64,000 bases of DNA from a virus, in IMG/VR virus record IMGVR_UViG_3300010354_000062, positions 1 to 64,000 of that record. The stretch is one strand, 5' to 3'. Under the pieces are notes generated by a model. That model did not search any database and was not told where the DNA came from. It saw only the letters and a program-made list of their open reading frames with translations. Below, piece by piece: positions 1-64,000 of the stretch. Within the stretch, counting starts at the first letter, position 1, and every line of letters starts with the position of its first letter. The position numbers were made by a program, and so were the translations under genes.

Positions 1-5
1 TTAAT

Positions 6-1175
6 ATGTCACAATTACTAGAGTCACGCTGGTCGGAAACCAAAGAGGCCCTGTTAGAAGGTCTACAAGGTAACAAGCGTTCAGTAATGGCAGCTACTCT
101 TGAGAATACCCGCAAGTATCTCGCAGAAAGTGCCACAGCTGGTGCTACTTCCGCTGGCAACGTTGCAACCCTAAATCGTGTGATCCTTCCAGTGATCAGA
201 CGTGTAATGCCAACCGTTATTGCAAACGAGTTAGTTGGCGTACAACCAATGACTGGACCAGTTGGTCAGATCCACACTCTACGTGTTCGTTATGCTGATA
301 CATTCAGCGGCAGCACAGGTGGTTCAACCACAGCTGGTGAAGAGGCACTAAGCCCATTCAAGATTGCTGAAGGCTATTCTGGTGTATCGCCAGGTAAGGC
401 CGCTGCTACAGCCGCACTAGAAGGTGTTGCTGGAAACAGACTAAACATTCAGATCTTGAAACAAACTGTTGAAGCTAAGACACGTAAGCTATCAGCACGT
501 TGGACATTCGAAGCTGCACAAGATGCACAAGCCCAACAAGGTATTGACATCGAAGCAGAGATTATGGCTGCTCTTGCACAAGAGATCACAGCTGAAATCG
601 ACCAAGAAGTTCTACGTAGCCTTGGCGCACTAGCAACAACAGCACAGACCTACGACCAAGCAGCAGTATCTGGTACAGCAACATTCGTCGGCGACGAACA
701 CGCTGCACTAGCTGTTATGATCAACCGTGCTAGCAACTTGATTGCTCAGCGCACACGTCGTGGTGCTGGTAACTGGGCAGTTGTAAGCCCAACAACATTG
801 ACACTTCTACAAAGTGCTACAACTTCTGCTTTCGCAAGAACTACAGAAGGTACATTTGAAGCTCCAACAAACACCAAGTTCGTTGGTACTTTGAATAGCG
901 CAATGAAAGTATATGTAAACACATATGCTGGTGATGACGATGTGTTGATTGGTTACAAAGGCTCAAGCGAGTCTGACGCAGCAGCATTCTATTGCCCATA
1001 CATTCCATTGATGAGCAGTGGTGTTGTTCTAGACCCAAGCACATTTGAACCAGTAGTTAGCTTCATGACACGTTATGGTTATGTTGAACTAACAAATACT
1101 GCTTCATCGCTTGGTAATGCTCAGGACTACCTAGCAAAAGTTGCAGTAACATCTGGTAACTTGAAGTTTGCCTAA
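6..1175 (+). CDS. 23: Major capsid protein, T4 gp23 family
   Basis: This is the main building block of the phage head, forming the hexamers of the capsid shell. The N-terminal half has the gp23 signature of T4-like phages: a run of LNRVILPVIRRVMPT near residue 57, followed by IANELVGVQPMTGPVGQIHTL and a glycine/serine/threonine-rich stretch. The C-terminus ends in the typical DYLAKVAVTSGNLKFA block. At 389 residues it is shorter than T4 gp23 (521), as is usual for marine members, which lack much of the T4 insertion domain. It starts 5 bases into the window, so its upstream signals and probably gp20-gp22 lie to the left. A strong terminator follows. The family assignment is secure. Confidence 0.96.
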   Translation: MSQLLESRWSETKEALLEGLQGNKRSVMAATLENTRKYLAESATAGATSAGNVATLNRVILPVIRRVMPTVIANELVGVQPMTGPVGQIHTLRVRYADTFSGSTGGSTTAGEEALSPFKIAEGYSGVSPGKAAATAALEGVAGNRLNIQILKQTVEAKTRKLSARWTFEAAQDAQAQQGIDIEAEIMAALAQEITAEIDQEVLRSLGALATTAQTYDQAAVSGTATFVGDEHAALAVMINRASNLIAQRTRRGAGNWAVVSPTTLTLLQSATTSAFARTTEGTFEAPTNTKFVGTLNSAMKVYVNTYAGDDDVLIGYKGSSESDAAAFYCPYIPLMSSGVVLDPSTFEPVVSFMTRYGYVELTNTASSLGNAQDYLAKVAVTSGNLKFA

Positions 1176-1201
1176 TCGCAAATTTCTTTTTGCAAAAAAT
1201 C

Positions 1202-1227
1202 AAAAAGGCTCTTCGGAGCCTTTTTGT
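1202..1227 (+). terminator. Rho-independent terminator after gene 23
   Basis: A 10-bp perfect stem (1202-1211 with 1216-1225) is closed by a TTCG tetraloop and ends in a run of T. It directly follows the capsid gene. Confidence 0.93.
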
Positions 1228-1231
1228 TTGA

Positions 1232-1239
1232 CTTAAATA
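1232..1239 (+). promoter_or_regulatory. Late-promoter-like box CTTAAATA
   Basis: The box resembles the T4 late consensus TATAAATA. It lies just after the gene 23 terminator and 23 nt before the ATG at 1263. No clear Shine-Dalgarno sequence lies between them. Confidence 0.5.
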
Positions 1240-1262
1240 TTTTTAAGTGTATATTAGAATGT

Positions 1263-1514
1263 ATGGACATTACAGAAATACGCAAAAAATGTCAGGCATG
1301 GCGTAAGCGCCATAGTATGTTTTCACATGATATTAGAAGAATTGAAAATTCTATAGAAAAACATATTACCAATTATAGCAATTTTATGGTCATGCATCGA
1401 CAAACACATAGACAATCCTACTTAGATCGTGCAGAACAAGAAATTGAAGCAATTAAAAAATTAATCGAACTTGTAGAAAAAATAGAGTTAATGTCCTTAC
1501 TCAGCCGGAGATAA
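1263..1514 (+). CDS. Hypothetical small helical protein
   Basis: An 83-residue protein that I do not recognise. I chose the ATG at 1263; the reading frame extends upstream to a TTG at 1224, but that lies inside the terminator tail. The protein is rich in charged residues and predicted helix, with a basic N-terminus and a C-terminal stretch of alternating Glu/Ile/Leu/Lys that could form a coiled coil. It sits alone between the capsid terminator and the next late promoter, which overlaps its 3' end at 1510-1517. Confidence 0.6.
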   Translation: MDITEIRKKCQAWRKRHSMFSHDIRRIENSIEKHITNYSNFMVMHRQTHRQSYLDRAEQEIEAIKKLIELVEKIELMSLLSRR

Positions 1515-1517
1515 ATA
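1510..1517 (+). promoter_or_regulatory. Late promoter box GATAAATA
   Basis: A close match to the T4 late box, placed 82 nt before the gene at 1600. The leader carries two inverted repeats and an AAGGAG ribosome site, so this is a promoter of the class with a leader. Confidence 0.7.
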
Positions 1518-1565
1518 AGTTACTAAGGCGTACTGAAAACAGTAACTTATGCTGTAACCCACAGC
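1516..1565 (+). promoter_or_regulatory. Structured 5' leader: two hairpins
   Basis: A 9-bp inverted repeat (1516-1524 with 1541-1549) is followed by a 5-bp GCTGT/ACAGC hairpin (1551-1555 with 1560-1564). Both lie between the late box and the ribosome site of the gene at 1600. They may stabilise the mRNA. Confidence 0.45.
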
Positions 1566-1599
1566 GTAGACCTAGAACGTCAACATAAGGAGAAAACAA

Positions 1600-1989
1600 A
1601 TGGGACGTCCATTAAGAAAAGATGTATTAGGAACAGACGTTATTGGCACCTTTGCCAGTAATACAGGTGTAAGAGTTGATTTCTATGATGGATCAACTTT
1701 GCAGACTGATGGTGTAATTATCAAACAACGTGGTGCAAAGACATTCGTAGTTTGCCGTGTTGGTGATATTGGTACTACTACAAGTTATGTAACAGCCGTA
1801 CTACAAAGTTCAGCACCAAATGCTGCCAATGAAATGAGTTTGGTAGGTTATATTAATGGTAACGGAAGTTCAGAAACATATCTAGCAAAAATTACTAAAC
1901 GTGTTGCTACTGATTTCAGCGGCAATCGTTACACATGGTTTTTGGTCAACGATTCCTCAAACGATTATATTCACCTAACAGCAATTTAA
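1600..1989 (+). CDS. Small virion-associated protein, unknown
   Basis: A 129-residue protein with no motif that I can name. It is rich in Gly, Thr, Ser and Val, as expected for an all-beta structural protein, and lacks a signal peptide or membrane segment. It has a good AAGGAG ribosome site 7-8 nt before ATG and its own late promoter with a hairpin-bearing leader, which suggests abundant late expression. It is first in the adhesin block and 4 nt before the next gene. A capsid-decoration or tail-associated role is inferred from position and composition only. Confidence 0.7.
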   Translation: MGRPLRKDVLGTDVIGTFASNTGVRVDFYDGSTLQTDGVIIKQRGAKTFVVCRVGDIGTTTSYVTAVLQSSAPNAANEMSLVGYINGNGSSETYLAKITKRVATDFSGNRYTWFLVNDSSNDYIHLTAI

Positions 1990-1993
1990 TACC

Positions 1994-3133
1994 ATGGCAA
2001 ATAACGGTCGTACAGTAAAAGTAAGTGGTGATTATAGCCTTGTCACAGGTCAAGGCAACACCATCCTTTTAGATACAGGACCTAATATTGGAACCGTTCG
2101 TGTCACTGGAAATTTAATAGTTGAAGGTGACACACTCACTGTTGAGGCTCAAAATTTAAATGTTGAAGATAACATTATTATTTTAAACTACGGTGAACCA
2201 GGACCCGGGGTTACAGTTGGTGATGGATATTCTGGTATACAAATTGATAGAGGTGCTAACCCTGATTCTAGCACAGTACCACCTGCTACTTTACTTTGGG
2301 ACGAAAGTTCTGAAGCATGGCAACTATCTTTAGGCACACCAGAAACAGGATTTAATTGGTCAGCAAGTAAGTTAAGATTAAAAGAAATATTAACAGATTC
2401 AGATACCGATGACGGCGATCTTACCCTAATTGGTGCAGGTCTAGGTGTTGTTAAAGTAGTAGGTACTCTAAATTATGAAGCTAGAGTTACAGATGACGAT
2501 GACATTCCTAACAAGAAATACGTTGATGATGCTATTGAAAGTAATCCTACGTTTCAAATTGTAAAAGATGATACAAGAGTAATTGCTCTTGACGTGAATG
2601 ATCCGTTAGACGCTGCGGCATTTGTTCCTCCAATTGGACCATACAGTTCAATGCCTGGACAAAGTGAAGTAGCGATATTGGTGAACAGTCGTAGAATTGC
2701 AGCATTTAGGCAAAATTCTATAGAATTTACCGGACTAACATTTTTTACTGAAGATCCTGTTGTTAGCGACATTGGCGCATCCATGGGAGGAAATCCCAAT
2801 CCTTATACAGGTGCTCCTGGCTTTGAAAATCAAAGTGCTGTAGTAATCCAGGCTGATAATACGAATACAAATATTAGATTTGAAACCAACGGCACAGGGC
2901 GTGTAGTGATAACATATGCTCAGGCATTTGAACATCAAGATCCAGCAACACCGCCAGCAGTGGTAACAGGTGTAAGTCAAGTTTATGGTGCAACGCCTGG
3001 AGCAGGAACAACTGGATTACGATTTGTCAATACAAGAGCCAGTAAAGAGCTAGACGGAACAATTAACGCTAGTTTTACCAACGATGAATTAGTAAGCAAA
3101 AATAGAGCATTACTTTTTAGTATGCTCTTTTAA
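1994..3133 (+). CDS. Putative tail fibre / virion structural protein
   Basis: A 379-residue beta-rich protein. Residues 35-110 (GTVRVTGNLIVEGDT, then NIIILNYGEPGPGV and a DGYSGIQIDRG stretch) match a pattern common in fibre-like proteins of T4-like aquatic phages, in which simulated-peak-like beta repeats precede a variable distal part. A KKYVDDAI segment around residue 175 is typical of trimeric fibre collars. It has no recognisable enzyme motif. It is translated just after the 129-residue gene and is followed 9 nt later by a small paralogue family member. Receptor binding is an inference. Confidence 0.72.
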   Translation: MANNGRTVKVSGDYSLVTGQGNTILLDTGPNIGTVRVTGNLIVEGDTLTVEAQNLNVEDNIIILNYGEPGPGVTVGDGYSGIQIDRGANPDSSTVPPATLLWDESSEAWQLSLGTPETGFNWSASKLRLKEILTDSDTDDGDLTLIGAGLGVVKVVGTLNYEARVTDDDDIPNKKYVDDAIESNPTFQIVKDDTRVIALDVNDPLDAAAFVPPIGPYSSMPGQSEVAILVNSRRIAAFRQNSIEFTGLTFFTEDPVVSDIGASMGGNPNPYTGAPGFENQSAVVIQADNTNTNIRFETNGTGRVVITYAQAFEHQDPATPPAVVTGVSQVYGATPGAGTTGLRFVNTRASKELDGTINASFTNDELVSKNRALLFSMLF

Positions 3134-3142
3134 GGAAAGTAT

Positions 3143-3478
3143 ATGGCAATCACAAGCACACAATTAACGAGTACAGGAATAACAACAGTATACACTAGTT
3201 CTAGTAATAATGCCATTACTACTATGATTATTTGCAACACTGGTGCAGTTAACCTCACAGATGAAACTGTAAATGCCTGTAATCTAACACTACATTTGGT
3301 AGCAGCCAGTAGTTCTGCTACAGATGTGAATAAAGTTATCAGTAATTTAAATATTCCAGCTGGCGAAACAGTATTCTTCAGCGATGAAAGAATAGTTTTA
3401 GGCAACAACGATACTGTACAGGCACAGGCCAGCGTGGCTAATTTATTGAGTGTTACTATAAGCACATTACCAGTATGA
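3143..3478 (+). CDS. Small beta-rich fibre-associated protein (paralogue 1 of 3)
   Basis: A 111-residue protein with an AAGGA ribosome site. It is one of three related small proteins in the block (others at 6391 and 20362). They share a layout: a short N-terminus, an early strand ending in CN (IICNTG here), a middle strand, an IPAGETVFF-like turn and a closing V.A..S segment. The repeated placement, each beside a larger fibre gene, suggests an accessory subunit such as a cap, collar or decoration. No function is known to me. Its last 4 bases overlap the next start codon. Confidence 0.7.
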   Translation: MAITSTQLTSTGITTVYTSSSNNAITTMIICNTGAVNLTDETVNACNLTLHLVAASSSATDVNKVISNLNIPAGETVFFSDERIVLGNNDTVQAQASVANLLSVTISTLPV

Positions 3479-4074
3479 AATTTCTTAAAACACAAAACAC
3501 TAGTAGATTTCTTCTTAAGGATAATCAATTTAAAAGTAATCCTTATGGTAGATATACTATGGACGGCGTTGGCGGCTTAAGACTTCCTAAGGGAACAACA
3601 GCACAAAGACCTCAGTTATCTAGCGTTGAAATGCCTAACGGCGCCAACGGTATGATTCGTTATAATACCACAACAAATAATTTAGAATGTTTTATTGCTG
3701 GATATTGGGAAGTAGTAGCAGCACCTAGTGCTAGTGCTATCTTAAAAGAAACATACGGACCCGGTGACTATACTGAAGTTTATTTTGGCCCGTTGCCTGC
3801 GGCCTATGAACCAGAATTTTTACCGTCAGGTGGAGGCAGTTTAGATAACATTATCGTACTAGTTGAAAACGTTTGGCAACTTTCAACTACAAACTATACA
3901 TTAGTTCAAAATCCTGCAGGTACAAGCTCACCAACAGGATATCTTGGTGGTGTAGCTTATTCAAGTGTTGACGGCAGAACAAATCCTGCAAAATCAACTT
4001 GGTGGCTTACATTTAGTCCAGAACCACCACCACTAGGAAAATACGTAACTGTCTATTACGGTTACGCCAATTAA
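3475..4074 (+). CDS. Fibre-like protein with RYNT/W module
   Basis: A 199-residue protein. Residues 35-82 carry a module shared with five other proteins here: LRLPKGTTAQRP, then GMIRYNTTTNNLE, then a short strand and W. After it comes a domain with an AYEPEFLPSGG segment and a C-terminal VYYGYAN. It overlaps the previous gene by 4 nt and is translationally coupled to it. It is probably a fibre or fibre-tip component; that is inferred from the shared module and the neighbours. Confidence 0.68.
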   Translation: MKFLKTQNTSRFLLKDNQFKSNPYGRYTMDGVGGLRLPKGTTAQRPQLSSVEMPNGANGMIRYNTTTNNLECFIAGYWEVVAAPSASAILKETYGPGDYTEVYFGPLPAAYEPEFLPSGGGSLDNIIVLVENVWQLSTTNYTLVQNPAGTSSPTGYLGGVAYSSVDGRTNPAKSTWWLTFSPEPPPLGKYVTVYYGYAN

Positions 4075-4076
4075 TC

Positions 4077-5168
4077 ATGAGTCAACTGGGGCGAATTAGT
4101 GGTCCGTTACTAAATGATATTCTTAATAGAGATGGCGTAGATCTTTCTTTTGAAACTAACCTACTTTATATAGATGTTTCTAACGGACGAATTGGTATTA
4201 ATCAACCAGGAAATGTTCCTAGTCATGACTTAGATATTGATGGTTATACAAGAACACAAGAATTAGAAGTTACCAATCAAGCAACTATAGACAATGTAAG
4301 ATTTACAGCTCCAAATACTGTGACAACAGTAACAGGACCTTTATACATTACTCCGGCAGAAACTTCTAGTCCTTATATTCAATTGGAAAGAGTATTAACC
4401 GGACAATTAGAAATTAACGGCAATCAAATTAGAAATTATCAAACCAACGGCAGTATTGTTCTAAATCCCAATGCTGCCGCCGGTTTTGAAATTGAAGACA
4501 CTACTAATATCACAGGTAATTTAGCAGTTACTGGAAATATAGGAGTAAACGGGGATCTCAGCGCCGCAGATAATATTATTGTTGGCGATAACAAATTAGA
4601 TATCGTACAAATTGCACCAGACTTTACACAAGATATTATACCTGGTATAGATCTCGATTATGATTTAGGTGCAGATGCAGCTGATTCAAGTCCTAGAAGA
4701 TGGGCCGAACTCTACATACGCGATGACCTAACTCACACACAGCTAGTACTACCACTAAGAGTTAATGTTAGCGATCAAATAAAATTAGATGGTAACAACG
4801 GACAAATCTATGCTTTACAAAGCAACGACGATCTTATTATTAATCCTAATACTGGTATCACCTATATCGAGCGTACCAAGTGGGAAAATAATTACATAAC
4901 AAACTTAAATGACACGCCAATTGGTTTTGCCAGCACAGGCACAGGTTACTATAAATTTGCTACTACTAATGCTATGATAATTCCTGCAGGTCTAACGTCT
5001 GAACGTTACGGAAGCCCAGAAGTTGGTATGACTAGATGGAATACAGAACTTGAACTTTTAGAATGTTGGAATGGGTCAGCATGGATCACTTCCCTAGGCC
5101 CAGGTATTGTAGTAGATGTACCTTTCATGGAAGATTTAGGCAACGTTTACAGTCTCATCTTTGGGTAA
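4077..5168 (+). CDS. Tail fibre protein (paralogue of 5310 gene)
   Basis: A 363-residue fibre protein. It opens with LGRISGPLLNDIL and a short block ending in IGINQPGNVPSHDLDIDGYTRT; the gene at 5310 starts almost identically. The middle is a series of beta repeats around NLAVTGNIGVNGDLSA. The C-terminus carries the GMTRWNTELELLECWNGSAW module. The overall design is an N-terminal attachment part, a repetitive shaft and a distal tip. Start: ATG at 4077, two bases after the previous stop. No late box lies immediately before it, so it is probably co-transcribed from upstream. Confidence 0.8.
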   Translation: MSQLGRISGPLLNDILNRDGVDLSFETNLLYIDVSNGRIGINQPGNVPSHDLDIDGYTRTQELEVTNQATIDNVRFTAPNTVTTVTGPLYITPAETSSPYIQLERVLTGQLEINGNQIRNYQTNGSIVLNPNAAAGFEIEDTTNITGNLAVTGNIGVNGDLSAADNIIVGDNKLDIVQIAPDFTQDIIPGIDLDYDLGADAADSSPRRWAELYIRDDLTHTQLVLPLRVNVSDQIKLDGNNGQIYALQSNDDLIINPNTGITYIERTKWENNYITNLNDTPIGFASTGTGYYKFATTNAMIIPAGLTSERYGSPEVGMTRWNTELELLECWNGSAWITSLGPGIVVDVPFMEDLGNVYSLIFG

Positions 5169-5180
5169 TATTTCAATCTG

Positions 5181-5188
5181 GATAAATA
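5181..5188 (+). promoter_or_regulatory. Late promoter box GATAAATA
   Basis: A T4-late-like box at the start of a 120-nt non-coding leader before the fibre gene at 5310. Confidence 0.72.
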
Positions 5189-5196
5189 CTTTTGAT

Positions 5197-5264
5197 TATA
5201 GAAAAAGACCAATTTTCTATATGACCAAACTGTGGTAAACCCGCAAAGAACCGTAAAAGCGGTT
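5197..5264 (+). promoter_or_regulatory. Structured leader with two hairpins
   Basis: A 9-bp perfect stem (5197-5205 with 5213-5221, loop 7 nt) and a 5-bp AACCG/CGGTT stem (5249-5253 with 5260-5264) lie in the leader. The leader ends in an AAAAGGAGA ribosome site just before a GTG start. Confidence 0.5.
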
Positions 5265-5309
5265 GAAAAAGTGGTTATCCGTGTAACGCGGTGTTAAAAG
5301 GAGATTGAA

Positions 5310-6383
5310 GTGCCCCAGGTTCTTGGTCGTATATCCGGGCCACTCTTAAAGGCAAATCTCGTTAGAGATAACGTGAATCTGTCTTTTAGAAATGGTATCG
5401 CGGATCCAGACATACTGTTTCTCGACGTTAATAACGATCGCATCGGTGTCAATACTTCAACTCCATTACACGACCTAGACGTTGCGGGTTATACTAGAAC
5501 TACAGATTTAGAAGTTACCAATCAATTTGATGTTGGTACAATTACTGTTACTGGCAACACAATCCGTAGCAGTCTTAACACAATAAATTTTGCCCCTAGC
5601 GGCGGCGAACTTACCATCTATCAAGCACGTTTCCAAGTTGATGACATACAAATTCAAGGAAACGTCATTTCAACCGAAGTTTCTAATTCTAATCTAGTAT
5701 TAAGAGCTAACGGTTCTGGTACTGTGGATTTAATTGGTAACACAGCCATTACAGGTAACTTGAATGTCAGCGGAAATATTTCTGCTACAGGTAACGTAAC
5801 TATTGGTGGTAATATTGTTATTGGCGACAGTCTAAGTGACAGCGTAACAATCAACGCCAGTATTCAAAGCGATCTAGTACCTCAAGCAGATAATACCTAT
5901 GATCTAGGTTCTTTTGCCTACCAGTGGAGAAACTTATACGCTGGTACAGTTCATACAAATGTTTTGAATCTAACATCTTTAGATGTTGGAACATTGAAGT
6001 TTTATAACAATGAAATTGGTAGTACAACTGGACAAGATATTATCATTGACGGTAATGGTGCAGGTGGCGTCAAACTAGCTAACTTTAGAATTGTTGACAA
6101 TGTAATCACAAATTTTGTTTCAAATGCAATTTCAGAAATTGTACAAAGCGGCACCGGTTACTTTAAGATTCAAGGAACTAACGGTTTTGTTCCGCCAGTA
6201 GGTTCAGACGTTCAACGTCCTACAGCATACGCTGTAGTGGGAATGATGAGGTACAACACAAGTTCTCAGGCTATTGAAGTATGGGACGGTACAGACTGGG
6301 CATCACCTGCTGGCGCTTCTGGTGCAGTATCAGAAAGCACAGCTAATGAAATCGCAGCAACTTACGCATTAATGTTAGGATAA
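5310..6383 (+). CDS. Tail fibre protein, GTG start
   Basis: A 357-residue paralogue of the gene at 4077. It shares the LGRISGPLLKANL start, the DRIGVNTSTPLHDLDVAGYTRT block and a C-terminal GMMRYNTSSQAIEVWDGTDW module. The middle has NLNVSGNISATGNVTIGGN-type repeats. The start codon is GTG at 5310, chosen because a strong AAAAGGAGA site lies 7 nt upstream and because the alignment with the paralogue begins here. It has its own late promoter and structured leader, which suggests higher expression than its sister gene. It is probably a receptor-binding or connector fibre. Confidence 0.82.
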   Translation: MPQVLGRISGPLLKANLVRDNVNLSFRNGIADPDILFLDVNNDRIGVNTSTPLHDLDVAGYTRTTDLEVTNQFDVGTITVTGNTIRSSLNTINFAPSGGELTIYQARFQVDDIQIQGNVISTEVSNSNLVLRANGSGTVDLIGNTAITGNLNVSGNISATGNVTIGGNIVIGDSLSDSVTINASIQSDLVPQADNTYDLGSFAYQWRNLYAGTVHTNVLNLTSLDVGTLKFYNNEIGSTTGQDIIIDGNGAGGVKLANFRIVDNVITNFVSNAISEIVQSGTGYFKIQGTNGFVPPVGSDVQRPTAYAVVGMMRYNTSSQAIEVWDGTDWASPAGASGAVSESTANEIAATYALMLG

Positions 6384-6390
6384 AAATAAA

Positions 6391-6723
6391 ATGCCAACAC
6401 TTTTTAGACATTCACTTGTTAACGATATAGGAACAGTACCTGTTGATGTGGTAAGTATTGACACAGGTATTAGAGCAACTGTAATTGGTTGTAATCTTTC
6501 AAATGTGACAGCATACGACACTATTGTTGTAGATGTAGATGTAGTTGGATCAGATACAACTGTGGTAAAGTATATTAAGTCGTTGGCGATTCCTCCAAAT
6601 ACATCAGTAAAATTAATCACACAAGGTGAAAAATTAATTTTACCAGAAAATACTTCATTAAGAATTACCAGTGATACTACAGATAGTGTAGATGCTACGG
6701 TAAGTTTTGTAGAGATATCATAA
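6391..6723 (+). CDS. Small beta-rich fibre-associated protein (paralogue 2 of 3)
   Basis: A 110-residue relative of the proteins at 3143 and 20362. It has a GCNLSN segment in place of IICNTG, then an IPPNTSVKLI turn and a closing VDATVSFVEIS strand. It follows a large fibre gene by 7 nt, as its sisters do, and ends 10 nt before the next gene. A structural accessory role is inferred. Confidence 0.7.
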   Translation: MPTLFRHSLVNDIGTVPVDVVSIDTGIRATVIGCNLSNVTAYDTIVVDVDVVGSDTTVVKYIKSLAIPPNTSVKLITQGEKLILPENTSLRITSDTTDSVDATVSFVEIS

Positions 6724-6733
6724 GGAAACTACT

Positions 6734-7099
6734 ATGGCAAATGCATATTATTTAGGTCGTACACCAGAAGAAGTACTAGGCAATAGTCCTCGTTATTGGT
6801 ATGCTCTACGTAGAAATCAAGATGGTGAACTATATCTAGTTAGAAGCGATCAGGTTTTAGATACAGATTCATACGAATTAAATATACCAGGACCACCAGA
6901 AGAAGATTTTGACAGTTTTATCGTTGGCACTGATTATCTTGATGGTATTGGTGTTGATCACGAAAAACCCAAAGAAAATATGTATTATCCTCAATATAGA
7001 TGGGACAGCAGATCCCTGTTTTATTATGTTGATGACGAAGGAATGTTTACAGTGAGAATTAATAGAGGATATTCATATCCTAATGGAATATCTTCATAA
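6734..7099 (+). CDS. Hypothetical fibre-cluster protein
   Basis: A 121-residue, Tyr- and Asp-rich acidic protein that I do not recognise. It contains ALRRNQDGELYLVRSDQV followed by a proline-rich acidic linker (GPPEEDFDSF) and ends in a Tyr/Gly-rich tail. It has a good AAGGA ribosome site. Its place directly before the giant fibre suggests a chaperone or connector for that protein; this is context only. Confidence 0.65.
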   Translation: MANAYYLGRTPEEVLGNSPRYWYALRRNQDGELYLVRSDQVLDTDSYELNIPGPPEEDFDSFIVGTDYLDGIGVDHEKPKENMYYPQYRWDSRSLFYYVDDEGMFTVRINRGYSYPNGISS

Positions 7100-7112
7100 T
7101 TAGGAATTTAAA

Positions 7113-10100
7113 ATGGCAGAATTTAAGATCACACGATTTAGGTATACCTGGAAAGGAGATTGGACAACCACCACTGCATACAATAAAGATGATGTAGTCT
7201 ACTACAGTGGTTCATCTTATGTTTGTATTAGACAACATACATCATCTTCTTTTAACACAGAGCAATCATACCTGCCTCCGGGAGAAACATTAGTTTCGCC
7301 TGCTTGGGTAAAGTCAGTTGACGGCAGACAGTTCAACGGTGAATGGTCTTCAAGCACACAATATTTTTTAGGCGACCTAGTTTTATCAGGCGGCAATGTT
7401 TATCTATGTGTTGGCGGACATACAAGTCAAAATGATTTTAACGATGACATTGTGTATTGGGAAGTTTATGCAGTAGGCAGTAATTGGCGCAATAATTGGT
7501 CACAGAATTCAATTTATAGAGTAGGAGATGTTGTTAGATACAGCGGATATACGTATCAATGTATTCTAGGACATACTGCTGGAACAATTAATGAAGGTAT
7601 TATTTCTGGAAACAACGACGATTCTACAGATAGTACTTTTGAAACTTGGAAAGTTGCGGTTGAAAATCTATCCTATGTTGGAAGTTACCAAACAAATATT
7701 AGGTATAGAGAAAATGATCTAGTCAAGTATGGCGGATCTATTTTAAAATGCATAGTAGAACATACGTCATCGGGTACTCCCGGCGATTTAACTTCTGCTA
7801 ATTTTGAAACTTATCTTTCAGGATTTAACTATCATTCAAACTGGTCATCATCTGAATATTACGCCACAGGAGATGTTGTACAACACGGTGGTGTAATATA
7901 TGTGGCAGCAGAAAATAATACCAATATTGTGCCAGGGCCAGACCAAAGCGGCGACCAAAATACACAATGGTTGGTAATCCAAGATGGCATTTCTTTTAAA
8001 GGACTGTACGATTCACAATCTCCTGGGGGTTATAACAGAGGCGATGTTGTAAGAAAAGGTGGAAGCCTTTGGGTAAGCCTAGTTAATCAATCTCAACAGG
8101 CAGATAGTACTCTTGTTTCAGAAGACACTTCAAATTGGAAATATGTTTTACAAACAAGTAACTTTGCAGGCACATGGCATGCTAATGAAGTATATCAATT
8201 GTATGAAGCTGTGTACTACAGGGGTCTATTATACTATGCAAACACACCGCATGTAAGTAGTCTAGAAAACTTCCCAGGTGACAACGGTAATGCATTTAGT
8301 TATTGGTCCGTCCTAATTGATAGCGGTACTACAGCAGCATTGTCTAACGTTGGCGATCTGCTTACACAAAATTTTTATAGAGAAACATTACAAGACGGCA
8401 GTACTGTTCTAACACTTGGCGATACTAGTACAATAGGTCCAACAGCTATCCCAATTGGAGATGCTGATCAACTTTTAATGGTTTCAAATGATCAAGGCGA
8501 TATTGGTTACGAAACATATGGAACATTGCAAAGAGTAGCATGGGTAAGAACAGACGGTGTTGATGAAGATACAGATCCAGATCGAGGATTTAATTATTTT
8601 AAACCATGGAGAACATTACGCTACGCTCTTGAACAACTAGACGACGGATATTCTGGTTATACCAGCGTTAAGCTAGGCACAGGAGAATATGAAGAAGTAT
8701 TACCATTAATTGTACCTAAACGAACCGCAATTATTGGAGATGAACTTCGTTCAACAACAGTAAAGGCAAGTCATCCTATATCAGCTTTGGCTAATGACGC
8801 TGCTTATACTTTAGAAACATTAATCCATATTGGTGCAAGATTAGGTAATTTGTTATCAAATAATTTTATAGTTCCTACTACAGGAAATACGGAAGACCAG
8901 TATATTGGCGGACCAATTGATGCTCCTACGATTGTAGCTGTGAACACCTTGTGGGCAGATATTATTAATATTATTGATTATAGAGTAAATGGTTTAGGTA
9001 GTGAGCCAAGTGTAACCGGATCAAATACACAGACAACTGATTTCAATAGATTAGGCGCAAGAATTACACTTGAAGAAAATCGTTTATGGATTAAGGCAGA
9101 AGCTATTGCCTATATGGCAGTTAATAATCCAGAATATACATTTGATACAGCTAGATGTGAAAGAGACCTTGATAGATATATTGATGCCCTTAAGTATGAT
9201 TTATTGTATCCTGGAAATTACAAGAGCGTGTTAGCTGGTCGTTATTATGCCAACGCAGTTACAGGTAGCCAGCTTGAAGATATGTTCTATGTAAGAGATA
9301 CAACTGGTATCCGTAATATGACCTTAAAAGGTTTGAACGGTACACTCCCAGAAATTCAAGAAGGCGAAATTTATAGAATACCAACAGGCGGGGCGTTTGT
9401 AAGTTTAGATCCGGGTTGGGGACCAAATGATGAAAGAGTATGGATCATCAATCGTTCGTGCTACATTCAAAACGTTACTACATTTGGTGTAGGCGCCATC
9501 GGACAGAAGATTGACGGTTTACTACATAATGGTGGAAATAGATCCATAGTATCAAACGACTTTACACAGGTAATTTCAGACGGAATTGGTGCGTGGGTAC
9601 AAAATGGTGGTCGTGCAGAACTTGTTTCTGTGTTTACTTACTATGCACACATTGGTATGTTTGCCAAAGATGGTGGTATTATTCGTGCTACAAACGGAAA
9701 CAGCTCATACGGTGATTTTGGTGCTGTAGCAGACGGCATTGATCCTGCTGAAACTGTGAGATACGGGAACGTAAACACTAGATCAGAACAGGCAGTAATA
9801 GCGTCTGCATTTGCAGGTGAAATTTTAGACTTTATTTTAGCATTAGAATATTCAAATGCCGGACAGAATTATACCGAAGCAAGCTACACAATCACAAGTT
9901 CTGGTGTTGGAGCAACATCAAAGCAAGAAGAGTTTAGAGATAATGCCATGTTCACCGTGCAAATCTTATCCAGCGGATCAGGATTTACCCAGTACGGAAA
10001 TCAGGCACAGACTGGTAATGCTACACAAATTACTCTTGCTACAGCAGAAACAGCTACAGAAGCAAATATTCTTGGCATGAGAGTTATTATTATCTCAGGT

Positions 10101-12641
10101 GAAGGTACCGGACAATATGGTTATGTACATGCTTACAATTCTATAACAAAAGTATTGACAGTATATAAAGAGAGTACTGGAACTATTGGTTGGGATCATA
10201 TTCTTCCAGGTACACCTATTGCTACTTTATTAACAGCTGGTACTAGATATCGTATTGAACCTAGAGTAACTTTTGCAGATCCCGGATTCACGGCGGAAAC
10301 CCTAACATTGCCAAGTACAGATACCTGGGGCGCAATCACATACGGTGAAACATCTCAAGTGTTTACAGCAGTAGAAGCAACATTAGGAACCGGAGAAACT
10401 ATAGACGTAACTCCAGTAGGTGCCGAATTTACTGTAGTTAAGACTGGCAGAAAATATACAGTCACTCTAACTGAAGGTGGAGCTGGGTATGCCGTAGATG
10501 ATATTTTAACTATTACTGGCAGTGATGTAGGCGGTATTGCCAACGAACATGATATCACTCTTAGAGTTTTAACTGTTTCAAATGATAGTACCAACTCTAT
10601 CTTAACGTTTGTAGTAGAGGATGCTACCTTAGTAGCAGACAGCGGTAAGTTTATTTTAACGCCAGCTAATGATGATTTAGGTTTTTATTCATCAGACGGT
10701 GAAAATTGGGTAGACTTTAACTTACCTTCGTCGGGTGCTTGGATTAATCTTGCAGCCGGAAACAATAGATTTGTAGCTATTAGAAACGGTTCAAATTTAG
10801 CCGCAGTCAGCACTAATGGCGTTGACTGGACAGAAACAATTATGCCAGCATCCAGAAGTTGGCGCGGCGTAACCTACGGTAAACCAAATGGAGTTGATGA
10901 CGGCATCTTTATTGCTGTTTCAAGCAATCTAAATAGTGCAGCATATAGTGAAGATGGTGTAACGTGGTCGTCTTCAACAATGCCAACGGTTGGTGATTCG
11001 TCGCTCAATGAATGGGTAGACATAACCTTTGGAGCTGATAAATTCTTAGCGATTGCCAATAGTGGTAACGTTGCTGCTGTTGGCACATGGAACGGAACTT
11101 CATTGACTTGGCAAGGAACCATATTAGACGTGATCGCAGATTCTTCTCAGAAGAATTGGGTCAGTGTTGCCTATGGTAATAGAAGATTTGTTGCTATGGC
11201 TAGTACAGGCGAAGTTGGTTATAGTTTCAACGGTACTGACTGGTATGCAGCTAGTATGCCTTCACAGGACGGATCAACACCACACGTATGGAAAAAGATT
11301 GCCTATGGTCAAGGTGTATTTTTTGCAGTTGGCGATACCGGCGGTGCTGTAGTTGGAAACGATCCAACATCTGCACCAAGTACATATGCTGCTACTAGCT
11401 ACGACGGAATAGTATGGACCGAACGGGCTCTTGATTCAGAGGAAGAATGGAAATATATAGCATTTGGTAATCCTGATGTAACTCTTAACGATAGTACCGT
11501 AAGTAATAGTAAACCAACATGGATCGCTGTGCCGGGCACAGCCACTGACACTATCAATAGAATTTACACAGGAGCAAGAGCTCTAGGAAGAGCTGTTGTA
11601 GGAGGTATTGGAATATCTTCAATTAAGATATGGGAACCAGGTAGCGGATATACATCTGATGCTACATTTACACTAACAAATCCTGGAGTAACTGCCGATC
11701 CTCAGTATAGAACAAGAATGGCAGACGGTGTGCTTGCACAGCCTAAGTTTTTAACAGGCGGTACAGCTTATAAAACAAGTACAACAAGTGTTACAGTCAG
11801 CGGCGACGGATTTGCAGACAAAACACCAAACGGTAAATTCTTAACACTTGATAATCTAGATGTCATGCCAGGCCCCGGAGCGCAATTTTATATTGGCGGA
11901 AGAACTGATTATTTTGTTGCTGTAGTAGTGGGAATAAATGAAGAAACATTACCAAGCGGCAAAATACGTTCAACCTTCCAAATAAGCCCTGCTGTTGATT
12001 TCTTAGATTATCTAGAGCATGATATGGAAGTGGTCATAAGAGAACGTTATAGCCAGGTTAGAATTACTGGCCATGACTTCTTAGACATTGGTACTGGAAA
12101 TGAAATTGAAACAAATTATCCAGAACTATATTCGGATTATGAATTTACAACAGAACCTTTCCAAGAAGTTTATAACATAAGTGGCGGTAGGGTATTCTAT
12201 ACTTCGACTGATCAAGACGGTAACTTTAGAGCAGGTGATCAATTTGCTGTTGAACAGGCAACGGGTATTATCACTATCAGTGCAGACTTCTTTGACTTGA
12301 GTGGTTTGACTGAGTTAAGATTAGCAGGTATCAACGTTGGTAGTACAGCGGTAATTAGAGAATTTAGTAAGGATCCGCTATTCTTACAAAATTCTAACAA
12401 TGTGATTCCTACACAACGAGCCATTGTTTCATATCTACAAAGTAGATTGAACGTAGGCGGGGAAGATTTGCTAACACCAAGTTTTATTGCTGGTACAGTA
12501 CTAGTTGGTCCAAATTTGATTAATAACACAGCTGGATTAACTATTGATGTTCCTGTAGTAGCTGACTTTAGTGGTACCGGTGCAAGTATAAGTGGTTCTT
12601 ATATTGCAACGATAATGATGTTAAGAGATTCAATGCAATAA
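7113..12641 (+). CDS. Giant tail fibre with chitin-binding-type repeats (1842 aa)
   Basis: A very long adhesin. Residues about 10-385 are seven repeats of roughly 50 residues with the pattern W...Y..GDVV.Y.G..Y.C...H, which is the carbohydrate-binding type 5/12 (ChtBD3) pattern. From about 490 a PWRTLRYAL segment followed by TGEYEEVLPLIVP suggests a right-handed beta-helix like those of pectate lyases and tailspikes. A CERD...YDLLY module lies near 681, then SLDPGWGP and a long beta region. Residues about 1190-1460 hold Asp-box/BNR-like repeats (S.DG..W with AyG..fvai). The C-terminus has GHDFLDIGTGN and YTSTDQDGNFR. It pairs with the larger homologue that follows. Surface-sugar binding, possibly with depolymerase activity, is inferred. 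Confidence 0.88.
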   Translation: MAEFKITRFRYTWKGDWTTTTAYNKDDVVYYSGSSYVCIRQHTSSSFNTEQSYLPPGETLVSPAWVKSVDGRQFNGEWSSSTQYFLGDLVLSGGNVYLCVGGHTSQNDFNDDIVYWEVYAVGSNWRNNWSQNSIYRVGDVVRYSGYTYQCILGHTAGTINEGIISGNNDDSTDSTFETWKVAVENLSYVGSYQTNIRYRENDLVKYGGSILKCIVEHTSSGTPGDLTSANFETYLSGFNYHSNWSSSEYYATGDVVQHGGVIYVAAENNTNIVPGPDQSGDQNTQWLVIQDGISFKGLYDSQSPGGYNRGDVVRKGGSLWVSLVNQSQQADSTLVSEDTSNWKYVLQTSNFAGTWHANEVYQLYEAVYYRGLLYYANTPHVSSLENFPGDNGNAFSYWSVLIDSGTTAALSNVGDLLTQNFYRETLQDGSTVLTLGDTSTIGPTAIPIGDADQLLMVSNDQGDIGYETYGTLQRVAWVRTDGVDEDTDPDRGFNYFKPWRTLRYALEQLDDGYSGYTSVKLGTGEYEEVLPLIVPKRTAIIGDELRSTTVKASHPISALANDAAYTLETLIHIGARLGNLLSNNFIVPTTGNTEDQYIGGPIDAPTIVAVNTLWADIINIIDYRVNGLGSEPSVTGSNTQTTDFNRLGARITLEENRLWIKAEAIAYMAVNNPEYTFDTARCERDLDRYIDALKYDLLYPGNYKSVLAGRYYANAVTGSQLEDMFYVRDTTGIRNMTLKGLNGTLPEIQEGEIYRIPTGGAFVSLDPGWGPNDERVWIINRSCYIQNVTTFGVGAIGQKIDGLLHNGGNRSIVSNDFTQVISDGIGAWVQNGGRAELVSVFTYYAHIGMFAKDGGIIRATNGNSSYGDFGAVADGIDPAETVRYGNVNTRSEQAVIASAFAGEILDFILALEYSNAGQNYTEASYTITSSGVGATSKQEEFRDNAMFTVQILSSGSGFTQYGNQAQTGNATQITLATAETATEANILGMRVIIISGEGTGQYGYVHAYNSITKVLTVYKESTGTIGWDHILPGTPIATLLTAGTRYRIEPRVTFADPGFTAETLTLPSTDTWGAITYGETSQVFTAVEATLGTGETIDVTPVGAEFTVVKTGRKYTVTLTEGGAGYAVDDILTITGSDVGGIANEHDITLRVLTVSNDSTNSILTFVVEDATLVADSGKFILTPANDDLGFYSSDGENWVDFNLPSSGAWINLAAGNNRFVAIRNGSNLAAVSTNGVDWTETIMPASRSWRGVTYGKPNGVDDGIFIAVSSNLNSAAYSEDGVTWSSSTMPTVGDSSLNEWVDITFGADKFLAIANSGNVAAVGTWNGTSLTWQGTILDVIADSSQKNWVSVAYGNRRFVAMASTGEVGYSFNGTDWYAASMPSQDGSTPHVWKKIAYGQGVFFAVGDTGGAVVGNDPTSAPSTYAATSYDGIVWTERALDSEEEWKYIAFGNPDVTLNDSTVSNSKPTWIAVPGTATDTINRIYTGARALGRAVVGGIGISSIKIWEPGSGYTSDATFTLTNPGVTADPQYRTRMADGVLAQPKFLTGGTAYKTSTTSVTVSGDGFADKTPNGKFLTLDNLDVMPGPGAQFYIGGRTDYFVAVVVGINEETLPSGKIRSTFQISPAVDFLDYLEHDMEVVIRERYSQVRITGHDFLDIGTGNEIETNYPELYSDYEFTTEPFQEVYNISGGRVFYTSTDQDGNFRAGDQFAVEQATGIITISADFFDLSGLTELRLAGINVGSTAVIREFSKDPLFLQNSNNVIPTQRAIVSYLQSRLNVGGEDLLTPSFIAGTVLVGPNLINNTAGLTIDVPVVADFSGTGASISGSYIATIMMLRDSMQ

Positions 12642-12644
12642 ATA
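12637..12644 (+). promoter_or_regulatory. Late promoter box AATAAATA
   Basis: The box overlaps the stop of the first giant fibre gene. It is 18 nt before the ATG at 12663 with a GGAG site between, the same geometry as the boxes before 20362 and 47514. Confidence 0.7.
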
Positions 12645-12662
12645 ATACATTCGGAGTGCGAA

Positions 12663-15600
12663 ATGGCAGAATTTAAATTAGGTAGAATTAGGTTTGTTTG
12701 GAAAGACCAGTGGGTAACTGGTACAACCTACTATAAAGATGACGTAGTGCGATTTGGAGGTAAAGTATACCTTTGCCAAATTGGACATACTGCATCTGCA
12801 GATTTTAACACAGACCTTGATATTGTTCCATCAAAATGGAATTTAATGGCCGACGGACAACGTTGGAGAGATGACTGGACAACCGCCACTGTTTATCAAG
12901 AAGGTGATTTAGTCAAGTACGGCGGCTCCGTGTACGTTTGTATTGATGGACATACATCAGCTGCCACTGCTGCCCTAGGCTTAGAAGATAATTCCAGTGA
13001 TTGGAACACTTTCGTAGAAGGTTTTGATTGGAAAGGCGATTGGACGATCTCAACAAGATATAAAGCCAACGACCTTGTTAGATACGGCGGTATAAATTAT
13101 ATCTGTATTACAGCTCATACTTCTGCTGCTACTACTGCTTCTGGTCTAGAGTCAAACTCTGGTAATTGGGAAGTCTTTTCGCAAGGACAAGAATTTAAGG
13201 GGACCTGGGCTACCCTGACTCGTTACAAATTAAACGATGTCGTAAAATGGGGCGCAGGTCTTTGGATCTGCGTGACTCAACATACAGCAGGAGCTACTTT
13301 CCCCGGTGATAGTGCCTACTGGACACAGTTTGTTGAGGGTTTTGAATACGAAAACACATGGAGCTCAGGTACAGCATATCAACCAGGCGATGTTGTTAAG
13401 TACGGCGGTAATAATTACGTAGCAAAAACATTACACACAAATTCAACTCCTGTAACAGGTACGAGTGACTGGGATTTATTTTCTGAAGGCCTAGATTTTC
13501 AATCAGACTGGGTAAACACAACTTCATATAAAATAGGTGAAGTAGTAAAAGTAAACGGATATAATTATTTGGCAGTAGCCGATAGTCCGTCTTACAGTTA
13601 TAGTGTTACTGTTGCTACAGCAAGTAATGACAGATTTACCACAGCTAATACCGCTGGTATGGTAGCTGGTATGACTGTAAGATTTACGGGTACAACATTT
13701 GGAGGTGTGTTTACTTCCGGCAGATACTATGTTAAACAGGTAGTCAGCGGAACACAATTTACAATTAGCACAACCGTTGGCGGAACAGTTTTCAATATTG
13801 GATCTGATGACACAGGTACAATGACCGCAACTGTTAGTGCTGAACCTCCAAATACTTCTTATTGGTCTCCTATTACTTCTGGTGTGTACTGGAGAGGAAT
13901 ATGGACAGACGATACAGAATATAATTTAGGCGATGTTGTTAGATATAATTCAAATGCCTATATCTGTATGCTTGCACATAGATCAGAAGGTGACGACGGA
14001 TCTACACTAGGTACACAAGGTGGTGGTCAAGCAAATAGCAGACCAGATCTTGACATTTCTGGAACATATTGGAATGTATTAACCGTTGGATCTGAAACAT
14101 CAGTTCTAACAACTCTCGGTGATATGGTGTATTATGGCGGAGCAGGTCCTACTAGATTGCCAGTTGGAACAGAAGGACAGGTGTTGCGTGTGAGCAGTAC
14201 TGGTATTCCAGAATGGCGTACACTTGGATTGGTCAATCATGTTTATTATGTTTCCCCACAAGGAGAAGATCGACCATTCCCTGCTTGCGGAGCAACATTT
14301 GACAAACCGTGGCAGACTATTAGGTATGCCTGCGAACAGGTAAACAAAGGCCCTCGTAATCCAAACGCTCAGTACTTGCTGGAACTAAATCGTGCATTTA
14401 TTCAGAAAGAAATTACAGCATGGATTAGATATCAAATCACAAATAATATTGCACCGTTTACATCTTCATTTGATTATGATGAATATAAATGCGAACGAGA
14501 TGTTGGATTTATTGTTGATAGATTAATTTGGGATATTGGCCATGGCGGCAATTTAAAAATGCGTGCCGCAGCATTTAGTCTGTTAGGTGCGTTTGGTGAA
14601 GCTGGCGAATTTAGTGCTGCCGAAGAGGTAGAAACTTATGTGACCCTTGCTGCTGAAGCAGATGAAGGTGTAGCTGCCTACGAGTATATGAAAGAAGTTG
14701 TAGCAGCAGTCCTAGGTAATACAGCACCAGGTACAGTTTATCAAAATGTTGGACAAGATTCAACAGCAGTGGTAGCACAGTATATTAACACTGATTTGAC
14801 AGCAGAATCAGGTATCACTACTACTACAGATGAACTATTGGATATTGTAATTACAGCATTGACTGATCTTGATACTGATAATTTGCCAGCAAGAATTACA
14901 CCTAATAGTACAATTTTTGTAAAGACAGGCGAATATCGTGAAACACTTCCTATTATTGTGCCTGCTGAAACTGCGCTAGTAGGAGATGAAGTACGTTCAA
15001 CTAATGCTGGACCAGCAGGTAGTTTAATCAGTAGAGATGATGCCTATTATAGTATCACGGCTCTCGATAGAATGGAAACTGTTGTTGGACAGGTTATTCT
15101 TGGCACAAACGTAACTGAGTCAACAGGTAACACAGAAACACAAGACATAGCATTCCCATATGCAAGTAGCGTTGAAGAAACTTCAATCAAACAACTTGTG
15201 AGAATGATTGGACACCAAATTGATTTTAGAATCGGTACTAACCATAAAGCAACATTTACTCTACCTACTGGATATAACACATCTTTCCTATCAGGATACG
15301 GTGATGCAAGAACTTTATTAATTGAAAACAAAGAATTTATCAAAACTGAAGTTGGTGCATATATTGACGAAAACTATCCAGATGTTTATTACAGTAGAAC
15401 AAAATGTAAGAGAGATGTTGGATTTATTGTTGATGCAGTATGCTATGATTTGTTATATGGCGGAAAACGAGAAACATTAGTTGCTGCTCTAGCTTATTTT
15501 GACGGCGACAATAGTGCAACATTGATGATTGACAACACAGAGGTTGCCGCTACCGCTGCTGCATTCAGCAGAATGAAAACAGTGATGCAACAGATTGTTG

Positions 15601-18600
15601 CCAATACTACTGTGACAAAGTCTACAGGAAATACAGCCACTCAATGGACAGATTCAACTAATTTGCCTGGCGGCTCAGCTGCTGTAGTAGACATTGGTAC
15701 GTTACTAGACATAGTAATTAACACAGTTCAAGGTGATTCAACTGAGGGTAATACACCGCAGATCAATATTACACAAATTGCCACCAACAACACATTTACT
15801 TCGGCCAATCATGGACTAGCAGTAGGTGATGCTGTAGTGCCTAGAATTACAGCTAACGGATTAGTGAACGGTACAAAATACTGGGTAGTTGGTACTGTAA
15901 ACACAAACACATTCCAATTAGCAGCAACATATGGCGGTACTACTCTAGCTTCGTTTACTAACGGATCAGGGCTAGACATTGATGCTGAAATAATTGATTA
16001 TCCTACTGCAACCAACGGAGTAACATCTACAACTGCACTTATTGCAGCCGCAGTAACCTTAGATGCCGCGCAGGAAACCATTGTTACAAATACAACAGCG
16101 TTCATTGCTGCAAATTATCCAGCATTAACTTACAATTCTGCTAAGTGTGAAAGAGATGTGCGTTTGATTCTTGAAGCAGTAATGTTTGACTTTATGTTTA
16201 ACAGTAATGCTCAAACACGTACAGCAGCATATTCATATCTGCGTTCAAGTGCCAGCGATGTATTTTCACTAAGTCAAAAAACAGCTACTCGTGCAGCGTT
16301 TAGCTATGCAAAGACACAGGCTAAGAGCAACGTAGGTGGTGATGCTACAGCACAGGCTAGAATTGAAACTCTAATGACCACACTCGATGACATCGTATTT
16401 GGTGCTACCAACGATGGATCAGTATGTCAAACAAATATTAGATCAGCAGACTGGGCTAGACTGCAACTTGAGCGTAATAGAGCTTATATTGTAGCAGAAC
16501 TAACTGCTTATATTTCAAGTGCATTTAGTACAACTGTAACTGCAACCACAGCAGCTACCGATGTACTAACTTGTACAAGCACTAGTTGGATGAAACGAAA
16601 TGCCGCTGTAAGATTCACAGGAACTTTGTTTGGCGGTATTTTGCCAGACACAACTTATTACATCCAAAATGTTGTCAGTGCAACTACATTTAAGGTAGCA
16701 TTAACTAGAAATAGTAATACCGCATTGGATTTAGGATCAAATGCATCTGGATCAATGACCGTAAGTCTCTACTACACAAGTAGTGAGTGCGAACGCGATA
16801 CAAACAAATATATTGATGCTCTAAAATTTGATCTACAATACACTGGAAACTATGAATCACGTCTAGCAGCAAGGTACTATGCCAACGGTGTGGTAGGTAG
16901 TTTAGAAGAAGATATGTTCTATCTACGCAACGGCACCGGTGTTCGTAATATGACACTAGAAGGTTTGACTGGTGATCTGTTAGCGGAAAATGCCTACGGT
17001 ACACGCAGAGTAAGCGCAGGAGCTTACTGTTCTTTAGATCCAGGATGGGGTCCAGACGATTTTCGTGCTTGGATTATTCGCAGATCTCCATACGTACAGA
17101 ACGTGGCAACTTTTGGTTATGCAGCTATTGGACAAAAAATTGACGGAGCTCTGCATAACGGTGGCAACGATTCTATCGTATCAAACGACTTTACACAGAT
17201 TATTTCGGACGGAATTGGTGCTTGGGTAACCAATAATGCTCGCGCAGAATTAGTATCTGTGTTCTCGTATTATGCACATATTGGATACCTAGCAGAAAAT
17301 GGCGGACGTATTCGTGGCACCAACGGCAATAATTCATATGGTGATTTTGGTTCTGTTGCAGAAGGTTTCGACGCTACTGAAACACCAATTACCTGTTTAG
17401 TAGACAACAGAGCTTTTGCTGCCACGGTTGGATCAACACTAACAGATAATGTTGATGTTATATGGCAGTTTGAATACGATAACGCAGGTAATGATTATAC
17501 TGAACTTGTATGGTCCGTATCCGGCGGCGGCGCCGGTGCTGAAGTTGAACAAGACGACTTTAGAGATGGTGCTGTATTCCAAGTTCGTTTATTAGACACA
17601 GTCGACGACAGCGTTACAGCACCGGAAGTTGACGGAAACCTAGGCGGATTTGGCTATGTATCAAACGCCAGTACAGCACAGGCAGGTACAACCACACAAA
17701 TTACATTAGCTGCTGTGGACGATGAAATTTCAGCAGCTTATGTAGGAATGAAAGTTATTCTTACTGGCGGCACCGGAGCTGGACAATTTGGTATTATTGC
17801 CACATACAACGCAGGCACAAAAATTGCCACAGTGACAAAAGAAAGCACAGGCGGTGCTGGTTGGGACCACGTAGTACCAGGCACAGCTATTGTAGCACCC
17901 GATGCTGCCACAACATATATTGTTGAACCAAGAGTTACATTTACAGCACCAACATATAGTTCTGCAAATAGTACACTAGCATCGGCTCAAGTTTATACAG
18001 ATGCATCTTTTGCACCAATATTTGGAGTTTATAACAGCGGATCAACAACAACTAGCGGTTCTGGTACTGGTGCTACATTTAAAATAGCTAAAAAAGGCAC
18101 AAAATATATCAGTGTTGATACTGTAACTGCTGGTACAGGGTATGAAAGATTAGACACTATAACTATTTTAGGTAGTAATTTAGGCGGCGCAAGCCCTGCA
18201 AACAATATAACAGTTACAATAACCTCAGTAAACTCTACAACCGGTGCTATAAATGCTTTTGAATTTACTGGTTTAGGTTTTGGAGGTAACTGGGTAGCAG
18301 TTGCTAGTGGTTCAAGAGATGTCAACACCAATGATGGTTCTACTTGGAGCACCTATGCTACAGCTTTACCAAGTACTTCTAACTGGACAAGTTTAGCAGC
18401 AGGAGAATTGACCGTTGTTGAGTCTGCTGGTTCGTTTGTTGCAGGTAGAGCATACCGTATTACTTCTTTAGGTAACACATTATTCACCAGTATCGGTGCA
18501 GAAGCAAACTTAGTTGGTAAGTATTTCGTAGCATCTGGAGTAGGTTCGGGCAGCGGCACAGCAACTCCGGTGGCAAACCATATAGTTTGTGTGTCTTCAA

Positions 18601-20336
18601 GTACAAACGTAAACTCATATTCTGCTAACGGTGGCACAACTTGGGTTTCAGGAGGAGCATTACCAGGTGGTATAAGCGGTACAGCAGTTGGTGTAGCCTA
18701 CGGACGCACTAGTACAGGCACAAGCCGTTGGATCGCCATAGGTTCAACAGGAGCTACTGCATATTCAGATAATGGTGGTGTATCTTGGAACGCTGGCGGA
18801 AGTTTAGGAGCCGGTACATGGTCAGCAGTAGCCTACGGACAGGGTGTTTGGATTGCTATTGTCACAGGAGGTACCACTACCAAGTATTCTACAGATGGTA
18901 TTACATGGACCACTGGTGGTGCATTACCTGCAAGTTCAGCATGGGTAAGTATAGCCTATGGTGCTAACAAATTTGTTGTCATAAGCTCAGCAGGTTCTGT
19001 AAATCCAGCATACTCTGTTGATCAAGGTGTAACTTGGGATAATGCAGGCGCATCAGGATATATTGGTTCAGGAACATCTACTTCTGTACACTATGGACAA
19101 GGTGTGTTTGTTGTGACACAATCAAGTAGTAACAACATGAGCACTTCAACAGACGGTCTTGTATGGACAACTAGAGCCATAACAAGAGCTAGTGGCACAG
19201 GTGCTCTAGCAGCTATTAACGGTAGTCCTGCGCAGTCTGGTATGTGGATGATTATTCCAAGTGCAAGCACTACCGCAGCAAGTAGTGCGGTTATTGGAGC
19301 TACAGCCAAAGGAAGAGCATATGTATCTGATAACAAGATATTTGCAATCAGAATTACTGATCCAGGATCAACTTATTCTGTAGCACCAACTATTACTATT
19401 ACAGATCCAAGCAATTTGTATGAAGCTCCTACTTCAGTAAGAATTGGCAACGGTGTATGCGCCCAACCAAGCTTCATTGACAGGGGCGCTGGTTATGATT
19501 CAGCAGGAGCAACACAGGATACTGGAAATGGTTATGCCGACGAGTTCCAAAATGGCAAGTTTGTTGGCGTTAAACGTCTAACAGGTACACTAAGCGCAGG
19601 AGCAAACGTTGTGTTTGCCACACAACCTGACACAGTTTACAAACTTGTACAGGTAGTGTCTGAAACCGGCACATTTGATGGTGCTAGAAGTGCATTCTTG
19701 CAATTAAGCCCAAATATGAGCGTATTTAACAGTCCTGCAGACGGTACTAGCATAACCACAAGAATTCGTTACAGTCAGGTACGTCTAACAGGTCACGACT
19801 TCTTAGATATTGGAACAGGTAATTTTGTAGAAACTAATTATCCAGGAACACCAACACAAGTTCCAATCCCTGCAAATGAAACTGTAGACAACAACGGTGG
19901 ACGTTGTTTCTATACTTCAACTGATCAGGACGGAAACTTTAGAGTTGGTGCTTTGTTTGCTATTGAACAAAGTACAGGTATTGCAACATTGAATGCTGAT
20001 GCATTTAATATTGCTGGTTTGGCCGAACTTTCACTAGGTAACATTACACTTGGTGGAAATTCAGCAACAATTACTGAATTCTCAACTGATCCGTTCTTAA
20101 CTGCAAATTCGGATAATGTGGTACCAACACAGAAAGCGATTAAGGCTTACATTGCTGCACAGATCGGTGGCGGTGGTGCTAGCTTGAACGTTAACAGTAT
20201 TGTGGCAGGTTTTGTGGACATATCAGGTTCGCAGATTTCTACAACTACTGGTGGTACTATTCAGATGAAAGCGAACTTTAATTTCCAAGCAGGAGTCAAG
20301 GGATATCCGTTGGCCTGGAATTACTTTTTACTATAA
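12663..20336 (+). CDS. Giant tail fibre with chitin-binding-type repeats (2557 aa)
   Basis: A homologue of the 1842-residue fibre and the longest protein in the window. Residues 10-450 hold seven ChtBD3-like repeats. A KPWQTIRYACEQ beta-helix entry lies near 548 and TGEYRETLPIIVP follows. Four copies of a CERD/CKRD...D...(Y/F)D module lie near residues 609, 914, 1161 and 1374, against one in the shorter fibre, so the extra length comes from module duplication. BNR-like repeats run from about 1876 to 2170. The C-terminus carries GHDFLDIGTGN, YTSTDQDGNFR and VVPTQKAIKAYI. It has its own late box and GGAG site. It is probably a long fibre that binds a cell-surface polysaccharide. Confidence 0.88.
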   Translation: MAEFKLGRIRFVWKDQWVTGTTYYKDDVVRFGGKVYLCQIGHTASADFNTDLDIVPSKWNLMADGQRWRDDWTTATVYQEGDLVKYGGSVYVCIDGHTSAATAALGLEDNSSDWNTFVEGFDWKGDWTISTRYKANDLVRYGGINYICITAHTSAATTASGLESNSGNWEVFSQGQEFKGTWATLTRYKLNDVVKWGAGLWICVTQHTAGATFPGDSAYWTQFVEGFEYENTWSSGTAYQPGDVVKYGGNNYVAKTLHTNSTPVTGTSDWDLFSEGLDFQSDWVNTTSYKIGEVVKVNGYNYLAVADSPSYSYSVTVATASNDRFTTANTAGMVAGMTVRFTGTTFGGVFTSGRYYVKQVVSGTQFTISTTVGGTVFNIGSDDTGTMTATVSAEPPNTSYWSPITSGVYWRGIWTDDTEYNLGDVVRYNSNAYICMLAHRSEGDDGSTLGTQGGGQANSRPDLDISGTYWNVLTVGSETSVLTTLGDMVYYGGAGPTRLPVGTEGQVLRVSSTGIPEWRTLGLVNHVYYVSPQGEDRPFPACGATFDKPWQTIRYACEQVNKGPRNPNAQYLLELNRAFIQKEITAWIRYQITNNIAPFTSSFDYDEYKCERDVGFIVDRLIWDIGHGGNLKMRAAAFSLLGAFGEAGEFSAAEEVETYVTLAAEADEGVAAYEYMKEVVAAVLGNTAPGTVYQNVGQDSTAVVAQYINTDLTAESGITTTTDELLDIVITALTDLDTDNLPARITPNSTIFVKTGEYRETLPIIVPAETALVGDEVRSTNAGPAGSLISRDDAYYSITALDRMETVVGQVILGTNVTESTGNTETQDIAFPYASSVEETSIKQLVRMIGHQIDFRIGTNHKATFTLPTGYNTSFLSGYGDARTLLIENKEFIKTEVGAYIDENYPDVYYSRTKCKRDVGFIVDAVCYDLLYGGKRETLVAALAYFDGDNSATLMIDNTEVAATAAAFSRMKTVMQQIVANTTVTKSTGNTATQWTDSTNLPGGSAAVVDIGTLLDIVINTVQGDSTEGNTPQINITQIATNNTFTSANHGLAVGDAVVPRITANGLVNGTKYWVVGTVNTNTFQLAATYGGTTLASFTNGSGLDIDAEIIDYPTATNGVTSTTALIAAAVTLDAAQETIVTNTTAFIAANYPALTYNSAKCERDVRLILEAVMFDFMFNSNAQTRTAAYSYLRSSASDVFSLSQKTATRAAFSYAKTQAKSNVGGDATAQARIETLMTTLDDIVFGATNDGSVCQTNIRSADWARLQLERNRAYIVAELTAYISSAFSTTVTATTAATDVLTCTSTSWMKRNAAVRFTGTLFGGILPDTTYYIQNVVSATTFKVALTRNSNTALDLGSNASGSMTVSLYYTSSECERDTNKYIDALKFDLQYTGNYESRLAARYYANGVVGSLEEDMFYLRNGTGVRNMTLEGLTGDLLAENAYGTRRVSAGAYCSLDPGWGPDDFRAWIIRRSPYVQNVATFGYAAIGQKIDGALHNGGNDSIVSNDFTQIISDGIGAWVTNNARAELVSVFSYYAHIGYLAENGGRIRGTNGNNSYGDFGSVAEGFDATETPITCLVDNRAFAATVGSTLTDNVDVIWQFEYDNAGNDYTELVWSVSGGGAGAEVEQDDFRDGAVFQVRLLDTVDDSVTAPEVDGNLGGFGYVSNASTAQAGTTTQITLAAVDDEISAAYVGMKVILTGGTGAGQFGIIATYNAGTKIATVTKESTGGAGWDHVVPGTAIVAPDAATTYIVEPRVTFTAPTYSSANSTLASAQVYTDASFAPIFGVYNSGSTTTSGSGTGATFKIAKKGTKYISVDTVTAGTGYERLDTITILGSNLGGASPANNITVTITSVNSTTGAINAFEFTGLGFGGNWVAVASGSRDVNTNDGSTWSTYATALPSTSNWTSLAAGELTVVESAGSFVAGRAYRITSLGNTLFTSIGAEANLVGKYFVASGVGSGSGTATPVANHIVCVSSSTNVNSYSANGGTTWVSGGALPGGISGTAVGVAYGRTSTGTSRWIAIGSTGATAYSDNGGVSWNAGGSLGAGTWSAVAYGQGVWIAIVTGGTTTKYSTDGITWTTGGALPASSAWVSIAYGANKFVVISSAGSVNPAYSVDQGVTWDNAGASGYIGSGTSTSVHYGQGVFVVTQSSSNNMSTSTDGLVWTTRAITRASGTGALAAINGSPAQSGMWMIIPSASTTAASSAVIGATAKGRAYVSDNKIFAIRITDPGSTYSVAPTITITDPSNLYEAPTSVRIGNGVCAQPSFIDRGAGYDSAGATQDTGNGYADEFQNGKFVGVKRLTGTLSAGANVVFATQPDTVYKLVQVVSETGTFDGARSAFLQLSPNMSVFNSPADGTSITTRIRYSQVRLTGHDFLDIGTGNFVETNYPGTPTQVPIPANETVDNNGGRCFYTSTDQDGNFRVGALFAIEQSTGIATLNADAFNIAGLAELSLGNITLGGNSATITEFSTDPFLTANSDNVVPTQKAIKAYIAAQIGGGGASLNVNSIVAGFVDISGSQISTTTGGTIQMKANFNFQAGVKGYPLAWNYFLL

Positions 20337-20344
20337 CATAAATA
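20337..20344 (+). promoter_or_regulatory. Late promoter box CATAAATA
   Basis: A T4-late-like box 17 nt before the ATG at 20362, with a GGAG ribosome site between. Confidence 0.7.
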
Positions 20345-20361
20345 CATTGGAGACATAAATT

Positions 20362-20682
20362 ATGGCAACAGGAAGATTAGGCGTAGCGGATCTATCAGCA
20401 GCAACGGATACAACATTGTATACATGCCCTGCTAGTACATTCGCTGTAGTTACAGTGAGCATGTGCAACAGAGGCTCTACCTCAGCAACATTTAGACTAG
20501 CATTAGCTTCGTCTGGTACACCTGCTAATACAGAATATTTAGAGTTTGACGTGACAGTTAATCCTAAAAGTGTGTTAGAACGAACAGGTATTGTAATGGA
20601 CGCAGGCAAATTGATAGTTGTAAGATCAAGTGCAGCAAGTGTTTCGGCAGTTTGTTACGGTATTGAAACATCTACGGCTTGA
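20362..20682 (+). CDS. Small beta-rich fibre-associated protein (paralogue 3 of 3)
   Basis: A 106-residue relative of the proteins at 3143 and 6391. It has VTVSMCNRGS in the position of the early CN strand, then PKSVLERTGIVMDAGK, and a closing strand with VSAVCYGIETS. It follows the second giant fibre and has a late promoter of its own. A fibre accessory or decoration role is inferred from the repeated association. Confidence 0.7.
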   Translation: MATGRLGVADLSAATDTTLYTCPASTFAVVTVSMCNRGSTSATFRLALASSGTPANTEYLEFDVTVNPKSVLERTGIVMDAGKLIVVRSSAASVSAVCYGIETSTA

Positions 20683-20694
20683 TAGGAGCAAATA

Positions 20695-21654
20695 ATGGCT
20701 AGAAAAATTACAACAAGTCCAATGATGGATCAGCCTATTATGGGCAGTTTCAACATTGTGTCTAACACGTTGTCAACTTTAAGTACTAATGAATCTATGG
20801 TGCTTGATCCTAATGGATCCGGCATTGTAGAAAGCGATTCTCATATTGCAATTAGGAATCAACAGTCTTTAAGACTTCTTGAAGCCAGCGGTAACGGTAC
20901 AAACTATATTGCCATCCAGGCTGCTGCTAATATGACAGCCAATTACACAATAACTTGGCCTTCAGCAGTATCAGGGACAAACGGTTTCTTCCTGTCATCT
21001 GACACTTCGGGTAATTTAAGTTGGAGTTCAGCAGCAGGAGGTATTGCAGTATCAGATCCTGGTGCTAGTGCAACAGTACACTATCCATTCTTTGGAACTA
21101 ATGCTGGCTCTGTACCAACAACTTTTGGACCTAATGCAAGATCAAATTTATCTTTTGTACCTTCAACAGGTACATTGACAGCTACAATTTTTCAGGGTGC
21201 GCTGGACGGAAGTGCTTCCGGTGGCGGTACATTGACAATCCGCGGAACTTCTAGTGGTTCTAAAGCCACAGCGTCAGTGCTAATGACTGACGGTGTAGCA
21301 TCTTCAACAACTGCAACAGGTACTTTAGTTGTTACAGGCGGTGTTGGTATAAGTGGACAAATTACTGCTGCTACAATGGTAGAAACTTCTAGTATTGCAT
21401 TTAAAGAAAACGTAAATCCAATTACTGATGCACTCGACAAAATTATGATGTTAATGGGTGTGCAATATGATCGTAAAGACATGGACGCACATGAGGCAGG
21501 TTTGATTGCAGAAGATGTCTATAGAATTATTCCAGATGTTGTAAGTTTAGATCAGGACGGAAAACCATACGGAATTAAGTACACTAAACTAACTGCCTAT
21601 TTAGTTGAAGCTATTAAGACATTAAAGGTTGAAATTGACACACTTAAAGGTTGA
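20695..21654 (+). CDS. Tail fibre/spike with S74 intramolecular chaperone
   Basis: A 319-residue fibre protein. The C-terminal 88 residues match the peptidase S74 (endosialidase-type) intramolecular chaperone: SSIAFKENVNPITDALDKI starting near 232, then AGLIAEDV, IIPDVV and a final YLVEAIKTLKVEIDTLKG helix. In this family the domain assists trimer folding and then cuts itself off at a conserved serine; the serines at 232-233 are the candidates. The N-terminal part has low-complexity beta repeats (TGTLVVTGGVGISGQ). Its ribosome site is AGGAG. It is shorter than most S74 fibres, which suggests a short shaft or a modular tip. Confidence 0.88.
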   Translation: MARKITTSPMMDQPIMGSFNIVSNTLSTLSTNESMVLDPNGSGIVESDSHIAIRNQQSLRLLEASGNGTNYIAIQAAANMTANYTITWPSAVSGTNGFFLSSDTSGNLSWSSAAGGIAVSDPGASATVHYPFFGTNAGSVPTTFGPNARSNLSFVPSTGTLTATIFQGALDGSASGGGTLTIRGTSSGSKATASVLMTDGVASSTTATGTLVVTGGVGISGQITAATMVETSSIAFKENVNPITDALDKIMMLMGVQYDRKDMDAHEAGLIAEDVYRIIPDVVSLDQDGKPYGIKYTKLTAYLVEAIKTLKVEIDTLKG

Positions 21655-21660
21655 TATTTA

Positions 21661-22686
21661 ATGGCAACACTAAAAAATCTTACAATCAATGACACTGGAT
21701 TTTTAAGATTACCTTCGGGAACAACTGCTGAAAGACCAGGAAGCCCGTTAGCTGGAATGATAAGGTATAATACTACCTTAGCAGCTAACGAAGTTTATAA
21801 TGGTACCGAGTGGCAAACTGTACAAGAACAAACAGTTGGTTCTACTAGCACAGGTGGAGCTATTACCACAACCGGCGGATTTAGAATTCATACCTTTACC
21901 AGCGGAACAAATACATTTACTCCTACAAAAACAGGTGTAGTTGATGTACTAGTAGTTGCTGGTGGCGGTGGTGGTCACAGTATTAGCGGAGGCGGCGGCG
22001 CCGGCGGTTATATTTTTGTTTCTGGCGTGCCAGTTGTTGCAGGTACTGCTTATCCAGCCGTAATAGGTACCGGTGGTAATGGATGTTCAAGCCATAGTGC
22101 CAATGATGCACAGTCCGGTAACCCATCTACATTTGGTGGTAGTACTCCGGTGGCTATAGTATCAACTGGTGGTGGTAGAGGAGCTCATTATCCTCCAGGC
22201 GGTCAACCATCTGCTGGAGGCGGATCAGGTGGTGGTGGACCAGGATGGAATGGCGGACCGGAAACTATTCATGCTGGTGGTACTGGCACGGCAGGTCAAG
22301 GACATCCAGGGGGTGTTGGAGCACATTACAACGGCACACCAACTGGTACACACTACGGTGGTGGTGGCGGTGGCGGAGCCGGAACTATGGGTTACGGACG
22401 TTCAAATCGTAATCAACAAGGTCGTGGTGGAGAAGGAATGGCATCTAATATTGGCGGCAGCGTCACATGGCGAGCAGGTGGAGGTGGTGGTGGATATCAT
22501 AGTCCCAGCCACGGAGTGTCGACACTTGCAGGTAGAGGAAGTTTAGGTAACACATTACCAGGACAAAATGGTCAAGCAGGTGGTACAAATCTTGGTGGTG
22601 GTGGTGGTGGCGGACCATATAGTCCAGAACCACAGGGTGGCGGACCAGGCGGACCAGGTGTAGTTATAGTTAGGTATAGAGGTTAA
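21661..22686 (+). CDS. Glycine-rich adhesin 1 of 3
   Basis: A 341-residue protein, first of three tandem paralogues. Residues 1-60 carry an N-terminal MATLKNLTINDTGFLRL start and the module GTTAERP...GMIRYNTTLAANEVYNGTEW. Residues 70-115 form a beta sandwich strand set (FRIHTFTSGTNTFTPTK, VVDVLVVAGGGGG). The rest is dominated by glycine with GGGG, GPGG and GGHP blocks and ends in PGVVIVRYRG. This is the glycine-rich domain layout found in phage fibre adhesins, where polyglycine-II helices form the receptor-binding tip. It starts 6 nt after the S74 fibre gene. Confidence 0.85.
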   Translation: MATLKNLTINDTGFLRLPSGTTAERPGSPLAGMIRYNTTLAANEVYNGTEWQTVQEQTVGSTSTGGAITTTGGFRIHTFTSGTNTFTPTKTGVVDVLVVAGGGGGHSISGGGGAGGYIFVSGVPVVAGTAYPAVIGTGGNGCSSHSANDAQSGNPSTFGGSTPVAIVSTGGGRGAHYPPGGQPSAGGGSGGGGPGWNGGPETIHAGGTGTAGQGHPGGVGAHYNGTPTGTHYGGGGGGGAGTMGYGRSNRNQQGRGGEGMASNIGGSVTWRAGGGGGGYHSPSHGVSTLAGRGSLGNTLPGQNGQAGGTNLGGGGGGGPYSPEPQGGGPGGPGVVIVRYRG

Positions 22687-22688
22687 TA

Positions 22689-23777
22689 ATGGCAACTTTA
22701 AAAAATGTTACAGTCAACGACACTGGTTTTGTACAAGTAGCCTCTGGTACTACCGCACAAAGAACATCAGCTAATGGCGATCTAAGATACAACAGTGAAA
22801 CTAATGAAGTTGAACAATATGTCAATGGTGCATGGCGTACAGTTGACGAATCAATTAGTGCAAGTTCGGGCACAACCATTGCCACAGGCGGTACAATTAC
22901 TACCGCAGGTGGATATCGTATACACACATTTACAACTTCTGGAACATTTAATGCTCCCTATACAGGTAGAGCTGAAGTTTTAGTTGTTGCTGGAGGTGGC
23001 GGTGGTGCACCTATTGGAGGTGGTGGTGGCGCGGGCGGTTATGTATTCACAGCATCAGTTCCAGTTGCAGGCGGAACTAATTATACAGTTACACGTGGTA
23101 ATGGCGGCAGCGGTGGCTTCCACCATTATTCAGATGAAGGACAAGCTGGCGGTCCAAGTTCGTTTGTAGGACCAACAGTATCAATTACAGCTACAGGTGG
23201 CGGCAAAGGCGGTTTTTATGGTAGCGGGTCGCCAATTCCTGCAATGAGCGGAGGATCAGGCGGTGGTGGCCCAGGCGGCAACGGTTCTTCGGGCACAACA
23301 TACACATCATATCCAGGAGAACATCCTGGTGGCACCGGTGTAATAGGCCAAGGGCATCCAGGCGGATACGGCCACCATGGTACCGGTCCGGGATATCCAA
23401 ATCCTGGTTGTCAAGGTTCAGGTGCTACACACGCTGGAGGATCAGGTGGCGGCGCGGGATCAAGAGGTATTAGTAGATATTCTAATTGGGTACGTTGTCA
23501 CGGAGGCCAAGGACTTACAAATGCAGTAAGCGGTAGTGCAGTAATTTATGCAGCAGGCGGAGCAGGCGGCACACACGTAAATCCTTATTACGGACACAGT
23601 CCTGATCCAGGTGGTGCCGGCGATGGCACCGGTAATAGCGGAACACACGGCGGCGCGGTGGCTACGGCAGGAGGAGCTAATCGTGGTGGTGGTGGTGGTG
23701 GTGGCGCACACCCAGGCGGAGAAAATCCAGCAGGTGCCGGCGGAACTGGCGTAGTCGTAGTTAGATACAGGGTATAA
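22689..23777 (+). CDS. Glycine-rich adhesin 2 of 3
   Basis: A 362-residue paralogue of the flanking genes. It has the same MATLKNVTVNDTGF start, a GTTAQRTSANGDLRYNSETNEVE...W module that lacks the usual GSP loop, then YRIHTFTTSGTF and VLVVAGGGGG. The glycine region is rich in GGSGGG, GGPGG and GTG blocks and ends in GVVVVRYRV. It begins two bases after the previous stop. The conserved frame with diverged glycine loops fits a set of alternative or combined receptor-binding tips. Confidence 0.85.
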   Translation: MATLKNVTVNDTGFVQVASGTTAQRTSANGDLRYNSETNEVEQYVNGAWRTVDESISASSGTTIATGGTITTAGGYRIHTFTTSGTFNAPYTGRAEVLVVAGGGGGAPIGGGGGAGGYVFTASVPVAGGTNYTVTRGNGGSGGFHHYSDEGQAGGPSSFVGPTVSITATGGGKGGFYGSGSPIPAMSGGSGGGGPGGNGSSGTTYTSYPGEHPGGTGVIGQGHPGGYGHHGTGPGYPNPGCQGSGATHAGGSGGGAGSRGISRYSNWVRCHGGQGLTNAVSGSAVIYAAGGAGGTHVNPYYGHSPDPGGAGDGTGNSGTHGGAVATAGGANRGGGGGGGAHPGGENPAGAGGTGVVVVRYRV

Positions 23778-23779
23778 AA

Positions 23780-24976
23780 ATGGCAACACTTAAAAATTTA
23801 ACAGTAAACGACACAGGATTTATTAGATTACCACAGGGCACAACCGCTCAAAGACCTGGTTCGCCTGTAGCTGGTCAAATAAGATTTAATACTGATTATA
23901 GTAGAAACGAAGTCTATAATGGTTCAGCTTGGGTACTACTTGAGCACAGCGCATATGCTACGGGAGGCTCAGTGACTGCAAGTGGTGGTTATCGTATTCA
24001 TACTTTTACATCTGGCGCAACTACCTTTACTATGACCTATCCAGGAACTGTAGAAATTCTTGCAGTAGGGGCCGGTGGTGGTGGTGCCCAAATTGGTGGT
24101 GGTGGTGGCGCTGGTGGATTTATTTATGAATCTGGAACTAGTTTACCTGCTGGAAATTATACTGTCACTGTAGGCACTGGCGGAGATAGAGAAACACAAC
24201 ATAATGCTAATAATCAAAATCCTGGTAATCCTAGTAGTGTAGTTGGTCCAGGTATACCGCAAATGTATAATGCCATTGGTGGTGGTCGCGGTGCTTCTTA
24301 TACTTCTCAACACTCTGTGGTTAGATTATGTAATGGTGGCTCAGGTGGCGGCGGACCAGGCGGTCACAGCGGATCTGCAGGCGGTGAAGGTGGCTGGTGG
24401 CCACAGGCACCAGGCGGCCACGGAAATCAAGGTGCTGATCATCCGTGGTTAGCAGGCATGCCCAATGCTACTCTACAGGGAACACCAACTGGAAATAACA
24501 ACGACCATATTAGTATGGAAGGTAACGGTTATGGCAGCGGAATTATAGGTCAAGGACACCCTGGAGGATTTGGAGCTCACGGCGGTGGCTTTGGTTGGGC
24601 AGCAGGCAGTAACACTATTCACTGCGGTGGTGGTGGCGGCGGAGCAGGATCATCAGGTAAACCAACTTCAAGCGGCAACGAAATGGGAACAGGTGGCGCA
24701 GGACTAGCCAGCCAAATTACAGGTACATTAACAAGATATGCCGGCGGTGGTGGCGCAGGAACGCACGGCCCGGGTGGCTATGGACATTACGGACTCCAGG
24801 GTGCTCATGGAGGTGGCCTTAATTCTTTTGGTGGCGGTGAGGGCGGCACTGGTAGTGCAGCTGGACAAAATGGCGGCACAAACACCGGCGGCGGCGGCGG
24901 CGGCGGTTTCTGGGGTAATACGCAAAGCGGCTCGGGCGGCCCTGGATTAGTAGTTATTAGATATCGCGATCAATAA
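23780..24976 (+). CDS. Glycine-rich adhesin 3 of 3
   Basis: A 398-residue protein and the longest of the three. The N-terminal module reads RLPQGTTAQRPGSPVAGQIRFNT...NEVYNGSAW. It is followed by YRIHTFTSGATTF, then VEILAVGAGGGG and a glycine-rich region with extra His, Asn and Trp residues. It ends in GLVVIRYRDQ. It starts 2 nt after the previous gene, and its stop overlaps the next start by one base (TAATG). Three adjacent copies differing mainly in the glycine region suggest gene duplication followed by receptor-driven divergence. Confidence 0.85.
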   Translation: MATLKNLTVNDTGFIRLPQGTTAQRPGSPVAGQIRFNTDYSRNEVYNGSAWVLLEHSAYATGGSVTASGGYRIHTFTSGATTFTMTYPGTVEILAVGAGGGGAQIGGGGGAGGFIYESGTSLPAGNYTVTVGTGGDRETQHNANNQNPGNPSSVVGPGIPQMYNAIGGGRGASYTSQHSVVRLCNGGSGGGGPGGHSGSAGGEGGWWPQAPGGHGNQGADHPWLAGMPNATLQGTPTGNNNDHISMEGNGYGSGIIGQGHPGGFGAHGGGFGWAAGSNTIHCGGGGGGAGSSGKPTSSGNEMGTGGAGLASQITGTLTRYAGGGGAGTHGPGGYGHYGLQGAHGGGLNSFGGGEGGTGSAAGQNGGTNTGGGGGGGFWGNTQSGSGGPGLVVIRYRDQ

Positions 24977-25404
24977 TGCCTCAATTTAAAACAACACAAA
25001 ATATTCTCAAAGACTTTGGAGACGAAGTCTGGCACGATAATAATATGGACTCGGACAAAATTGTCCTACCACCAAGTCCAGATTGGAGCTACGATCGTGT
25101 GATGAACTTTGAAGACGTAGAAATTTGGGAAGTGCTTATAGAACGAGGTGGTGGTGTAGCTCTTTATGCAGCTTGGTGTCCCTACGCAGAATATTATATT
25201 ATAAGGCACAATTGGGGCGAAGATCTTGAAGCATTCTATGGTAGATTCGTACAGCCTCAAGTATTAGAAAGATTGGAACAACTGAAAATCCCACATAACA
25301 AAGATGCACATCTACGTTTTATGGATAAATTCAATGACAAAAACTACGGTGATATCAATAACGGTAGTTCACTTTACAGGTCTGGTGCTATTCAAAGTTT
25401 TTAA
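24976..25404 (+). CDS. Hypothetical protein at end of adhesin block
   Basis: A 142-residue acidic protein that I do not recognise. It contains WEVLIERGGGVALYAAWCPYAEYY in its middle and a C-terminal NGSSLYRSGAIQSF. It has no signal peptide or membrane helix. It is translationally coupled to the last glycine-rich adhesin (TAATG overlap) and ends 7 nt before the first 2OG-oxygenase-like gene. It could be a fibre-assembly protein or belong to the accessory island; the sequence does not decide. Confidence 0.7.
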   Translation: MPQFKTTQNILKDFGDEVWHDNNMDSDKIVLPPSPDWSYDRVMNFEDVEIWEVLIERGGGVALYAAWCPYAEYYIIRHNWGEDLEAFYGRFVQPQVLERLEQLKIPHNKDAHLRFMDKFNDKNYGDINNGSSLYRSGAIQSF

Positions 25405-25407
25405 ATA
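25400..25407 (+). promoter_or_regulatory. Late-promoter-like box TTTAAATA, 4 nt before ATG
   Basis: The box overlaps the stop of the preceding gene and lies 4 nt before the ATG at 25412, with no Shine-Dalgarno sequence. This is close to the 5-nt geometry of the leaderless class. Confidence 0.45.
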
Positions 25408-25411
25408 ATAG

Positions 25412-25990
25412 ATGCTTATTGAAAATATTTTTTCAAGTTTTCTAGCTTCAACATATATTCAACCAACAACCGAACTAATTGATTACGCCCTGTCAACGGT
25501 TAGCAACGATCAAAACAGTAGAAAGGACAAGGTAAATCAATCTAATTTTTTAGATTTAAGTGTTCCCCCCATTAAAGAAATAACAGATCAAGTACAAAGG
25601 CATTTCAACGATATTCATCTTAAGATTGGATTAGCCAAAACACATAGCCAAATAGTAAGCGAAGCATGGTTTAACATTGGAAACAATTTAAATATAGATT
25701 CGCCCCATTGTCATCCAGGAAGAGTGTTTTCGGCGGTATATTATCTCGCAACACATGATTACTGCGGAGATTTAATTTTTATAAACCCTAACGATAGTTT
25801 AGTGCATACTATTCATCCAACATTCGTTAAAAGCTATAATTGTTTTAATTCACATAATTTTAAAATTTGTCCTAGAACAGGGCTATTAGTTATTTTTCCT
25901 TCATACTTACAACACTATGTACGTCTTAATAGTGGTGGCGAAAGGATTTCTTTAGCATTTAATTCACAAATTACTGAAAAATGCCTCTAA
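25412..25990 (+). CDS. 2OG-Fe(II) oxygenase-like protein (TIGR02466-type)
   Basis: A 192-residue protein with a double-stranded beta-helix (DSBH) oxygenase pattern. It has PHCHPGRVFSAVYYL (H99, H101), then CGDLIFINP, then GLLVIFPSYLQHYV (distal H168) and an ERISLAFN strand (R178 as 2OG-anchoring candidate). This matches the putative 2OG-Fe(II) oxygenase family with the HxHP...SGVYYL...FPS..H...RIS.N signature. The first metal motif is HxH rather than HxD/E, so the acidic ligand is uncertain. It is the first plus-strand gene of the island, convergent with the minus-strand operon. The substrate is unknown. Confidence 0.78.
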   Translation: MLIENIFSSFLASTYIQPTTELIDYALSTVSNDQNSRKDKVNQSNFLDLSVPPIKEITDQVQRHFNDIHLKIGLAKTHSQIVSEAWFNIGNNLNIDSPHCHPGRVFSAVYYLATHDYCGDLIFINPNDSLVHTIHPTFVKSYNCFNSHNFKICPRTGLLVIFPSYLQHYVRLNSGGERISLAFNSQITEKCL

Positions 25991-26529
25991 TAAAAACCAA
26001 TCCTTATAATATCTATATTTTTGAACTTGATGCTATACCTAATGATACGCATCAAGAAATATATACATTAATTACTCAAGAATTTTACAAAAGCCTATTT
26101 GGATATTACGGCGGCCGTAATGTATGTTTAGACTACATTGATAATTTAATCGTCAAGCAATTTACTCATCAGCTCTATGATATTTTTTTAGAGTGCTCTA
26201 ACCAAATATTTGGAGAATTACAATTATTAGAAAACAATAATAGATCAAGTTGGGCTAATTTATCAAACGAAAATTACTATCTAGCCAACATACATAATCA
26301 TGAAAAAACAGCCACTATCAACGGAGTTTACTATTTTAATATGCTAGAAAATTATGGAGGTGAATTAGATTTTTACGATTTTGAAAAAAAAATAATACAT
26401 TCTATTATACCAAAACAAAATCAATTAATCATATTTCCAGGATCGTTATATCACAAAAATAGATTTTGTCATAGCGAACGTTTTAGAATTTCTATCAATA
26501 TAGAAATTTTGTGCGACAAAATTTTTTAA
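25981..26529 (+). CDS. Divergent 2OG-Fe(II) oxygenase-like protein
   Basis: A 182-residue protein overlapping the previous gene by 10 nt. It keeps the same fold pattern in weaker form: IHNHEKTATINGVYYFN (H105, H107), GGELDFYDF, then LIIFPGSLYHKN (H158) and ERFRISINIE (R169 candidate). It is the most divergent of the island's oxygenase-like proteins and could be inactive or a fold-only relative. Its stop overlaps the stop of the convergent minus-strand operon, leaving no room for a terminator. Confidence 0.65.
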   Translation: MPLIKTNPYNIYIFELDAIPNDTHQEIYTLITQEFYKSLFGYYGGRNVCLDYIDNLIVKQFTHQLYDIFLECSNQIFGELQLLENNNRSSWANLSNENYYLANIHNHEKTATINGVYYFNMLENYGGELDFYDFEKKIIHSIIPKQNQLIIFPGSLYHKNRFCHSERFRISINIEILCDKIF

Positions 26530-27119
26530 AAAAATTGCGTGTTAAAACTAATTGAAATTCTATCTTGATTTGTTAAATTTGTAGTTACTGAATGTTCTAA
26601 CCAACTAGGAAATATCAGCAACATACCTGTCTTTGGCTTGTAAGAAATAGTTGCACTATTGACTGCATTCCAATTTTCCACAATATATGGTGGTATATAA
26701 TTTAACATATAGTTTTCTCTATGAAAAATTATATCGCCACATATACCTTCCGGAACTTGAACATAATAAACTCCACTAAACAAGCTTCTTGGATGAGTAT
26801 GTTTAAGATTGTAACTGTATTTGTCGTTTACATTTATCCAAGAACTTTGTATAGATGTTACACAAGTTGATCTAAATCCCATAGATTTATGTACTTTTTG
26901 TAATTCTAAATTAATCAAATTTGTCAACTCAGTGTAAGATTCGTCTTTGTCAAAATCAAAACATTGCCATCCGCCTTGATACAAATTTTTTTGATGGCCA
27001 TCATTGGTCGCTTTTAATTTTTTTACGAATTCAATTAACGATTGATTATTTGCTTTAGGTAAACTAGTTTCCCATATGCAGTTAGAAAACCAAATTGTTT
27101 TTTCAAGGGGTCGCATCAA
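26526..27119 (-). CDS. 2OG-Fe(II) oxygenase-like protein (TIGR02466-type), last gene of operon
   Basis: A 197-residue protein with LKHTHPRSLFSGVYYVQVPEG (H107, H109), CGDIIFHREN, GMLLIFPSWLEHSV (H176) and QDRISISFN (R187). It is a close paralogue of the next gene upstream (27116-27700), sharing GGWQC, HPRSLFSGVYY and FPSW.EHSV. The overlap ATGA-type junction shows translational coupling. It is the promoter-distal end of the 9.7-kb minus-strand operon. The pair clearly arose by duplication; retention of the ligand residues in both suggests both are active. Confidence 0.8.
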   Translation of the reverse strand: MMRPLEKTIWFSNCIWETSLPKANNQSLIEFVKKLKATNDGHQKNLYQGGWQCFDFDKDESYTELTNLINLELQKVHKSMGFRSTCVTSIQSSWINVNDKYSYNLKHTHPRSLFSGVYYVQVPEGICGDIIFHRENYMLNYIPPYIVENWNAVNSATISYKPKTGMLLIFPSWLEHSVTTNLTNQDRISISFNTQFF

Positions 27120-27700
27120 AAATTGTAATTAGTATTGAAAGCAATTGAAATGCGATCCTGGTTGGTAAAATTAGGACTTACAGAATGTTCAAACCAACTT
27201 GGAAAAATTAATAACATACCTGTTTGAATTTTGTAAGTTGCTGTACCGCTGGTTAAATCATTCCATTCTTCAACAATATAATCAGGAATATAACTTAATG
27301 GCAGATTATCTCTATGGAAAATTATATCGCCACAATCTCCTTCAGGTACACAGGCATAATAGACACCACTAAACAAGCTTCTTGGATGTAGGTGTTTTAA
27401 ATTAAAACTCTGTGGAGGATTTATATTAATCCACGACCCTTCTATGTAAGATGGAAAGTTTTCCTTTAACCCCATAGACAAATGAACATCCATAACTAAA
27501 TTATTACATACATTAATTAGATTCAAATAAGCCTGATTTGGGTTCTCAATATCGTAACATTGCCAACCTCCTCGATTTGACTTTGTTGTACCTGGCTTAT
27601 TTGCCTTTAAATTATAGGCATACTCAATTATAGCCTCATTATCTATGTTATCTAATACAGTTTCCCATACAGGTGTTCCAAACCATTTATTTGCTATCAT
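27116..27700 (-). CDS. 2OG-Fe(II) oxygenase-like protein (TIGR02466-type)
   Basis: A 194-residue paralogue of the downstream gene. It has LKHLHPRSLFSGVYYACVPEG (H103, H105), CGDIIFHRDN, GMLLIFPSWFEHSV (H172) and QDRISIAFN (R183). The N-terminal GTPVWET resembles the start of other members of this family. It ends 4 nt inside the next gene and starts 4 nt after the stop of the previous one. Hydroxylation or a related oxidative step is expected from the family; the substrate is not indicated. Confidence 0.8.
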   Translation of the reverse strand: MIANKWFGTPVWETVLDNIDNEAIIEYAYNLKANKPGTTKSNRGGWQCYDIENPNQAYLNLINVCNNLVMDVHLSMGLKENFPSYIEGSWININPPQSFNLKHLHPRSLFSGVYYACVPEGDCGDIIFHRDNLPLSYIPDYIVEEWNDLTSGTATYKIQTGMLLIFPSWFEHSVSPNFTNQDRISIAFNTNYNF

Positions 27701-27704
27701 ATTT

Positions 27705-28292
27705 TTAATTAAAATTAAAGTTTATCGTAATCCTTGTATTAGTGTTTATAGGATTACTACCCGAATGATATTGAAATCCGTCAATATGTAATAAGGTATT
27801 TGCCACAGGTTTTATTCTTTGTTTAATTGGTAAAGACATTGATGAATTTTTTTGATAATCGTCACCCTTACTGTACATTTTATCAAATATTACGGTATCT
27901 CCGTCGCTGTCATTAAGATAATATATAAGTGTTTGATGCTCTTTGAATCCGTCGATGTGAGCTCCGTTATACATTTCTGGTTTATTGCCTATAACAGGCA
28001 CTTGAAGATTTATTTTTATTCTTAAAAAGTTATTAATTTTTATATTTGCTTGATGCTGAAAGTTTTCAACAATTGGACCCATTAAAGAAATAAGTTCAGA
28101 TACTTTGCCCCTTTCAGTGTCCCATACTGTGTGAGTAAAGCCAAAACTTGGAAAGGCCTTAGCATCTTTGGTATGACCGTTAAAATTCAAAAAAGCAATA
28201 TCGGGCTGGTAATACCAAGGAAAATCAACTCCAGTAATTACTTGATATAATTTATTATAGTTGTTTTCAGTTAATATTTTTTCGTAAATCAT
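27705..28292 (-). CDS. 2OG-Fe(II) oxygenase, HxD...H type
   Basis: A 195-residue protein with a full canonical facial triad: NGAHIDGF (H112, D114), a YYLNDSDGDTVIF strand, then LHIDGFQYHSGS (H176) and NTRITINFN (R187 for 2OG). The YLNDSDGDT signature is shared with the genes at 28289, 31693 and 36306, defining a second oxygenase subfamily within the island. It overlaps the upstream gene by 4 nt. This is a prolyl-4-hydroxylase-like fold; the product or protein acted on is unknown. Confidence 0.85.
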   Translation of the reverse strand: MIYEKILTENNYNKLYQVITGVDFPWYYQPDIAFLNFNGHTKDAKAFPSFGFTHTVWDTERGKVSELISLMGPIVENFQHQANIKINNFLRIKINLQVPVIGNKPEMYNGAHIDGFKEHQTLIYYLNDSDGDTVIFDKMYSKGDDYQKNSSMSLPIKQRIKPVANTLLHIDGFQYHSGSNPINTNTRITINFNFN

Positions 28293-28879
28293 ACAAAATT
28301 AAAATTAATTACATATCTGTGTTGCGATACACTTGGATTACTACTTGCATGATACCTAAAGCAGTCAAAAAATACTCCTGTGCCTTTTTTAGGAGATACT
28401 TTATCAGCAATAGTAAAAGTGTCAGGAATAGTATTAAAATCGTCATACTCATTAAACAAAAAAGTATCGCCGTCTGCATCATTTATGTAATATACAAACG
28501 CTTTCTCTCCGCTCCCACGATCTGAATGCGGAAAATTATAGTTAAATTCTTTGAACGTCTTATCTCTTAATAGTAAATTAATTTTAATTCTAGTAATCTT
28601 ATTAATTGTAATCCCTGCATTTTCAGCAAAAATATAAAGCACTGGATATATAAATCCGTGAAGATTAGAAACAATGTGTCCTTCATCTAAAACACTATGA
28701 GTAAATTGGCCGTTTTCTATTATATTAGAATTTTTAGATAATTTTAAATAATGTTCTAAAAACGGATCCGTGTCTGCGTAAGAAGTATTTGGAGCATAGT
28801 AATAGGGAATTTCTGTAACTATCTTTTCTAAATCATCTTCATATTTTTTAGGGAGACATTTATCTAATTTAACAATCAT
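28289..28879 (-). CDS. 2OG-Fe(II) oxygenase, HxD...H type
   Basis: A 196-residue protein with NFPHSDRG (H118, D120), YYINDADGDTFLF, FFDCFRYHASS (H177) and QHRYVINFN (R188). It belongs to the same subfamily as 27705-28292. Its ATG overlaps the halogenase stop (ATGA at 28876-28879), so it is translated directly after the halogenase. That tight coupling suggests the two act on a shared substrate or pathway. Confidence 0.84.
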   Translation of the reverse strand: MIVKLDKCLPKKYEDDLEKIVTEIPYYYAPNTSYADTDPFLEHYLKLSKNSNIIENGQFTHSVLDEGHIVSNLHGFIYPVLYIFAENAGITINKITRIKINLLLRDKTFKEFNYNFPHSDRGSGEKAFVYYINDADGDTFLFNEYDDFNTIPDTFTIADKVSPKKGTGVFFDCFRYHASSNPSVSQHRYVINFNFV

Positions 28880-30444
28880 GAATTGTCCTTCATATATTGT
28901 ATAAATGAATAATGATCAGCCAACAACGGCAAGTTTAAGTTCACGTTTTTAAAATATTGATGTTTTAATAGATCGTAATCTTCTTTTCTTTTACCATGAT
29001 AAAATGATTCAAATAATTTTTTAGCATGATCTGGATTGAAAAACTGTTGCCCATTACCGCAGGCTAAGAAACTTTTTGCTGCCCAATCTAAACCAATGTT
29101 TGAAAACATGTCATAACTTGGTATAGTATACTTAGATTCTTCTATTAATTTGTGCAACGATTCCGGAATCTTATTATCTACTGTAAAGTTTCGCCAAAAA
29201 TCTGTATCATCTCTTTTTGTTATATAATGAAAGTAAACAAAGCCCAGAGTATTATCATTCATATCAGTATGTCGCTGGTTGACTTTGTCTCTGGCCATTT
29301 GATCGTCGTGTGTAATAGCAGAAGGATTTTCAATCCAAGCATTCAACATCATTAACGAAGTCCAAATTGATGTAGCTTCTAATGGTTCAATAAATCCCGA
29401 GCTTAATCCTACGGCCAGACAATTTTTTTCGTATATTTTTTCATATCGTCCTGGTTCAAAATTAAGCAGTCTTGGAACTTCAACTTCAATGCCAATTTCT
29501 TGATCCAATTCTTTTTTAGCCTCTTCGTCAGATATTCTATCACTGTCGTAGACATAACCGCATCCGTAGCGTCCCTGCACCGGTATTTTCCATACCCACC
29601 CCCACTTCATTGCAGTTGATTCTGTGTAAGGTGGAATGATTTCTGAGTTGTTTGGAATAAAGAAAGGCATTGCTCTTTTAGCAGGCAAATATTCTTTGTA
29701 ACTTTTCCAAGGTGTTTTATAGAGATTGCCTATGATTAATCTTTTAAATCCTGAACAATCAAATACAAAGTCACATTCTATTTTGCTAGATCCAATGTTA
29801 ACTGATGTAATGTTTCCGCTATCGTCTACAGTAAAGTCAGTAACAACGCCATCTACTACAGTGATACTTCTTTCTCTTCCTATGTTTTCAAAACAATTAG
29901 CCAGCAGGTTAGCATCAAAATGTAATGCTGTTCTGCCTAGTCTAGTAAAATGTAAAATAGGATCTAGAGTTTTTGTAGAAGCATCTGAGTTTGGTACAAA
30001 GCGTACACAATTTCTATCACAGGCATGTGAATTAAAATCAATACCGTTAATGGATCCGCCGCTGGCAATAACCTCAAGATCCATCAACGGATATTTGGTA
30101 TGATGAACTTCACTTAATATAGTATGATCTAGGCCAAAATTATCCATAAAAGGATGATAGTAGTAAGATCTATCGCCGTTCCAGTTTGAAAATTTTATAC
30201 CGTTTTTGAGTACAGCCTTGGCTTCTTTAATCACTCTGCTAACAGGAACATCAATTTCGTCTAAAAAATCTATGATATGGGGAGTTGTGCCTTCCCCTGC
30301 ACCCAATATTCCTATTTCGCTGCTTTGTATAACTGTTATTTGACTATCTGGATAGTTTGCTCGAACAAATAGTGCAGAAATCCAACCTGCACTTCCGCCG
30401 CCAACAATTACAAATTTAAAATTTTTGTCAATTGATTTCATCAT
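28876..30444 (-). CDS. Flavin-dependent tryptophan-halogenase homologue B
   Basis: A 522-residue member of the tryptophan halogenase family (Pfam Trp_halogenase), FADH2-dependent enzymes that oxidise halide to hypohalous acid. It has the GGGSAGW dinucleotide motif at 15-21, GAGEGTTP at 48-55, the catalytic lysine candidate K80 in VLKNGIKF (PrnA K79), the diagnostic WVWKIP at 283-288, and GFIEPLEATS with E356 at the PrnA E346 position. The next residue is Ala where PrnA has Ser347. Two start codons are adjacent (30444, 30441), preceded by AGGA. It overlaps the SGNH gene upstream. Marine phage halogenases are known; the substrate here is open. Confidence 0.9.
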   Translation of the reverse strand: MMKSIDKNFKFVIVGGGSAGWISALFVRANYPDSQITVIQSSEIGILGAGEGTTPHIIDFLDEIDVPVSRVIKEAKAVLKNGIKFSNWNGDRSYYYHPFMDNFGLDHTILSEVHHTKYPLMDLEVIASGGSINGIDFNSHACDRNCVRFVPNSDASTKTLDPILHFTRLGRTALHFDANLLANCFENIGRERSITVVDGVVTDFTVDDSGNITSVNIGSSKIECDFVFDCSGFKRLIIGNLYKTPWKSYKEYLPAKRAMPFFIPNNSEIIPPYTESTAMKWGWVWKIPVQGRYGCGYVYDSDRISDEEAKKELDQEIGIEVEVPRLLNFEPGRYEKIYEKNCLAVGLSSGFIEPLEATSIWTSLMMLNAWIENPSAITHDDQMARDKVNQRHTDMNDNTLGFVYFHYITKRDDTDFWRNFTVDNKIPESLHKLIEESKYTIPSYDMFSNIGLDWAAKSFLACGNGQQFFNPDHAKKLFESFYHGKRKEDYDLLKHQYFKNVNLNLPLLADHYSFIQYMKDNS

Positions 30445-31102
30445 AGAATAGTTCCTGTTTTGTTTCTACAGGGTATTTAAAATCTTTTACATCGATATCA
30501 AAAGTTCCGCTAAGGTTCCATAATTTTATTTTTTCATAAAAAATTTTGTTGTTTTCCTTATTCATATGACATGTTCTACCACTATCATACACATATTCAT
30601 TTATATTATATTTTTCATAATCCAATAAACTAATGTAGTGCATACAATTTTGATTATCATAGATACTGTCAGGGGTTACAGGAATCAGTAGTGCCTTTGG
30701 AAACATTTGTCTTATTGAATCAACTATTCCACGTTGGATAAGTGTTTCTCTACGATAATGCCATATATCTATAAAATAATCTTGAACACTATTTAGAATT
30801 TTCTTGTCCCACAGAGAAGCTGATTCTATTAACATTTTGGCAGAAAGATGATTTACAAAATGATTTTGTAATTTAAAATTGGGCATCCATAATCTACCAA
30901 TTGGCGGAGCAAATATTATTAACTTCTGATATTTTTTACTGTGTCGAAGTAATTGATCGTAAACATAAACTATACTTGCACCTTCTGCACTATAGTTGTC
31001 AAATTCAATATCTGCAGACAGTAATTCTACCCAACTATGATTGAATTTTTTATTTGGTACAGCAGAACTATCTCCAAATATTCCTAATTTTTTGTTCATC
31101 AT
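30428..31102 (-). CDS. SGNH/GDSL-like protein
   Basis: A 224-residue protein. The N-terminus KLGIFGDSSAVP matches block I of SGNH/GDSL hydrolases, where the serine after GD is the nucleophile. A GRTCHMNKENNKIF segment near residue 180 is a plausible block V with the catalytic histidine. The middle blocks (Gly and Asn of the oxyanion hole) are not obvious, so activity is uncertain. Family members hydrolyse acyl or acetyl esters, including O-acetyl groups of sugars. It sits between a P4H-like oxygenase and halogenase B, which it overlaps by 17 nt. Confidence 0.65.
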   Translation of the reverse strand: MMNKKLGIFGDSSAVPNKKFNHSWVELLSADIEFDNYSAEGASIVYVYDQLLRHSKKYQKLIIFAPPIGRLWMPNFKLQNHFVNHLSAKMLIESASLWDKKILNSVQDYFIDIWHYRRETLIQRGIVDSIRQMFPKALLIPVTPDSIYDNQNCMHYISLLDYEKYNINEYVYDSGRTCHMNKENNKIFYEKIKLWNLSGTFDIDVKDFKYPVETKQELFYDEIN

Positions 31103-31105
31103 AAG

Positions 31106-31696
31106 TTATTCAAAATATGTTAACCAACCAGTGATTATGTATTTGGTTCCTAATAATGGAGGATTACCTCTATGAGTATGAGAATATGTAGAAGGCCAAA
31201 AAAGTAATGTGCCTGTTTTAGGTTGAATTCTTTTATGAAGGTATAAAAATTCTGTCTCGCCACCGTGTTCTATATCATTCAAATACATCATAAATGTAAC
31301 AATTCTATTGGCTGTTTCGCAGCTGGTGTTTTCAAAATGCCAATTATGAAATCCCCCACCCGGGTCAGTGCGTTGAATCCTAAGCATGTAAAATCCATGC
31401 CTAGCAGCAGATTTAAGAATAGGAAATTCCTTACAGTAATCTTCGTAACATTCCCAAAATGAATTTATAAAAGGTAGTAGTATTGGCGATCCTTTAGGTA
31501 ATGTGATTACATCTGGATGCAACATAAACGCAGTTTCATCTTTACGTGATGTTGCTTTTGTTGTATACTGATCGTGATTAATTACAAGATTATACTGTCT
31601 AAGATCCTCAAAATATTTTATCATTGCAGCACAGTCTGTGTTTGATACAGCATTATCGTATATGCCAATAAAATCTTCTATTCTTTTTTCTATCAT
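31106..31696 (-). CDS. 2OG-Fe(II) oxygenase, prolyl 4-hydroxylase-like
   Basis: A 196-residue protein with a prolyl-4-hydroxylase-like active site: GGGFHNWHFEN (H120, E122; H117 alternative), then MYLNDIEHGGETEFL, a GTLLFWPSTYSHTH segment (H173 or H175) and GTKYIITGWL with Lys185 as the 2OG anchor, as in P4H enzymes. ATG overlaps the upstream stop (ATGA). It is a third subfamily in the operon, using Lys rather than Arg. Confidence 0.85.
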   Translation of the reverse strand: MIEKRIEDFIGIYDNAVSNTDCAAMIKYFEDLRQYNLVINHDQYTTKATSRKDETAFMLHPDVITLPKGSPILLPFINSFWECYEDYCKEFPILKSAARHGFYMLRIQRTDPGGGFHNWHFENTSCETANRIVTFMMYLNDIEHGGETEFLYLHKRIQPKTGTLLFWPSTYSHTHRGNPPLLGTKYIITGWLTYFE

Positions 31697-32256
31697 AGTA
31701 TATTAAAATTAATATTGATTCTGACGTCTGATACTTTGTTAATTCCCGCAGCATGAAATAGGCTACCATTAAACAAGACAAATCTACCTTTTTTATGATT
31801 TATTTTTTTTAAAACTAATTCCTTTTTATGGTCTTGAAATATCATAGTATCGCCATCGCTGTCGTTAACATAATAAATTAATACCATATGGTCAGTAGGG
31901 GAGTCTACATGAGGAGTTGTATAATCACCTACATTGCCCGGTAACTTTAGCGTGAGATTAGCTTTTGATCTTGTTAAAGATTTAAAAGGGTACTTTGAAC
32001 GTTCTAAAAAACGACTTAACACAAAATCAGATATAAGATAATTTTCTGAATTACGAGATGATTCTAAATAAAAAACATGTGTTAGTAAAACACATTCGCT
32101 TGAACTACTGTTAGAATTGGTTTCTATATCGCGCTTGCTAGTTGTATAATGATTGTGACCTACAGATAAAAACCAAGGAAATTTAGGATCACGTAAAAAA
32201 CTTTCTATGTGATCTTTTTCTTTGTCGTTTAATAGTTCATCAAAAATTTCAATCAT
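31693..32256 (-). CDS. 2OG-Fe(II) oxygenase, HxD...H type
   Basis: A 187-residue protein with TTPHVDSP (H116, D118), YYVNDSDGDTMIF, LFNGSLFHAAG (H168) and DVRININFN (R179). It belongs to the NDSDGDT subfamily with 27705, 28289 and 36306. It begins one base after the stop of the preceding gene and overlaps the following gene by 4 nt. The substrate is unknown. Confidence 0.85.
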   Translation of the reverse strand: MIEIFDELLNDKEKDHIESFLRDPKFPWFLSVGHNHYTTSKRDIETNSNSSSSECVLLTHVFYLESSRNSENYLISDFVLSRFLERSKYPFKSLTRSKANLTLKLPGNVGDYTTPHVDSPTDHMVLIYYVNDSDGDTMIFQDHKKELVLKKINHKKGRFVLFNGSLFHAAGINKVSDVRININFNIL

Positions 32257-32257
32257 G

Positions 32258-32911
32258 TTAACCTGTAAAGGTCAAATATCGTTTGTTAGGAAAATAAAAT
32301 TTTGATACGATTTTGTTTAAGCGGCCTTCTTTATCAAACCCAATAAAAGGTCGTTTATCAAATTTATATTCAGCGTATGGTCCGTTAGCATCTACATAAT
32401 GACAGAAAAATTGTATATGATATGAGCCTTCAGGAGCAGTAAAAATTTCTCGCCAATGTTCTACTTCGCATCCTCTGTAGATTACCAAGTCGCCCGAATT
32501 CATTGTGCATGGAGTATCACCTACAATAATAGGCCACTTGTAGTCTGCACCACGATAATCGTATTCTAAAGTAACTGTGGTTGATATTTCACAACTAGGT
32601 CGATCCACATGCTTTACTAAATTAGCTCCTGGTCTGTACACTCTATAATAAGAATACGCAGGATGTAAACTTAAACCAGTATTTGTTTCTAGCAAAGGAT
32701 GCAGATACAATAGGAACGACTCCATTAATGTATCTGAATACTGGCTGTGAGAATTGTGAATCTGCGGTGTGGCGCCTTCTTCTAAAGATAAATCATTTCT
32801 TTCGTCTAATAGTGCATACATTGAAGCAATTTTTATAAGTTCTGGGGTTAATGCATTATTAACCTGCACATATTTGTTTTCTTTAAAGAATGTAGCGTTA
32901 TCCATAGTCAC
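32258..32911 (-). CDS. 2OG-Fe(II) oxygenase-like protein
   Basis: A 217-residue protein with NLVKHVDRPSCE (H101, D103), then GDLVIYRGCEVEHWRE (H152) and SYHIQFFCHYVD, where a basic 2OG anchor is less clear than in its neighbours. The GxxLxxHxDRP layout resembles phytanoyl-CoA or P4H-type dioxygenases. It is longer at both ends than the other island members. It lies 6 nt after the oxygenase upstream. Iron binding looks intact; co-substrate binding is less certain. Confidence 0.76.
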   Translation of the reverse strand: MTMDNATFFKENKYVQVNNALTPELIKIASMYALLDERNDLSLEEGATPQIHNSHSQYSDTLMESFLLYLHPLLETNTGLSLHPAYSYYRVYRPGANLVKHVDRPSCEISTTVTLEYDYRGADYKWPIIVGDTPCTMNSGDLVIYRGCEVEHWREIFTAPEGSYHIQFFCHYVDANGPYAEYKFDKRPFIGFDKEGRLNKIVSKFYFPNKRYLTFTG

Positions 32912-32917
32912 TGTTAG

Positions 32918-33550
32918 TTACATATTTTGAATTGGTCGGTCATGCACCCATGTTACTAGACTGTACTTTGTACCAGATGTAACAGGATGGGCAATGTGCT
33001 TGTAGGCAAAATTTGACGGAAAAAGAATCAACATTCCTTTTTCAGGTTTAAGTTTGATTTTAAAATTTGGAAACTCAATATGACCGCCTTCGTAGTCGTC
33101 ATTTAAATAAACTACTGCACTTATAGCTCTGCCAGATGCCGTTCCTCCGTCATAATGGCCCTTATATTCTTCATTGGGTCTATATTTTAGTGCTTGGTAA
33201 GGTTCATGATACAGTAATTCGTGTATGTCATAGCGTTCTGTATATGGAATAGTTGTAGCTAACAATAAGAAATACATCTGATTATGAATGTCTTTCATCG
33301 CTTGATTATCTACTCCCTCCCCGGAAACTGTAATACCTAACCCAAGGTTAGTTCTAGCATTTTGTCTATGTCCCTGACCAACGGTCCCGGCACGACTCCA
33401 ACCAACTCCAGAATTTATATCAGAGCAACTTTGTTCTATTCTAGCAATAGTAATTTCAGGATCCGGCCATGCATTTTCAAAAATATCAATGCATCCGCCT
33501 ACTGTTGCACTAGGATTCAATCTACCTGTAAAAATATTGTTAACTAACAT
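32918..33550 (-). CDS. 2OG-Fe(II) oxygenase, prolyl 4-hydroxylase-like
   Basis: A 210-residue protein. I chose ATG at 33550, one base after the halogenase A stop, with an AAGGTGA site upstream; an in-frame GTG at 33562 would add four residues. It has YKGHYDGG (H132, D134), YLNDDYEGGHIEF, GMLILFPSNFAYKHIAHPV (H185 or H188) and GTKYSLVTW with Lys195 as 2OG anchor. This is the classic P4H pattern. Coupling to halogenase A mirrors the oxygenase coupled to halogenase B. Confidence 0.86.
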   Translation of the reverse strand: MLVNNIFTGRLNPSATVGGCIDIFENAWPDPEITIARIEQSCSDINSGVGWSRAGTVGQGHRQNARTNLGLGITVSGEGVDNQAMKDIHNQMYFLLLATTIPYTERYDIHELLYHEPYQALKYRPNEEYKGHYDGGTASGRAISAVVYLNDDYEGGHIEFPNFKIKLKPEKGMLILFPSNFAYKHIAHPVTSGTKYSLVTWVHDRPIQNM

Positions 33551-33551
33551 C

Positions 33552-35150
33552 TTATTCTTCACCTTTATGAATGTGTGTTTTTAAATATTGATATAGACTT
33601 GGACAGTCTTTTGCAATTTCTCGCCAACGTGCTTTACGGGCTTCGAACATTTGAAAAATATGATCAAAGGATCTTTTGTAATCATCTTTGTATAAAGTTT
33701 CTCGGAGTGTCACTGTTGTTCTATCTAAAACAAAGTAATTCATACCAACACTGATCCAATTAATACCAGCTATATTTGAATCGTGACTATATTCAAACAT
33801 TTTTGCACCTTGTAGTTTATAAAATCCTACCGCTGTTTCTGGTTCTAAATGAGGCATTCCTGGAGAATAGGTTCTCGATGCATTGGCCTTCCAATATTCT
33901 GTATCGTTTCTAATACTTAGGGCATAGTGCAAGGCAACAAACTGTGCAAAATTTCTCCACATGCCAAAGGTAGCAGCATTGTATACATCCTTGTCCCACT
34001 GTGTTACTGCTGGGCGCTCTAATGTTTTAATTAGTTTGAATAAGAATTCATGTACGGTATAAAGACCGTTTGACTCTAAAGGCTCAATAAAACCTGCGGC
34101 TAAACCAATAGCTACAACATTCTTGACAAAGGTTCGATTATGTATACCAACACGCATCTGAATATCTTTGAATTCTAATGCATCCACTTCCTCTCTAGTG
34201 CGAGGAACTATCATTTTATCACTCATCAAATGCTGCTTGAATTCTTCTTGGGCTGCTTCAGGAGAAATAAATTTATCACTGTATACATAACCAGTTCCTA
34301 ATCTTTCCCAACTAGGAATGTTCCATACCCAACCGTTACCAATAGCGGTGCTGTTGGTAAATGGTTCTAATTCTTTATCTTTATCTTTATAAGGTAATCT
34401 CGTAGCCCATGCTCTGTTGTTGGGCAACATATCAGCATAACTGATAAAAGGTTCGTTCAATGCACCTGCAAGTAAAATAGATTTAAATCCTGTGCAGTCA
34501 ACATAAAGGTCGGCTGATATAGAATCGCCTGAATCTAAAACCAATTTTTCAATACCATTATCGTTGACTTTTATGTCAACGACGGTTGCAGGAATATGTG
34601 TAACTCCGCGAGGCTTACAGTACCGTTCCCTTAACCATGCACCAAATTTAGTTGCATCAAAGTGGTATGCTACGTCTGAGTCTGGATTATAATTATCAAG
34701 CAAGCCGTATTTGTTTAATGAAAATTTATTCTGCTCCCATAGGGGTGAAGCAGGAAAAAAACAATCAACAAAATCTTGTATAGGAGTTTCGGGATATAGA
34801 GCTTTTTTAAGTAGCCAATCATTCATTCCGTTAACACAGCCCTCAACTAACGGCCGACCAAACGGATAATGAAATCCTCCCGCATCTTTTTCATAAAAAT
34901 CAGTAAATTTGATGCTCATTTTATAACTTGCATCTGTGTAAGTCATAAAATCTTGTTCGTCAATACCTAAAAAGTTACAGTAGTCATTAATGCCTCCAAG
35001 TGTGCTTTCGCCCACGCCAACAATTGGAACATTTGGACTTTCGATAACAACGATTTCTTTATTAGGAAATGCTTTTACGAGTGCTGCTGCACTCATCCAA
35101 CCTGCACTTCCACCTCCTACAATAAGAATTTTGTTAACTGGTTTTATCAT
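33552..35150 (-). CDS. Flavin-dependent tryptophan-halogenase homologue A
   Basis: A 532-residue tryptophan halogenase family protein, close to PrnA (538) and RebH in length. It shows GGGSAGW at 12-18, GVGESTLG at 45-52, catalytic lysine candidate K77 in SYKMSIKF, YHFDATKFGAWL near 162, WVWNIP at 274-279 and GFIEPLESNGLY with E359 and the following Ser conserved. All catalytic positions I can place are present. A reduced-flavin partner (flavin reductase) is not seen in the window, so the host would have to provide it. ATG overlaps the upstream stop (ATGA). Confidence 0.92.
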   Translation of the reverse strand: MIKPVNKILIVGGGSAGWMSAAALVKAFPNKEIVVIESPNVPIVGVGESTLGGINDYCNFLGIDEQDFMTYTDASYKMSIKFTDFYEKDAGGFHYPFGRPLVEGCVNGMNDWLLKKALYPETPIQDFVDCFFPASPLWEQNKFSLNKYGLLDNYNPDSDVAYHFDATKFGAWLRERYCKPRGVTHIPATVVDIKVNDNGIEKLVLDSGDSISADLYVDCTGFKSILLAGALNEPFISYADMLPNNRAWATRLPYKDKDKELEPFTNSTAIGNGWVWNIPSWERLGTGYVYSDKFISPEAAQEEFKQHLMSDKMIVPRTREEVDALEFKDIQMRVGIHNRTFVKNVVAIGLAAGFIEPLESNGLYTVHEFLFKLIKTLERPAVTQWDKDVYNAATFGMWRNFAQFVALHYALSIRNDTEYWKANASRTYSPGMPHLEPETAVGFYKLQGAKMFEYSHDSNIAGINWISVGMNYFVLDRTTVTLRETLYKDDYKRSFDHIFQMFEARKARWREIAKDCPSLYQYLKTHIHKGEE

Positions 35151-35524
35151 CTTGTGCTTTCCGCTAGAGCGAATACAATTGCATTTTCAAAATTTTGAAT
35201 TGTAACGTCATCAACCTCTGCTGGCGATAAATTAGTTAGATCATTATTTCTAAATGCGCCCATTTGATCGGCTAGCTGTTGTGTGTTAATTTTTTTATCT
35301 AAGAATGATTGATAAATTGCCACAACTTTAGCAACTAGATCTTTGATTTTTGTTTCATTTTGATTTCTAACAATAGCCTGAACCTTTAAACCGTCTAAAA
35401 GATCAATTGCTTTTAGATTAGGGGCTGGCGGCGAAACTACAGATGCTCCTTCCGGAGTCCAAACATGTTCAGTGCCTGGTGGTATTGTATATTCAACACC
35501 GTCTATAATTCTTTTTGTGCTCAT
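35147..35524 (-). CDS. Hypothetical operon protein
   Basis: A 125-residue protein that I do not recognise. It starts with STKRIIDGVEYTIPPGTEHVW, followed by a Pro-rich linker and a C-terminal helical half. It overlaps both neighbours by 4 nt (ATGA at each end), so it is firmly part of the operon and is made just before halogenase A. A carrier, adaptor or substrate peptide are possibilities; the sequence decides none of these. Confidence 0.7.
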   Translation of the reverse strand: MSTKRIIDGVEYTIPPGTEHVWTPEGASVVSPPAPNLKAIDLLDGLKVQAIVRNQNETKIKDLVAKVVAIYQSFLDKKINTQQLADQMGAFRNNDLTNLSPAEVDDVTIQNFENAIVFALAESTR

Positions 35525-36267
35525 TTTGCTTTCTCCTTGCGATTATTTTTTTTGAAGATATTGTACAGTTTACCAAGGCTATAGGAAATTCTTCGTCCTT
35601 TTAAAGCTGCCAATTCGTAATATTCTAATGTACAATACTCCGCGGCTATATTTATCGGCTTTTCAGTCAGCGGAATATACTTCTGAAAGGGTAATCCTGC
35701 ACTAAACTTAACAGTATAAGAACTAGACTTCTTAGGGAAAAATAGATTGACATTGGTTACAAAATTGTTATAAAACTGTATAACTCCGTCACAAAAAATT
35801 ACATCTTGATCATCAAACTCAGAAAAATAACTAGGTTTAGTTAAAAACCATTTTATGTCGCTGTTGCATTCAGCTATCCAAGGACTGATAATTTTAGCAT
35901 GAATATACTTGTCAGCTAGATGCGGAAACTGTCCGCTATCATGAGGTTGAACTAATTGAGTGTTAGGATAGTTATTAGAATAACGCCATTCTATGGCGCT
36001 GTTTGGACCGTCAATAAAAAATTCTAAATCAGACCAGCCTGGTATAGTTACTCCAGTAGTAAAATAATCATTTATAGCAGGACATCGTCTAATGGTTGGA
36101 GCTTTTAATGGTTCAAAATTGTCAGATACACTTCCGTCGCCGTTAAATGGAGGAGTTTTCTTAAACCATTCAGGAAACTTTTTTGAATGAGAAATGGGCG
36201 AAAGATTGCTAAGAAGGTAAGGATCAAAGGTTTTGAAAATAATTTCAATTGGTTTTGTTTTAAACAT
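35521..36267 (-). CDS. Hypothetical first gene of the halogenase operon
   Basis: A 248-residue protein, first behind the operon promoter. It has an N-terminal SKKFPEWFKKTPPF segment, a central WRYSNNYPNTQLVQPHDSGQFPHL with two His and an aromatic-rich C-terminal half that ends in a basic tail. It is soluble, with no signal peptide. I do not recognise the family and assign no function. The perfect TATAAATA box ends 4 nt before its ATG, with no Shine-Dalgarno sequence, which predicts a leaderless start. Confidence 0.72.
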   Translation of the reverse strand: MFKTKPIEIIFKTFDPYLLSNLSPISHSKKFPEWFKKTPPFNGDGSVSDNFEPLKAPTIRRCPAINDYFTTGVTIPGWSDLEFFIDGPNSAIEWRYSNNYPNTQLVQPHDSGQFPHLADKYIHAKIISPWIAECNSDIKWFLTKPSYFSEFDDQDVIFCDGVIQFYNNFVTNVNLFFPKKSSSYTVKFSAGLPFQKYIPLTEKPINIAAEYCTLEYYELAALKGRRISYSLGKLYNIFKKNNRKEKAK

Positions 36268-36271
36268 TAAA

Positions 36272-36279
36272 TATTTATA
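36272..36279 (-). promoter_or_regulatory. Perfect T4 late promoter TATAAATA for the halogenase operon
   Basis: An exact match to the T4 late consensus on the minus strand, 4 nt before the ATG of the first operon gene. It is the only good late box found for the 13 genes down to 26526. Confidence 0.8.
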
Positions 36280-36305
36280 GACCTAAATCTTACATATAGC
36301 TAATC

Positions 36306-38748
<2,443 letters not shown>

Positions 38749-38776
38749 ATCAAAATATCCTGTATAATATAATAGC

Positions 38777-39160
38777 TTATTTAAACGAATTTGCTAACTG
38801 CAAAATAGTTTCTAATTTAGATTGAATAATATCGTTGTGCAAAGTTTGCTTTAGGCCGCTGTGTAAATTTTTTGGTAGTTCCAACAGATCGCACCAAGCA
38901 ATAGTCTTTACAGAATTAGTTAAAAATTCTTCATCTACTAGGCAAACATACGTGCCGTACTCAAATCCTTTGTCCATGCTTAGATAAAGTTCAATGGGCA
39001 AAATCTTACCAGGAGCGAATTGCTGAAGTAAGATTTCTGAGTCCTGTAGAACTGAACTTTCTCTCACAAAGGTAGGTATCGTCCATTTTTGATCTTGATG
39101 GATCAATAAAATTCTACCTGTAGATTTAGATAAAAATAGTAAACCGGCACGCTGCTGCAT
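38777..39160 (-). CDS. Nudix-like protein without a Nudix box
   Basis: A 127-residue protein whose start (RAGLLFLSKSTGRILLIHQDQKWTIP) looks like the first strands of a Nudix hydrolase. The catalytic Nudix box GX5EX7REUXEEXGU is absent; the corresponding region has only scattered acidic residues. It is therefore likely to be inactive on nucleoside diphosphates or a fold-only relative. It begins 8 nt after gp15 and is probably co-transcribed with it. The assignment is tentative. Confidence 0.5.
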   Translation of the reverse strand: MQQRAGLLFLSKSTGRILLIHQDQKWTIPTFVRESSVLQDSEILLQQFAPGKILPIELYLSMDKGFEYGTYVCLVDEEFLTNSVKTIAWCDLLELPKNLHSGLKQTLHNDIIQSKLETILQLANSFK

Positions 39161-39168
39161 GCCTTTAC

Positions 39169-40665
39169 TTATGCGTCTAAATCAAAGCGCCAATAACCTT
39201 CTGAATATTCACCTTCAAAGGAACGTAGCCATTGTGTACCGTCCCATTTATATTGAATGCCAGTGGTTAGATTACTCACATATTGATTTGGAGCAGCAGT
39301 TTCTGGATCAAAAGTCTTTAGCCAAGTTGAACCATTCCATTCTATAATCGTATTTGCTTTTATAACCAAATCAGATCCGGATAAGTCTTTCCATGCGTCA
39401 GGACCGTCATAGGCATTTAAGGAAGAATTATCATTACTCCACTTGTTGGTTTCTAAAAACTGTCCAACATTAGGACTAGTGTTTACGTCATCTAACATTA
39501 GATATCTAGTTCCCGCAGGTATATTTGCAATAGAACCAAATTTCTTTATTGGGTTAAACTTATAAGGATCAACTATGGCAGTTAGTGCTGCTAAGGTATT
39601 TGTTGGAATAGTATCAACATCTAACTCTACCACTAGGTAACTTGGATCTAACTCATTTACCGCAAACGTGCCTACTATTTCGTAACCGTTGGGTTGTAAG
39701 AAATGTATTCTGCTGGTTGGTGTATATCCACCATATAATTCTAAAACTTTGTTCCAATCAACTTTAGTAGCATAGGCCTTTGCCGGAGGATTTAGGCCCA
39801 AAGCGATAATAGCCTGATTAGGATCTAAAATAGTACAGTCGTACATGCCTGTTGAATTATTACGCATGAGTAAAACTTTAAATCCGCCTTTTTGCAATCT
39901 CAAATTTGTTGTAATTGCTAGGCTATCTGCATCAGAGTTTTGATCATCATAGATTAAATTTTCTAAATCTAGTAATTGACCCGATTCGCCAAAAATATTC
40001 ATAACAATATTTTTGATTATTCCTAATTTCTTAACCTTAGCCGGCGCAGTCAAGTATATTGGTGTTTCAAATTCTAATGTAGCGATATCTATTTCGCTTT
40101 CTGTACCTTGTGGTATTGTTCTAGAACTGAAATTCACACTGGTTAGCTGTACGATACTAAGACTGGTCCAATCAACATAATTGTCTGTAGTTTGTATTTC
40201 TAAACTTGGTGTGAACATCACTAGAATTTGTTCCAATAATTGTAATTTTTGATCAGTGTTACTGGTCCAAATATCTGCTTTGAATCTAATCTTATAGGGC
40301 ACAGGCATAAGGCGTTCAACAGTATAGCCACCGCCTTGGTAATCACCATAGACTCTATCGCCATTGTCGTCAAGTGTATAACTTCTTTCTCGAATGTTCA
40401 TCTTTCCAACAAAGCTGAAATCGCCCTGACGAGATTGATCCATTTCTAATGCACTGATATAGCAGGCAATCTTAGGCACAGTCAACAATTTGTTTTCGCT
40501 GTTTTCTTTGATAATTGCCGAAGCCTGACGTGTAAGATCTCCGTACATCACAGGCACTTGACGTTCTTCGGGAGTATCGCCACCAGTTTTATATTTGAAT
40601 CCAATAAAGATTCTCATAAACTGTGTTAGGTAACGTCTTATTTGACCGTCATAAAAATAATCCAT
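39169..40665 (-). CDS. 15: Tail sheath stabiliser/completion protein gp15, extended
   Basis: Homologue of T4 gp15, the ring that ends the tail and joins it to the head. The start YFYDGQIRRYLTQFMRIF matches T4's YFYNSSFRRYATLM, and the later YKIRFKADIWTSNTDQKLQLLEQILVMFTPSLEI matches T4's YELSIFTRYEDDMFQIVEQILPYFQPHF. T4 gp15 has 272 residues and this has 498; the extra C-terminal half ends in two Trp modules (IIEWNGSTW, IQYKWDGTQW) like those of the fibres. TAATG overlaps with gp14 upstream. Confidence 0.88.
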   Translation of the reverse strand: MDYFYDGQIRRYLTQFMRIFIGFKYKTGGDTPEERQVPVMYGDLTRQASAIIKENSENKLLTVPKIACYISALEMDQSRQGDFSFVGKMNIRERSYTLDDNGDRVYGDYQGGGYTVERLMPVPYKIRFKADIWTSNTDQKLQLLEQILVMFTPSLEIQTTDNYVDWTSLSIVQLTSVNFSSRTIPQGTESEIDIATLEFETPIYLTAPAKVKKLGIIKNIVMNIFGESGQLLDLENLIYDDQNSDADSLAITTNLRLQKGGFKVLLMRNNSTGMYDCTILDPNQAIIALGLNPPAKAYATKVDWNKVLELYGGYTPTSRIHFLQPNGYEIVGTFAVNELDPSYLVVELDVDTIPTNTLAALTAIVDPYKFNPIKKFGSIANIPAGTRYLMLDDVNTSPNVGQFLETNKWSNDNSSLNAYDGPDAWKDLSGSDLVIKANTIIEWNGSTWLKTFDPETAAPNQYVSNLTTGIQYKWDGTQWLRSFEGEYSEGYWRFDLDA

Positions 40666-42056
40666 TATTCATCTGCCTCTGGTCTCAAAGCCTTGCTGAG
40701 ACTTTGTTTTTCTTTTACTGTTTTGCCGTTGATCTGTGATACCTTAGTGTTGTTTACAAATCCAGCACGTTGAGTATTTGGTACATCTTTGCCTTCGTAA
40801 CGAGCGCCGTCTGCAACATCACTTGGACCTAACTTGCTCATTGTTGTTCTCACATTGTCCTCTACTTTGGTCCATCTACGTCCATCAAATCTAAACAGCC
40901 TATTAGGCGAAAAATCTTTGCGCAGGCAAAATTGACCTATGACAGGATTCAAAGGGAACGCAATGCCAGCTGTATACGGAGCCCCATTGGGAGGTATCCC
41001 ATCGCCAAGTAGAAATCCGTCGTATCCTGATTTTGCTGCTGTATGAAATGCTGTGCTGGCAGTTATACCAACATATATTGGGTCACCATTATCATCAAAT
41101 AAAGGATTACCTGCTTCATCAGTTGCCTGTGTTTGTACACTTGCATCTATGTCGTTTAGATCAACAGTAACTATAGCTGGACGTTGATCTTCGTCTACGG
41201 TTAGAGTATATAACTGGGTAGTATCGTATCCGCTCTTAGGAGCATCTGCTTCGGCTTGATCAAGAACTGCCTTGGTAATCTGCATTTCTTTTTCGTAGGT
41301 GCTCATTATTTCTCTGAGAGAATCAGCAAGTTTATAATAGGTAGTATTTGGCGGTGCTATACCAGTAACTGTTGATATGACTTCGTATTTTTTACCGTCA
41401 CTACCTATTACAATATCGCCTGGATCATAGGTAATAGCACTATTCCAATTACCAACTAGAGCATCCCTATTAGCTACATCTTCTAATATTTCTTTAAATT
41501 CTTGACTGTCTACTAGGGGTTTACATTTAGCTCGATAAAGGTGAGGATACCAAGTAACTGAAAATCCTTCTGCTGCACGATTGACCTCTTCAACTACATA
41601 GAATCTACGTAAAGCAAAGTTTAAATCGTTGAGAGCGTATTCATCTTTTAAGTGAGGTAATTCTAGTACATCACCTGATATAATTTTACGACCTAATTTT
41701 TCAACTGTATCATTAATATGAAAGGTAATAAAAATTGTGTCATTCTGTAAAAACAAACCAAACTGACTGAGATTAAAATCTATATCAGTGAGGTTATAAA
41801 CACCACGCATTATGTAAACATCTGGATCATATTTGCGATCTCTGTTTTCAAGCAATAGCAAATCTTGTATGTTTAAAGGATCGTCGTTGTTATAAACAGG
41901 TTGGCTAGGACTGCCATCAGATGAGGATGTATTAGGACCTAGATATTTGTGTATTAGGACATCAGTGCCGCCAACCTGAAACATTTCCCAAATATTGCGG
42001 TCTATAAACTTGTAATCGTTGCCCTTTTGCGGGCGATAAAGGCTTAATCGTGGCAT
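40665..42056 (-). CDS. 14: Neck protein gp14-like, with fibre-type insert
   Basis: A 463-residue neck protein (T4 gp14: 256). The assignment rests on the position between gp13 and gp15 and on the core LFLQNDTIFITFHIND then ISGDVLELPHL and FYVVEEV, equivalent to T4's QVQDEVTLSINP, EGDLIYFPMD and FEINWVE. Residues 200-246 (GNWNSAITYDPGDIVIGSDGKKY) match the chitin-binding-type repeats of the giant fibres, and RLFRFDGRRW near 395 is another fibre-like module. It has a minus-strand late box exactly 5 nt before ATG. Confidence 0.82.
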   Translation of the reverse strand: MPRLSLYRPQKGNDYKFIDRNIWEMFQVGGTDVLIHKYLGPNTSSSDGSPSQPVYNNDDPLNIQDLLLLENRDRKYDPDVYIMRGVYNLTDIDFNLSQFGLFLQNDTIFITFHINDTVEKLGRKIISGDVLELPHLKDEYALNDLNFALRRFYVVEEVNRAAEGFSVTWYPHLYRAKCKPLVDSQEFKEILEDVANRDALVGNWNSAITYDPGDIVIGSDGKKYEVISTVTGIAPPNTTYYKLADSLREIMSTYEKEMQITKAVLDQAEADAPKSGYDTTQLYTLTVDEDQRPAIVTVDLNDIDASVQTQATDEAGNPLFDDNGDPIYVGITASTAFHTAAKSGYDGFLLGDGIPPNGAPYTAGIAFPLNPVIGQFCLRKDFSPNRLFRFDGRRWTKVEDNVRTTMSKLGPSDVADGARYEGKDVPNTQRAGFVNNTKVSQINGKTVKEKQSLSKALRPEADE

Positions 42057-42061
42057 AACTG

Positions 42062-42069
42062 TATTTACC
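42062..42069 (-). promoter_or_regulatory. Late promoter box GGTAAATA, 5 nt before gene 14 ATG
   Basis: A minus-strand late-type box. Five nt (CAGTT) separate it from the ATG at 42056, with no room for a Shine-Dalgarno sequence. It is paired back to back with the gene 13 promoter. Confidence 0.68.
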
Positions 42070-42074
42070 GATAC

Positions 42075-42082
42075 ACTAAATA
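42075..42082 (+). promoter_or_regulatory. Late promoter box ACTAAATA, 5 nt before gene 13 ATG
   Basis: A plus-strand late-type box. Five nt (GCTAT) separate it from the ATG at 42088, giving the same geometry as the divergent gene 14 box. Confidence 0.72.
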
Positions 42083-42087
42083 GCTAT

Positions 42088-42846
42088 ATGAGCCAAGTTG
42101 ACCAATCTAGACAGGAAGTCTATAATTACTGTAAAACCATGTTGGGCGACGGCATGGTTGATGTTGAGCTTGATCCAGCACACTATCAAACTGCGCTAGA
42201 TCGTGCCCTTGCTGTTTTTCGGCAGCGCAGTGACAATGCCTACGAAGAAAGTTTTGCATTTTTAACCATACAAAACGAACAAAACGAATATATTCTGCCT
42301 AAAGAAATTCAGCAGGTAAGACAAATTTACCGTCGTAGTATTGGCAGTAGAACGGGTAGTGGTTCAGGTGGTACAGTATTTGAACCTTTTAACTTGGCAT
42401 ATTCTAATACCTATTTGCTTAGTTCAACCAATATGGGCGGTTTACTAACCTATGAATTATTTGCTGGGTATCAAGAATTAGTAGGTAAGATGTTTGGTAG
42501 TTTTATCAACTTTCATTGGAATCCACAAGCACATAAATTAACTATCCACCAGCGTCCTCGCAGTGATGAAGAAGTTATGTTGTGGTGCTATAATGTCAAA
42601 CCAGACTTTGCCATCATCAACGATGTCTATGCTGGACAATGGGTGAAAGATTTCAGCCTAGCCAACTGTAAAATGATGCTAGGACAGGCACGTGAAAAGT
42701 TTGCTCAGATTGCAGGACCTCAGGGCGGAAGCAGCCTCAACGGTGCTGCTTTAAAGTCTGAAGCACAAGCTGAAATTGAAAAGCTCACTGATGACCTAAT
42801 GAAATTGGTCCCCGGTGGCCAAGGATATACTTTTATCATAGGTTGA
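42088..42846 (+). CDS. 13: Neck protein gp13
   Basis: A 252-residue homologue of T4 gp13 (309), which closes the filled head and binds the tail. Its signature is the C-terminal block KMMLGQAREKFAQIAGPQGGSSLNGAALKSEAQ followed by a helical tail, typical of gp13 in T4-like aquatic phages. YILPKEIQQVRQIYRR lies in the N-terminal half. It is divergent from gp14, each with its own late box, whereas T4 has 13-14-15 in one direction. Confidence 0.9.
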   Translation: MSQVDQSRQEVYNYCKTMLGDGMVDVELDPAHYQTALDRALAVFRQRSDNAYEESFAFLTIQNEQNEYILPKEIQQVRQIYRRSIGSRTGSGSGGTVFEPFNLAYSNTYLLSSTNMGGLLTYELFAGYQELVGKMFGSFINFHWNPQAHKLTIHQRPRSDEEVMLWCYNVKPDFAIINDVYAGQWVKDFSLANCKMMLGQAREKFAQIAGPQGGSSLNGAALKSEAQAEIEKLTDDLMKLVPGGQGYTFIIG

Positions 42847-42871
42847 CATTAATCTTTAACGATCTTAAACT
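42843..42871 (+). promoter_or_regulatory. Sigma70-type promoter before dNMP kinase
   Basis: A perfect TTGACA (-35, 42843-42848) is followed 17 nt later by TAAACT (-10, 42866-42871). It begins inside the stop of gene 13. A host-type promoter fits an early nucleotide-metabolism gene. Confidence 0.6.
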
Positions 42872-42886
42872 GTATGTAAGTTTAAG
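42864..42886 (+). repeat. Inverted repeat over -10 and ribosome site
   Basis: The 7-bp perfect inverted repeat CTTAAAC/GTTTAAG (42864-42870 with 42880-42886, 9-nt gap) covers the -10 box and reaches into the AAGGA site of dNMP kinase. It could be an operator. Confidence 0.45.
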
Positions 42887-42894
42887 GATTGTTT

Positions 42895-43515
42895 ATGATT
42901 ATTGGAATTTGCGGTTGGATAGGCAGCGGCAAGGATACGGTAGCAGATTACCTAGTTAATTTTCACGAGTTTCGTAGAGAAAGTTTTGCTGGCCCGCTCA
43001 AAGATGCTGTCTCGGCTGTCTTTGGATGGGATCGTACACTATTAGAAGGACGCACTAAAGAAGCTAGAGAGTGGCGAGAACAAATAGATCCTTGGTGGGC
43101 AGAACGTTTATCTATGCCCACACTAACACCGCGTTGGGTTCTACAGTACTGGGGCACTGAAGTTTGTCGTAGGACATTTCATGACGATATCTGGATCGCT
43201 TCAATTGAAAATAAGCTAAGGTCGACTAAAGACAATGTTGTTATTAGTGACTGCCGTTTTCCTAACGAGATGACTTCAATCAAACGTGCCGGTGGAAAAA
43301 TCATATGGGTGCAGAGGGGTGAACATCCTAGTTGGTTTGAACACGCTATTCTAGCTAATCAAGGGAATAATGCAGCTCTAAACGCTATGAAATCTCTCGG
43401 TATACACGCTAGTGAATGGGCTTGGGTTGGCAGTGATTTTGATGCTATTATTCAAAACAATTCTACCATCGACGATCTGTACTCCGCGGTAGAATCATTA
43501 GTAATCGCTGATTAG
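42895..43515 (+). CDS. 1: Deoxynucleoside monophosphate kinase (T4 gp1-like)
   Basis: A 206-residue P-loop kinase that converts dNMPs to dNDPs for phage DNA synthesis. It has the P-loop GWIGSGKDT at 7-15 and, further on, ISDCRFPNE, typical of the T4 gp1/dNMP kinase family. I chose ATG at 42895, preceded 6 nt upstream by AAGGA, rather than the TTG at 42889. Its 3' end overlaps the convergent HNH gene by 18 nt. It lies between structural genes but has its own sigma70-type promoter, so it is probably early-expressed. Confidence 0.9.
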   Translation: MIIGICGWIGSGKDTVADYLVNFHEFRRESFAGPLKDAVSAVFGWDRTLLEGRTKEAREWREQIDPWWAERLSMPTLTPRWVLQYWGTEVCRRTFHDDIWIASIENKLRSTKDNVVISDCRFPNEMTSIKRAGGKIIWVQRGEHPSWFEHAILANQGNNAALNAMKSLGIHASEWAWVGSDFDAIIQNNSTIDDLYSAVESLVIAD

Positions 43516-43884
43516 ATCTCCCTGTTTCCAGGTTATACCTTCTTTGCTTAGTATTTGACAGCAATTACAGCATACTGTCTTAAGATTGAGATGTCGGCAG
43601 TTATCTAAATTGCCGTCAACGTGGAACACTCTAAATACCTCTTTGTGAGGACTGCGAAATCCGCATTTATCGCAGATATTCTTTAGTTTATAACCGGCTC
43701 TATGCCAGCGCGGTATACCATGATATAAACCATGAGCTAGGCATATTTCGCATAAACTGCGATAGTATGTTTTATTACCTTTCTTATAATTTACAGCGCG
43801 GGGTCGTTGTCCGCACCTACAAAGCGGCCTCATGCAAGTATTTAAACCTTTTGCATCCCTTTTCTCCTTTGCGTAACTCACCAT
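43498..43884 (-). CDS. HNH endonuclease-like protein
   Basis: A 128-residue protein with a zinc-ribbon HNH layout: CDKC at 71-74, FRVFHVDGNLDNCRHLN with H88, D90 and N100, and CCNCC around 105-109. This is the free-standing HNH endonuclease pattern common in T4-like phages, where such genes behave as selfish homing elements. It is the only minus-strand gene in this stretch and is wedged between dNMP kinase, whose 3' end it overlaps, and the sheath gene. No ribosome site or late box is evident, so expression may be weak. Confidence 0.8.
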   Translation of the reverse strand: MVSYAKEKRDAKGLNTCMRPLCRCGQRPRAVNYKKGNKTYYRSLCEICLAHGLYHGIPRWHRAGYKLKNICDKCGFRSPHKEVFRVFHVDGNLDNCRHLNLKTVCCNCCQILSKEGITWKQGDLISDY

Positions 43885-43898
43885 TTTTAAAGGTAAAC

Positions 43899-43906
43899 GC
43901 TAAATA
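43899..43906 (+). promoter_or_regulatory. Late promoter box GCTAAATA for gene 18
   Basis: A late-type box 33 nt before the gene 18 ATG, with an AGGAGA ribosome site between; leadered class. Confidence 0.68.
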
Positions 43907-43939
43907 TTACTACATTGATTTGAACCAGGAGAATATCCA

Positions 43940-46900
43940 ATGGCACTAATTTCACCAGGAGTCGAGGTTACCGTAATTGATGAGAGTTTTTATACACCAG
44001 CTGAACCTGGTACAGTACCTCTCGTAGTTGTAGCCACCGCAGAGAATAAACTAAATGGAGCAGGCACAGCCGTTGCTTCAGGAACACTCGAGTCTAACGT
44101 AGGACGAGTATTTAAAGTAACAAGCCAACGTGAGCTTGTTGAACTATTTGGAGCGCCTTTCTTTGAAAAGACTGCAAGCGGAAGTCCAGTACACGGCGGA
44201 GAACGCAACGAGTACGGTCTACTAGCTGCTTACAGTTTACTAGGTGTTTCAAACGCAGCATTTATTTTACGTGCTGGCGTTAACTTAAATGAGTTAGAAG
44301 GACAAACAGACACCCCGGGAGCAACACCAGATGATGGTCAATGGTGGTTTGACACACGTTCTACCACATGGGGCATCAACGAATGGAACGGTGCAGCCAT
44401 TGCTGACGGTGGACAAAAGTTCACAGCTAAAACTCCATTGGTTCTAACTGACGACGATGTTGATAACATTGGCACGGCCGATGCTTATTTTGGTACACTT
44501 GGTGGTGCACCAAAAGCTGCCGTTGGTACTATCGGTGATTATTGTGTAGTATGGCAGACTGTGCTTGAAAGTGGAACATATTCAGCAAGTAAAGAACTAG
44601 CAAGACTGTGGTACAAGAGTGCAGGTAATTCTGCACTAGGTATTTCTGCAGGTGCTTGGGTATTAGTTGGCTCACCAGAATGGGCAGCAAGTCATCCAAC
44701 AGCATATAGTACCGCTGCAATTACAGGTAGTTTAACAGCTGGACACCAATTTACAATTAATGGTACAACTATTACAGCGGCCGCTACAGTAGCAGGTACT
44801 GTAAGTAACATTAACACAGCAATGAATGGCAGCGGAATTACTGCTGTATTCAAGAACAGTCGTGTTTATATCTATAGTGACGGCACATCAACCGCAGAAG
44901 GTGGTGACTCAACTACTGTAGCAGGCGGCACCGGTGGTGTAGTTCTAGCTAATGTAGGACCTAACACCCCATTGGCAACATTGCAAATAACTGCTGGAAC
45001 TTATATGGCTCCTGCACTTGCTCAACAACCACATACAAGCGTTCCACTATTTAGAAGATCAGATTTTGGAACTACTGTAAATGGTCGCCCAACAGGTTCA
45101 CTATGGTTAAAGACCACAGAACCAAACAACGGAGCACGCATCCGTTTGAAGAAGTATAACGCTTCAACATCAGCATGGGTAGCACAAGATGCTCCTTTGT
45201 ACGCTAACCCACACGCTGCTCTATATTACTTAGATCGCAGTGGTGGCGGCAGCAACCTAGGTGCTAATGTTACTTTTGTGCAGACAAATGCACTAGAACA
45301 TGTTGGTTCTTACGATGCAACAACAGGTGCATTGAATGGTTTTGATGCTCCAGACGAAACAACAGCCAGCGCAGTTTATCGTGCATGGATTCGTGCAAGT
45401 GGTGCTGAAACAACAATCACATCTAAGGTAGTTGGATCTGGAACACTAGCAGCAGGTTCAAGTCGTAGTTTTACAATTAAACAGTCTATCACAGGTGATT
45501 TGAGTTTAAGTGCTGCTGCAACAGTAACATTCAACACCGCAGGTACAGCTGACGATGCATTTACAATTGCTGCGGCAATTAATGCTTTAGAATTCGTTGA
45601 CAGTAACGGCGATGCAATTACAAACAACGTAGTAGCAAGTGTTTCTGCTAGTAACGAATTAATTATCAAGCACAAAACAGCAGGCGACATTAGACTACAT
45701 CCTGGTAGCGGATTAAATGTTATCGGTACATTGTTCACAGTATTTGATCTTGAAGATGGTACTGGAACAGCTAATTTCTATGCGCTAACACCTACAGCAG
45801 ATGCCACATACGGTATTACAGAAGGTGCAGTTGATGATTATCTAGTAAGTCTATGGAAACCAATGGCCAATATTGGGTTTGATGCAGTAGGCAACGAGCC
45901 ATTGAACGAGCCAGCAGACGGTCAATTGTGGTACAATCCAAGTTTTGGCGATGTTGATATTATGATCCACAACGGCACAACATGGGTTGGTTACTTAGAT
46001 TCAACTAGTCCATTCTATAGTGCTACAGCTTCATTGAAGACAGACCCAGCAGGACCAATCGTAAGTGCTACAATGCCAGAAACACAGAGTGATTATACAC
46101 CGCTGGTAAATGGCGATCTATGGATTAGCACAGCTGATCTAGAAAACTTCCCAACAATCTACAAGTTTAATCCAGATGTAGGTACAACTCTAGCAGCACG
46201 TTGGGTATTGTTAGACAAGACTGATCAGACCAGCGAAGATGGCGTATTGTTTGCTGACGCTCGTGCAGGCACAAGCGGCGGTACAGCAACACAGGCTCCT
46301 AGCGGTAGTATTGCTGAACTATTGAGCAGCAACTTCCTAGACTTTGATGCCCCAGATCCAGATCTATATCCAAAAGGCATGCTGCTATGGAACACTCGTG
46401 TAAGCGGCGGCAATGTTAAGAAATATAACAATAACTATGTTGACCTAACAGCAGATAACCCACGTATGGGCGATGTTTCAATGGGCTCATACTGGCCAGA
46501 TCGTTGGACTACAGCAAGTCCAAACAACGAGGACGGTTCAGGTAGCTTTGGTCGTAAGGCACAGCGTTCTTGCGTAGTAGCTGCTCTAAAGAGTGTAGTT
46601 GATACCAGCTTAGAAGTACGTGACGAAGAACGTCGTAACTTTAACTTGATCAGCTGCCCTGGTTACCCAGAGTTGTTAAGCAACTTAATTAACCTCAACT
46701 TAGATCGCAGAGTAACTGCATTCGTAGTTGGTGATACACCTCTACGTCTACAAGCAGATGCAACAAGCCTGACAAACTGGGGTACAAATGCTAACCTAGC
46801 ATTTGACAACGGTGATGACGGTATTGTTACCTATGACGAGTACGCTGCGGTATGGTATCCAAACGGATTTACCACTGACCTAAGCGGTACAAACGCAGTA

Positions 46901-47485
46901 GTTCCTGCAAGTCATATGATGCTTAGAACAATTGCTCTAAGCGACCAGGTAAGTTATCCATGGTTTGCACCAGCAGGTACACGTCGTGGTGGTATTACTA
47001 ACGCAACAAGTGTAGGTTATATTGACTCAGCAACAGGCGAATTTAACGTAGTTGCTCTAAACAACGGTCAGCGTGACACACTTTATGATCTAAAAGTTAA
47101 CCCAATTCCATTCTTTGTTGGTGTTGGACTAGTTGCTTATGGTCAAAAGACTCGTGCTAGAAATGCTAGTGCGTTAGATAGAATCAACGTAGCTCGTCTA
47201 GTTGTATATCTACGTAACCAACTAACAAAACTAGCTCGTCCATATGTGTTTGAACCAAACGATCAAATCACACGTGACGAAATCAAACAAGCAGTTGAGA
47301 GCTTATTACTAGAACTAGTAGGTCTAAGAGCTATCTATGACTTTGCTGTGGTCTGTGATGAGAGCAATAACACACCAGCTAGAATTGACCGCAATGAACT
47401 TTATGTAGACGTTGCAATTGAACCAACTAAGGCAGTTGAATTCATCTACATTCCATTGCGTCTCAAGAATACCGGTGAAATTTAA
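43940..47485 (+). CDS. 18: Tail sheath protein gp18 with large insertion
   Basis: The contractile sheath subunit. The N-terminus (ALISPGVEVTVIDESFYTPAEPGTVPLVVVATAENK) and the C-terminal domain from about 860 (GSFGRKAQRSCVVAALKSVVDT to the end, including VGLVAYGQKTRARN and YLRNQLTKLARPYVFEPND) are classic gp18. It has 1181 residues against 659 in T4. The extra central part contains several W modules (DGQWWFDT near 132, GSLWLKT near 386, DGQLWYNP near 658, GDLWIST near 725, MLLWNT near 813) like those at fibre tips. The insert probably faces outward on the sheath. Confidence 0.95.
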   Translation: MALISPGVEVTVIDESFYTPAEPGTVPLVVVATAENKLNGAGTAVASGTLESNVGRVFKVTSQRELVELFGAPFFEKTASGSPVHGGERNEYGLLAAYSLLGVSNAAFILRAGVNLNELEGQTDTPGATPDDGQWWFDTRSTTWGINEWNGAAIADGGQKFTAKTPLVLTDDDVDNIGTADAYFGTLGGAPKAAVGTIGDYCVVWQTVLESGTYSASKELARLWYKSAGNSALGISAGAWVLVGSPEWAASHPTAYSTAAITGSLTAGHQFTINGTTITAAATVAGTVSNINTAMNGSGITAVFKNSRVYIYSDGTSTAEGGDSTTVAGGTGGVVLANVGPNTPLATLQITAGTYMAPALAQQPHTSVPLFRRSDFGTTVNGRPTGSLWLKTTEPNNGARIRLKKYNASTSAWVAQDAPLYANPHAALYYLDRSGGGSNLGANVTFVQTNALEHVGSYDATTGALNGFDAPDETTASAVYRAWIRASGAETTITSKVVGSGTLAAGSSRSFTIKQSITGDLSLSAAATVTFNTAGTADDAFTIAAAINALEFVDSNGDAITNNVVASVSASNELIIKHKTAGDIRLHPGSGLNVIGTLFTVFDLEDGTGTANFYALTPTADATYGITEGAVDDYLVSLWKPMANIGFDAVGNEPLNEPADGQLWYNPSFGDVDIMIHNGTTWVGYLDSTSPFYSATASLKTDPAGPIVSATMPETQSDYTPLVNGDLWISTADLENFPTIYKFNPDVGTTLAARWVLLDKTDQTSEDGVLFADARAGTSGGTATQAPSGSIAELLSSNFLDFDAPDPDLYPKGMLLWNTRVSGGNVKKYNNNYVDLTADNPRMGDVSMGSYWPDRWTTASPNNEDGSGSFGRKAQRSCVVAALKSVVDTSLEVRDEERRNFNLISCPGYPELLSNLINLNLDRRVTAFVVGDTPLRLQADATSLTNWGTNANLAFDNGDDGIVTYDEYAAVWYPNGFTTDLSGTNAVVPASHMMLRTIALSDQVSYPWFAPAGTRRGGITNATSVGYIDSATGEFNVVALNNGQRDTLYDLKVNPIPFFVGVGLVAYGQKTRARNASALDRINVARLVVYLRNQLTKLARPYVFEPNDQITRDEIKQAVESLLLELVGLRAIYDFAVVCDESNNTPARIDRNELYVDVAIEPTKAVEFIYIPLRLKNTGEI

Positions 47486-47487
47486 TT

Positions 47488-47495
47488 GATAAATA
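47488..47495 (+). promoter_or_regulatory. Late promoter box GATAAATA for gene 19
   Basis: A late-type box 18 nt before the ATG with GGAG between. It allows tube protein to be made in excess of sheath. Confidence 0.7.
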
Positions 47496-47513
47496 CTTTA
47501 TCGGAGTAGAGAT

Positions 47514-48155
47514 ATGCCAATCACAACACTAACAAATCACAGTATTAACCCAGCTGGTGCAGGCACTAACACTGGTATGTTAATGCCTAAGCTAAAGTAC
47601 CGCTTCCGTGTAACACTACTAGGATTTGGTACAGAGGCTAGCACAGAACTAACCAAGCAGGTTATTGATGTAACAAGACCAAAGGTTAGCTTTGAAGAGA
47701 TTCCAATTGAAATCTACAATTCAAAGATCAAACTAGCTGGCAAGTATACTTGGGAAAACATTACTCTTAATATCAGAGATGATGTCAGCAGCAATGTTAT
47801 CAAACTTGTTGGTCAGCATATTCAGAAGCAATTTGACTTCCATGAGCAGGCAAGTGCTCGCGCTGGTGTAGACTATAAGTTTACCACACGTATTGAAGTA
47901 TTAGACGGTGGCAACGGTGCAGCTAATCCTGTAGTACTAGAAACTTGGCAGCTATATGGTTGCTTCCTACAGAATACTGACTACGGTGACCTAAACTATG
48001 CTACAAACGAACCAGCAACAGTGGCATTAACTATCGTCTACGATAGCGCAGATAATAGTCCAGACGCAGTTGGTATTGAGGGTATTGGTACCGCAGGCGT
48101 AACAAGACCAACAGCAGTTGATGCTCTATCAGTAGGTTCATCTGGTATCGCTTAA
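47514..48155 (+). CDS. 19: Tail tube protein gp19
   Basis: A 213-residue subunit of the inner tail tube through which DNA passes (T4: 163). The core matches gp19: LKYRFRVTLLGFGT, VIDVTRPKVSFEEIPIEIYNSKIKLAGKYTWENITLNIRDD, and LETWQLYGCFLQNTDYGDLNYATNEPATVALTIVYD. It has an extra Gly/Thr-rich C-terminal tail. It is followed directly by a strong terminator, separating it from the leaderless unit downstream. Confidence 0.95.
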   Translation: MPITTLTNHSINPAGAGTNTGMLMPKLKYRFRVTLLGFGTEASTELTKQVIDVTRPKVSFEEIPIEIYNSKIKLAGKYTWENITLNIRDDVSSNVIKLVGQHIQKQFDFHEQASARAGVDYKFTTRIEVLDGGNGAANPVVLETWQLYGCFLQNTDYGDLNYATNEPATVALTIVYDSADNSPDAVGIEGIGTAGVTRPTAVDALSVGSSGIA

Positions 48156-48177
48156 GATACTTTATAAAAAATAAAAG

Positions 48178-48203
48178 AACCCGGATTTATTCCGGGTTTT
48201 TTT
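48178..48203 (+). terminator. Rho-independent terminator after gene 19
   Basis: The 7-bp AACCCGG/CCGGGTT stem (48178-48184 with 48192-48198) has a 7-nt loop and ends in seven T. Confidence 0.93.
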
Positions 48204-48206
48204 ATG

Positions 48207-48214
48207 ACTAAATA
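48207..48214 (+). promoter_or_regulatory. Late promoter box ACTAAATA, 5 nt before ATG
   Basis: Lies immediately after the gene 19 terminator. TTTGT separates it from ATG 48220, with no Shine-Dalgarno sequence. Confidence 0.72.
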
Positions 48215-48219
48215 TTTGT

Positions 48220-49302
48220 ATGGCCAATAAATTTACCAGATTCATTAATAACGTTGCCAAAGGTCCCAAAGGCGTTGTTTCTAATTTCAAACATGCTGAA
48301 CGAATTTTTGTTGACAATTATTATAGACTAGCACCACGAACAAGATTTCTTTATTACATTGTTCTACGAGGAGCAGATCAAGAAATCAGCCTACTGGTAA
48401 AAACAGCAGAGCTGCCAAAATATAGTTTTGATTCTGTAACTAAGAATGCCTATAACAGAACAAAACATGTTTATAAAAAGATGAATTATGATTCTGTTAA
48501 CTTTACCTTTCACGATGACAATCAAGGTCTAGTTAATAAAATGTGGACTGAGTATTATAGCTATTATAACGACGATCAAGGCGGAACACAGTTATCACAT
48601 CCTGTGAGCCTAGTGAATTTCAATTCAAGTTATGGTATGGGTTTTGCCTTACGAGAAAATTATTTTAAGAAAATTTCTCTCTACACATTAAGTCGTCAAC
48701 GTTTTTTAGGCTATGAATTCTTAGCACCAAGAATTAAAACATGGACGCACAGTCAATTAGATTATAACAGCAACGAACCTGCTGAAAATTCAATGACCAT
48801 AGACTACGAAGGTGTAGTCTACAGCTCCGGAAGTGTCAGTTACGGTAGTCCTGACGGATTTGCCAGCCTAAGTTATGATGTTGTGCCAAGTCCAAACGTT
48901 CTTGGTGGAAACATAGGACTTGGTGGTGTACTTGGAGGAGTAGGTGACGTATTGGGTGGTATTGAATCTGTGTTTGGTGACATCACAAAGAAAAATATCA
49001 AGAAACGTCCAGGTGCATTTATCGCCGCTGCTATTGGTTCTGTAAATCAATATGCCAGAACTAATCCAGGAGCAGGCCAAAATTTCAAAGGTATTGCAGG
49101 AGAGCTAGCAAGCCCAAGTAATCAAATTGGATTTGCAAATGTCATCGGTGGTGTAATTGGCACACAATTTCCTAAAGTTGGAAGCGGCTTAGGCAGAGCT
49201 ATAGGTGCTGTTGCAGTAAGTAAATTGTTGCAGCCGTCGCCCACAGCTAACACATTCCCTCAGTCATCTGGTAATAATAGTAGACCTAAAACAGGACCAT
49301 GA
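48220..49302 (+). CDS. Tail-tube-like protein, possibly baseplate tube initiator (gp54-like)
   Basis: A 360-residue protein. The N-terminal 220 residues have a tail-tube-like pattern: LLVKTAELPKYSFDSVTKNAYNRTKHVYKKMNYDSVNFTFHDD, then NKMWTEYYSYY, and RIKTWTHSQLDYNSNEPAENSMTIDYEGVVY. T4 gp54, which starts tube assembly on the baseplate, has the same order of elements (VKMPENRLSYETDWNYN...LDPLVISFRMD...MQDWV). The C-terminal part is Gly-rich and hydrophobic. Function by analogy only; it could also be another tube paralogue. Four nt of overlap with the next gene. Confidence 0.68.
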   Translation: MANKFTRFINNVAKGPKGVVSNFKHAERIFVDNYYRLAPRTRFLYYIVLRGADQEISLLVKTAELPKYSFDSVTKNAYNRTKHVYKKMNYDSVNFTFHDDNQGLVNKMWTEYYSYYNDDQGGTQLSHPVSLVNFNSSYGMGFALRENYFKKISLYTLSRQRFLGYEFLAPRIKTWTHSQLDYNSNEPAENSMTIDYEGVVYSSGSVSYGSPDGFASLSYDVVPSPNVLGGNIGLGGVLGGVGDVLGGIESVFGDITKKNIKKRPGAFIAAAIGSVNQYARTNPGAGQNFKGIAGELASPSNQIGFANVIGGVIGTQFPKVGSGLGRAIGAVAVSKLLQPSPTANTFPQSSGNNSRPKTGP

Positions 49303-49679
49303 GCAATACACCAGTTATAAATTTACCACCAGTTGATAAGATAGATAGTGCAGCTGGAACAAAACTGTTTTTTGATAGTTACGGCCAACAGCCGTTGGAA
49401 TTTTCAGCCAACGAAGTAAATGCTACTATAGGTTTCTTCTTATCTAAAGGTTTTGAAGACGACGCCGCCAAAGTAACAGCGGCCACACTTCTGCGTCAGG
49501 CTAAGATTGACGGGGTGAAAATTTTTGAAATACTAGATCAATTCAAAGAATTTGAAGGGCTAGAATTAAGTTCAGTGATAGCTCAAATTTTAAATAGATA
49601 TAGGTTAAACACTTCTACACTGGGCTATAGAGCAGTAACAGTAGCCAAACCAAATCAAACAAGAAACATTCTACCATAA
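49299..49679 (+). CDS. Hypothetical tail-cluster protein
   Basis: A 126-residue protein, mostly helical after a Pro-rich start. It has EVNATIGFFLSKGFEDDAAKVTAATLLRQAKIDG then ILDQFKEFEGLELSSVIAQILNRYR. I recognise no family. It is coupled to the tube-like gene by an ATGA overlap and to gene 4 by a TAATG overlap, so it probably works in tail or head completion. Confidence 0.72.
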   Translation: MSNTPVINLPPVDKIDSAAGTKLFFDSYGQQPLEFSANEVNATIGFFLSKGFEDDAAKVTAATLLRQAKIDGVKIFEILDQFKEFEGLELSSVIAQILNRYRLNTSTLGYRAVTVAKPNQTRNILP

Positions 49680-50119
49680 TGGCAAAGTTTGCGCAGGGTC
49701 GTTTTGAAATGAAAAACCCTAGCAAATACGTAGGGAAAAAAACTCCCTTAGCTCGTAGTTCATGGGAATTTGTTTTCATGAGAATGCTAGATGAACATCC
49801 AGGCGTACAAAATTGGGCTAGCGAAAGTATTCAGATTCCCTATAGAGATCCGTTAACAGGGCGTAATACAATTTATGTACCTGATTTTTTTATTGTTTAC
49901 GTTGATAAAAATCAAGGCAAACATGCTGAAGTTGTTGAAGTCAAACCAGCTAGTCAAACTCTACGTGAAGCTGTTGGTAAAAGCCGTTACAATCAAGAAC
50001 AATATGTAAAAAATATGGCTAAGTGGGAAGCCGCCAATGCATGGTGTAAACAGCAGGGCATTAAGTTTCGTGTTGTAAACGAGTCAGACATTTTCCATAC
50101 TGGCTCAAAGCGTAGATAA
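49679..50119 (+). CDS. 4: Head completion protein gp4, nuclease-fold
   Basis: A 146-residue homologue of T4 gp4 (gp50/65), needed to finish the head after packaging. It shows FEMKNPSKYVGKKTPLARSSWEFVFMRM, YVPDFFIVYVD and AEVVEVKPASQ. E30, D69, E87 and K89 make a PD-(D/E)xK nuclease-like set. T4 gp4 has the same length (150). TAATG coupling with the previous gene. Confidence 0.9.
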   Translation: MAKFAQGRFEMKNPSKYVGKKTPLARSSWEFVFMRMLDEHPGVQNWASESIQIPYRDPLTGRNTIYVPDFFIVYVDKNQGKHAEVVEVKPASQTLREAVGKSRYNQEQYVKNMAKWEAANAWCKQQGIKFRVVNESDIFHTGSKRR

Positions 50120-50127
50120 GTATTTTG

Positions 50128-50760
50128 ATGTTTACTGTTGAAAAGAAAATGTTAGGAGCAGATCCTTTATTGGAAGGTTTATTGCTGCCAGATAACATAG
50201 AAGAAATTTACGCAGAAATAATTCAACGAAGGAATGAAATATATCCAAATTGTTTCAGCGTGGATAATGACAGTGATTACGACTATATAACTACAGATTG
50301 GTATACATATCATGATTATGTCTGTGTTGAGAAGTTTCCAAAATTAAAATTTATTTTTCCTTATATTGCACAGAGTCTAGCACTTATGGGCGATGATTAT
50401 AAAGATTATTATTTCAAAAGCTGGATAAACATTTGGCCTCAGGGACAAAGTATTGGCCTGCATACACATTACGGTGTATGGCATGGATATTTTGTAATTA
50501 AAGATACAGAAACAACTACTTACTATTGGCCTAAAGGAGCAGTTGAGCCAATACCATTCAAAAATTGTGATGGACACTATATGTTTATGTCAGCTAAAAT
50601 TCCGCACATGGCGCAGACCAATCCTGATACAAAATTACGAGTAAGCATGGGTTTTAATATATCAGATTGGAATGAAGTTCTAAGAGAAGAAAAAAATAAC
50701 GCTCACGGTAGAGGGCCTAAAATACGTAATGTAATAGTTCCACTAAAGGAATATCTATGA
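50128..50760 (+). CDS. 2OG-Fe(II) oxygenase-like protein, remote copy
   Basis: A 210-residue protein with the oxygenase pattern IGLHTHYGVWHGYFV (H112, H114), a YYWP segment, AKIPHMAQTNP (H160) and KLRVSMGFN (R171). Acidic metal ligand not obvious, as in the HxH subfamily. I chose ATG at 50128; a TTG at 50125 adds one Met. A degenerate box GATAAGTA ends exactly 5 nt before this ATG. It lies among head and terminase genes, away from the main island. The stop overlaps the gene 16 start (ATGA). Confidence 0.72.
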   Translation: MFTVEKKMLGADPLLEGLLLPDNIEEIYAEIIQRRNEIYPNCFSVDNDSDYDYITTDWYTYHDYVCVEKFPKLKFIFPYIAQSLALMGDDYKDYYFKSWINIWPQGQSIGLHTHYGVWHGYFVIKDTETTTYYWPKGAVEPIPFKNCDGHYMFMSAKIPHMAQTNPDTKLRVSMGFNISDWNEVLREEKNNAHGRGPKIRNVIVPLKEYL

Positions 50761-51245
50761 CTAAAAAACTTGAAGAATTGTTTAATTTAGAAGACCGTGA
50801 GAAAAACACAGTACCTAAAGAAATAAATGAAGAAATAGTAGAAAAAGCTAGAGAGGTAAAATCTATTAACGAAAGCCTTGCTGCTGCTAATCAAATAGCG
50901 CAGGGTTTACCGCAGATCAATGAACTTAATGATCTAAATGATCAAGAGTTAGATGAACTAGCAGACAAAGCAGAAAAAGCCTACGACGACTTAATGGATC
51001 TAGGTATGAATGTAGAAGTAAGGTACAGCGGGCGTATTTTTGAAGTAGCTGCAAGTATGATGGGCCATGCAATAACAGCTAAATCTAATAAGATTGAAAA
51101 AAAACTCAAAGCCATTGATCTACAGTTAAAGAAGTTAAAAATTGACAATGATTCTGGCGCAGATCCTAATAATGTTATAAATGGACAGGGCTACGTTATT
51201 ACAGATCGCAATGAGCTGATTAAAAAACTTGGTGGAAAAGCATAA
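50757..51245 (+). CDS. 16: Terminase small subunit gp16
   Basis: A 162-residue protein equal in length to T4 gp16 (164). It is helical and charged: a long N-terminal helix (KEINEEIVEKAREVKSINES), a central ELNDLNDQELDELADKAEKAYDDLMDLGMNVEVRYSGRIFEVAASMMGHAITAKSNKIEKKLKAIDLQLKKLKI block typical of small terminases of T4-like phages, and a polar tail ending LIKKLGGKA. It recognises DNA for packaging and regulates gp17. Separated from gene 17 by three genes, unlike in T4. Confidence 0.82.
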   Translation: MTKKLEELFNLEDREKNTVPKEINEEIVEKAREVKSINESLAAANQIAQGLPQINELNDLNDQELDELADKAEKAYDDLMDLGMNVEVRYSGRIFEVAASMMGHAITAKSNKIEKKLKAIDLQLKKLKIDNDSGADPNNVINGQGYVITDRNELIKKLGGKA

Positions 51246-51248
51246 ATA
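51241..51248 (+). promoter_or_regulatory. Late promoter box CATAAATA, 5 nt before ATG
   Basis: Overlaps the gene 16 stop; TAGCT separates it from ATG 51254. No Shine-Dalgarno sequence. Confidence 0.7.
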
Positions 51249-51253
51249 TAGCT

Positions 51254-51826
51254 ATGAAGACTCTAAAAGAATATCTCGCCGAAAGCAAAAAGAACTTTAG
51301 CTTTAAGGTTAAAGTTGCAGGAGATCTACCTGAAGCATTTCAGGAAAATCTAAAACAAACATTGGAAAGATGTAAGGTCCTTAAACTTGAAAAAACTCAT
51401 ACAACAGCTATTCAAGCTCTGCCTTTAGACTTTCCAACATTGAAGAACGTAGAAGTTCATGTGTTTGAAGTTCTATGTGAATATCCTATTACAGCACCAG
51501 AGATTGCCAATGATATAAAATCTATGGGTGTTAGAGAAGAATGTTTCAGAGTGAGAGGCAGTGGTGAACCTACTGAAATTGAACAGGCAACAATGGGTGA
51601 AATACTGAATCCCGATGGCTTGTTAAATGATCGTGCATATAAAGAGTCAACTAACGCTAAACACAAAGATTATTTTGGCGATGATTTTAATAAGTCATTT
51701 TTAAAAGATCTAGAAAAATCAGCAAAACAAAAAAAGAAAGATCAAACCGGGCCAACTGAATACAAGCTGCCCAAGGCCAAAGAAGATAAATTGGGTCTTA
51801 AAAGCGCCGTGGGGAGTACAAAATGA
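51254..51826 (+). CDS. Conserved-type hypothetical protein before gene 17
   Basis: A 190-residue protein starting MKTLKEYLAESKK and carrying a folded core of about 100 residues (VAGDLPEAFQENLKQTLERCKVLKLEK, then VEVHVFEVLCEYPITAPEIANDIKSMGV). The C-terminal third is Lys-rich and disordered (DLEKSAKQKKKDQTGP). It may be a virion or packaging-associated protein; no family recognised. It overlaps the next gene by 4 nt. Confidence 0.7.
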   Translation: MKTLKEYLAESKKNFSFKVKVAGDLPEAFQENLKQTLERCKVLKLEKTHTTAIQALPLDFPTLKNVEVHVFEVLCEYPITAPEIANDIKSMGVREECFRVRGSGEPTEIEQATMGEILNPDGLLNDRAYKESTNAKHKDYFGDDFNKSFLKDLEKSAKQKKKDQTGPTEYKLPKAKEDKLGLKSAVGSTK

Positions 51827-52713
51827 ATTTCAAAGATCTATTAACTAGAATGCAACAGTTAGATGCCCCTGCTACTCCGGTAGCAGAAAAGGCCGTAGGT
51901 GAATGCGGTGATACAATGCCAGGACCAAGTCCAATGATGCCAAAACCAGATACACCACCGCCAAGTCTAAGCATTAATATGAATGCACAAGGCATGGATG
52001 ATATTGCAGACATTATGAAATTAATTGCCAAAGTCAATCCCGATATGGAGAAACCAATGTCGCCTCCTATGCCAGGTATGGGCATTGATCCTATCAGTGT
52101 AACAGCAGTTAAACCACTTGCTCCTTCACTTCCTCCTTTAAATATGTTACCAGATTTAGACAGTGAACCACATTCTGAACCTGATGCAGACAACATGGGC
52201 GGTCCAAGCGATATGGATGCTGACAATATGCCCAATGGTATGGACGGCGTAAGCAAGGCACAGGGAGATCAGGACAACGACGGCGACCATGACATGGATG
52301 ATCATGACATTGAACCAAAAGATGACGATAAGGGCGATGACACAGACGATGAGAAAAAAGAATGGGCCAATGATCCTGATCCAGAATTGCAAGACACTGA
52401 CTTTATGGTAAACAAGCTAGCCGGTGGATTGAATAAGCCTAAACAAATGACACCGCATGGATACAAACAAGGAGATAATCCTTTGGCTATGACTAAAGAA
52501 TCTCTAAGACAAAGTATTAAAACTGAGCTAGCACAAAGATTAGAAGAAGCTAAGAAAAGTTATAGTGCTAAAGCTGCCCGTGCAGGTAAAGACATTGGCA
52601 AACCAGGAAAACAATTTTCAAAAATTGCTAAAGATGCAGGCGAACGATATGGTTCTAAAGAGCGAGGCGAAAAAGTTGCTGGCGCTGTCTTAGCTAAATT
52701 ACGTAACAAATAA
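51823..52713 (+). CDS. Disordered Asp/Met/Pro-rich protein with basic tail
   Basis: A 296-residue protein. The N-terminal half is Pro/Met-rich, the central region (about 110-190) is strongly acidic with repeated Asp, Asn and Gly, and the C-terminal 50 residues are basic (KAARAGKDIGKPGKQFSKIA, then SKERGEKVAGAVLAKLRNK). The split charge suggests a tether, scaffold or DNA/protein-bridging role. The basic end could bind nucleic acid. I name no family. ATGA overlap with the upstream gene. Confidence 0.7.
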   Translation: MNFKDLLTRMQQLDAPATPVAEKAVGECGDTMPGPSPMMPKPDTPPPSLSINMNAQGMDDIADIMKLIAKVNPDMEKPMSPPMPGMGIDPISVTAVKPLAPSLPPLNMLPDLDSEPHSEPDADNMGGPSDMDADNMPNGMDGVSKAQGDQDNDGDHDMDDHDIEPKDDDKGDDTDDEKKEWANDPDPELQDTDFMVNKLAGGLNKPKQMTPHGYKQGDNPLAMTKESLRQSIKTELAQRLEEAKKSYSAKAARAGKDIGKPGKQFSKIAKDAGERYGSKERGEKVAGAVLAKLRNK

Positions 52714-52723
52714 GGAGATTTAG

Positions 52724-53080
52724 ATGGGTGCCGTAACAAGAATTCATGGTTTAAGAAATACTGTTGGTACATTGTACATGGATAACTGCAATATGTTTGT
52801 TATTCAAGTTCAAAACCAAGCCAACTCTAATAGAGACTTAAGAGCAGAAGATGACGCCATTGATGAAGCAGTTGAATATCTAGTAAAAGAATTAAATCCT
52901 TTGGCATTTTTTGTTGTAGATGATGCTACTGGTTTAGTCTATGTTGTAATGGATAAAAACATTAACAGCGCAAGTGAATTACAAACCCGCATTAGAAATA
53001 TGGGGTCAGCAGTTGGTGCAAATAGCATTGATTTCAGAGGTACAGACGTTACTTTGGCTACGTCATTAACATTAGCCTAA
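52724..53080 (+). CDS. Small structural-type protein
   Basis: A 118-residue protein with AAGGAGA ribosome site. It has a beta-rich start (AVTRIHGLRNTVGTLYMDNCNMFVIQVQ), a helical middle (EDDAIDEAVEYLVKELNP) and an end (NSIDFRGTDVTLATSLTLA) like small virion proteins. It is the last gene before a strong terminator. A virion role is inferred. Confidence 0.68.
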   Translation: MGAVTRIHGLRNTVGTLYMDNCNMFVIQVQNQANSNRDLRAEDDAIDEAVEYLVKELNPLAFFVVDDATGLVYVVMDKNINSASELQTRIRNMGSAVGANSIDFRGTDVTLATSLTLA

Positions 53081-53093
53081 AAAACTAACCCAA

Positions 53094-53119
53094 ATAGGCC
53101 CTACGGGGCCTATTTTTTT
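53094..53119 (+). terminator. Rho-independent terminator
   Basis: The 8-bp ATAGGCCC/GGGCCTAT stem (53094-53101 with 53106-53113) has a TACG loop and seven T. Confidence 0.93.
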
Positions 53120-53120
53120 G

Positions 53121-53128
53121 GTTAAATA
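53121..53128 (+). promoter_or_regulatory. Late promoter box GTTAAATA, 5 nt before gene 17 ATG
   Basis: Lies directly behind the terminator; TTTGC separates it from ATG 53134. No Shine-Dalgarno sequence. Confidence 0.72.
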
Positions 53129-53133
53129 TTTGC

Positions 53134-54720
53134 ATGGGAAAAAGTCTTGACGGCGTATTAATTAAAAAAGCTCATGCGCCTTTACGTTATACATTAGAAG
53201 AAATACGTCACCTTGAAGCGTGTATGGATCCTATCACAGGTCCATTGTATTTCTGTAGAAATTTTTTAAAAATACAACATCCTGTTAAGGGATCGATTCC
53301 GTTTGACCCATACGGTTATCAAGTTGGATTGATTGAAGCATATACAAAACACAAACAATGTGTAGCCATGTTACCGCGTCAGATGGGCAAGACAACGTGT
53401 GCTGTTGGATATCTATTATGGTACACTCAATTTGTACCAGATGCACAGGTATTAATTGCTGCACACAAATACGACGGCGCTAAAGATATCATGGACCGTT
53501 ATCGTTTTGCCTACGAGAACTTGCCAGACTTTATTAGAGCAGGTGTTATTACCTATAATAGAAATACCATTGAATATGACAACGGTGCAAGAATACAGGC
53601 AACAACTACTACTGAAAATACTGGTCGTGGTAAGTCACTATCATTAATTTACTGTGATGAGTTTGCATTTGTGCAGCCGCCAGAAAAAGCTAAAGAATTC
53701 TGGACTGCTCTTTCGCCAACATTGGCTACTGGTGGTAAGTGTATTATTACATCTACACCTAACTCAGACGAGGATCAATTTGCGCTAATTTGGACAGAAG
53801 CAAATAAAAAGTTTGATGAATATGGCAATGAAGCAGAGCTTGGTCAAAACGGTTTCTTTCCTTACTTTGCACATTGGTCAGAACATCCAGACCGAGACGA
53901 AAAATGGGCAAGGGTAGAACAAGCTAAGATTGGAGAAGAGAGATTTCGTAGAGAGTTTGAATGCGAATTCTTAATCTTTGACGAAACTTTAATTAATTCT
54001 GTTAGATTGGCAGAATTTGAAGGCAAAGATCCCGTAATGACTATGGGTCAGACACGTTGGTACAAGGAAATTGATCCAAGATTTACATATCTTGTAGCAC
54101 TTGATCCTAGCTTAGGAACAGGTGGCGATTATGCTGGTATACAGGTCTTTGAAATGCCAAGCATGGAACAGGTTGCAGAATGGCGGCATAATCTAACACC
54201 TGTGCAATCGCAAGTTAAACACCTGCGGGAAATATTAAAGTACATAAGTGAACGTGGACAGGAGTTAGGCGGTACTCCTCAGGTTTATTACAGCATAGAA
54301 AATAACACACTTGGTGAGGCTGCTCTCGTGGTCATTAACAATATAGGAGAGGAGAACTTTCCTGGACTGTTCTTAAGCGAACCTATACGTAAGGGACATG
54401 TAAGAAAATTCCGTAAGGGATTTAACACAACGCATAGAACTAAGATAACTGCATGTAGCCAACTCAAGCATATGCTTGAACAGCGTAAGATGATTATATA
54501 TAGTAAACCCCTAATTTCAGAACTAAAAACGTTCGTAGCCCACGGTGTTGGATTTGGAGCAAAAACAGGTGAACACGATGATCTAGTATCTGCTTGCCTA
54601 TTAATTATTAGAATGGCTCAGATTCTAAGCGATTGGGATCCTAAGATCTACGAAAAAATGACTGAAAAACTTACAGAAGACCAATTGCCAATGCCTATCT
54701 TTGTAAGCAGCGGTTATTGA
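53134..54720 (+). CDS. 17: Terminase large subunit gp17
   Basis: The 528-residue packaging motor and headful nuclease (T4: 610). The ATPase domain has Walker A PRQMGKTT (81-88), Walker B LSLIYCDEFAF with D175 and E176, and the coupling motif TSTPN near 206. The nuclease domain begins with YLVALDPSLGTGGDYAG near 328, providing the first metal Asp, and continues to GEHDDLVSACLL near 483. All catalytic motifs are present. Transcription starts at the box 5 nt before ATG; the stop lies beside the next late box. Confidence 0.96.
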   Translation: MGKSLDGVLIKKAHAPLRYTLEEIRHLEACMDPITGPLYFCRNFLKIQHPVKGSIPFDPYGYQVGLIEAYTKHKQCVAMLPRQMGKTTCAVGYLLWYTQFVPDAQVLIAAHKYDGAKDIMDRYRFAYENLPDFIRAGVITYNRNTIEYDNGARIQATTTTENTGRGKSLSLIYCDEFAFVQPPEKAKEFWTALSPTLATGGKCIITSTPNSDEDQFALIWTEANKKFDEYGNEAELGQNGFFPYFAHWSEHPDRDEKWARVEQAKIGEERFRREFECEFLIFDETLINSVRLAEFEGKDPVMTMGQTRWYKEIDPRFTYLVALDPSLGTGGDYAGIQVFEMPSMEQVAEWRHNLTPVQSQVKHLREILKYISERGQELGGTPQVYYSIENNTLGEAALVVINNIGEENFPGLFLSEPIRKGHVRKFRKGFNTTHRTKITACSQLKHMLEQRKMIIYSKPLISELKTFVAHGVGFGAKTGEHDDLVSACLLIIRMAQILSDWDPKIYEKMTEKLTEDQLPMPIFVSSGY

Positions 54721-54726
54721 TAAATA
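54719..54726 (+). promoter_or_regulatory. Late promoter box GATAAATA, 5 nt before ATG
   Basis: Overlaps the gene 17 stop; TAACT separates it from ATG 54732. No Shine-Dalgarno sequence. Confidence 0.7.
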
Positions 54727-54731
54727 TAACT

Positions 54732-56459
54732 ATGGACGCTACCAATAACATTGCTACGGATTTATTTTATAAAATACGCAGTAGATTCACCGGGTTGAAA
54801 CTTGGTGATGCTACAGGTGCCATTACAATTAATCCAGAAGAAGCACGTTTTTTTGATTTTGATTACTCAGATAAAAAAACTGCTATAGGACACGTAAGTA
54901 TTAGTCTTGCGGAAAATAACAGTTTAAAAGTTTATTTCAGTACCGGTATTACAGAATCAATGGATCCGGGACAAAAACAAAATTGGTACGGATTTTTAAG
55001 AGAATTAAGAGCGTTTGCAAAGCGTAGACTTATGAGCTTTGATACAAGAGATATTTCTAAAGATAATTTAGATCAAAGAGATTATGCGTTTCTCAGTCAG
55101 CATAATCAACCAAAGCCACAACCAAATACAATATTAAAACCCGTTGGAGAAGGTATTATGAGCGAAAGCGCCATGTACGGAAGTAAAAATGTAAGTTTCC
55201 AGAAACTAATGGATACACGTCTTATTATTAAACATAGCAAGGCAGTAATGGATGATACAAATCCAGGTGCTAGAGCACGTAATATTTCAGCTCTGTTTGT
55301 TGAAAATCAAGACGGAGAAAGATTCAAGTATCCGTTTATTCATCTAGCAGGAGCCCGTGCCATGCAGCGTCATGTTGCCAATGGTGGATTACCTTACGAT
55401 GATGTTGGTAAAAGTATTGTTGGCATGAGTGAAGAGATTGCACAGTTAAAAAGTTTTGGCAATTACATTGTTCGTAACGATCTTATGAACAGTATGAATA
55501 ACGGCATAGTAGAAAAAAGCACATCATACCTTAATAATTTAAGAGAAACAATTAAAAATCTTTCAAAGCAAAGTCATTACGAAAATTATAAAAATTCTTT
55601 TGTTCCTACAGAACAAACTGAAGTGCCACAAGAAGTAATTGAACAGTTCACTGACCAATTTACAGTCAGAAATTTCAAAGAAGATGTCAAATCAGTTTTT
55701 CCAGTATTATATAGATTAATGAAAGAAGATGAAATAGGCTACGACGACATAGTCGAAATGACAGCTCAAGAAGCAGCCGATGAAATTGAAATTAAAACAT
55801 TTGACCCATTTGCTAAATTTGAACAATGGGCAATGGAATTAGGTGAAGAAAGTGCAATAACTAGCGAAGACGCAGATGAAAAAGCACAGGCTATTTCAGA
55901 ATTACAAGAATTAGTAGGGCAACATTTTCCAGCAGGAGTTGATGGCTCAAACGCTATCGAAAGCCTAAAGGGAATTATTGATGATCCGCAACTATTCATG
56001 CAAATCAAAGAAGCAAGCAAACAAGACCCGGATACATGTGTAAGAGGAATTGTAAAAGATTGGTTAGAATCAAATGCACCAGACACATTAGAACAACTTG
56101 ATTTTGGTGATTTTGTAGAAGAACCAGTAGCAGGCGAAGAACAACCTCCACAGGAACAAAGTTCGCAGCCATCTGCAGAACAGAGTCCACTTAGCCAAGA
56201 CAATACAGATGAAAAATTTGATAATCAAATGGATAAGAGATTAGATGTAGGAGCTCTTGCAGAATATCTCCACAGTTTCTACGATCGTGATTCAGGCACG
56301 TTTCCAAAAGGCCCAGAAGGCATTGCAATCATGGTAGGCAAAAAGTTTGGCGAACAGGCAGAACATGTTGCTCGTAAAATGATGGAAAGAATGGCACCTC
56401 AACAACAAGATCCAACTATGATGGAATTAAGTAGGATCCGAGAATTGGCAGGATTCTAA
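54732..56459 (+). CDS. Large hypothetical protein downstream of gene 17
   Basis: A 575-residue protein that I do not recognise. I chose ATG at 54732 because it lies exactly 5 nt after a late box; an upstream TTG at 54717 is inside gene 17. The N-terminal third is folded (DLFYKIRSRFTGLKLGDATGAI, then MDPGQKQNWYGFLRELRAFAKRRL), the middle has SSxR/helical segments, and a Pro/Gln/Glu-rich disordered linker runs from about 465 to 500. It ends with MMELSRIRELAGF. Late expression and the neighbours suggest a virion or packaging function. A terminator follows. Confidence 0.75.
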   Translation: MDATNNIATDLFYKIRSRFTGLKLGDATGAITINPEEARFFDFDYSDKKTAIGHVSISLAENNSLKVYFSTGITESMDPGQKQNWYGFLRELRAFAKRRLMSFDTRDISKDNLDQRDYAFLSQHNQPKPQPNTILKPVGEGIMSESAMYGSKNVSFQKLMDTRLIIKHSKAVMDDTNPGARARNISALFVENQDGERFKYPFIHLAGARAMQRHVANGGLPYDDVGKSIVGMSEEIAQLKSFGNYIVRNDLMNSMNNGIVEKSTSYLNNLRETIKNLSKQSHYENYKNSFVPTEQTEVPQEVIEQFTDQFTVRNFKEDVKSVFPVLYRLMKEDEIGYDDIVEMTAQEAADEIEIKTFDPFAKFEQWAMELGEESAITSEDADEKAQAISELQELVGQHFPAGVDGSNAIESLKGIIDDPQLFMQIKEASKQDPDTCVRGIVKDWLESNAPDTLEQLDFGDFVEEPVAGEEQPPQEQSSQPSAEQSPLSQDNTDEKFDNQMDKRLDVGALAEYLHSFYDRDSGTFPKGPEGIAIMVGKKFGEQAEHVARKMMERMAPQQQDPTMMELSRIRELAGF

Positions 56460-56461
56460 AC

Positions 56462-56490
56462 AAAATGGGCACTAAGGTGCCCATTTTCTT
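56462..56490 (+). terminator. Rho-independent terminator
   Basis: An 11-bp perfect stem (56462-56472 with 56477-56487) has a TAAG loop and a T-rich tail. It ends the late unit. Confidence 0.92.
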
Positions 56491-56500
56491 GTCAACGCTT

Positions 56501-56548
56501 TTGTTTCCTTAGGCGTTATATATTATACATAGACAATAAGTTCTATGT
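56501..56548 (+). promoter_or_regulatory. Possible sigma70 promoter and hairpin before secreted-protein gene
   Basis: TTGTTT (56501-56506) and TATACA (56524-56529) are 17 nt apart. A 7-bp hairpin (56527-56533 with 56542-56548) follows. An AAAGGA site precedes the ATG at 56568. Confidence 0.4.
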
Positions 56549-56567
56549 TAACTAAAAAGGAAAAATT

Positions 56568-56792
56568 ATGAAAGTTATCGCTACTCTAATCGCTGCTATG
56601 TTTGCAACCGCTGTTGCCGCACAGACTGCCACCCCCGCTAAGAAAGAAGAAGCCAAGCCTGCTGCCGCAGCACCTGCTACACCAGCACCTGCCGCCAAGC
56701 CTGCTGACAAAAAAGCAGAGCCTGCAAAAAGCGAGGCAGCTAAGCCTGCTGACAAAAAAGCAGATACCAAAGCCGAAGCTCCTAAGAAGTAA
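56568..56792 (+). CDS. Secreted Ala/Lys/Pro-rich protein (host-like)
   Basis: A 74-residue protein. Residues 1-17 form a signal peptide (Lys2, hydrophobic core, AVA cleavage motif at 15-17). The mature part is almost only Ala, Lys, Pro, Glu and Asp, with two copies of AAKPADKKA. It lacks Cys and should be an unfolded periplasmic polypeptide. The gene is clearly GC-richer than its neighbours. Short proteins of this make-up are frequent in betaproteobacteria, so a host origin is plausible. It could buffer or alter the cell envelope during infection; no function is established. Confidence 0.8.
   Translation: MKVIATLIAAMFATAVAAQTATPAKKEEAKPAAAAPATPAPAAKPADKKAEPAKSEAAKPADKKADTKAEAPKK
56697..56764 (+). 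repeat. Direct repeat within secreted-protein gene
   Basis: A 23-bp identical direct repeat at 56697-56719 and 56742-56764 encodes the two KPADKKA units. It shows recent internal duplication. Confidence 0.85.
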
Positions 56793-56808
56793 TCCAACTA
56801 GAAAATTA

Positions 56809-56991
56809 TTGTTACTAGCCGGGGAAGATCCGGAAAGTATCGATGATGAAAGTGTTTATGGATCTTATCGTAGACCGCAGGTAGTACACGATGATGTAGA
56901 TAACGACTATGATATTCCAGAACATATACGTTGGAAATTATTTTTAGCTAGAACTTTGATAATGCTGAAAAACAAGGAAGCCCATGCATAA
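56809..56991 (+). pseudogene. Headless 3' coding fragment or TTG-started small ORF
   Basis: A stretch in the +1 frame relative to the secreted-protein gene reads LLAGEDPESIDDESVYGSYRRPQVVHDDVDNDYDIPEHIRWKLFLARTLIMLKNKEAHA after splitting into two runs here: GEDPESIDDESVYGSY and then PEHIRWKLFLARTLIMLK. It has phage-like codon use and an acidic then helical design, but no ATG or GTG start. Only a TTG at 56809 is available, without a ribosome site. Either it is a truncated gene whose 5' part was replaced by the secreted-protein gene, or it is made by frameshifting. Its stop lies in the terminator loop. Confidence 0.5.
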
Positions 56992-57003
56992 TGGGCTTTT
57001 TTG
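56978..57003 (+). terminator. Rho-independent terminator overlapping the ORF end
   Basis: The 8-bp AAGCCCAT/ATGGGCTT stem (56978-56985 with 56991-56998) has a GCATA loop and a T-run. The stop codon of the preceding ORF lies in the loop. Confidence 0.9.
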
Positions 57004-57041
57004 TTTGGTAAAAATATTTTCGTTATTTGAGCATATAGGCT

Positions 57042-57070
57042 TTGACCTTGCTAAATAAAAAGCGCATAAT
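57042..57070 (+). promoter_or_regulatory. Overlapping sigma70 and late promoters for gene 32
   Basis: TTGACC (57042-57047) and CATAAT (57065-57070) are 17 nt apart, giving a sigma70-type promoter. A late-type box GCTAAATA (57050-57057) lies between them. The two would give transcripts differing by about 13 nt. Confidence 0.55.
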
Positions 57071-57121
57071 AGTTGTTATGCGAAAGGCATATAAGTCATT
57101 TACATTAAAGGCATAAGGAGG
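57063..57121 (+). promoter_or_regulatory. Gene 32 leader with alternative pairing over the ribosome site
   Basis: CGCATAA (57063-57069) can pair with TTATGCG (57076-57082). The same TTATGC can instead pair with GCATAA at 57111-57116, which overlaps the AAGGAGG site (57115-57121). T4 gene 32 is known to be controlled through its leader. Confidence 0.5.
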
Positions 57122-57128
57122 CTATAAA

Positions 57129-58106
57129 ATGGCAACACTAGCAGAAATTCGTGCTAAACTTCAAGAAGCACAAAACAAGAGCACAGGCTCTACATCAAGC
57201 GGCGGCGACAACGCAATTTACCCCCATTGGAACATGCAAGAAGGCAAAGAAGCGGTTATTCGCTTACTGCCAGACGGCAACTCTAAGAACACATTCTTTT
57301 GGGTTGAACGTGCAATGATTAAATTGCCGTTTGCCGGTCTAAAAGATCAGGCAGGTTCCGGTCCAGTACAAGTACAAGTTCCCTGCGTGGAAATGTACAA
57401 TGACGGTACCGTGTGTCCAATTCTTTCAGAAGTACGCGGTTGGTTCAAAGACAAGAGTCTAGAGGAAATGGGTCGTAAGTATTGGAAAAAGCGTTCATAC
57501 ATCTTCCAAGGCTTTGTTGTTGAAGATCCTATTAAAGAAGAAAAGACGCCAGAGAATCCAATTCGTAGATTCATCATTGGTCCTCAAATATATCAAATCA
57601 TCCGTTCGGCTCTAATGGATCCAGAGTTGGAAGAACTGCCAACTGACTACCTGCGTGGTGTTGACTTCCGTATTGCTAAGACAAGTAAAGGCGGCTTTGC
57701 TGATTACTCTACTTCAAAATGGAGTCGACGCGAACGTGCATTGAGCGACGTTGAAAAGACAGCTATCGAACAGTATGGTTTGTTTGACTTATCAGACTTC
57801 CTGCCCAAGAAGCCAACTGATGTTGAACTCAAGGTAATGAAGGAAATGTTTGAAGCGTCAGTTGACGGTGAAGCATATGACATGGAACGTTGGGGTCAAT
57901 ATTTCAAACCAGCTGGTATGGGTAGTGCTACTGGTGATCCAGTAAAAACTAGTCCCAAGGCATCTGCCCCAGTAACAGAAGATGACGATCCTCCGTTTGA
58001 ACCTGATAACAAGCCAGCAGCACCTGTTGCTAAGCCTGCTCCTAGTTCAGACAGCGCCAGTCGTGCGCAAGATATTCTTGCAAAGATCCGCGCTCGTAAC
58101 CAGTAA
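57129..58106 (+). CDS. 32: Single-stranded DNA-binding protein gp32
   Basis: A 325-residue ssDNA-binding protein for replication and recombination (T4: 301). It has a short basic N-terminal part (TLAEIRAKLQEAQNK) for cooperative binding, a core from YPHWNMQEGKEAVIRLLPDGN to about 240 and an acidic C-terminal tail (VTEDDDPPFEPD) that binds partner proteins, followed by a helical end. T4's zinc site (three Cys, one His) seems incomplete: only Cys86 and Cys96 are placed in the core. Strong AAGGAGG site. Confidence 0.94.
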   Translation: MATLAEIRAKLQEAQNKSTGSTSSGGDNAIYPHWNMQEGKEAVIRLLPDGNSKNTFFWVERAMIKLPFAGLKDQAGSGPVQVQVPCVEMYNDGTVCPILSEVRGWFKDKSLEEMGRKYWKKRSYIFQGFVVEDPIKEEKTPENPIRRFIIGPQIYQIIRSALMDPELEELPTDYLRGVDFRIAKTSKGGFADYSTSKWSRRERALSDVEKTAIEQYGLFDLSDFLPKKPTDVELKVMKEMFEASVDGEAYDMERWGQYFKPAGMGSATGDPVKTSPKASAPVTEDDDPPFEPDNKPAAPVAKPAPSSDSASRAQDILAKIRARNQ

Positions 58107-58112
58107 AAACTA

Positions 58113-58144
58113 AGAGAGTACGAGTTTCATAGCTCGTACTCTCT
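58113..58144 (+). promoter_or_regulatory. Long perfect hairpin between gene 32 and next gene
   Basis: A 12-bp perfect stem (58113-58124 with 58133-58144) has an 8-nt loop. No T-run follows, so it looks like an RNA-stabilising or processing hairpin rather than a standard terminator. Confidence 0.6.
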
Positions 58145-58162
58145 CTCACATGAGGATCTCAC

Positions 58163-58375
58163 ATGCCTAAACAAATCAAAATTAACGAAAATTTTTCATT
58201 AAACTACAGTAGTCGTGAAGCTGACAGCGGTGATACTGTTATGGATTGTAATATTTCATTTGACAATCCTAAAGATGATAGTACAATAATTCATCGACTA
58301 AACACCTGGCTCAAGGCCATCGGCCGCGCAGACATTGAAGTCTCACCAAAAGAATATCCCAAGGGAGTAAAATAA
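58163..58375 (+). CDS. Small conserved-type protein between gp32 and uvsX
   Basis: A 70-residue protein with DTVMDCNISFDNPKDDSTIIHRLNTWLKAIG, a pattern I associate with small proteins next to recombination genes in T4-like aquatic phages. It has no known activity. It begins 56 nt after gene 32 and ends one base before the uvsX ATG, so it is part of the recombination operon. Confidence 0.72.
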   Translation: MPKQIKINENFSLNYSSREADSGDTVMDCNISFDNPKDDSTIIHRLNTWLKAIGRADIEVSPKEYPKGVK

Positions 58376-58376
58376 T

Positions 58377-59450
58377 ATGGCAAAAGCATTTGATATTAGT
58401 AAATTTAGAAAAAGCATTACAAAAAGCATTGAAGGTCTTGGTGTAGGTTTTAATGATCCTACAGACTGGGTATCAACTGGTAACTATGCACTTAACTACC
58501 TAATCAGTGGCGACTTTCATCGTGGTGTTCCATTAGGTAAGGTCACAGTATTTGCGGGCGAGTCTGGTGCAGGTAAGAGTTTTATCTGTTCAGGCAATCT
58601 AGTAAGAAATGCGCAAAAACAAGGCATTTTTGTTGTACTTGTTGATTCAGAAAATGCCTTAGATCGTAATTGGCTCGAAGCATTGGGTGTTGACACAGCA
58701 GAAGATAAACTTCTTAAACTTAACATGGCCATGATTGATGACGTGGCTAAAACTATTGTTGAGTTTATGAAAGAATACAAGGCCATGGAGGAACGTCCTA
58801 AGGTCTTATTTGTGATTGATAGTCTTGGAATGTTATTGACGCCAACAGATATTAATCAGTTTGAAGCAGGCGACTTAAAAGGTGACATGGGTCGTAAGCC
58901 CAAGGCATTAACAGCACTGGTTCGTAATTGCGTTAATATGTTTGGTAGTTACAATGTTGGTTTGGTGGCAACTAACCATACATATGCTTCACAAGATATG
59001 TTTGATCCAGATGACAAAATTAGTGGTGGTCAAGGTTTCATTTATGCATCAAGTATTGTTGTTGCTATGAAAAAACTTAAATTGAAAGAAGATGAAGATG
59101 GTAACAAGATTTCAGAAGTACGTGGTATTCGTGCTGCCTGTAAGGTTATGAAAACTCGTTACGCAAAACCTTTTGAATCAGTTCAGGTTAAAATTCCTTA
59201 CGAAACCGGCATGAATCCTTATAGCGGCATTGTTGATCTTGCTGAAGGTAAAGGTATGTTGGTTAAAGATGGTAATCGTTTATCATTTACAACCAGCGAT
59301 GGAGAAATACTAAAATTCTATCGTAAGGAATGGGAACGTAACGAACAAGGATCCCTTGATACCTTAATGGAAGATATTACAAAGTATGGTGAAAAATCTG
59401 TTTCCGAGATAACTAATACAGTTGAATCAGAAACGGAGGGAGCTGAATGA
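58377..59450 (+). CDS. uvsX: Recombinase UvsX (RecA-like)
   Basis: A 357-residue RecA/RAD51-family strand-exchange protein (T4: 391). It has Walker A GESGAGKS at 61-68, VLFVIDSLGML as Walker B near 143 and the ATTN-like ATNHTYASQ segment around 198, with GGQGFIYASS following. It loads on gp32-covered ssDNA with UvsY to drive recombination and replication restart. Its stop overlaps the next start (ATGA). Confidence 0.96.
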   Translation: MAKAFDISKFRKSITKSIEGLGVGFNDPTDWVSTGNYALNYLISGDFHRGVPLGKVTVFAGESGAGKSFICSGNLVRNAQKQGIFVVLVDSENALDRNWLEALGVDTAEDKLLKLNMAMIDDVAKTIVEFMKEYKAMEERPKVLFVIDSLGMLLTPTDINQFEAGDLKGDMGRKPKALTALVRNCVNMFGSYNVGLVATNHTYASQDMFDPDDKISGGQGFIYASSIVVAMKKLKLKEDEDGNKISEVRGIRAACKVMKTRYAKPFESVQVKIPYETGMNPYSGIVDLAEGKGMLVKDGNRLSFTTSDGEILKFYRKEWERNEQGSLDTLMEDITKYGEKSVSEITNTVESETEGAE

Positions 59451-59692
59451 AAGAAGATTTAATTGCAGATATCTGGACACTTGTCATTGAACATATCCCT
59501 GAGAAATATCGTAAGGATGTGGCTGCTGATTTTATCAATACATTGATGGATTACGGTATTAAAGAAAGTGTCTTAGAAGGATTGCAGGGTGTTGACCCCT
59601 ATTTAGATACAGCTATAGAATATGTTATAGATGGGGAAGACATCGAAGCCGACGTAGAGGATGAAGATTACTACGACGAAGATGAGGAATAA
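59447..59692 (+). CDS. Small acidic protein between uvsX and uvsY
   Basis: An 81-residue protein: LIADIWTLVIEHIPEKYRKDVAADFINTLMDYGIKESVLEGLQGVDPYLDTAIEY, then a strongly acidic tail of Asp and Glu. This layout is what I expect of the small gene often found after uvsX in T4-like aquatic phages. The acidic tail may mimic DNA or contact recombination proteins. It is translationally coupled on both sides. Confidence 0.75.
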   Translation: MKEDLIADIWTLVIEHIPEKYRKDVAADFINTLMDYGIKESVLEGLQGVDPYLDTAIEYVIDGEDIEADVEDEDYYDEDEE

Positions 59693-60148
59693 ATGAATTG
59701 GTACGATCGGGTTTCTAAGGATATTTCAAATATACCTGATGCCGTGGCTTATTATGAAGCTGAATTAATTTCAGCAAAACAAGATGTCCGCATAGCGGGA
59801 AACATTGAGAAGGCAAGTTCGCAAATGCCTGGTATAGTAGAAAACCGATTTAATCAACTTCAAGAAATTGAAGCAATTCTTGAATATCTTAACATCGAAT
59901 TACGTAGACTTCGCAGTCAGCATTTCCGCAAATATCTTGAAAATTATCAACGTGCTTTGTCTTCTAGAGACTGTGAAAAGTTTGTAGAAGGCGAAGCTGA
60001 TGTTGTAGATTTTGAAAAAATTATCAACGACTTTGCCCTATTACGCAATAAATGGTTAGGCGTAATCAAGGCCCTCGATATTAAACAGTGGCAGTTATCT
60101 AATATTGTGAAGTTAAGAACTTCTGGGTTAGAAGATGCAACATTATGA
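59693..60148 (+). CDS. uvsY: Recombination mediator UvsY
   Basis: A 151-residue helical protein (T4 UvsY: 137) that helps UvsX displace gp32. It starts MNWYDRVSKDISNIPDAVAYYEAELISAKQDV, with central LNIELRRLRSQHFRKYLENYQRALSSRDCEKFVEGE, typical of UvsY in aquatic T4-like phages. Position after uvsX supports it. Its stop overlaps the next ATG (ATGA), linking it to the glycan island. Confidence 0.9.
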   Translation: MNWYDRVSKDISNIPDAVAYYEAELISAKQDVRIAGNIEKASSQMPGIVENRFNQLQEIEAILEYLNIELRRLRSQHFRKYLENYQRALSSRDCEKFVEGEADVVDFEKIINDFALLRNKWLGVIKALDIKQWQLSNIVKLRTSGLEDATL

Positions 60149-60900
60149 TATTAGGATATGGCCGAGCCGCTAAATTTGCTGTTGGTGCAGGCGGTAAGGA
60201 AATTTTTTACGAAGATGTATTTTCAAATGTAGAACATACAGTAGCATGGTCGGGTGTTGGCTACCACAATATCCTAAGACATCTAGAAAAAAACAATTTA
60301 GATTTTTATTACATAGATACTGGATATATTGGTAATAAAAAGTTAAAAACCTATAAACGCATTACCAAAAACAATATTAATGATGATCGCACAATAATTG
60401 ATCGTCCAAATGATAGGCTGGCACTTCTTAATTTTAATGATGAAATCTTTAAGAGAGGTAACAACATCTTAATTGTTCCACCTGATCAAAAAGTTTTAAC
60501 TTGTTGGGATCCAAATATCAAAGCTGATGAGTGGATTACGGATGTAAAAAATAAGTTATCGCAATATACAGATAGAAAAATTGTTATACGAGAAAGAATT
60601 AAAAACAGAGCAGATCGATTAGTACACAATACTTTCCTTGACGCATTAAGACAGGATATTCATGCGGTCATTGCTTGGTCAAGCAATTGTGCCGTAGAAA
60701 GTGTAATACATGGAGTTCCTGTAGTAAGTTTAGGCCCTACAGCAACTAAACAAGTAAGCCCGTTTACACTAGAACAAATTGATAATGTTCCGGACTTAGA
60801 TCATAGCCTAATTGAACGCTGGTTAAGACATTTAAGTTATTGCCAATTTACAGATGAAGAAATGGTATCTGGGTTGGCATTTAATTTACTTAACCAATAA
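60145..60900 (+). CDS. Glycosyltransferase-like protein (GT-B-like), paralogue 1 of 3
   Basis: A 251-residue protein, first of three relatives (62348, 63148). Shared features are FYYIDTGYIGN near 53, ITKNN then DRPNDRLALL, TDRKIVIRERIKNRADR near 145 and VIAWSSNCAVESVIHGVPVVSLGP near 172. The last resembles the donor-binding segment of GT-B enzymes and capsule or LPS transferases. No catalytic residue is certain. It is coupled to uvsY by an ATGA overlap, an unusual place for a surface-sugar gene. Confidence 0.65.
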   Translation: MILGYGRAAKFAVGAGGKEIFYEDVFSNVEHTVAWSGVGYHNILRHLEKNNLDFYYIDTGYIGNKKLKTYKRITKNNINDDRTIIDRPNDRLALLNFNDEIFKRGNNILIVPPDQKVLTCWDPNIKADEWITDVKNKLSQYTDRKIVIRERIKNRADRLVHNTFLDALRQDIHAVIAWSSNCAVESVIHGVPVVSLGPTATKQVSPFTLEQIDNVPDLDHSLIERWLRHLSYCQFTDEEMVSGLAFNLLNQ

Positions 60901-60908
60901 TATACCCA

Positions 60909-60916
60909 TATAAATA
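60909..60916 (+). promoter_or_regulatory. Perfect late promoter TATAAATA, 5 nt before ATG
   Basis: An exact T4 late consensus; AGGCT separates it from ATG 60922. No other leader. Confidence 0.8.
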
Positions 60917-60921
60917 AGGCT

Positions 60922-61683
60922 ATGAAAATAGTCTTAGTAACAGGGGGCTTTGACCCTATTCATTCAGGGCATATTGCCTATTTCAAAGCAGCACGTACTC
61001 TTGGCGACATGCTCATCGTTGGATTAAATTCAGACGAATGGCTAGAGAGAAAAAAAGGCAGAGCATTCATGCCGTGGAACGAGCGGCTGTGTGTTATTAA
61101 TAATTTAACAATGGTTGACGAAGTTTATACTTTTGACGACCAAGACGGTTCTGCCAAATCATTTATCCGTCAGGTAAGAGCACATTATCCCGATGCAACA
61201 CTAATATTTGCCAATGGGGGTGATCGCACAGCAGCTAATATTCCAGAAATGGATATTGTTGACAATAATCTTGAGTTTGCTTTTGGTGTTGGCGGAGAAG
61301 ATAAAAAGAATTCTAGTTCGTGGATACTTGAAGAATGGAAAGCTCCAAAAACACAAAGGCAATGGGGTTATTATCGTGTGTTACATGAAAATGGAAAATC
61401 TGTAAAAGTTAAAGAATTAACAGTAGAACCAGGCAAGTCTTTATCAATGCAACGTCATAACGACAGAGCCGAGCATTGGTTCGTTGCAGAGGGACGTGCT
61501 ACCGTCTATGGAATAAATGTAAAATCAGATTACGAAGTAGTTGGAGTGTACGAACAGTTTCATCATGTACACATTAGAAGAACAGAATGGCATCAATTAG
61601 CCAATGAAACTAATCTTCCTTTGAAACTAATAGAAATTCAATATGGAAATAACTGTATAGAAGAGGACATTGAACGCCGATGA
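60922..61683 (+). CDS. Nucleotidyltransferase-cupin fusion (sugar-nucleotide type)
   Basis: A 253-residue protein with two domains. Residues 1-135 are a cytidylyltransferase-like nucleotidyltransferase: GGFDPIHSGH with HxGH at 14-17, a GGDR motif at 99-102 and NSSSW at 130-134 in place of the ISST loop. Residues 145-245 are a mannose-6-phosphate isomerase type II cupin: VEPGKSLSMQRHNDRAEHW with H179, E184 and H185, and H224. Together they suggest a sugar- or polyol-phosphate activation enzyme with isomerase or product-shaping cupin. Perfect late box 5 nt before ATG. Confidence 0.86.
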   Translation: MKIVLVTGGFDPIHSGHIAYFKAARTLGDMLIVGLNSDEWLERKKGRAFMPWNERLCVINNLTMVDEVYTFDDQDGSAKSFIRQVRAHYPDATLIFANGGDRTAANIPEMDIVDNNLEFAFGVGGEDKKNSSSWILEEWKAPKTQRQWGYYRVLHENGKSVKVKELTVEPGKSLSMQRHNDRAEHWFVAEGRATVYGINVKSDYEVVGVYEQFHHVHIRRTEWHQLANETNLPLKLIEIQYGNNCIEEDIERR

Positions 61684-62351
61684 AAGTTTTTGTTGGATAC
61701 GATATTAGAGAAGATATTGCCTTTCAGGTTTGTGAATATAGTATTAAAAAGCATAATATTGATGCCGAAGTAATACCACTTAAACAAAAAGAACTGAGAG
61801 AAGCAGGTACATACACTAGAACTATTGATCCTTTAAGTTCTACTGAATTTACATTTACACGATTCCTAGTCCCATACCTTGCTGATTATAAAGGATGGGC
61901 CGTCTTCGTTGATTGTGATTTTGTATTTGTTGACGATGTCAAAAAATTATTTGATGTTGCCGATGACAATTACGCAGTTATGGTAGTAAAACATGATTAT
62001 ACACCTAAAGAAGATTTAAAGATGGATGGCTGTAAACAATTACCGTATCCAAGAAAAAATTGGAGTTCAACTATTCTTTGGAACTGCGGACACCCATCAA
62101 ACAGACAGGTCACTCCTGATCTTGTTAATTCGCAGACAGGACAATTCTTACATAGATTTCAATGGTTAAATGACAATGAAATTGGAGAACTAAAACCAGA
62201 ATGGAACTGGTTGGCTGGATGGTATAAAGAACCTCACGACGGAACTCCTAAAGCTATTCATTACACTGAGGGAGGACCTTGGTTCAAAGAATATAGAAGA
62301 TGTCCATATCATAAAACTTGGAAGCAGTATCTGCGTGAAATGCTCAAATGA
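61680..62351 (+). CDS. Glycosyltransferase with DxD motif
   Basis: A 223-residue GT-A-type glycosyltransferase. It starts KVFVGYDIREDIAFQVCEYSI, has TEFTFTRFLVPYLADYKGWAVFVDCDFVF with the metal-binding DCD at 78-80, and WNWLAGWY and KAIHYTEGGPWF further on, like GT8-type enzymes and phage relatives. It likely transfers an activated sugar, perhaps made by the upstream fusion protein. Start overlaps the previous stop (ATGA). Confidence 0.86.
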   Translation: MKVFVGYDIREDIAFQVCEYSIKKHNIDAEVIPLKQKELREAGTYTRTIDPLSSTEFTFTRFLVPYLADYKGWAVFVDCDFVFVDDVKKLFDVADDNYAVMVVKHDYTPKEDLKMDGCKQLPYPRKNWSSTILWNCGHPSNRQVTPDLVNSQTGQFLHRFQWLNDNEIGELKPEWNWLAGWYKEPHDGTPKAIHYTEGGPWFKEYRRCPYHKTWKQYLREMLK

Positions 62352-63154
62352 GTAACTGGATTTTTTTAAGTAAACACGGCACAGACCCCTTTATAAATCA
62401 GTTTGCAACTGGCTGCGGCTCTACTCCTTTAGACACAGAAAATTTTGTCTATGAAGAATCATCGTCACCTTTATGTTTTAGAGGTATACTAAAGAAAAAA
62501 ATAATCAAACAATGTTGGGACGACCGTAGAGATTTTTATTTTATGGATACGGGTTATTTTGGCAACGAATCAACTGCCTCAAATCCAAACGGATATAAAA
62601 TTTGGCACCGGATCGTAAAAAATAATCTACAACATAATCTTGTAGTGAAACGTCCGTCTGATAGGTGGGAATCTTTAAATAAAAAAATATTGCCTTGGAA
62701 AACTCCGGGAAGAAAAATTCTCATCGCTGCTCCTGATGAAAAGCCATGTAAGTTTTACGATATAAATTTAGAAAATTGGTTACAGACTACTGTGAGCGAA
62801 ATTAAAAAGTATACAGATAGACCAGTTGAGGTACGTCAACGATCAAAATTACGTATAGACAGAACAGTATCAAATACATTACAGTCCGCACTAGACGACG
62901 ATGTTTTTGCGTTAGTAACCTTTAATTCAAACGCTGCTACAGAATCTATTTTGTACGGCATACCAGCATTTGTATTGGCACCAGTTAGTGCAGCTCTTCC
63001 GGTTGCTTCTAACGATTTGTCTAAGATAGAAACACCAAATTATGCAAGTATAGACGAACGGTATGAATGGGCGTGCCATCTTGCCTATGGACAGTTTAGT
63101 GTAAAAGAATTAAAAACAGGTCAAGCAAAAACAATGCTTGAGGAATTATGGTAA
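62348..63154 (+). CDS. Glycosyltransferase-like protein (GT-B-like), paralogue 2 of 3
   Basis: A 268-residue relative of 60145 and 63148. It has FYFMDTGYFGN near 60, IVKNNLQHN, KRPSDRWESLN, TDRPVEVRQRSKLRIDR near 157 and LVTFNSNAATESILYGIPAFVLAP near 194. ATGA overlap with the DxD transferase suggests that the two cooperate on one glycan. Confidence 0.68.
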   Translation: MSNWIFLSKHGTDPFINQFATGCGSTPLDTENFVYEESSSPLCFRGILKKKIIKQCWDDRRDFYFMDTGYFGNESTASNPNGYKIWHRIVKNNLQHNLVVKRPSDRWESLNKKILPWKTPGRKILIAAPDEKPCKFYDINLENWLQTTVSEIKKYTDRPVEVRQRSKLRIDRTVSNTLQSALDDDVFALVTFNSNAATESILYGIPAFVLAPVSAALPVASNDLSKIETPNYASIDERYEWACHLAYGQFSVKELKTGQAKTMLEELW

Positions 63155-63891
63155 AAGAAGTTTCATATGAAGAAATGTTTGCTCGTAGTGCAGGTGATCC
63201 TCGACCTCTTGTCTATAGAGGCATTGTAAAAAGAAAACACATTCACCAAGCCACAAAAAATAATCAAGAATTTTTCTACATGGATACTGGATATTTTGGC
63301 AATTTTAAAACAGAAGGTAATCCAAACGGGAAAAAAATATACCATAGAGTAGTTCGTAATGAGTTACAAAAATCTGTATTTGAAGATTGGCCTGATGATC
63401 GTTGGAAAAAACTTATAAAAATTGATCCTCGGTTGCAATGGAAAGGTTGGAAAAAACCAGGAAAAAATATTCTGTTAATTTTACCTAATCCAAAATCCTG
63501 TCACTTCTTTGGCACCGAACTTGATATCTGGCGCAGCAACGTAATACAAGAAATTAGAAAACACACCGATAGACCAATTATCGAAAGGAAAAAAGGATCT
63601 AGAGGAGATAGAAATACTTACAGCATATATGATGCACTAGATAATGACGTACATTCTCTTGTAGCATTTAACAGTATTGCAGCCATTGAAGCCATTGCAT
63701 ATGGTGTGCCTGCTTTTGTTTCAGTTTCATGCGCGGCATGGCCTTTAGCTAATCATGATCTATCTGTTATAGAAAATCCTCATCGTCCAGATGAAAAACT
63801 TATTCATAAACATTGTTGTTCATTGGCCTACGGTCAATTTACTTCAGAAGAAATAGCCAACGGTACGGCTTGGAAAACTGTAAAGAGATAA
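63148..63891 (+). CDS. Glycosyltransferase-like protein (GT-B-like), paralogue 3 of 3
   Basis: A 247-residue relative of the two above. It has FYMDTGYFGN near 44, VVRNELQKS, DWPDDRWKKL, TDRPIIERKKGSRGDR near 139 and LVAFNSIAAIEAIAYGVPAFVSVS. It overlaps the end of the previous gene by 7 nt. The three copies keep the two motif blocks but differ elsewhere, which suggests different acceptors or donors. Confidence 0.68.
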   Translation: MVKEVSYEEMFARSAGDPRPLVYRGIVKRKHIHQATKNNQEFFYMDTGYFGNFKTEGNPNGKKIYHRVVRNELQKSVFEDWPDDRWKKLIKIDPRLQWKGWKKPGKNILLILPNPKSCHFFGTELDIWRSNVIQEIRKHTDRPIIERKKGSRGDRNTYSIYDALDNDVHSLVAFNSIAAIEAIAYGVPAFVSVSCAAWPLANHDLSVIENPHRPDEKLIHKHCCSLAYGQFTSEEIANGTAWKTVKR

Positions 63892-63892
63892 T

Positions 63893-64000
63893 ATGAATTT
63901 ATTACTTAACGATAAAGAACTGGCAAACTTTTTAATTAGCTTACTTGACTTAAAGACGGAAGCATTAAACATCCCTATCCAAGAAACCCATACAGCTGAA
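63893..64000 (+). CDS. Partial ORF cut by the window end
   Basis: An open frame of 36 codons starting at ATG 63893, one base after the previous stop: MNLLLNDKELANFLISLL and onward. It is open to the end of the window. No identity can be given. Confidence 0.55.
   Translation, partial: MNLLLNDKELANFLISLLDLKTEALNIPIQETHTAE

Follow-up and report, generated by a model that had tools for sequence, protein, structure and literature searches.

To what end does a phage keep two flavin halogenases and a long row of Fe(II)/2OG oxygenases together, next to the genes for its tail adhesins? Both kinds of enzyme turn up often in aquatic phages, where they are listed singly as metabolic genes. We addressed this with a 64,000-nt window of DNA from a giant aquatic phage (positions 1 to 64,000 of IMG/VR record IMGVR_UViG_3300010354_000062), and also examined the last 14.3 kb of the record beyond it.

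The operon comprises 13 tightly packed genes on the minus strand (26526-36267), and its coordinates and junction gaps bear out the 13-gene run with overlaps or few-base spacing that an earlier note had described: all 13 open reading frames are present, inter-gene gaps run from -17 to +6 nt, and 4-nt overlaps occur at 6 of the 12 junctions. Its products are two flavin halogenases, eight Fe(II)/2OG oxygenases, a possible SGNH-like protein and two others. The earlier count of eight oxygenases holds for the operon, with one of them (OX2) assigned via phage families and its own motif only, but it missed three plus-strand 2OG oxygenase genes on the flanks (25412-25990, PF13759; 25981-26529, PF13759/PF13640; and the divergent OX11, 36306-36881, which is kept in relatives), so that the contiguous set numbers eleven. 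At lower coordinates, on the plus strand, lie two long tail fibres with a tail-fibre/baseplate protein (7113-21654) and three glycine-rich adhesin-like genes (21661-24976; PF21722 confirmed for two), the products of which are our candidate substrates.

Evaluating the 38-bp divergent gap ahead of the operon revealed TATAAATA at 36272-36279 on the minus strand, the perfect late box of the earlier note, overlapping a palindrome, TAAATATTTA, at 36268-36277. This palindrome is retained in all six relatives, where the remainder of the gap is not alignable, and two of them keep only TAAATATTTA and not the full TATAAATA box. Over 78 kb there are 13 copies of NATAAATA, and 8 of these lie in the 45 nt ahead of a gene, a zone that takes up 2.4% of positions; the motif is thus enriched there, and copies precede tail-fibre and other virion genes. 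In a T4-type late promoter the box sits about 10 nt upstream of the transcription start and is read by the late sigma factor; here only 4 nt separate it from the first ATG, so the first message would be leaderless if the box is a promoter of that type. On the strength of this late-promoter-like element (36268-36279), the operon is probably expressed late in infection.

Both halogenases, HAL1 (33552-35150) and HAL2 (28876-30444), match the Trp_halogenase profile PF04820 far above its cut-off of 21 bits (342 and 318 bits, respectively), and both possess GGGSAG and WVWxIP along with the catalytic Lys and Glu (Lys77, Glu359 and WVWNIP in HAL1; Lys80, Glu356 and WVWKIP in HAL2). The two tryptophan-halogenase homologues with intact FAD, Lys and WxWxIP motifs that had been claimed are thus upheld, with the catalytic Glu in addition; across all compared halogenases, the Lys is present in 93/93 and the Glu in 84/93. 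The best PDB match of HAL1 is VirX1, the cyanophage Syn10 halogenase (6qgm; 339 bits, 36.9% identity), and in the tree it falls in the VirX1 clade, represented by Syn9 gp42, with 99% SH-aLRT. HAL2 lies outside this clade, closer to tryptophan halogenases of pelagiphages and bacteria, its nearest annotated phage match being from pelagiphage HTVC008M (40%). We rejected a bacterial-host origin for HAL2 after a scan of bacterial genomes, which yielded a single good relative, on a short MAG contig that may itself be viral.

Among the oxygenases, the iron triad HxD/E...H and the R/K for 2OG are kept in the complete orthologues aligned for OX1 (32918-33562; HxD...H...K), OX3 (31693-32256; HxD...H...R), OX4 (31106-31696; HxE...H...K), OX5 (28289-28879), OX6 (27705-28292) and OX11 (the last three HxD...H...R). 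OX2 (32258-32911), of the family phrog_2954 that is labelled 'ferrochelatase', conserves HxD...H, and its R/K is not clear in the alignment. OX7 (27116-27700) and OX8 (26526-27119), both PF13759/TIGR02466 and 55% identical, carry HxH where the others carry HxD/E (HxH...H...R). OX1, which probably starts at the ATG at 33550 and scores 58.6 bits against PF13640, has prolyl 4-hydroxylases as its best PDB matches, followed by the lysyl hydroxylase LH3; OX4 also matches protein prolyl and lysyl hydroxylases. Judged by sequence matching, the closest solved relatives of these two are enzymes that hydroxylate protein prolines.

To place the operon among other viruses, we compared it with six related contigs; these share its gene order, active sites and promoter palindrome, and in them the operon always sits between adhesins and GroEL/tail-neck genes. 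The core blocks HAL1-OX1-OX2-OX3 and HAL2-OX6-OX7 maintain their order, while OX4, the SGNH-like gene and OX8 come and go. The operon genes are under purifying selection, with dN/dS values that are only approximate, synonymous sites being close to saturation. Taken together, conserved order, active sites, palindrome and purifying selection argue that the genes are functional, and the recurrence of identical gene order in independent contigs argues that the operon is more than chance. More widely, a 2OG oxygenase lies within 5 kb of the halogenase in 60/74 independent viral halogenase contigs, 42 of the 74 hold at least four, and an adhesin homologue is also present in 30 of the 55 halogenase contigs that cover at least 10 kb. 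These profile-based oxygenase counts were checked against the metal-site pattern, which occurs in 485/494 hits of 150-260 aa and in 61/269 other ORFs of that length. A near-identity DNA search of the phage collection gave no match. The two ways in which the earlier reading might have failed, active-site decay on alignment and lack of linkage in related genomes, found no support: catalytic residues are intact and linkage is strong. The conserved promoter element, synteny, active sites and linkage support a single, tightly packed tailoring operon.

The earlier view that phages were known to have only single halogenases or oxygenases is not supported by comparison with cyanophages, in which the stack has precedents: Syn9, S-RIM44 and P-RSM6 have tandem halogenases with several 2OG genes, and S-CREM1 likewise has one halogenase and then a 2OG run, all in the same niche as in the window. 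As in the window, tail fibre or PF21722 genes in these four and in Sf-FR1 are followed by the halogenase(s), with PF21722 glycine-rich proteins among the genes just upstream in Syn9, S-RIM44, Sf-FR1 and S-CREM1; then come a dUTPase-fold protein, except in P-RSM6, and several 2OG oxygenases, and next, where mapped (S-RIM44, Sf-FR1, Sf-FP1), an OX2-like 'ferrochelatase' and the gp13 neck gene. The window thus carries the cyanophage type of tail-region halogenase/2OG module, with strand and order differing: unlike the cyanophages, it has two halogenases from different clades five genes apart, an SGNH-like gene, a GroEL gene as the cluster's neighbour and an operon on the strand opposite to the adhesins. 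A cyanophage host was considered and rejected, as the terminase places the window phage with the PA5oct/Phosso/CBB jumbo group rather than with the cyanophage lineage (Kyanoviridae), and the module therefore spans distant T4-like phages.

We consider the best explanation to be late-expressed post-translational tailoring of the phage's own tail adhesins, a reading for which we see the balance as even, and in which we infer the late timing, the co-transcription, a protein as substrate and the effect of modifying it. Late in infection, the 2OG oxygenases would hydroxylate side chains, with the prolyl-hydroxylase-like OX1 and OX4 acting on proline, while HAL1 and HAL2, supplied with reduced flavin by the host, would put chlorine, bromine or iodine on aromatic side chains of the tail adhesins; the main targets would be the glycine-rich adhesins encoded next door, and modification would alter their stability or their receptor binding. 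The evidence thus favours the virion modification that the earlier note had found attractive. It consists of the location next to glycine-rich adhesins in two distant lineages, the fixed position in the six contigs, the linkage counts, the protein-hydroxylase matches of OX1 and OX4, and the NATAAATA boxes shared with virion genes. It also includes the large, open active site of VirX1 (PMC8407142), together with flavin halogenases for which two reports describe tryptophan in peptides and proteins as a substrate (PMC10858898, PMC12518702). The chemistry proposed here, addition of halogen to aromatic side chains of a polypeptide, is also that of ribosomal-peptide flavin halogenases (proteusin brominase, ChlH), compared at the level of the halogenase family, whereas in the window no leader or precursor peptide gene was recognised.

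A module fixed beside glycine-rich adhesins in two distant lineages would give both enzyme types a shared, testable target. That the module common to jumbo phages and cyanophages makes virions with halogenated, hydroxylated glycine-rich receptor-binding adhesins is a more tentative proposal, for which we have limited confidence; if true, it would be an undescribed form of virion maturation through which phages might chemically vary how they bind receptors or how stable their particles are, and enzymes able to halogenate large proteins would make useful tools. Against adhesin tailoring, to our knowledge neither halogenation nor hydroxylation of a virion protein has been demonstrated on any virus particle. 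The virion proteomics of S-CREM1 (PMC9964418) does not describe a search for such modifications. The halogenases of S-B64 and S-H38 lie away from tail genes, and the adhesin-to-neck niche is highly variable between phages, so adjacency may reflect tolerance rather than function.

The enzymes might instead tailor a small molecule or surface glycan, host- or phage-made, into a halogenated and hydroxylated product aiding the infected cell or altering its envelope, as Iyer et al. 2021 (PMC7824862) proposed for an S-SSM6a cluster that joins a halogenase and 2OG enzymes to carbamoyltransferases and phosphatases. S-SSM7 has a cluster of this type, with its halogenase inside carbamoyltransferase and sugar genes, which also counts against adhesin tailoring; both clusters resemble the window in combining a halogenase with 2OG oxygenases near gp13, and the window genome encodes a nucleotidyltransferase/mannose-P isomerase, a glycosyltransferase and an FkbM methyltransferase from 60.9 kb onward. 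However, these sugar genes are at least 24 kb from the operon, which itself is without the carbamoyltransferase, sugar kinase and phosphatase of the S-SSM6a type, and the nearest relatives of OX1 and OX4 are protein hydroxylases. Nor do those operon proteins that have family matches include a scaffold-building enzyme, a transporter or a self-resistance protein, and the lack of a recognisable scaffold-building enzyme or transporter again points to adhesin tailoring; three operon proteins had no informative family match. We regard glycan or small-molecule tailoring as possible though rather unlikely. We find it improbable that the genes serve to alter host metabolism, a role that Sullivan et al. 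2010 (PMC3037559) proposed for cyanophages and that later genome papers took up, in which oxygenases lower 2-oxoglutarate to steer nitrogen signalling, with the halogenase as the source of chlorotryptophan, an antibiotic precursor. Burning 2OG would not need as many as eleven divergent oxygenases, each with its own conserved active site, no further pyrrolnitrin gene was seen, and the terminase sets the phage outside the cyanophage lineage. Moreover, HAL2 aligns with tryptophan halogenases only to about residue 445, presumably short of the C-terminal region where known enzymes hold the amine and carboxylate of free tryptophan, and a conserved C-terminal lid was not recognised in this sequence alignment.

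That the operon is a loose assortment of accessory genes, which sit in a variable region and have no common substrate, would fit the differing content among relatives (OX4, SGNH, OX8), but is very unlikely given the kept order of the core blocks, purifying selection and related enzymes in the same niche of distant phages. Least probable of all, and highly doubtful, is modification of nucleotides or DNA, with a dUTPase-fold protein binding the nucleotide and oxidative enzymes decorating the base. The first gene (35521-36267), of a family (phrog_7084) that is a recurrent companion of phage halogenases, does have a dUTPase/dCTP-deaminase-like fold (probability 1.0, best PDB E 1.2e-3), yet its motif 3 reads GVIQF instead of GVIDxD, a replacement of the catalytic Asp that led us to reject dUTPase activity, and the oxygenases match PF13640 and PF13759 and no nucleic-acid oxygenase family. 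The fold has no obvious place in adhesin tailoring either.

The SGNH-like protein (30428-31102), claimed as such in the earlier note, conserves the GDS motif and a His and has mostly SGNH hydrolases among its Foldseek matches, but its GxND block is replaced and its best match has E 0.011, with none below 0.001; its gene is missing in some relatives. The 125-aa protein (35147-35524) was considered as a peptide precursor and set aside; iterative profile searches find relatives only in related clusters, and it is the fastest evolving in the operon. A 142-aa protein encoded on the plus strand (24976-25404), in the stretch that separates adhesins from cluster, had no match in the phage collection and has no motif in common with the small cyanophage adhesin-halogenase spacer protein, of which it had been considered a homologue; it is conserved at 80-91% identity in relatives.

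All thirteen minus-strand ORFs that an earlier note had claimed for this operon were found, spaced by -17 to +6 nt, and Pfam and PHROGs confirmed both tryptophan-type halogenases (HAL1, 33552-35150; HAL2, 28876-30444) and the eight 2OG oxygenase-like proteins (OX1-OX8), OX2 (32258) being identified as such solely from phage families and the motif it carries. Judged by relatives, OX1 and OX2 probably start a few codons after their listed GTGs. Directly outside the operon, on the opposite strand, lie three further 2OG genes (25412, 25981 and OX11, 36306-36881), so that eleven 2OG genes are contiguous; a twelfth lies at 50125, and one protein in the contig's last part matches a 2OG family, but below the family cut-off. 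Proteins with 2OG oxygenase motifs are found under the labels of phrog_274 ("DNA endonuclease V") and phrog_2954 ("ferrochelatase"), and probably also under that of phrog_1644 ("minor coat protein"); proteins so labelled occur in the window (27705-28879, 31693-32911, 36306-36881) and in cyanophage loci L003 and L088, and cyanophage records carry copies of these labels.

The earlier note had proposed looking for linkage of halogenases with oxygenases in related genomes, and the same order was found in six contigs (those holding loci L037, L038, L005, L007, L009 and L010), each lacking some members: dUTPase-fold protein, 125-aa protein (35147-35524 in the window), HAL1, OX1, OX2, OX3, OX4, (SGNH-like, 30428-31102), HAL2, OX5, OX6, OX7, (OX8). 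These clusters are bounded by GroEL/OX11 on one side and by the 24976 protein and adhesins on the other. Across 74 independent IMG/VR halogenase contigs, a 2OG gene lay within 5 kb of the halogenase in 60, and at least four such genes in 42; two or more halogenases were present in 31 and the dUTPase-fold protein in 28, all lower bounds because many contigs are short. The density of 2OG genes fell from 0.34 per kb at distances up to 5 kb from a halogenase to 0.10 per kb farther away in the same loci. The close relatives L005 (13347-14774) and L007 (14289-15710) carry a third halogenase, absent from the window, which shares the strand of the adhesins and is flanked by the 24976-type protein and the glycine-rich adhesin. 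At L039:13462-14175 OX4 has been lost, and its opening codons (about 14) survive as an in-frame fusion with the SGNH-like gene, the trace of a deletion within the operon.

Active-site decay, which the earlier note had named as one outcome that would count against such a pathway, is ruled out by retained residues and low dN/dS. HAL1 and HAL2 both have Lys, Glu, GxGxxG and WxWxIP intact, and across 93 halogenases the catalytic Lys is invariant and the Glu present in 84. In the six related contigs, HxD/E...H...R/K is retained in every complete orthologue of OX1, OX3-OX6 and OX11, HxD...H in those of OX2, and HxH...H...R in those of OX7/OX8. Values of dN/dS, rough because of saturation, were ~0.02-0.06 for HAL1 and ~0.05-0.2 for most other comparisons, the lowest equalling GroEL.

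Stacking beyond single phage halogenases and oxygenases is not new, contrary to what had been supposed, as annotated cyanophage records already hold halogenase and 2OG stacks: Syn9, S-RIM44 and P-RSM6 with two halogenases each, S-CREM1 with one and a run of 2OG genes, and Sf-FR1, Sf-FP1 and Sf-CH11. In all of these the stack directly follows tail-fibre or structural genes, with the neck gene gp13 coming after it in S-RIM44 and the Sf phages. The glycine-rich domain PF21722, present among the window's adhesins (21661-24976), was found in nine of ten genes tested, namely eight adjoining these cyanophage halogenases and one from the window. Exceptions are S-B64 and S-H38, whose halogenases are located elsewhere, S-SSM7, whose halogenase lies within a sugar cluster, and HTVC008M, whose halogenase sits between terminase genes while its 2OG block adjoins baseplate genes. 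Published papers treat the module's parts one by one, as auxiliary metabolic genes (PMC9964418, PMC9602691, PMC3037559), and a different, halogenase/carbamoyltransferase cluster has been described (PMC7824862); we found no description in the open-access literature of adhesins, halogenases, dUTPase fold and 2OG genes as one unit, although absence is not proven. The window holds a large, two-clade variant of this module in a new phage lineage. A cyanophage lineage was rejected, as the terminase is nearest to those of PA5oct, MIJ3 and Phosso (52-55%), followed by Atu_ph07 and CBB.

No scaffold-building enzyme was recognisable among the operon's genes, and the substrate must therefore pre-exist, as a protein, a glycan or a host metabolite. 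Among solved structures, OX1 and OX4 are closest to peptidyl prolyl 4-hydroxylases, OX1 also matching lysyl hydroxylase LH3; OX7 and OX8 are TIGR02466/PF13759 members. HAL1 belongs to the clade of VirX1, an enzyme with an open active site and an in vitro preference for iodide (PMC8407142), and halogenases active on tryptophan inside peptides and proteins are known (PMC10858898, PMC12518702). Because of the protein-hydroxylase-like oxygenases, the open-site-clade halogenase and the fixed adhesin adjacency we favour a protein, at roughly even odds.

The first gene (35521-36267) has a dUTPase/dCTP-deaminase-like fold (AlphaFold pLDDT 80 with Foldseek; PDB probability 1.0, best E 1.2e-3), and its BFVD matches are led by uncharacterised phage proteins (E as low as 4e-17), with dUTPases next. 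Its motif-3/4 region aligns to dUTPase (E. coli Dut as reference), and it lacks the dUTPase catalytic Asp; such proteins accompany halogenases repeatedly in many phages.

Upstream, the TATAAATA box ends 4 nt before the operon's first ATG. The 78-kb source contig holds 13 copies of NATAAATA versus a mean of 47 for permuted motifs, with 8 at most 45 nt upstream of a gene (such positions make up 2.4% of the contig), a count somewhat inflated because a few copies contain the preceding gene's stop codon; the long tail fibre at 12663 is among the genes so marked. The conserved element in relatives is the palindrome TAAATATTTA (36268-36277), which lies between the divergent genes, occurs once in the contig and is kept in 6/6 relatives, four of which retain the full box. 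Motif placement and this conserved element make late transcription of the operon likely; the divergent oxygenase might use this element too, and TAAATATTTA may act as a bidirectional promoter core or as an operator.

Elsewhere, the 24976-25404 protein (142 aa) is very conserved and Trp- and Tyr-rich; searches of Pfam, PHROGs and the phage collection gave no match to it. The phage GroEL gene (36878-38467) lies within the tail region, its closest phage-collection match being 60% identical, and no GroES was recognised near it. The region 60922-63891 together with L087 (contig positions 64001-78327) encodes a nucleotidyltransferase/mannose-P isomerase fusion, a glycosyltransferase, an FkbM methyltransferase and a cupin, possibly a block of glycan-making genes. 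The tail sheath protein (43940-47485), at 1181 aa, is far longer than usual T4-like sheaths.
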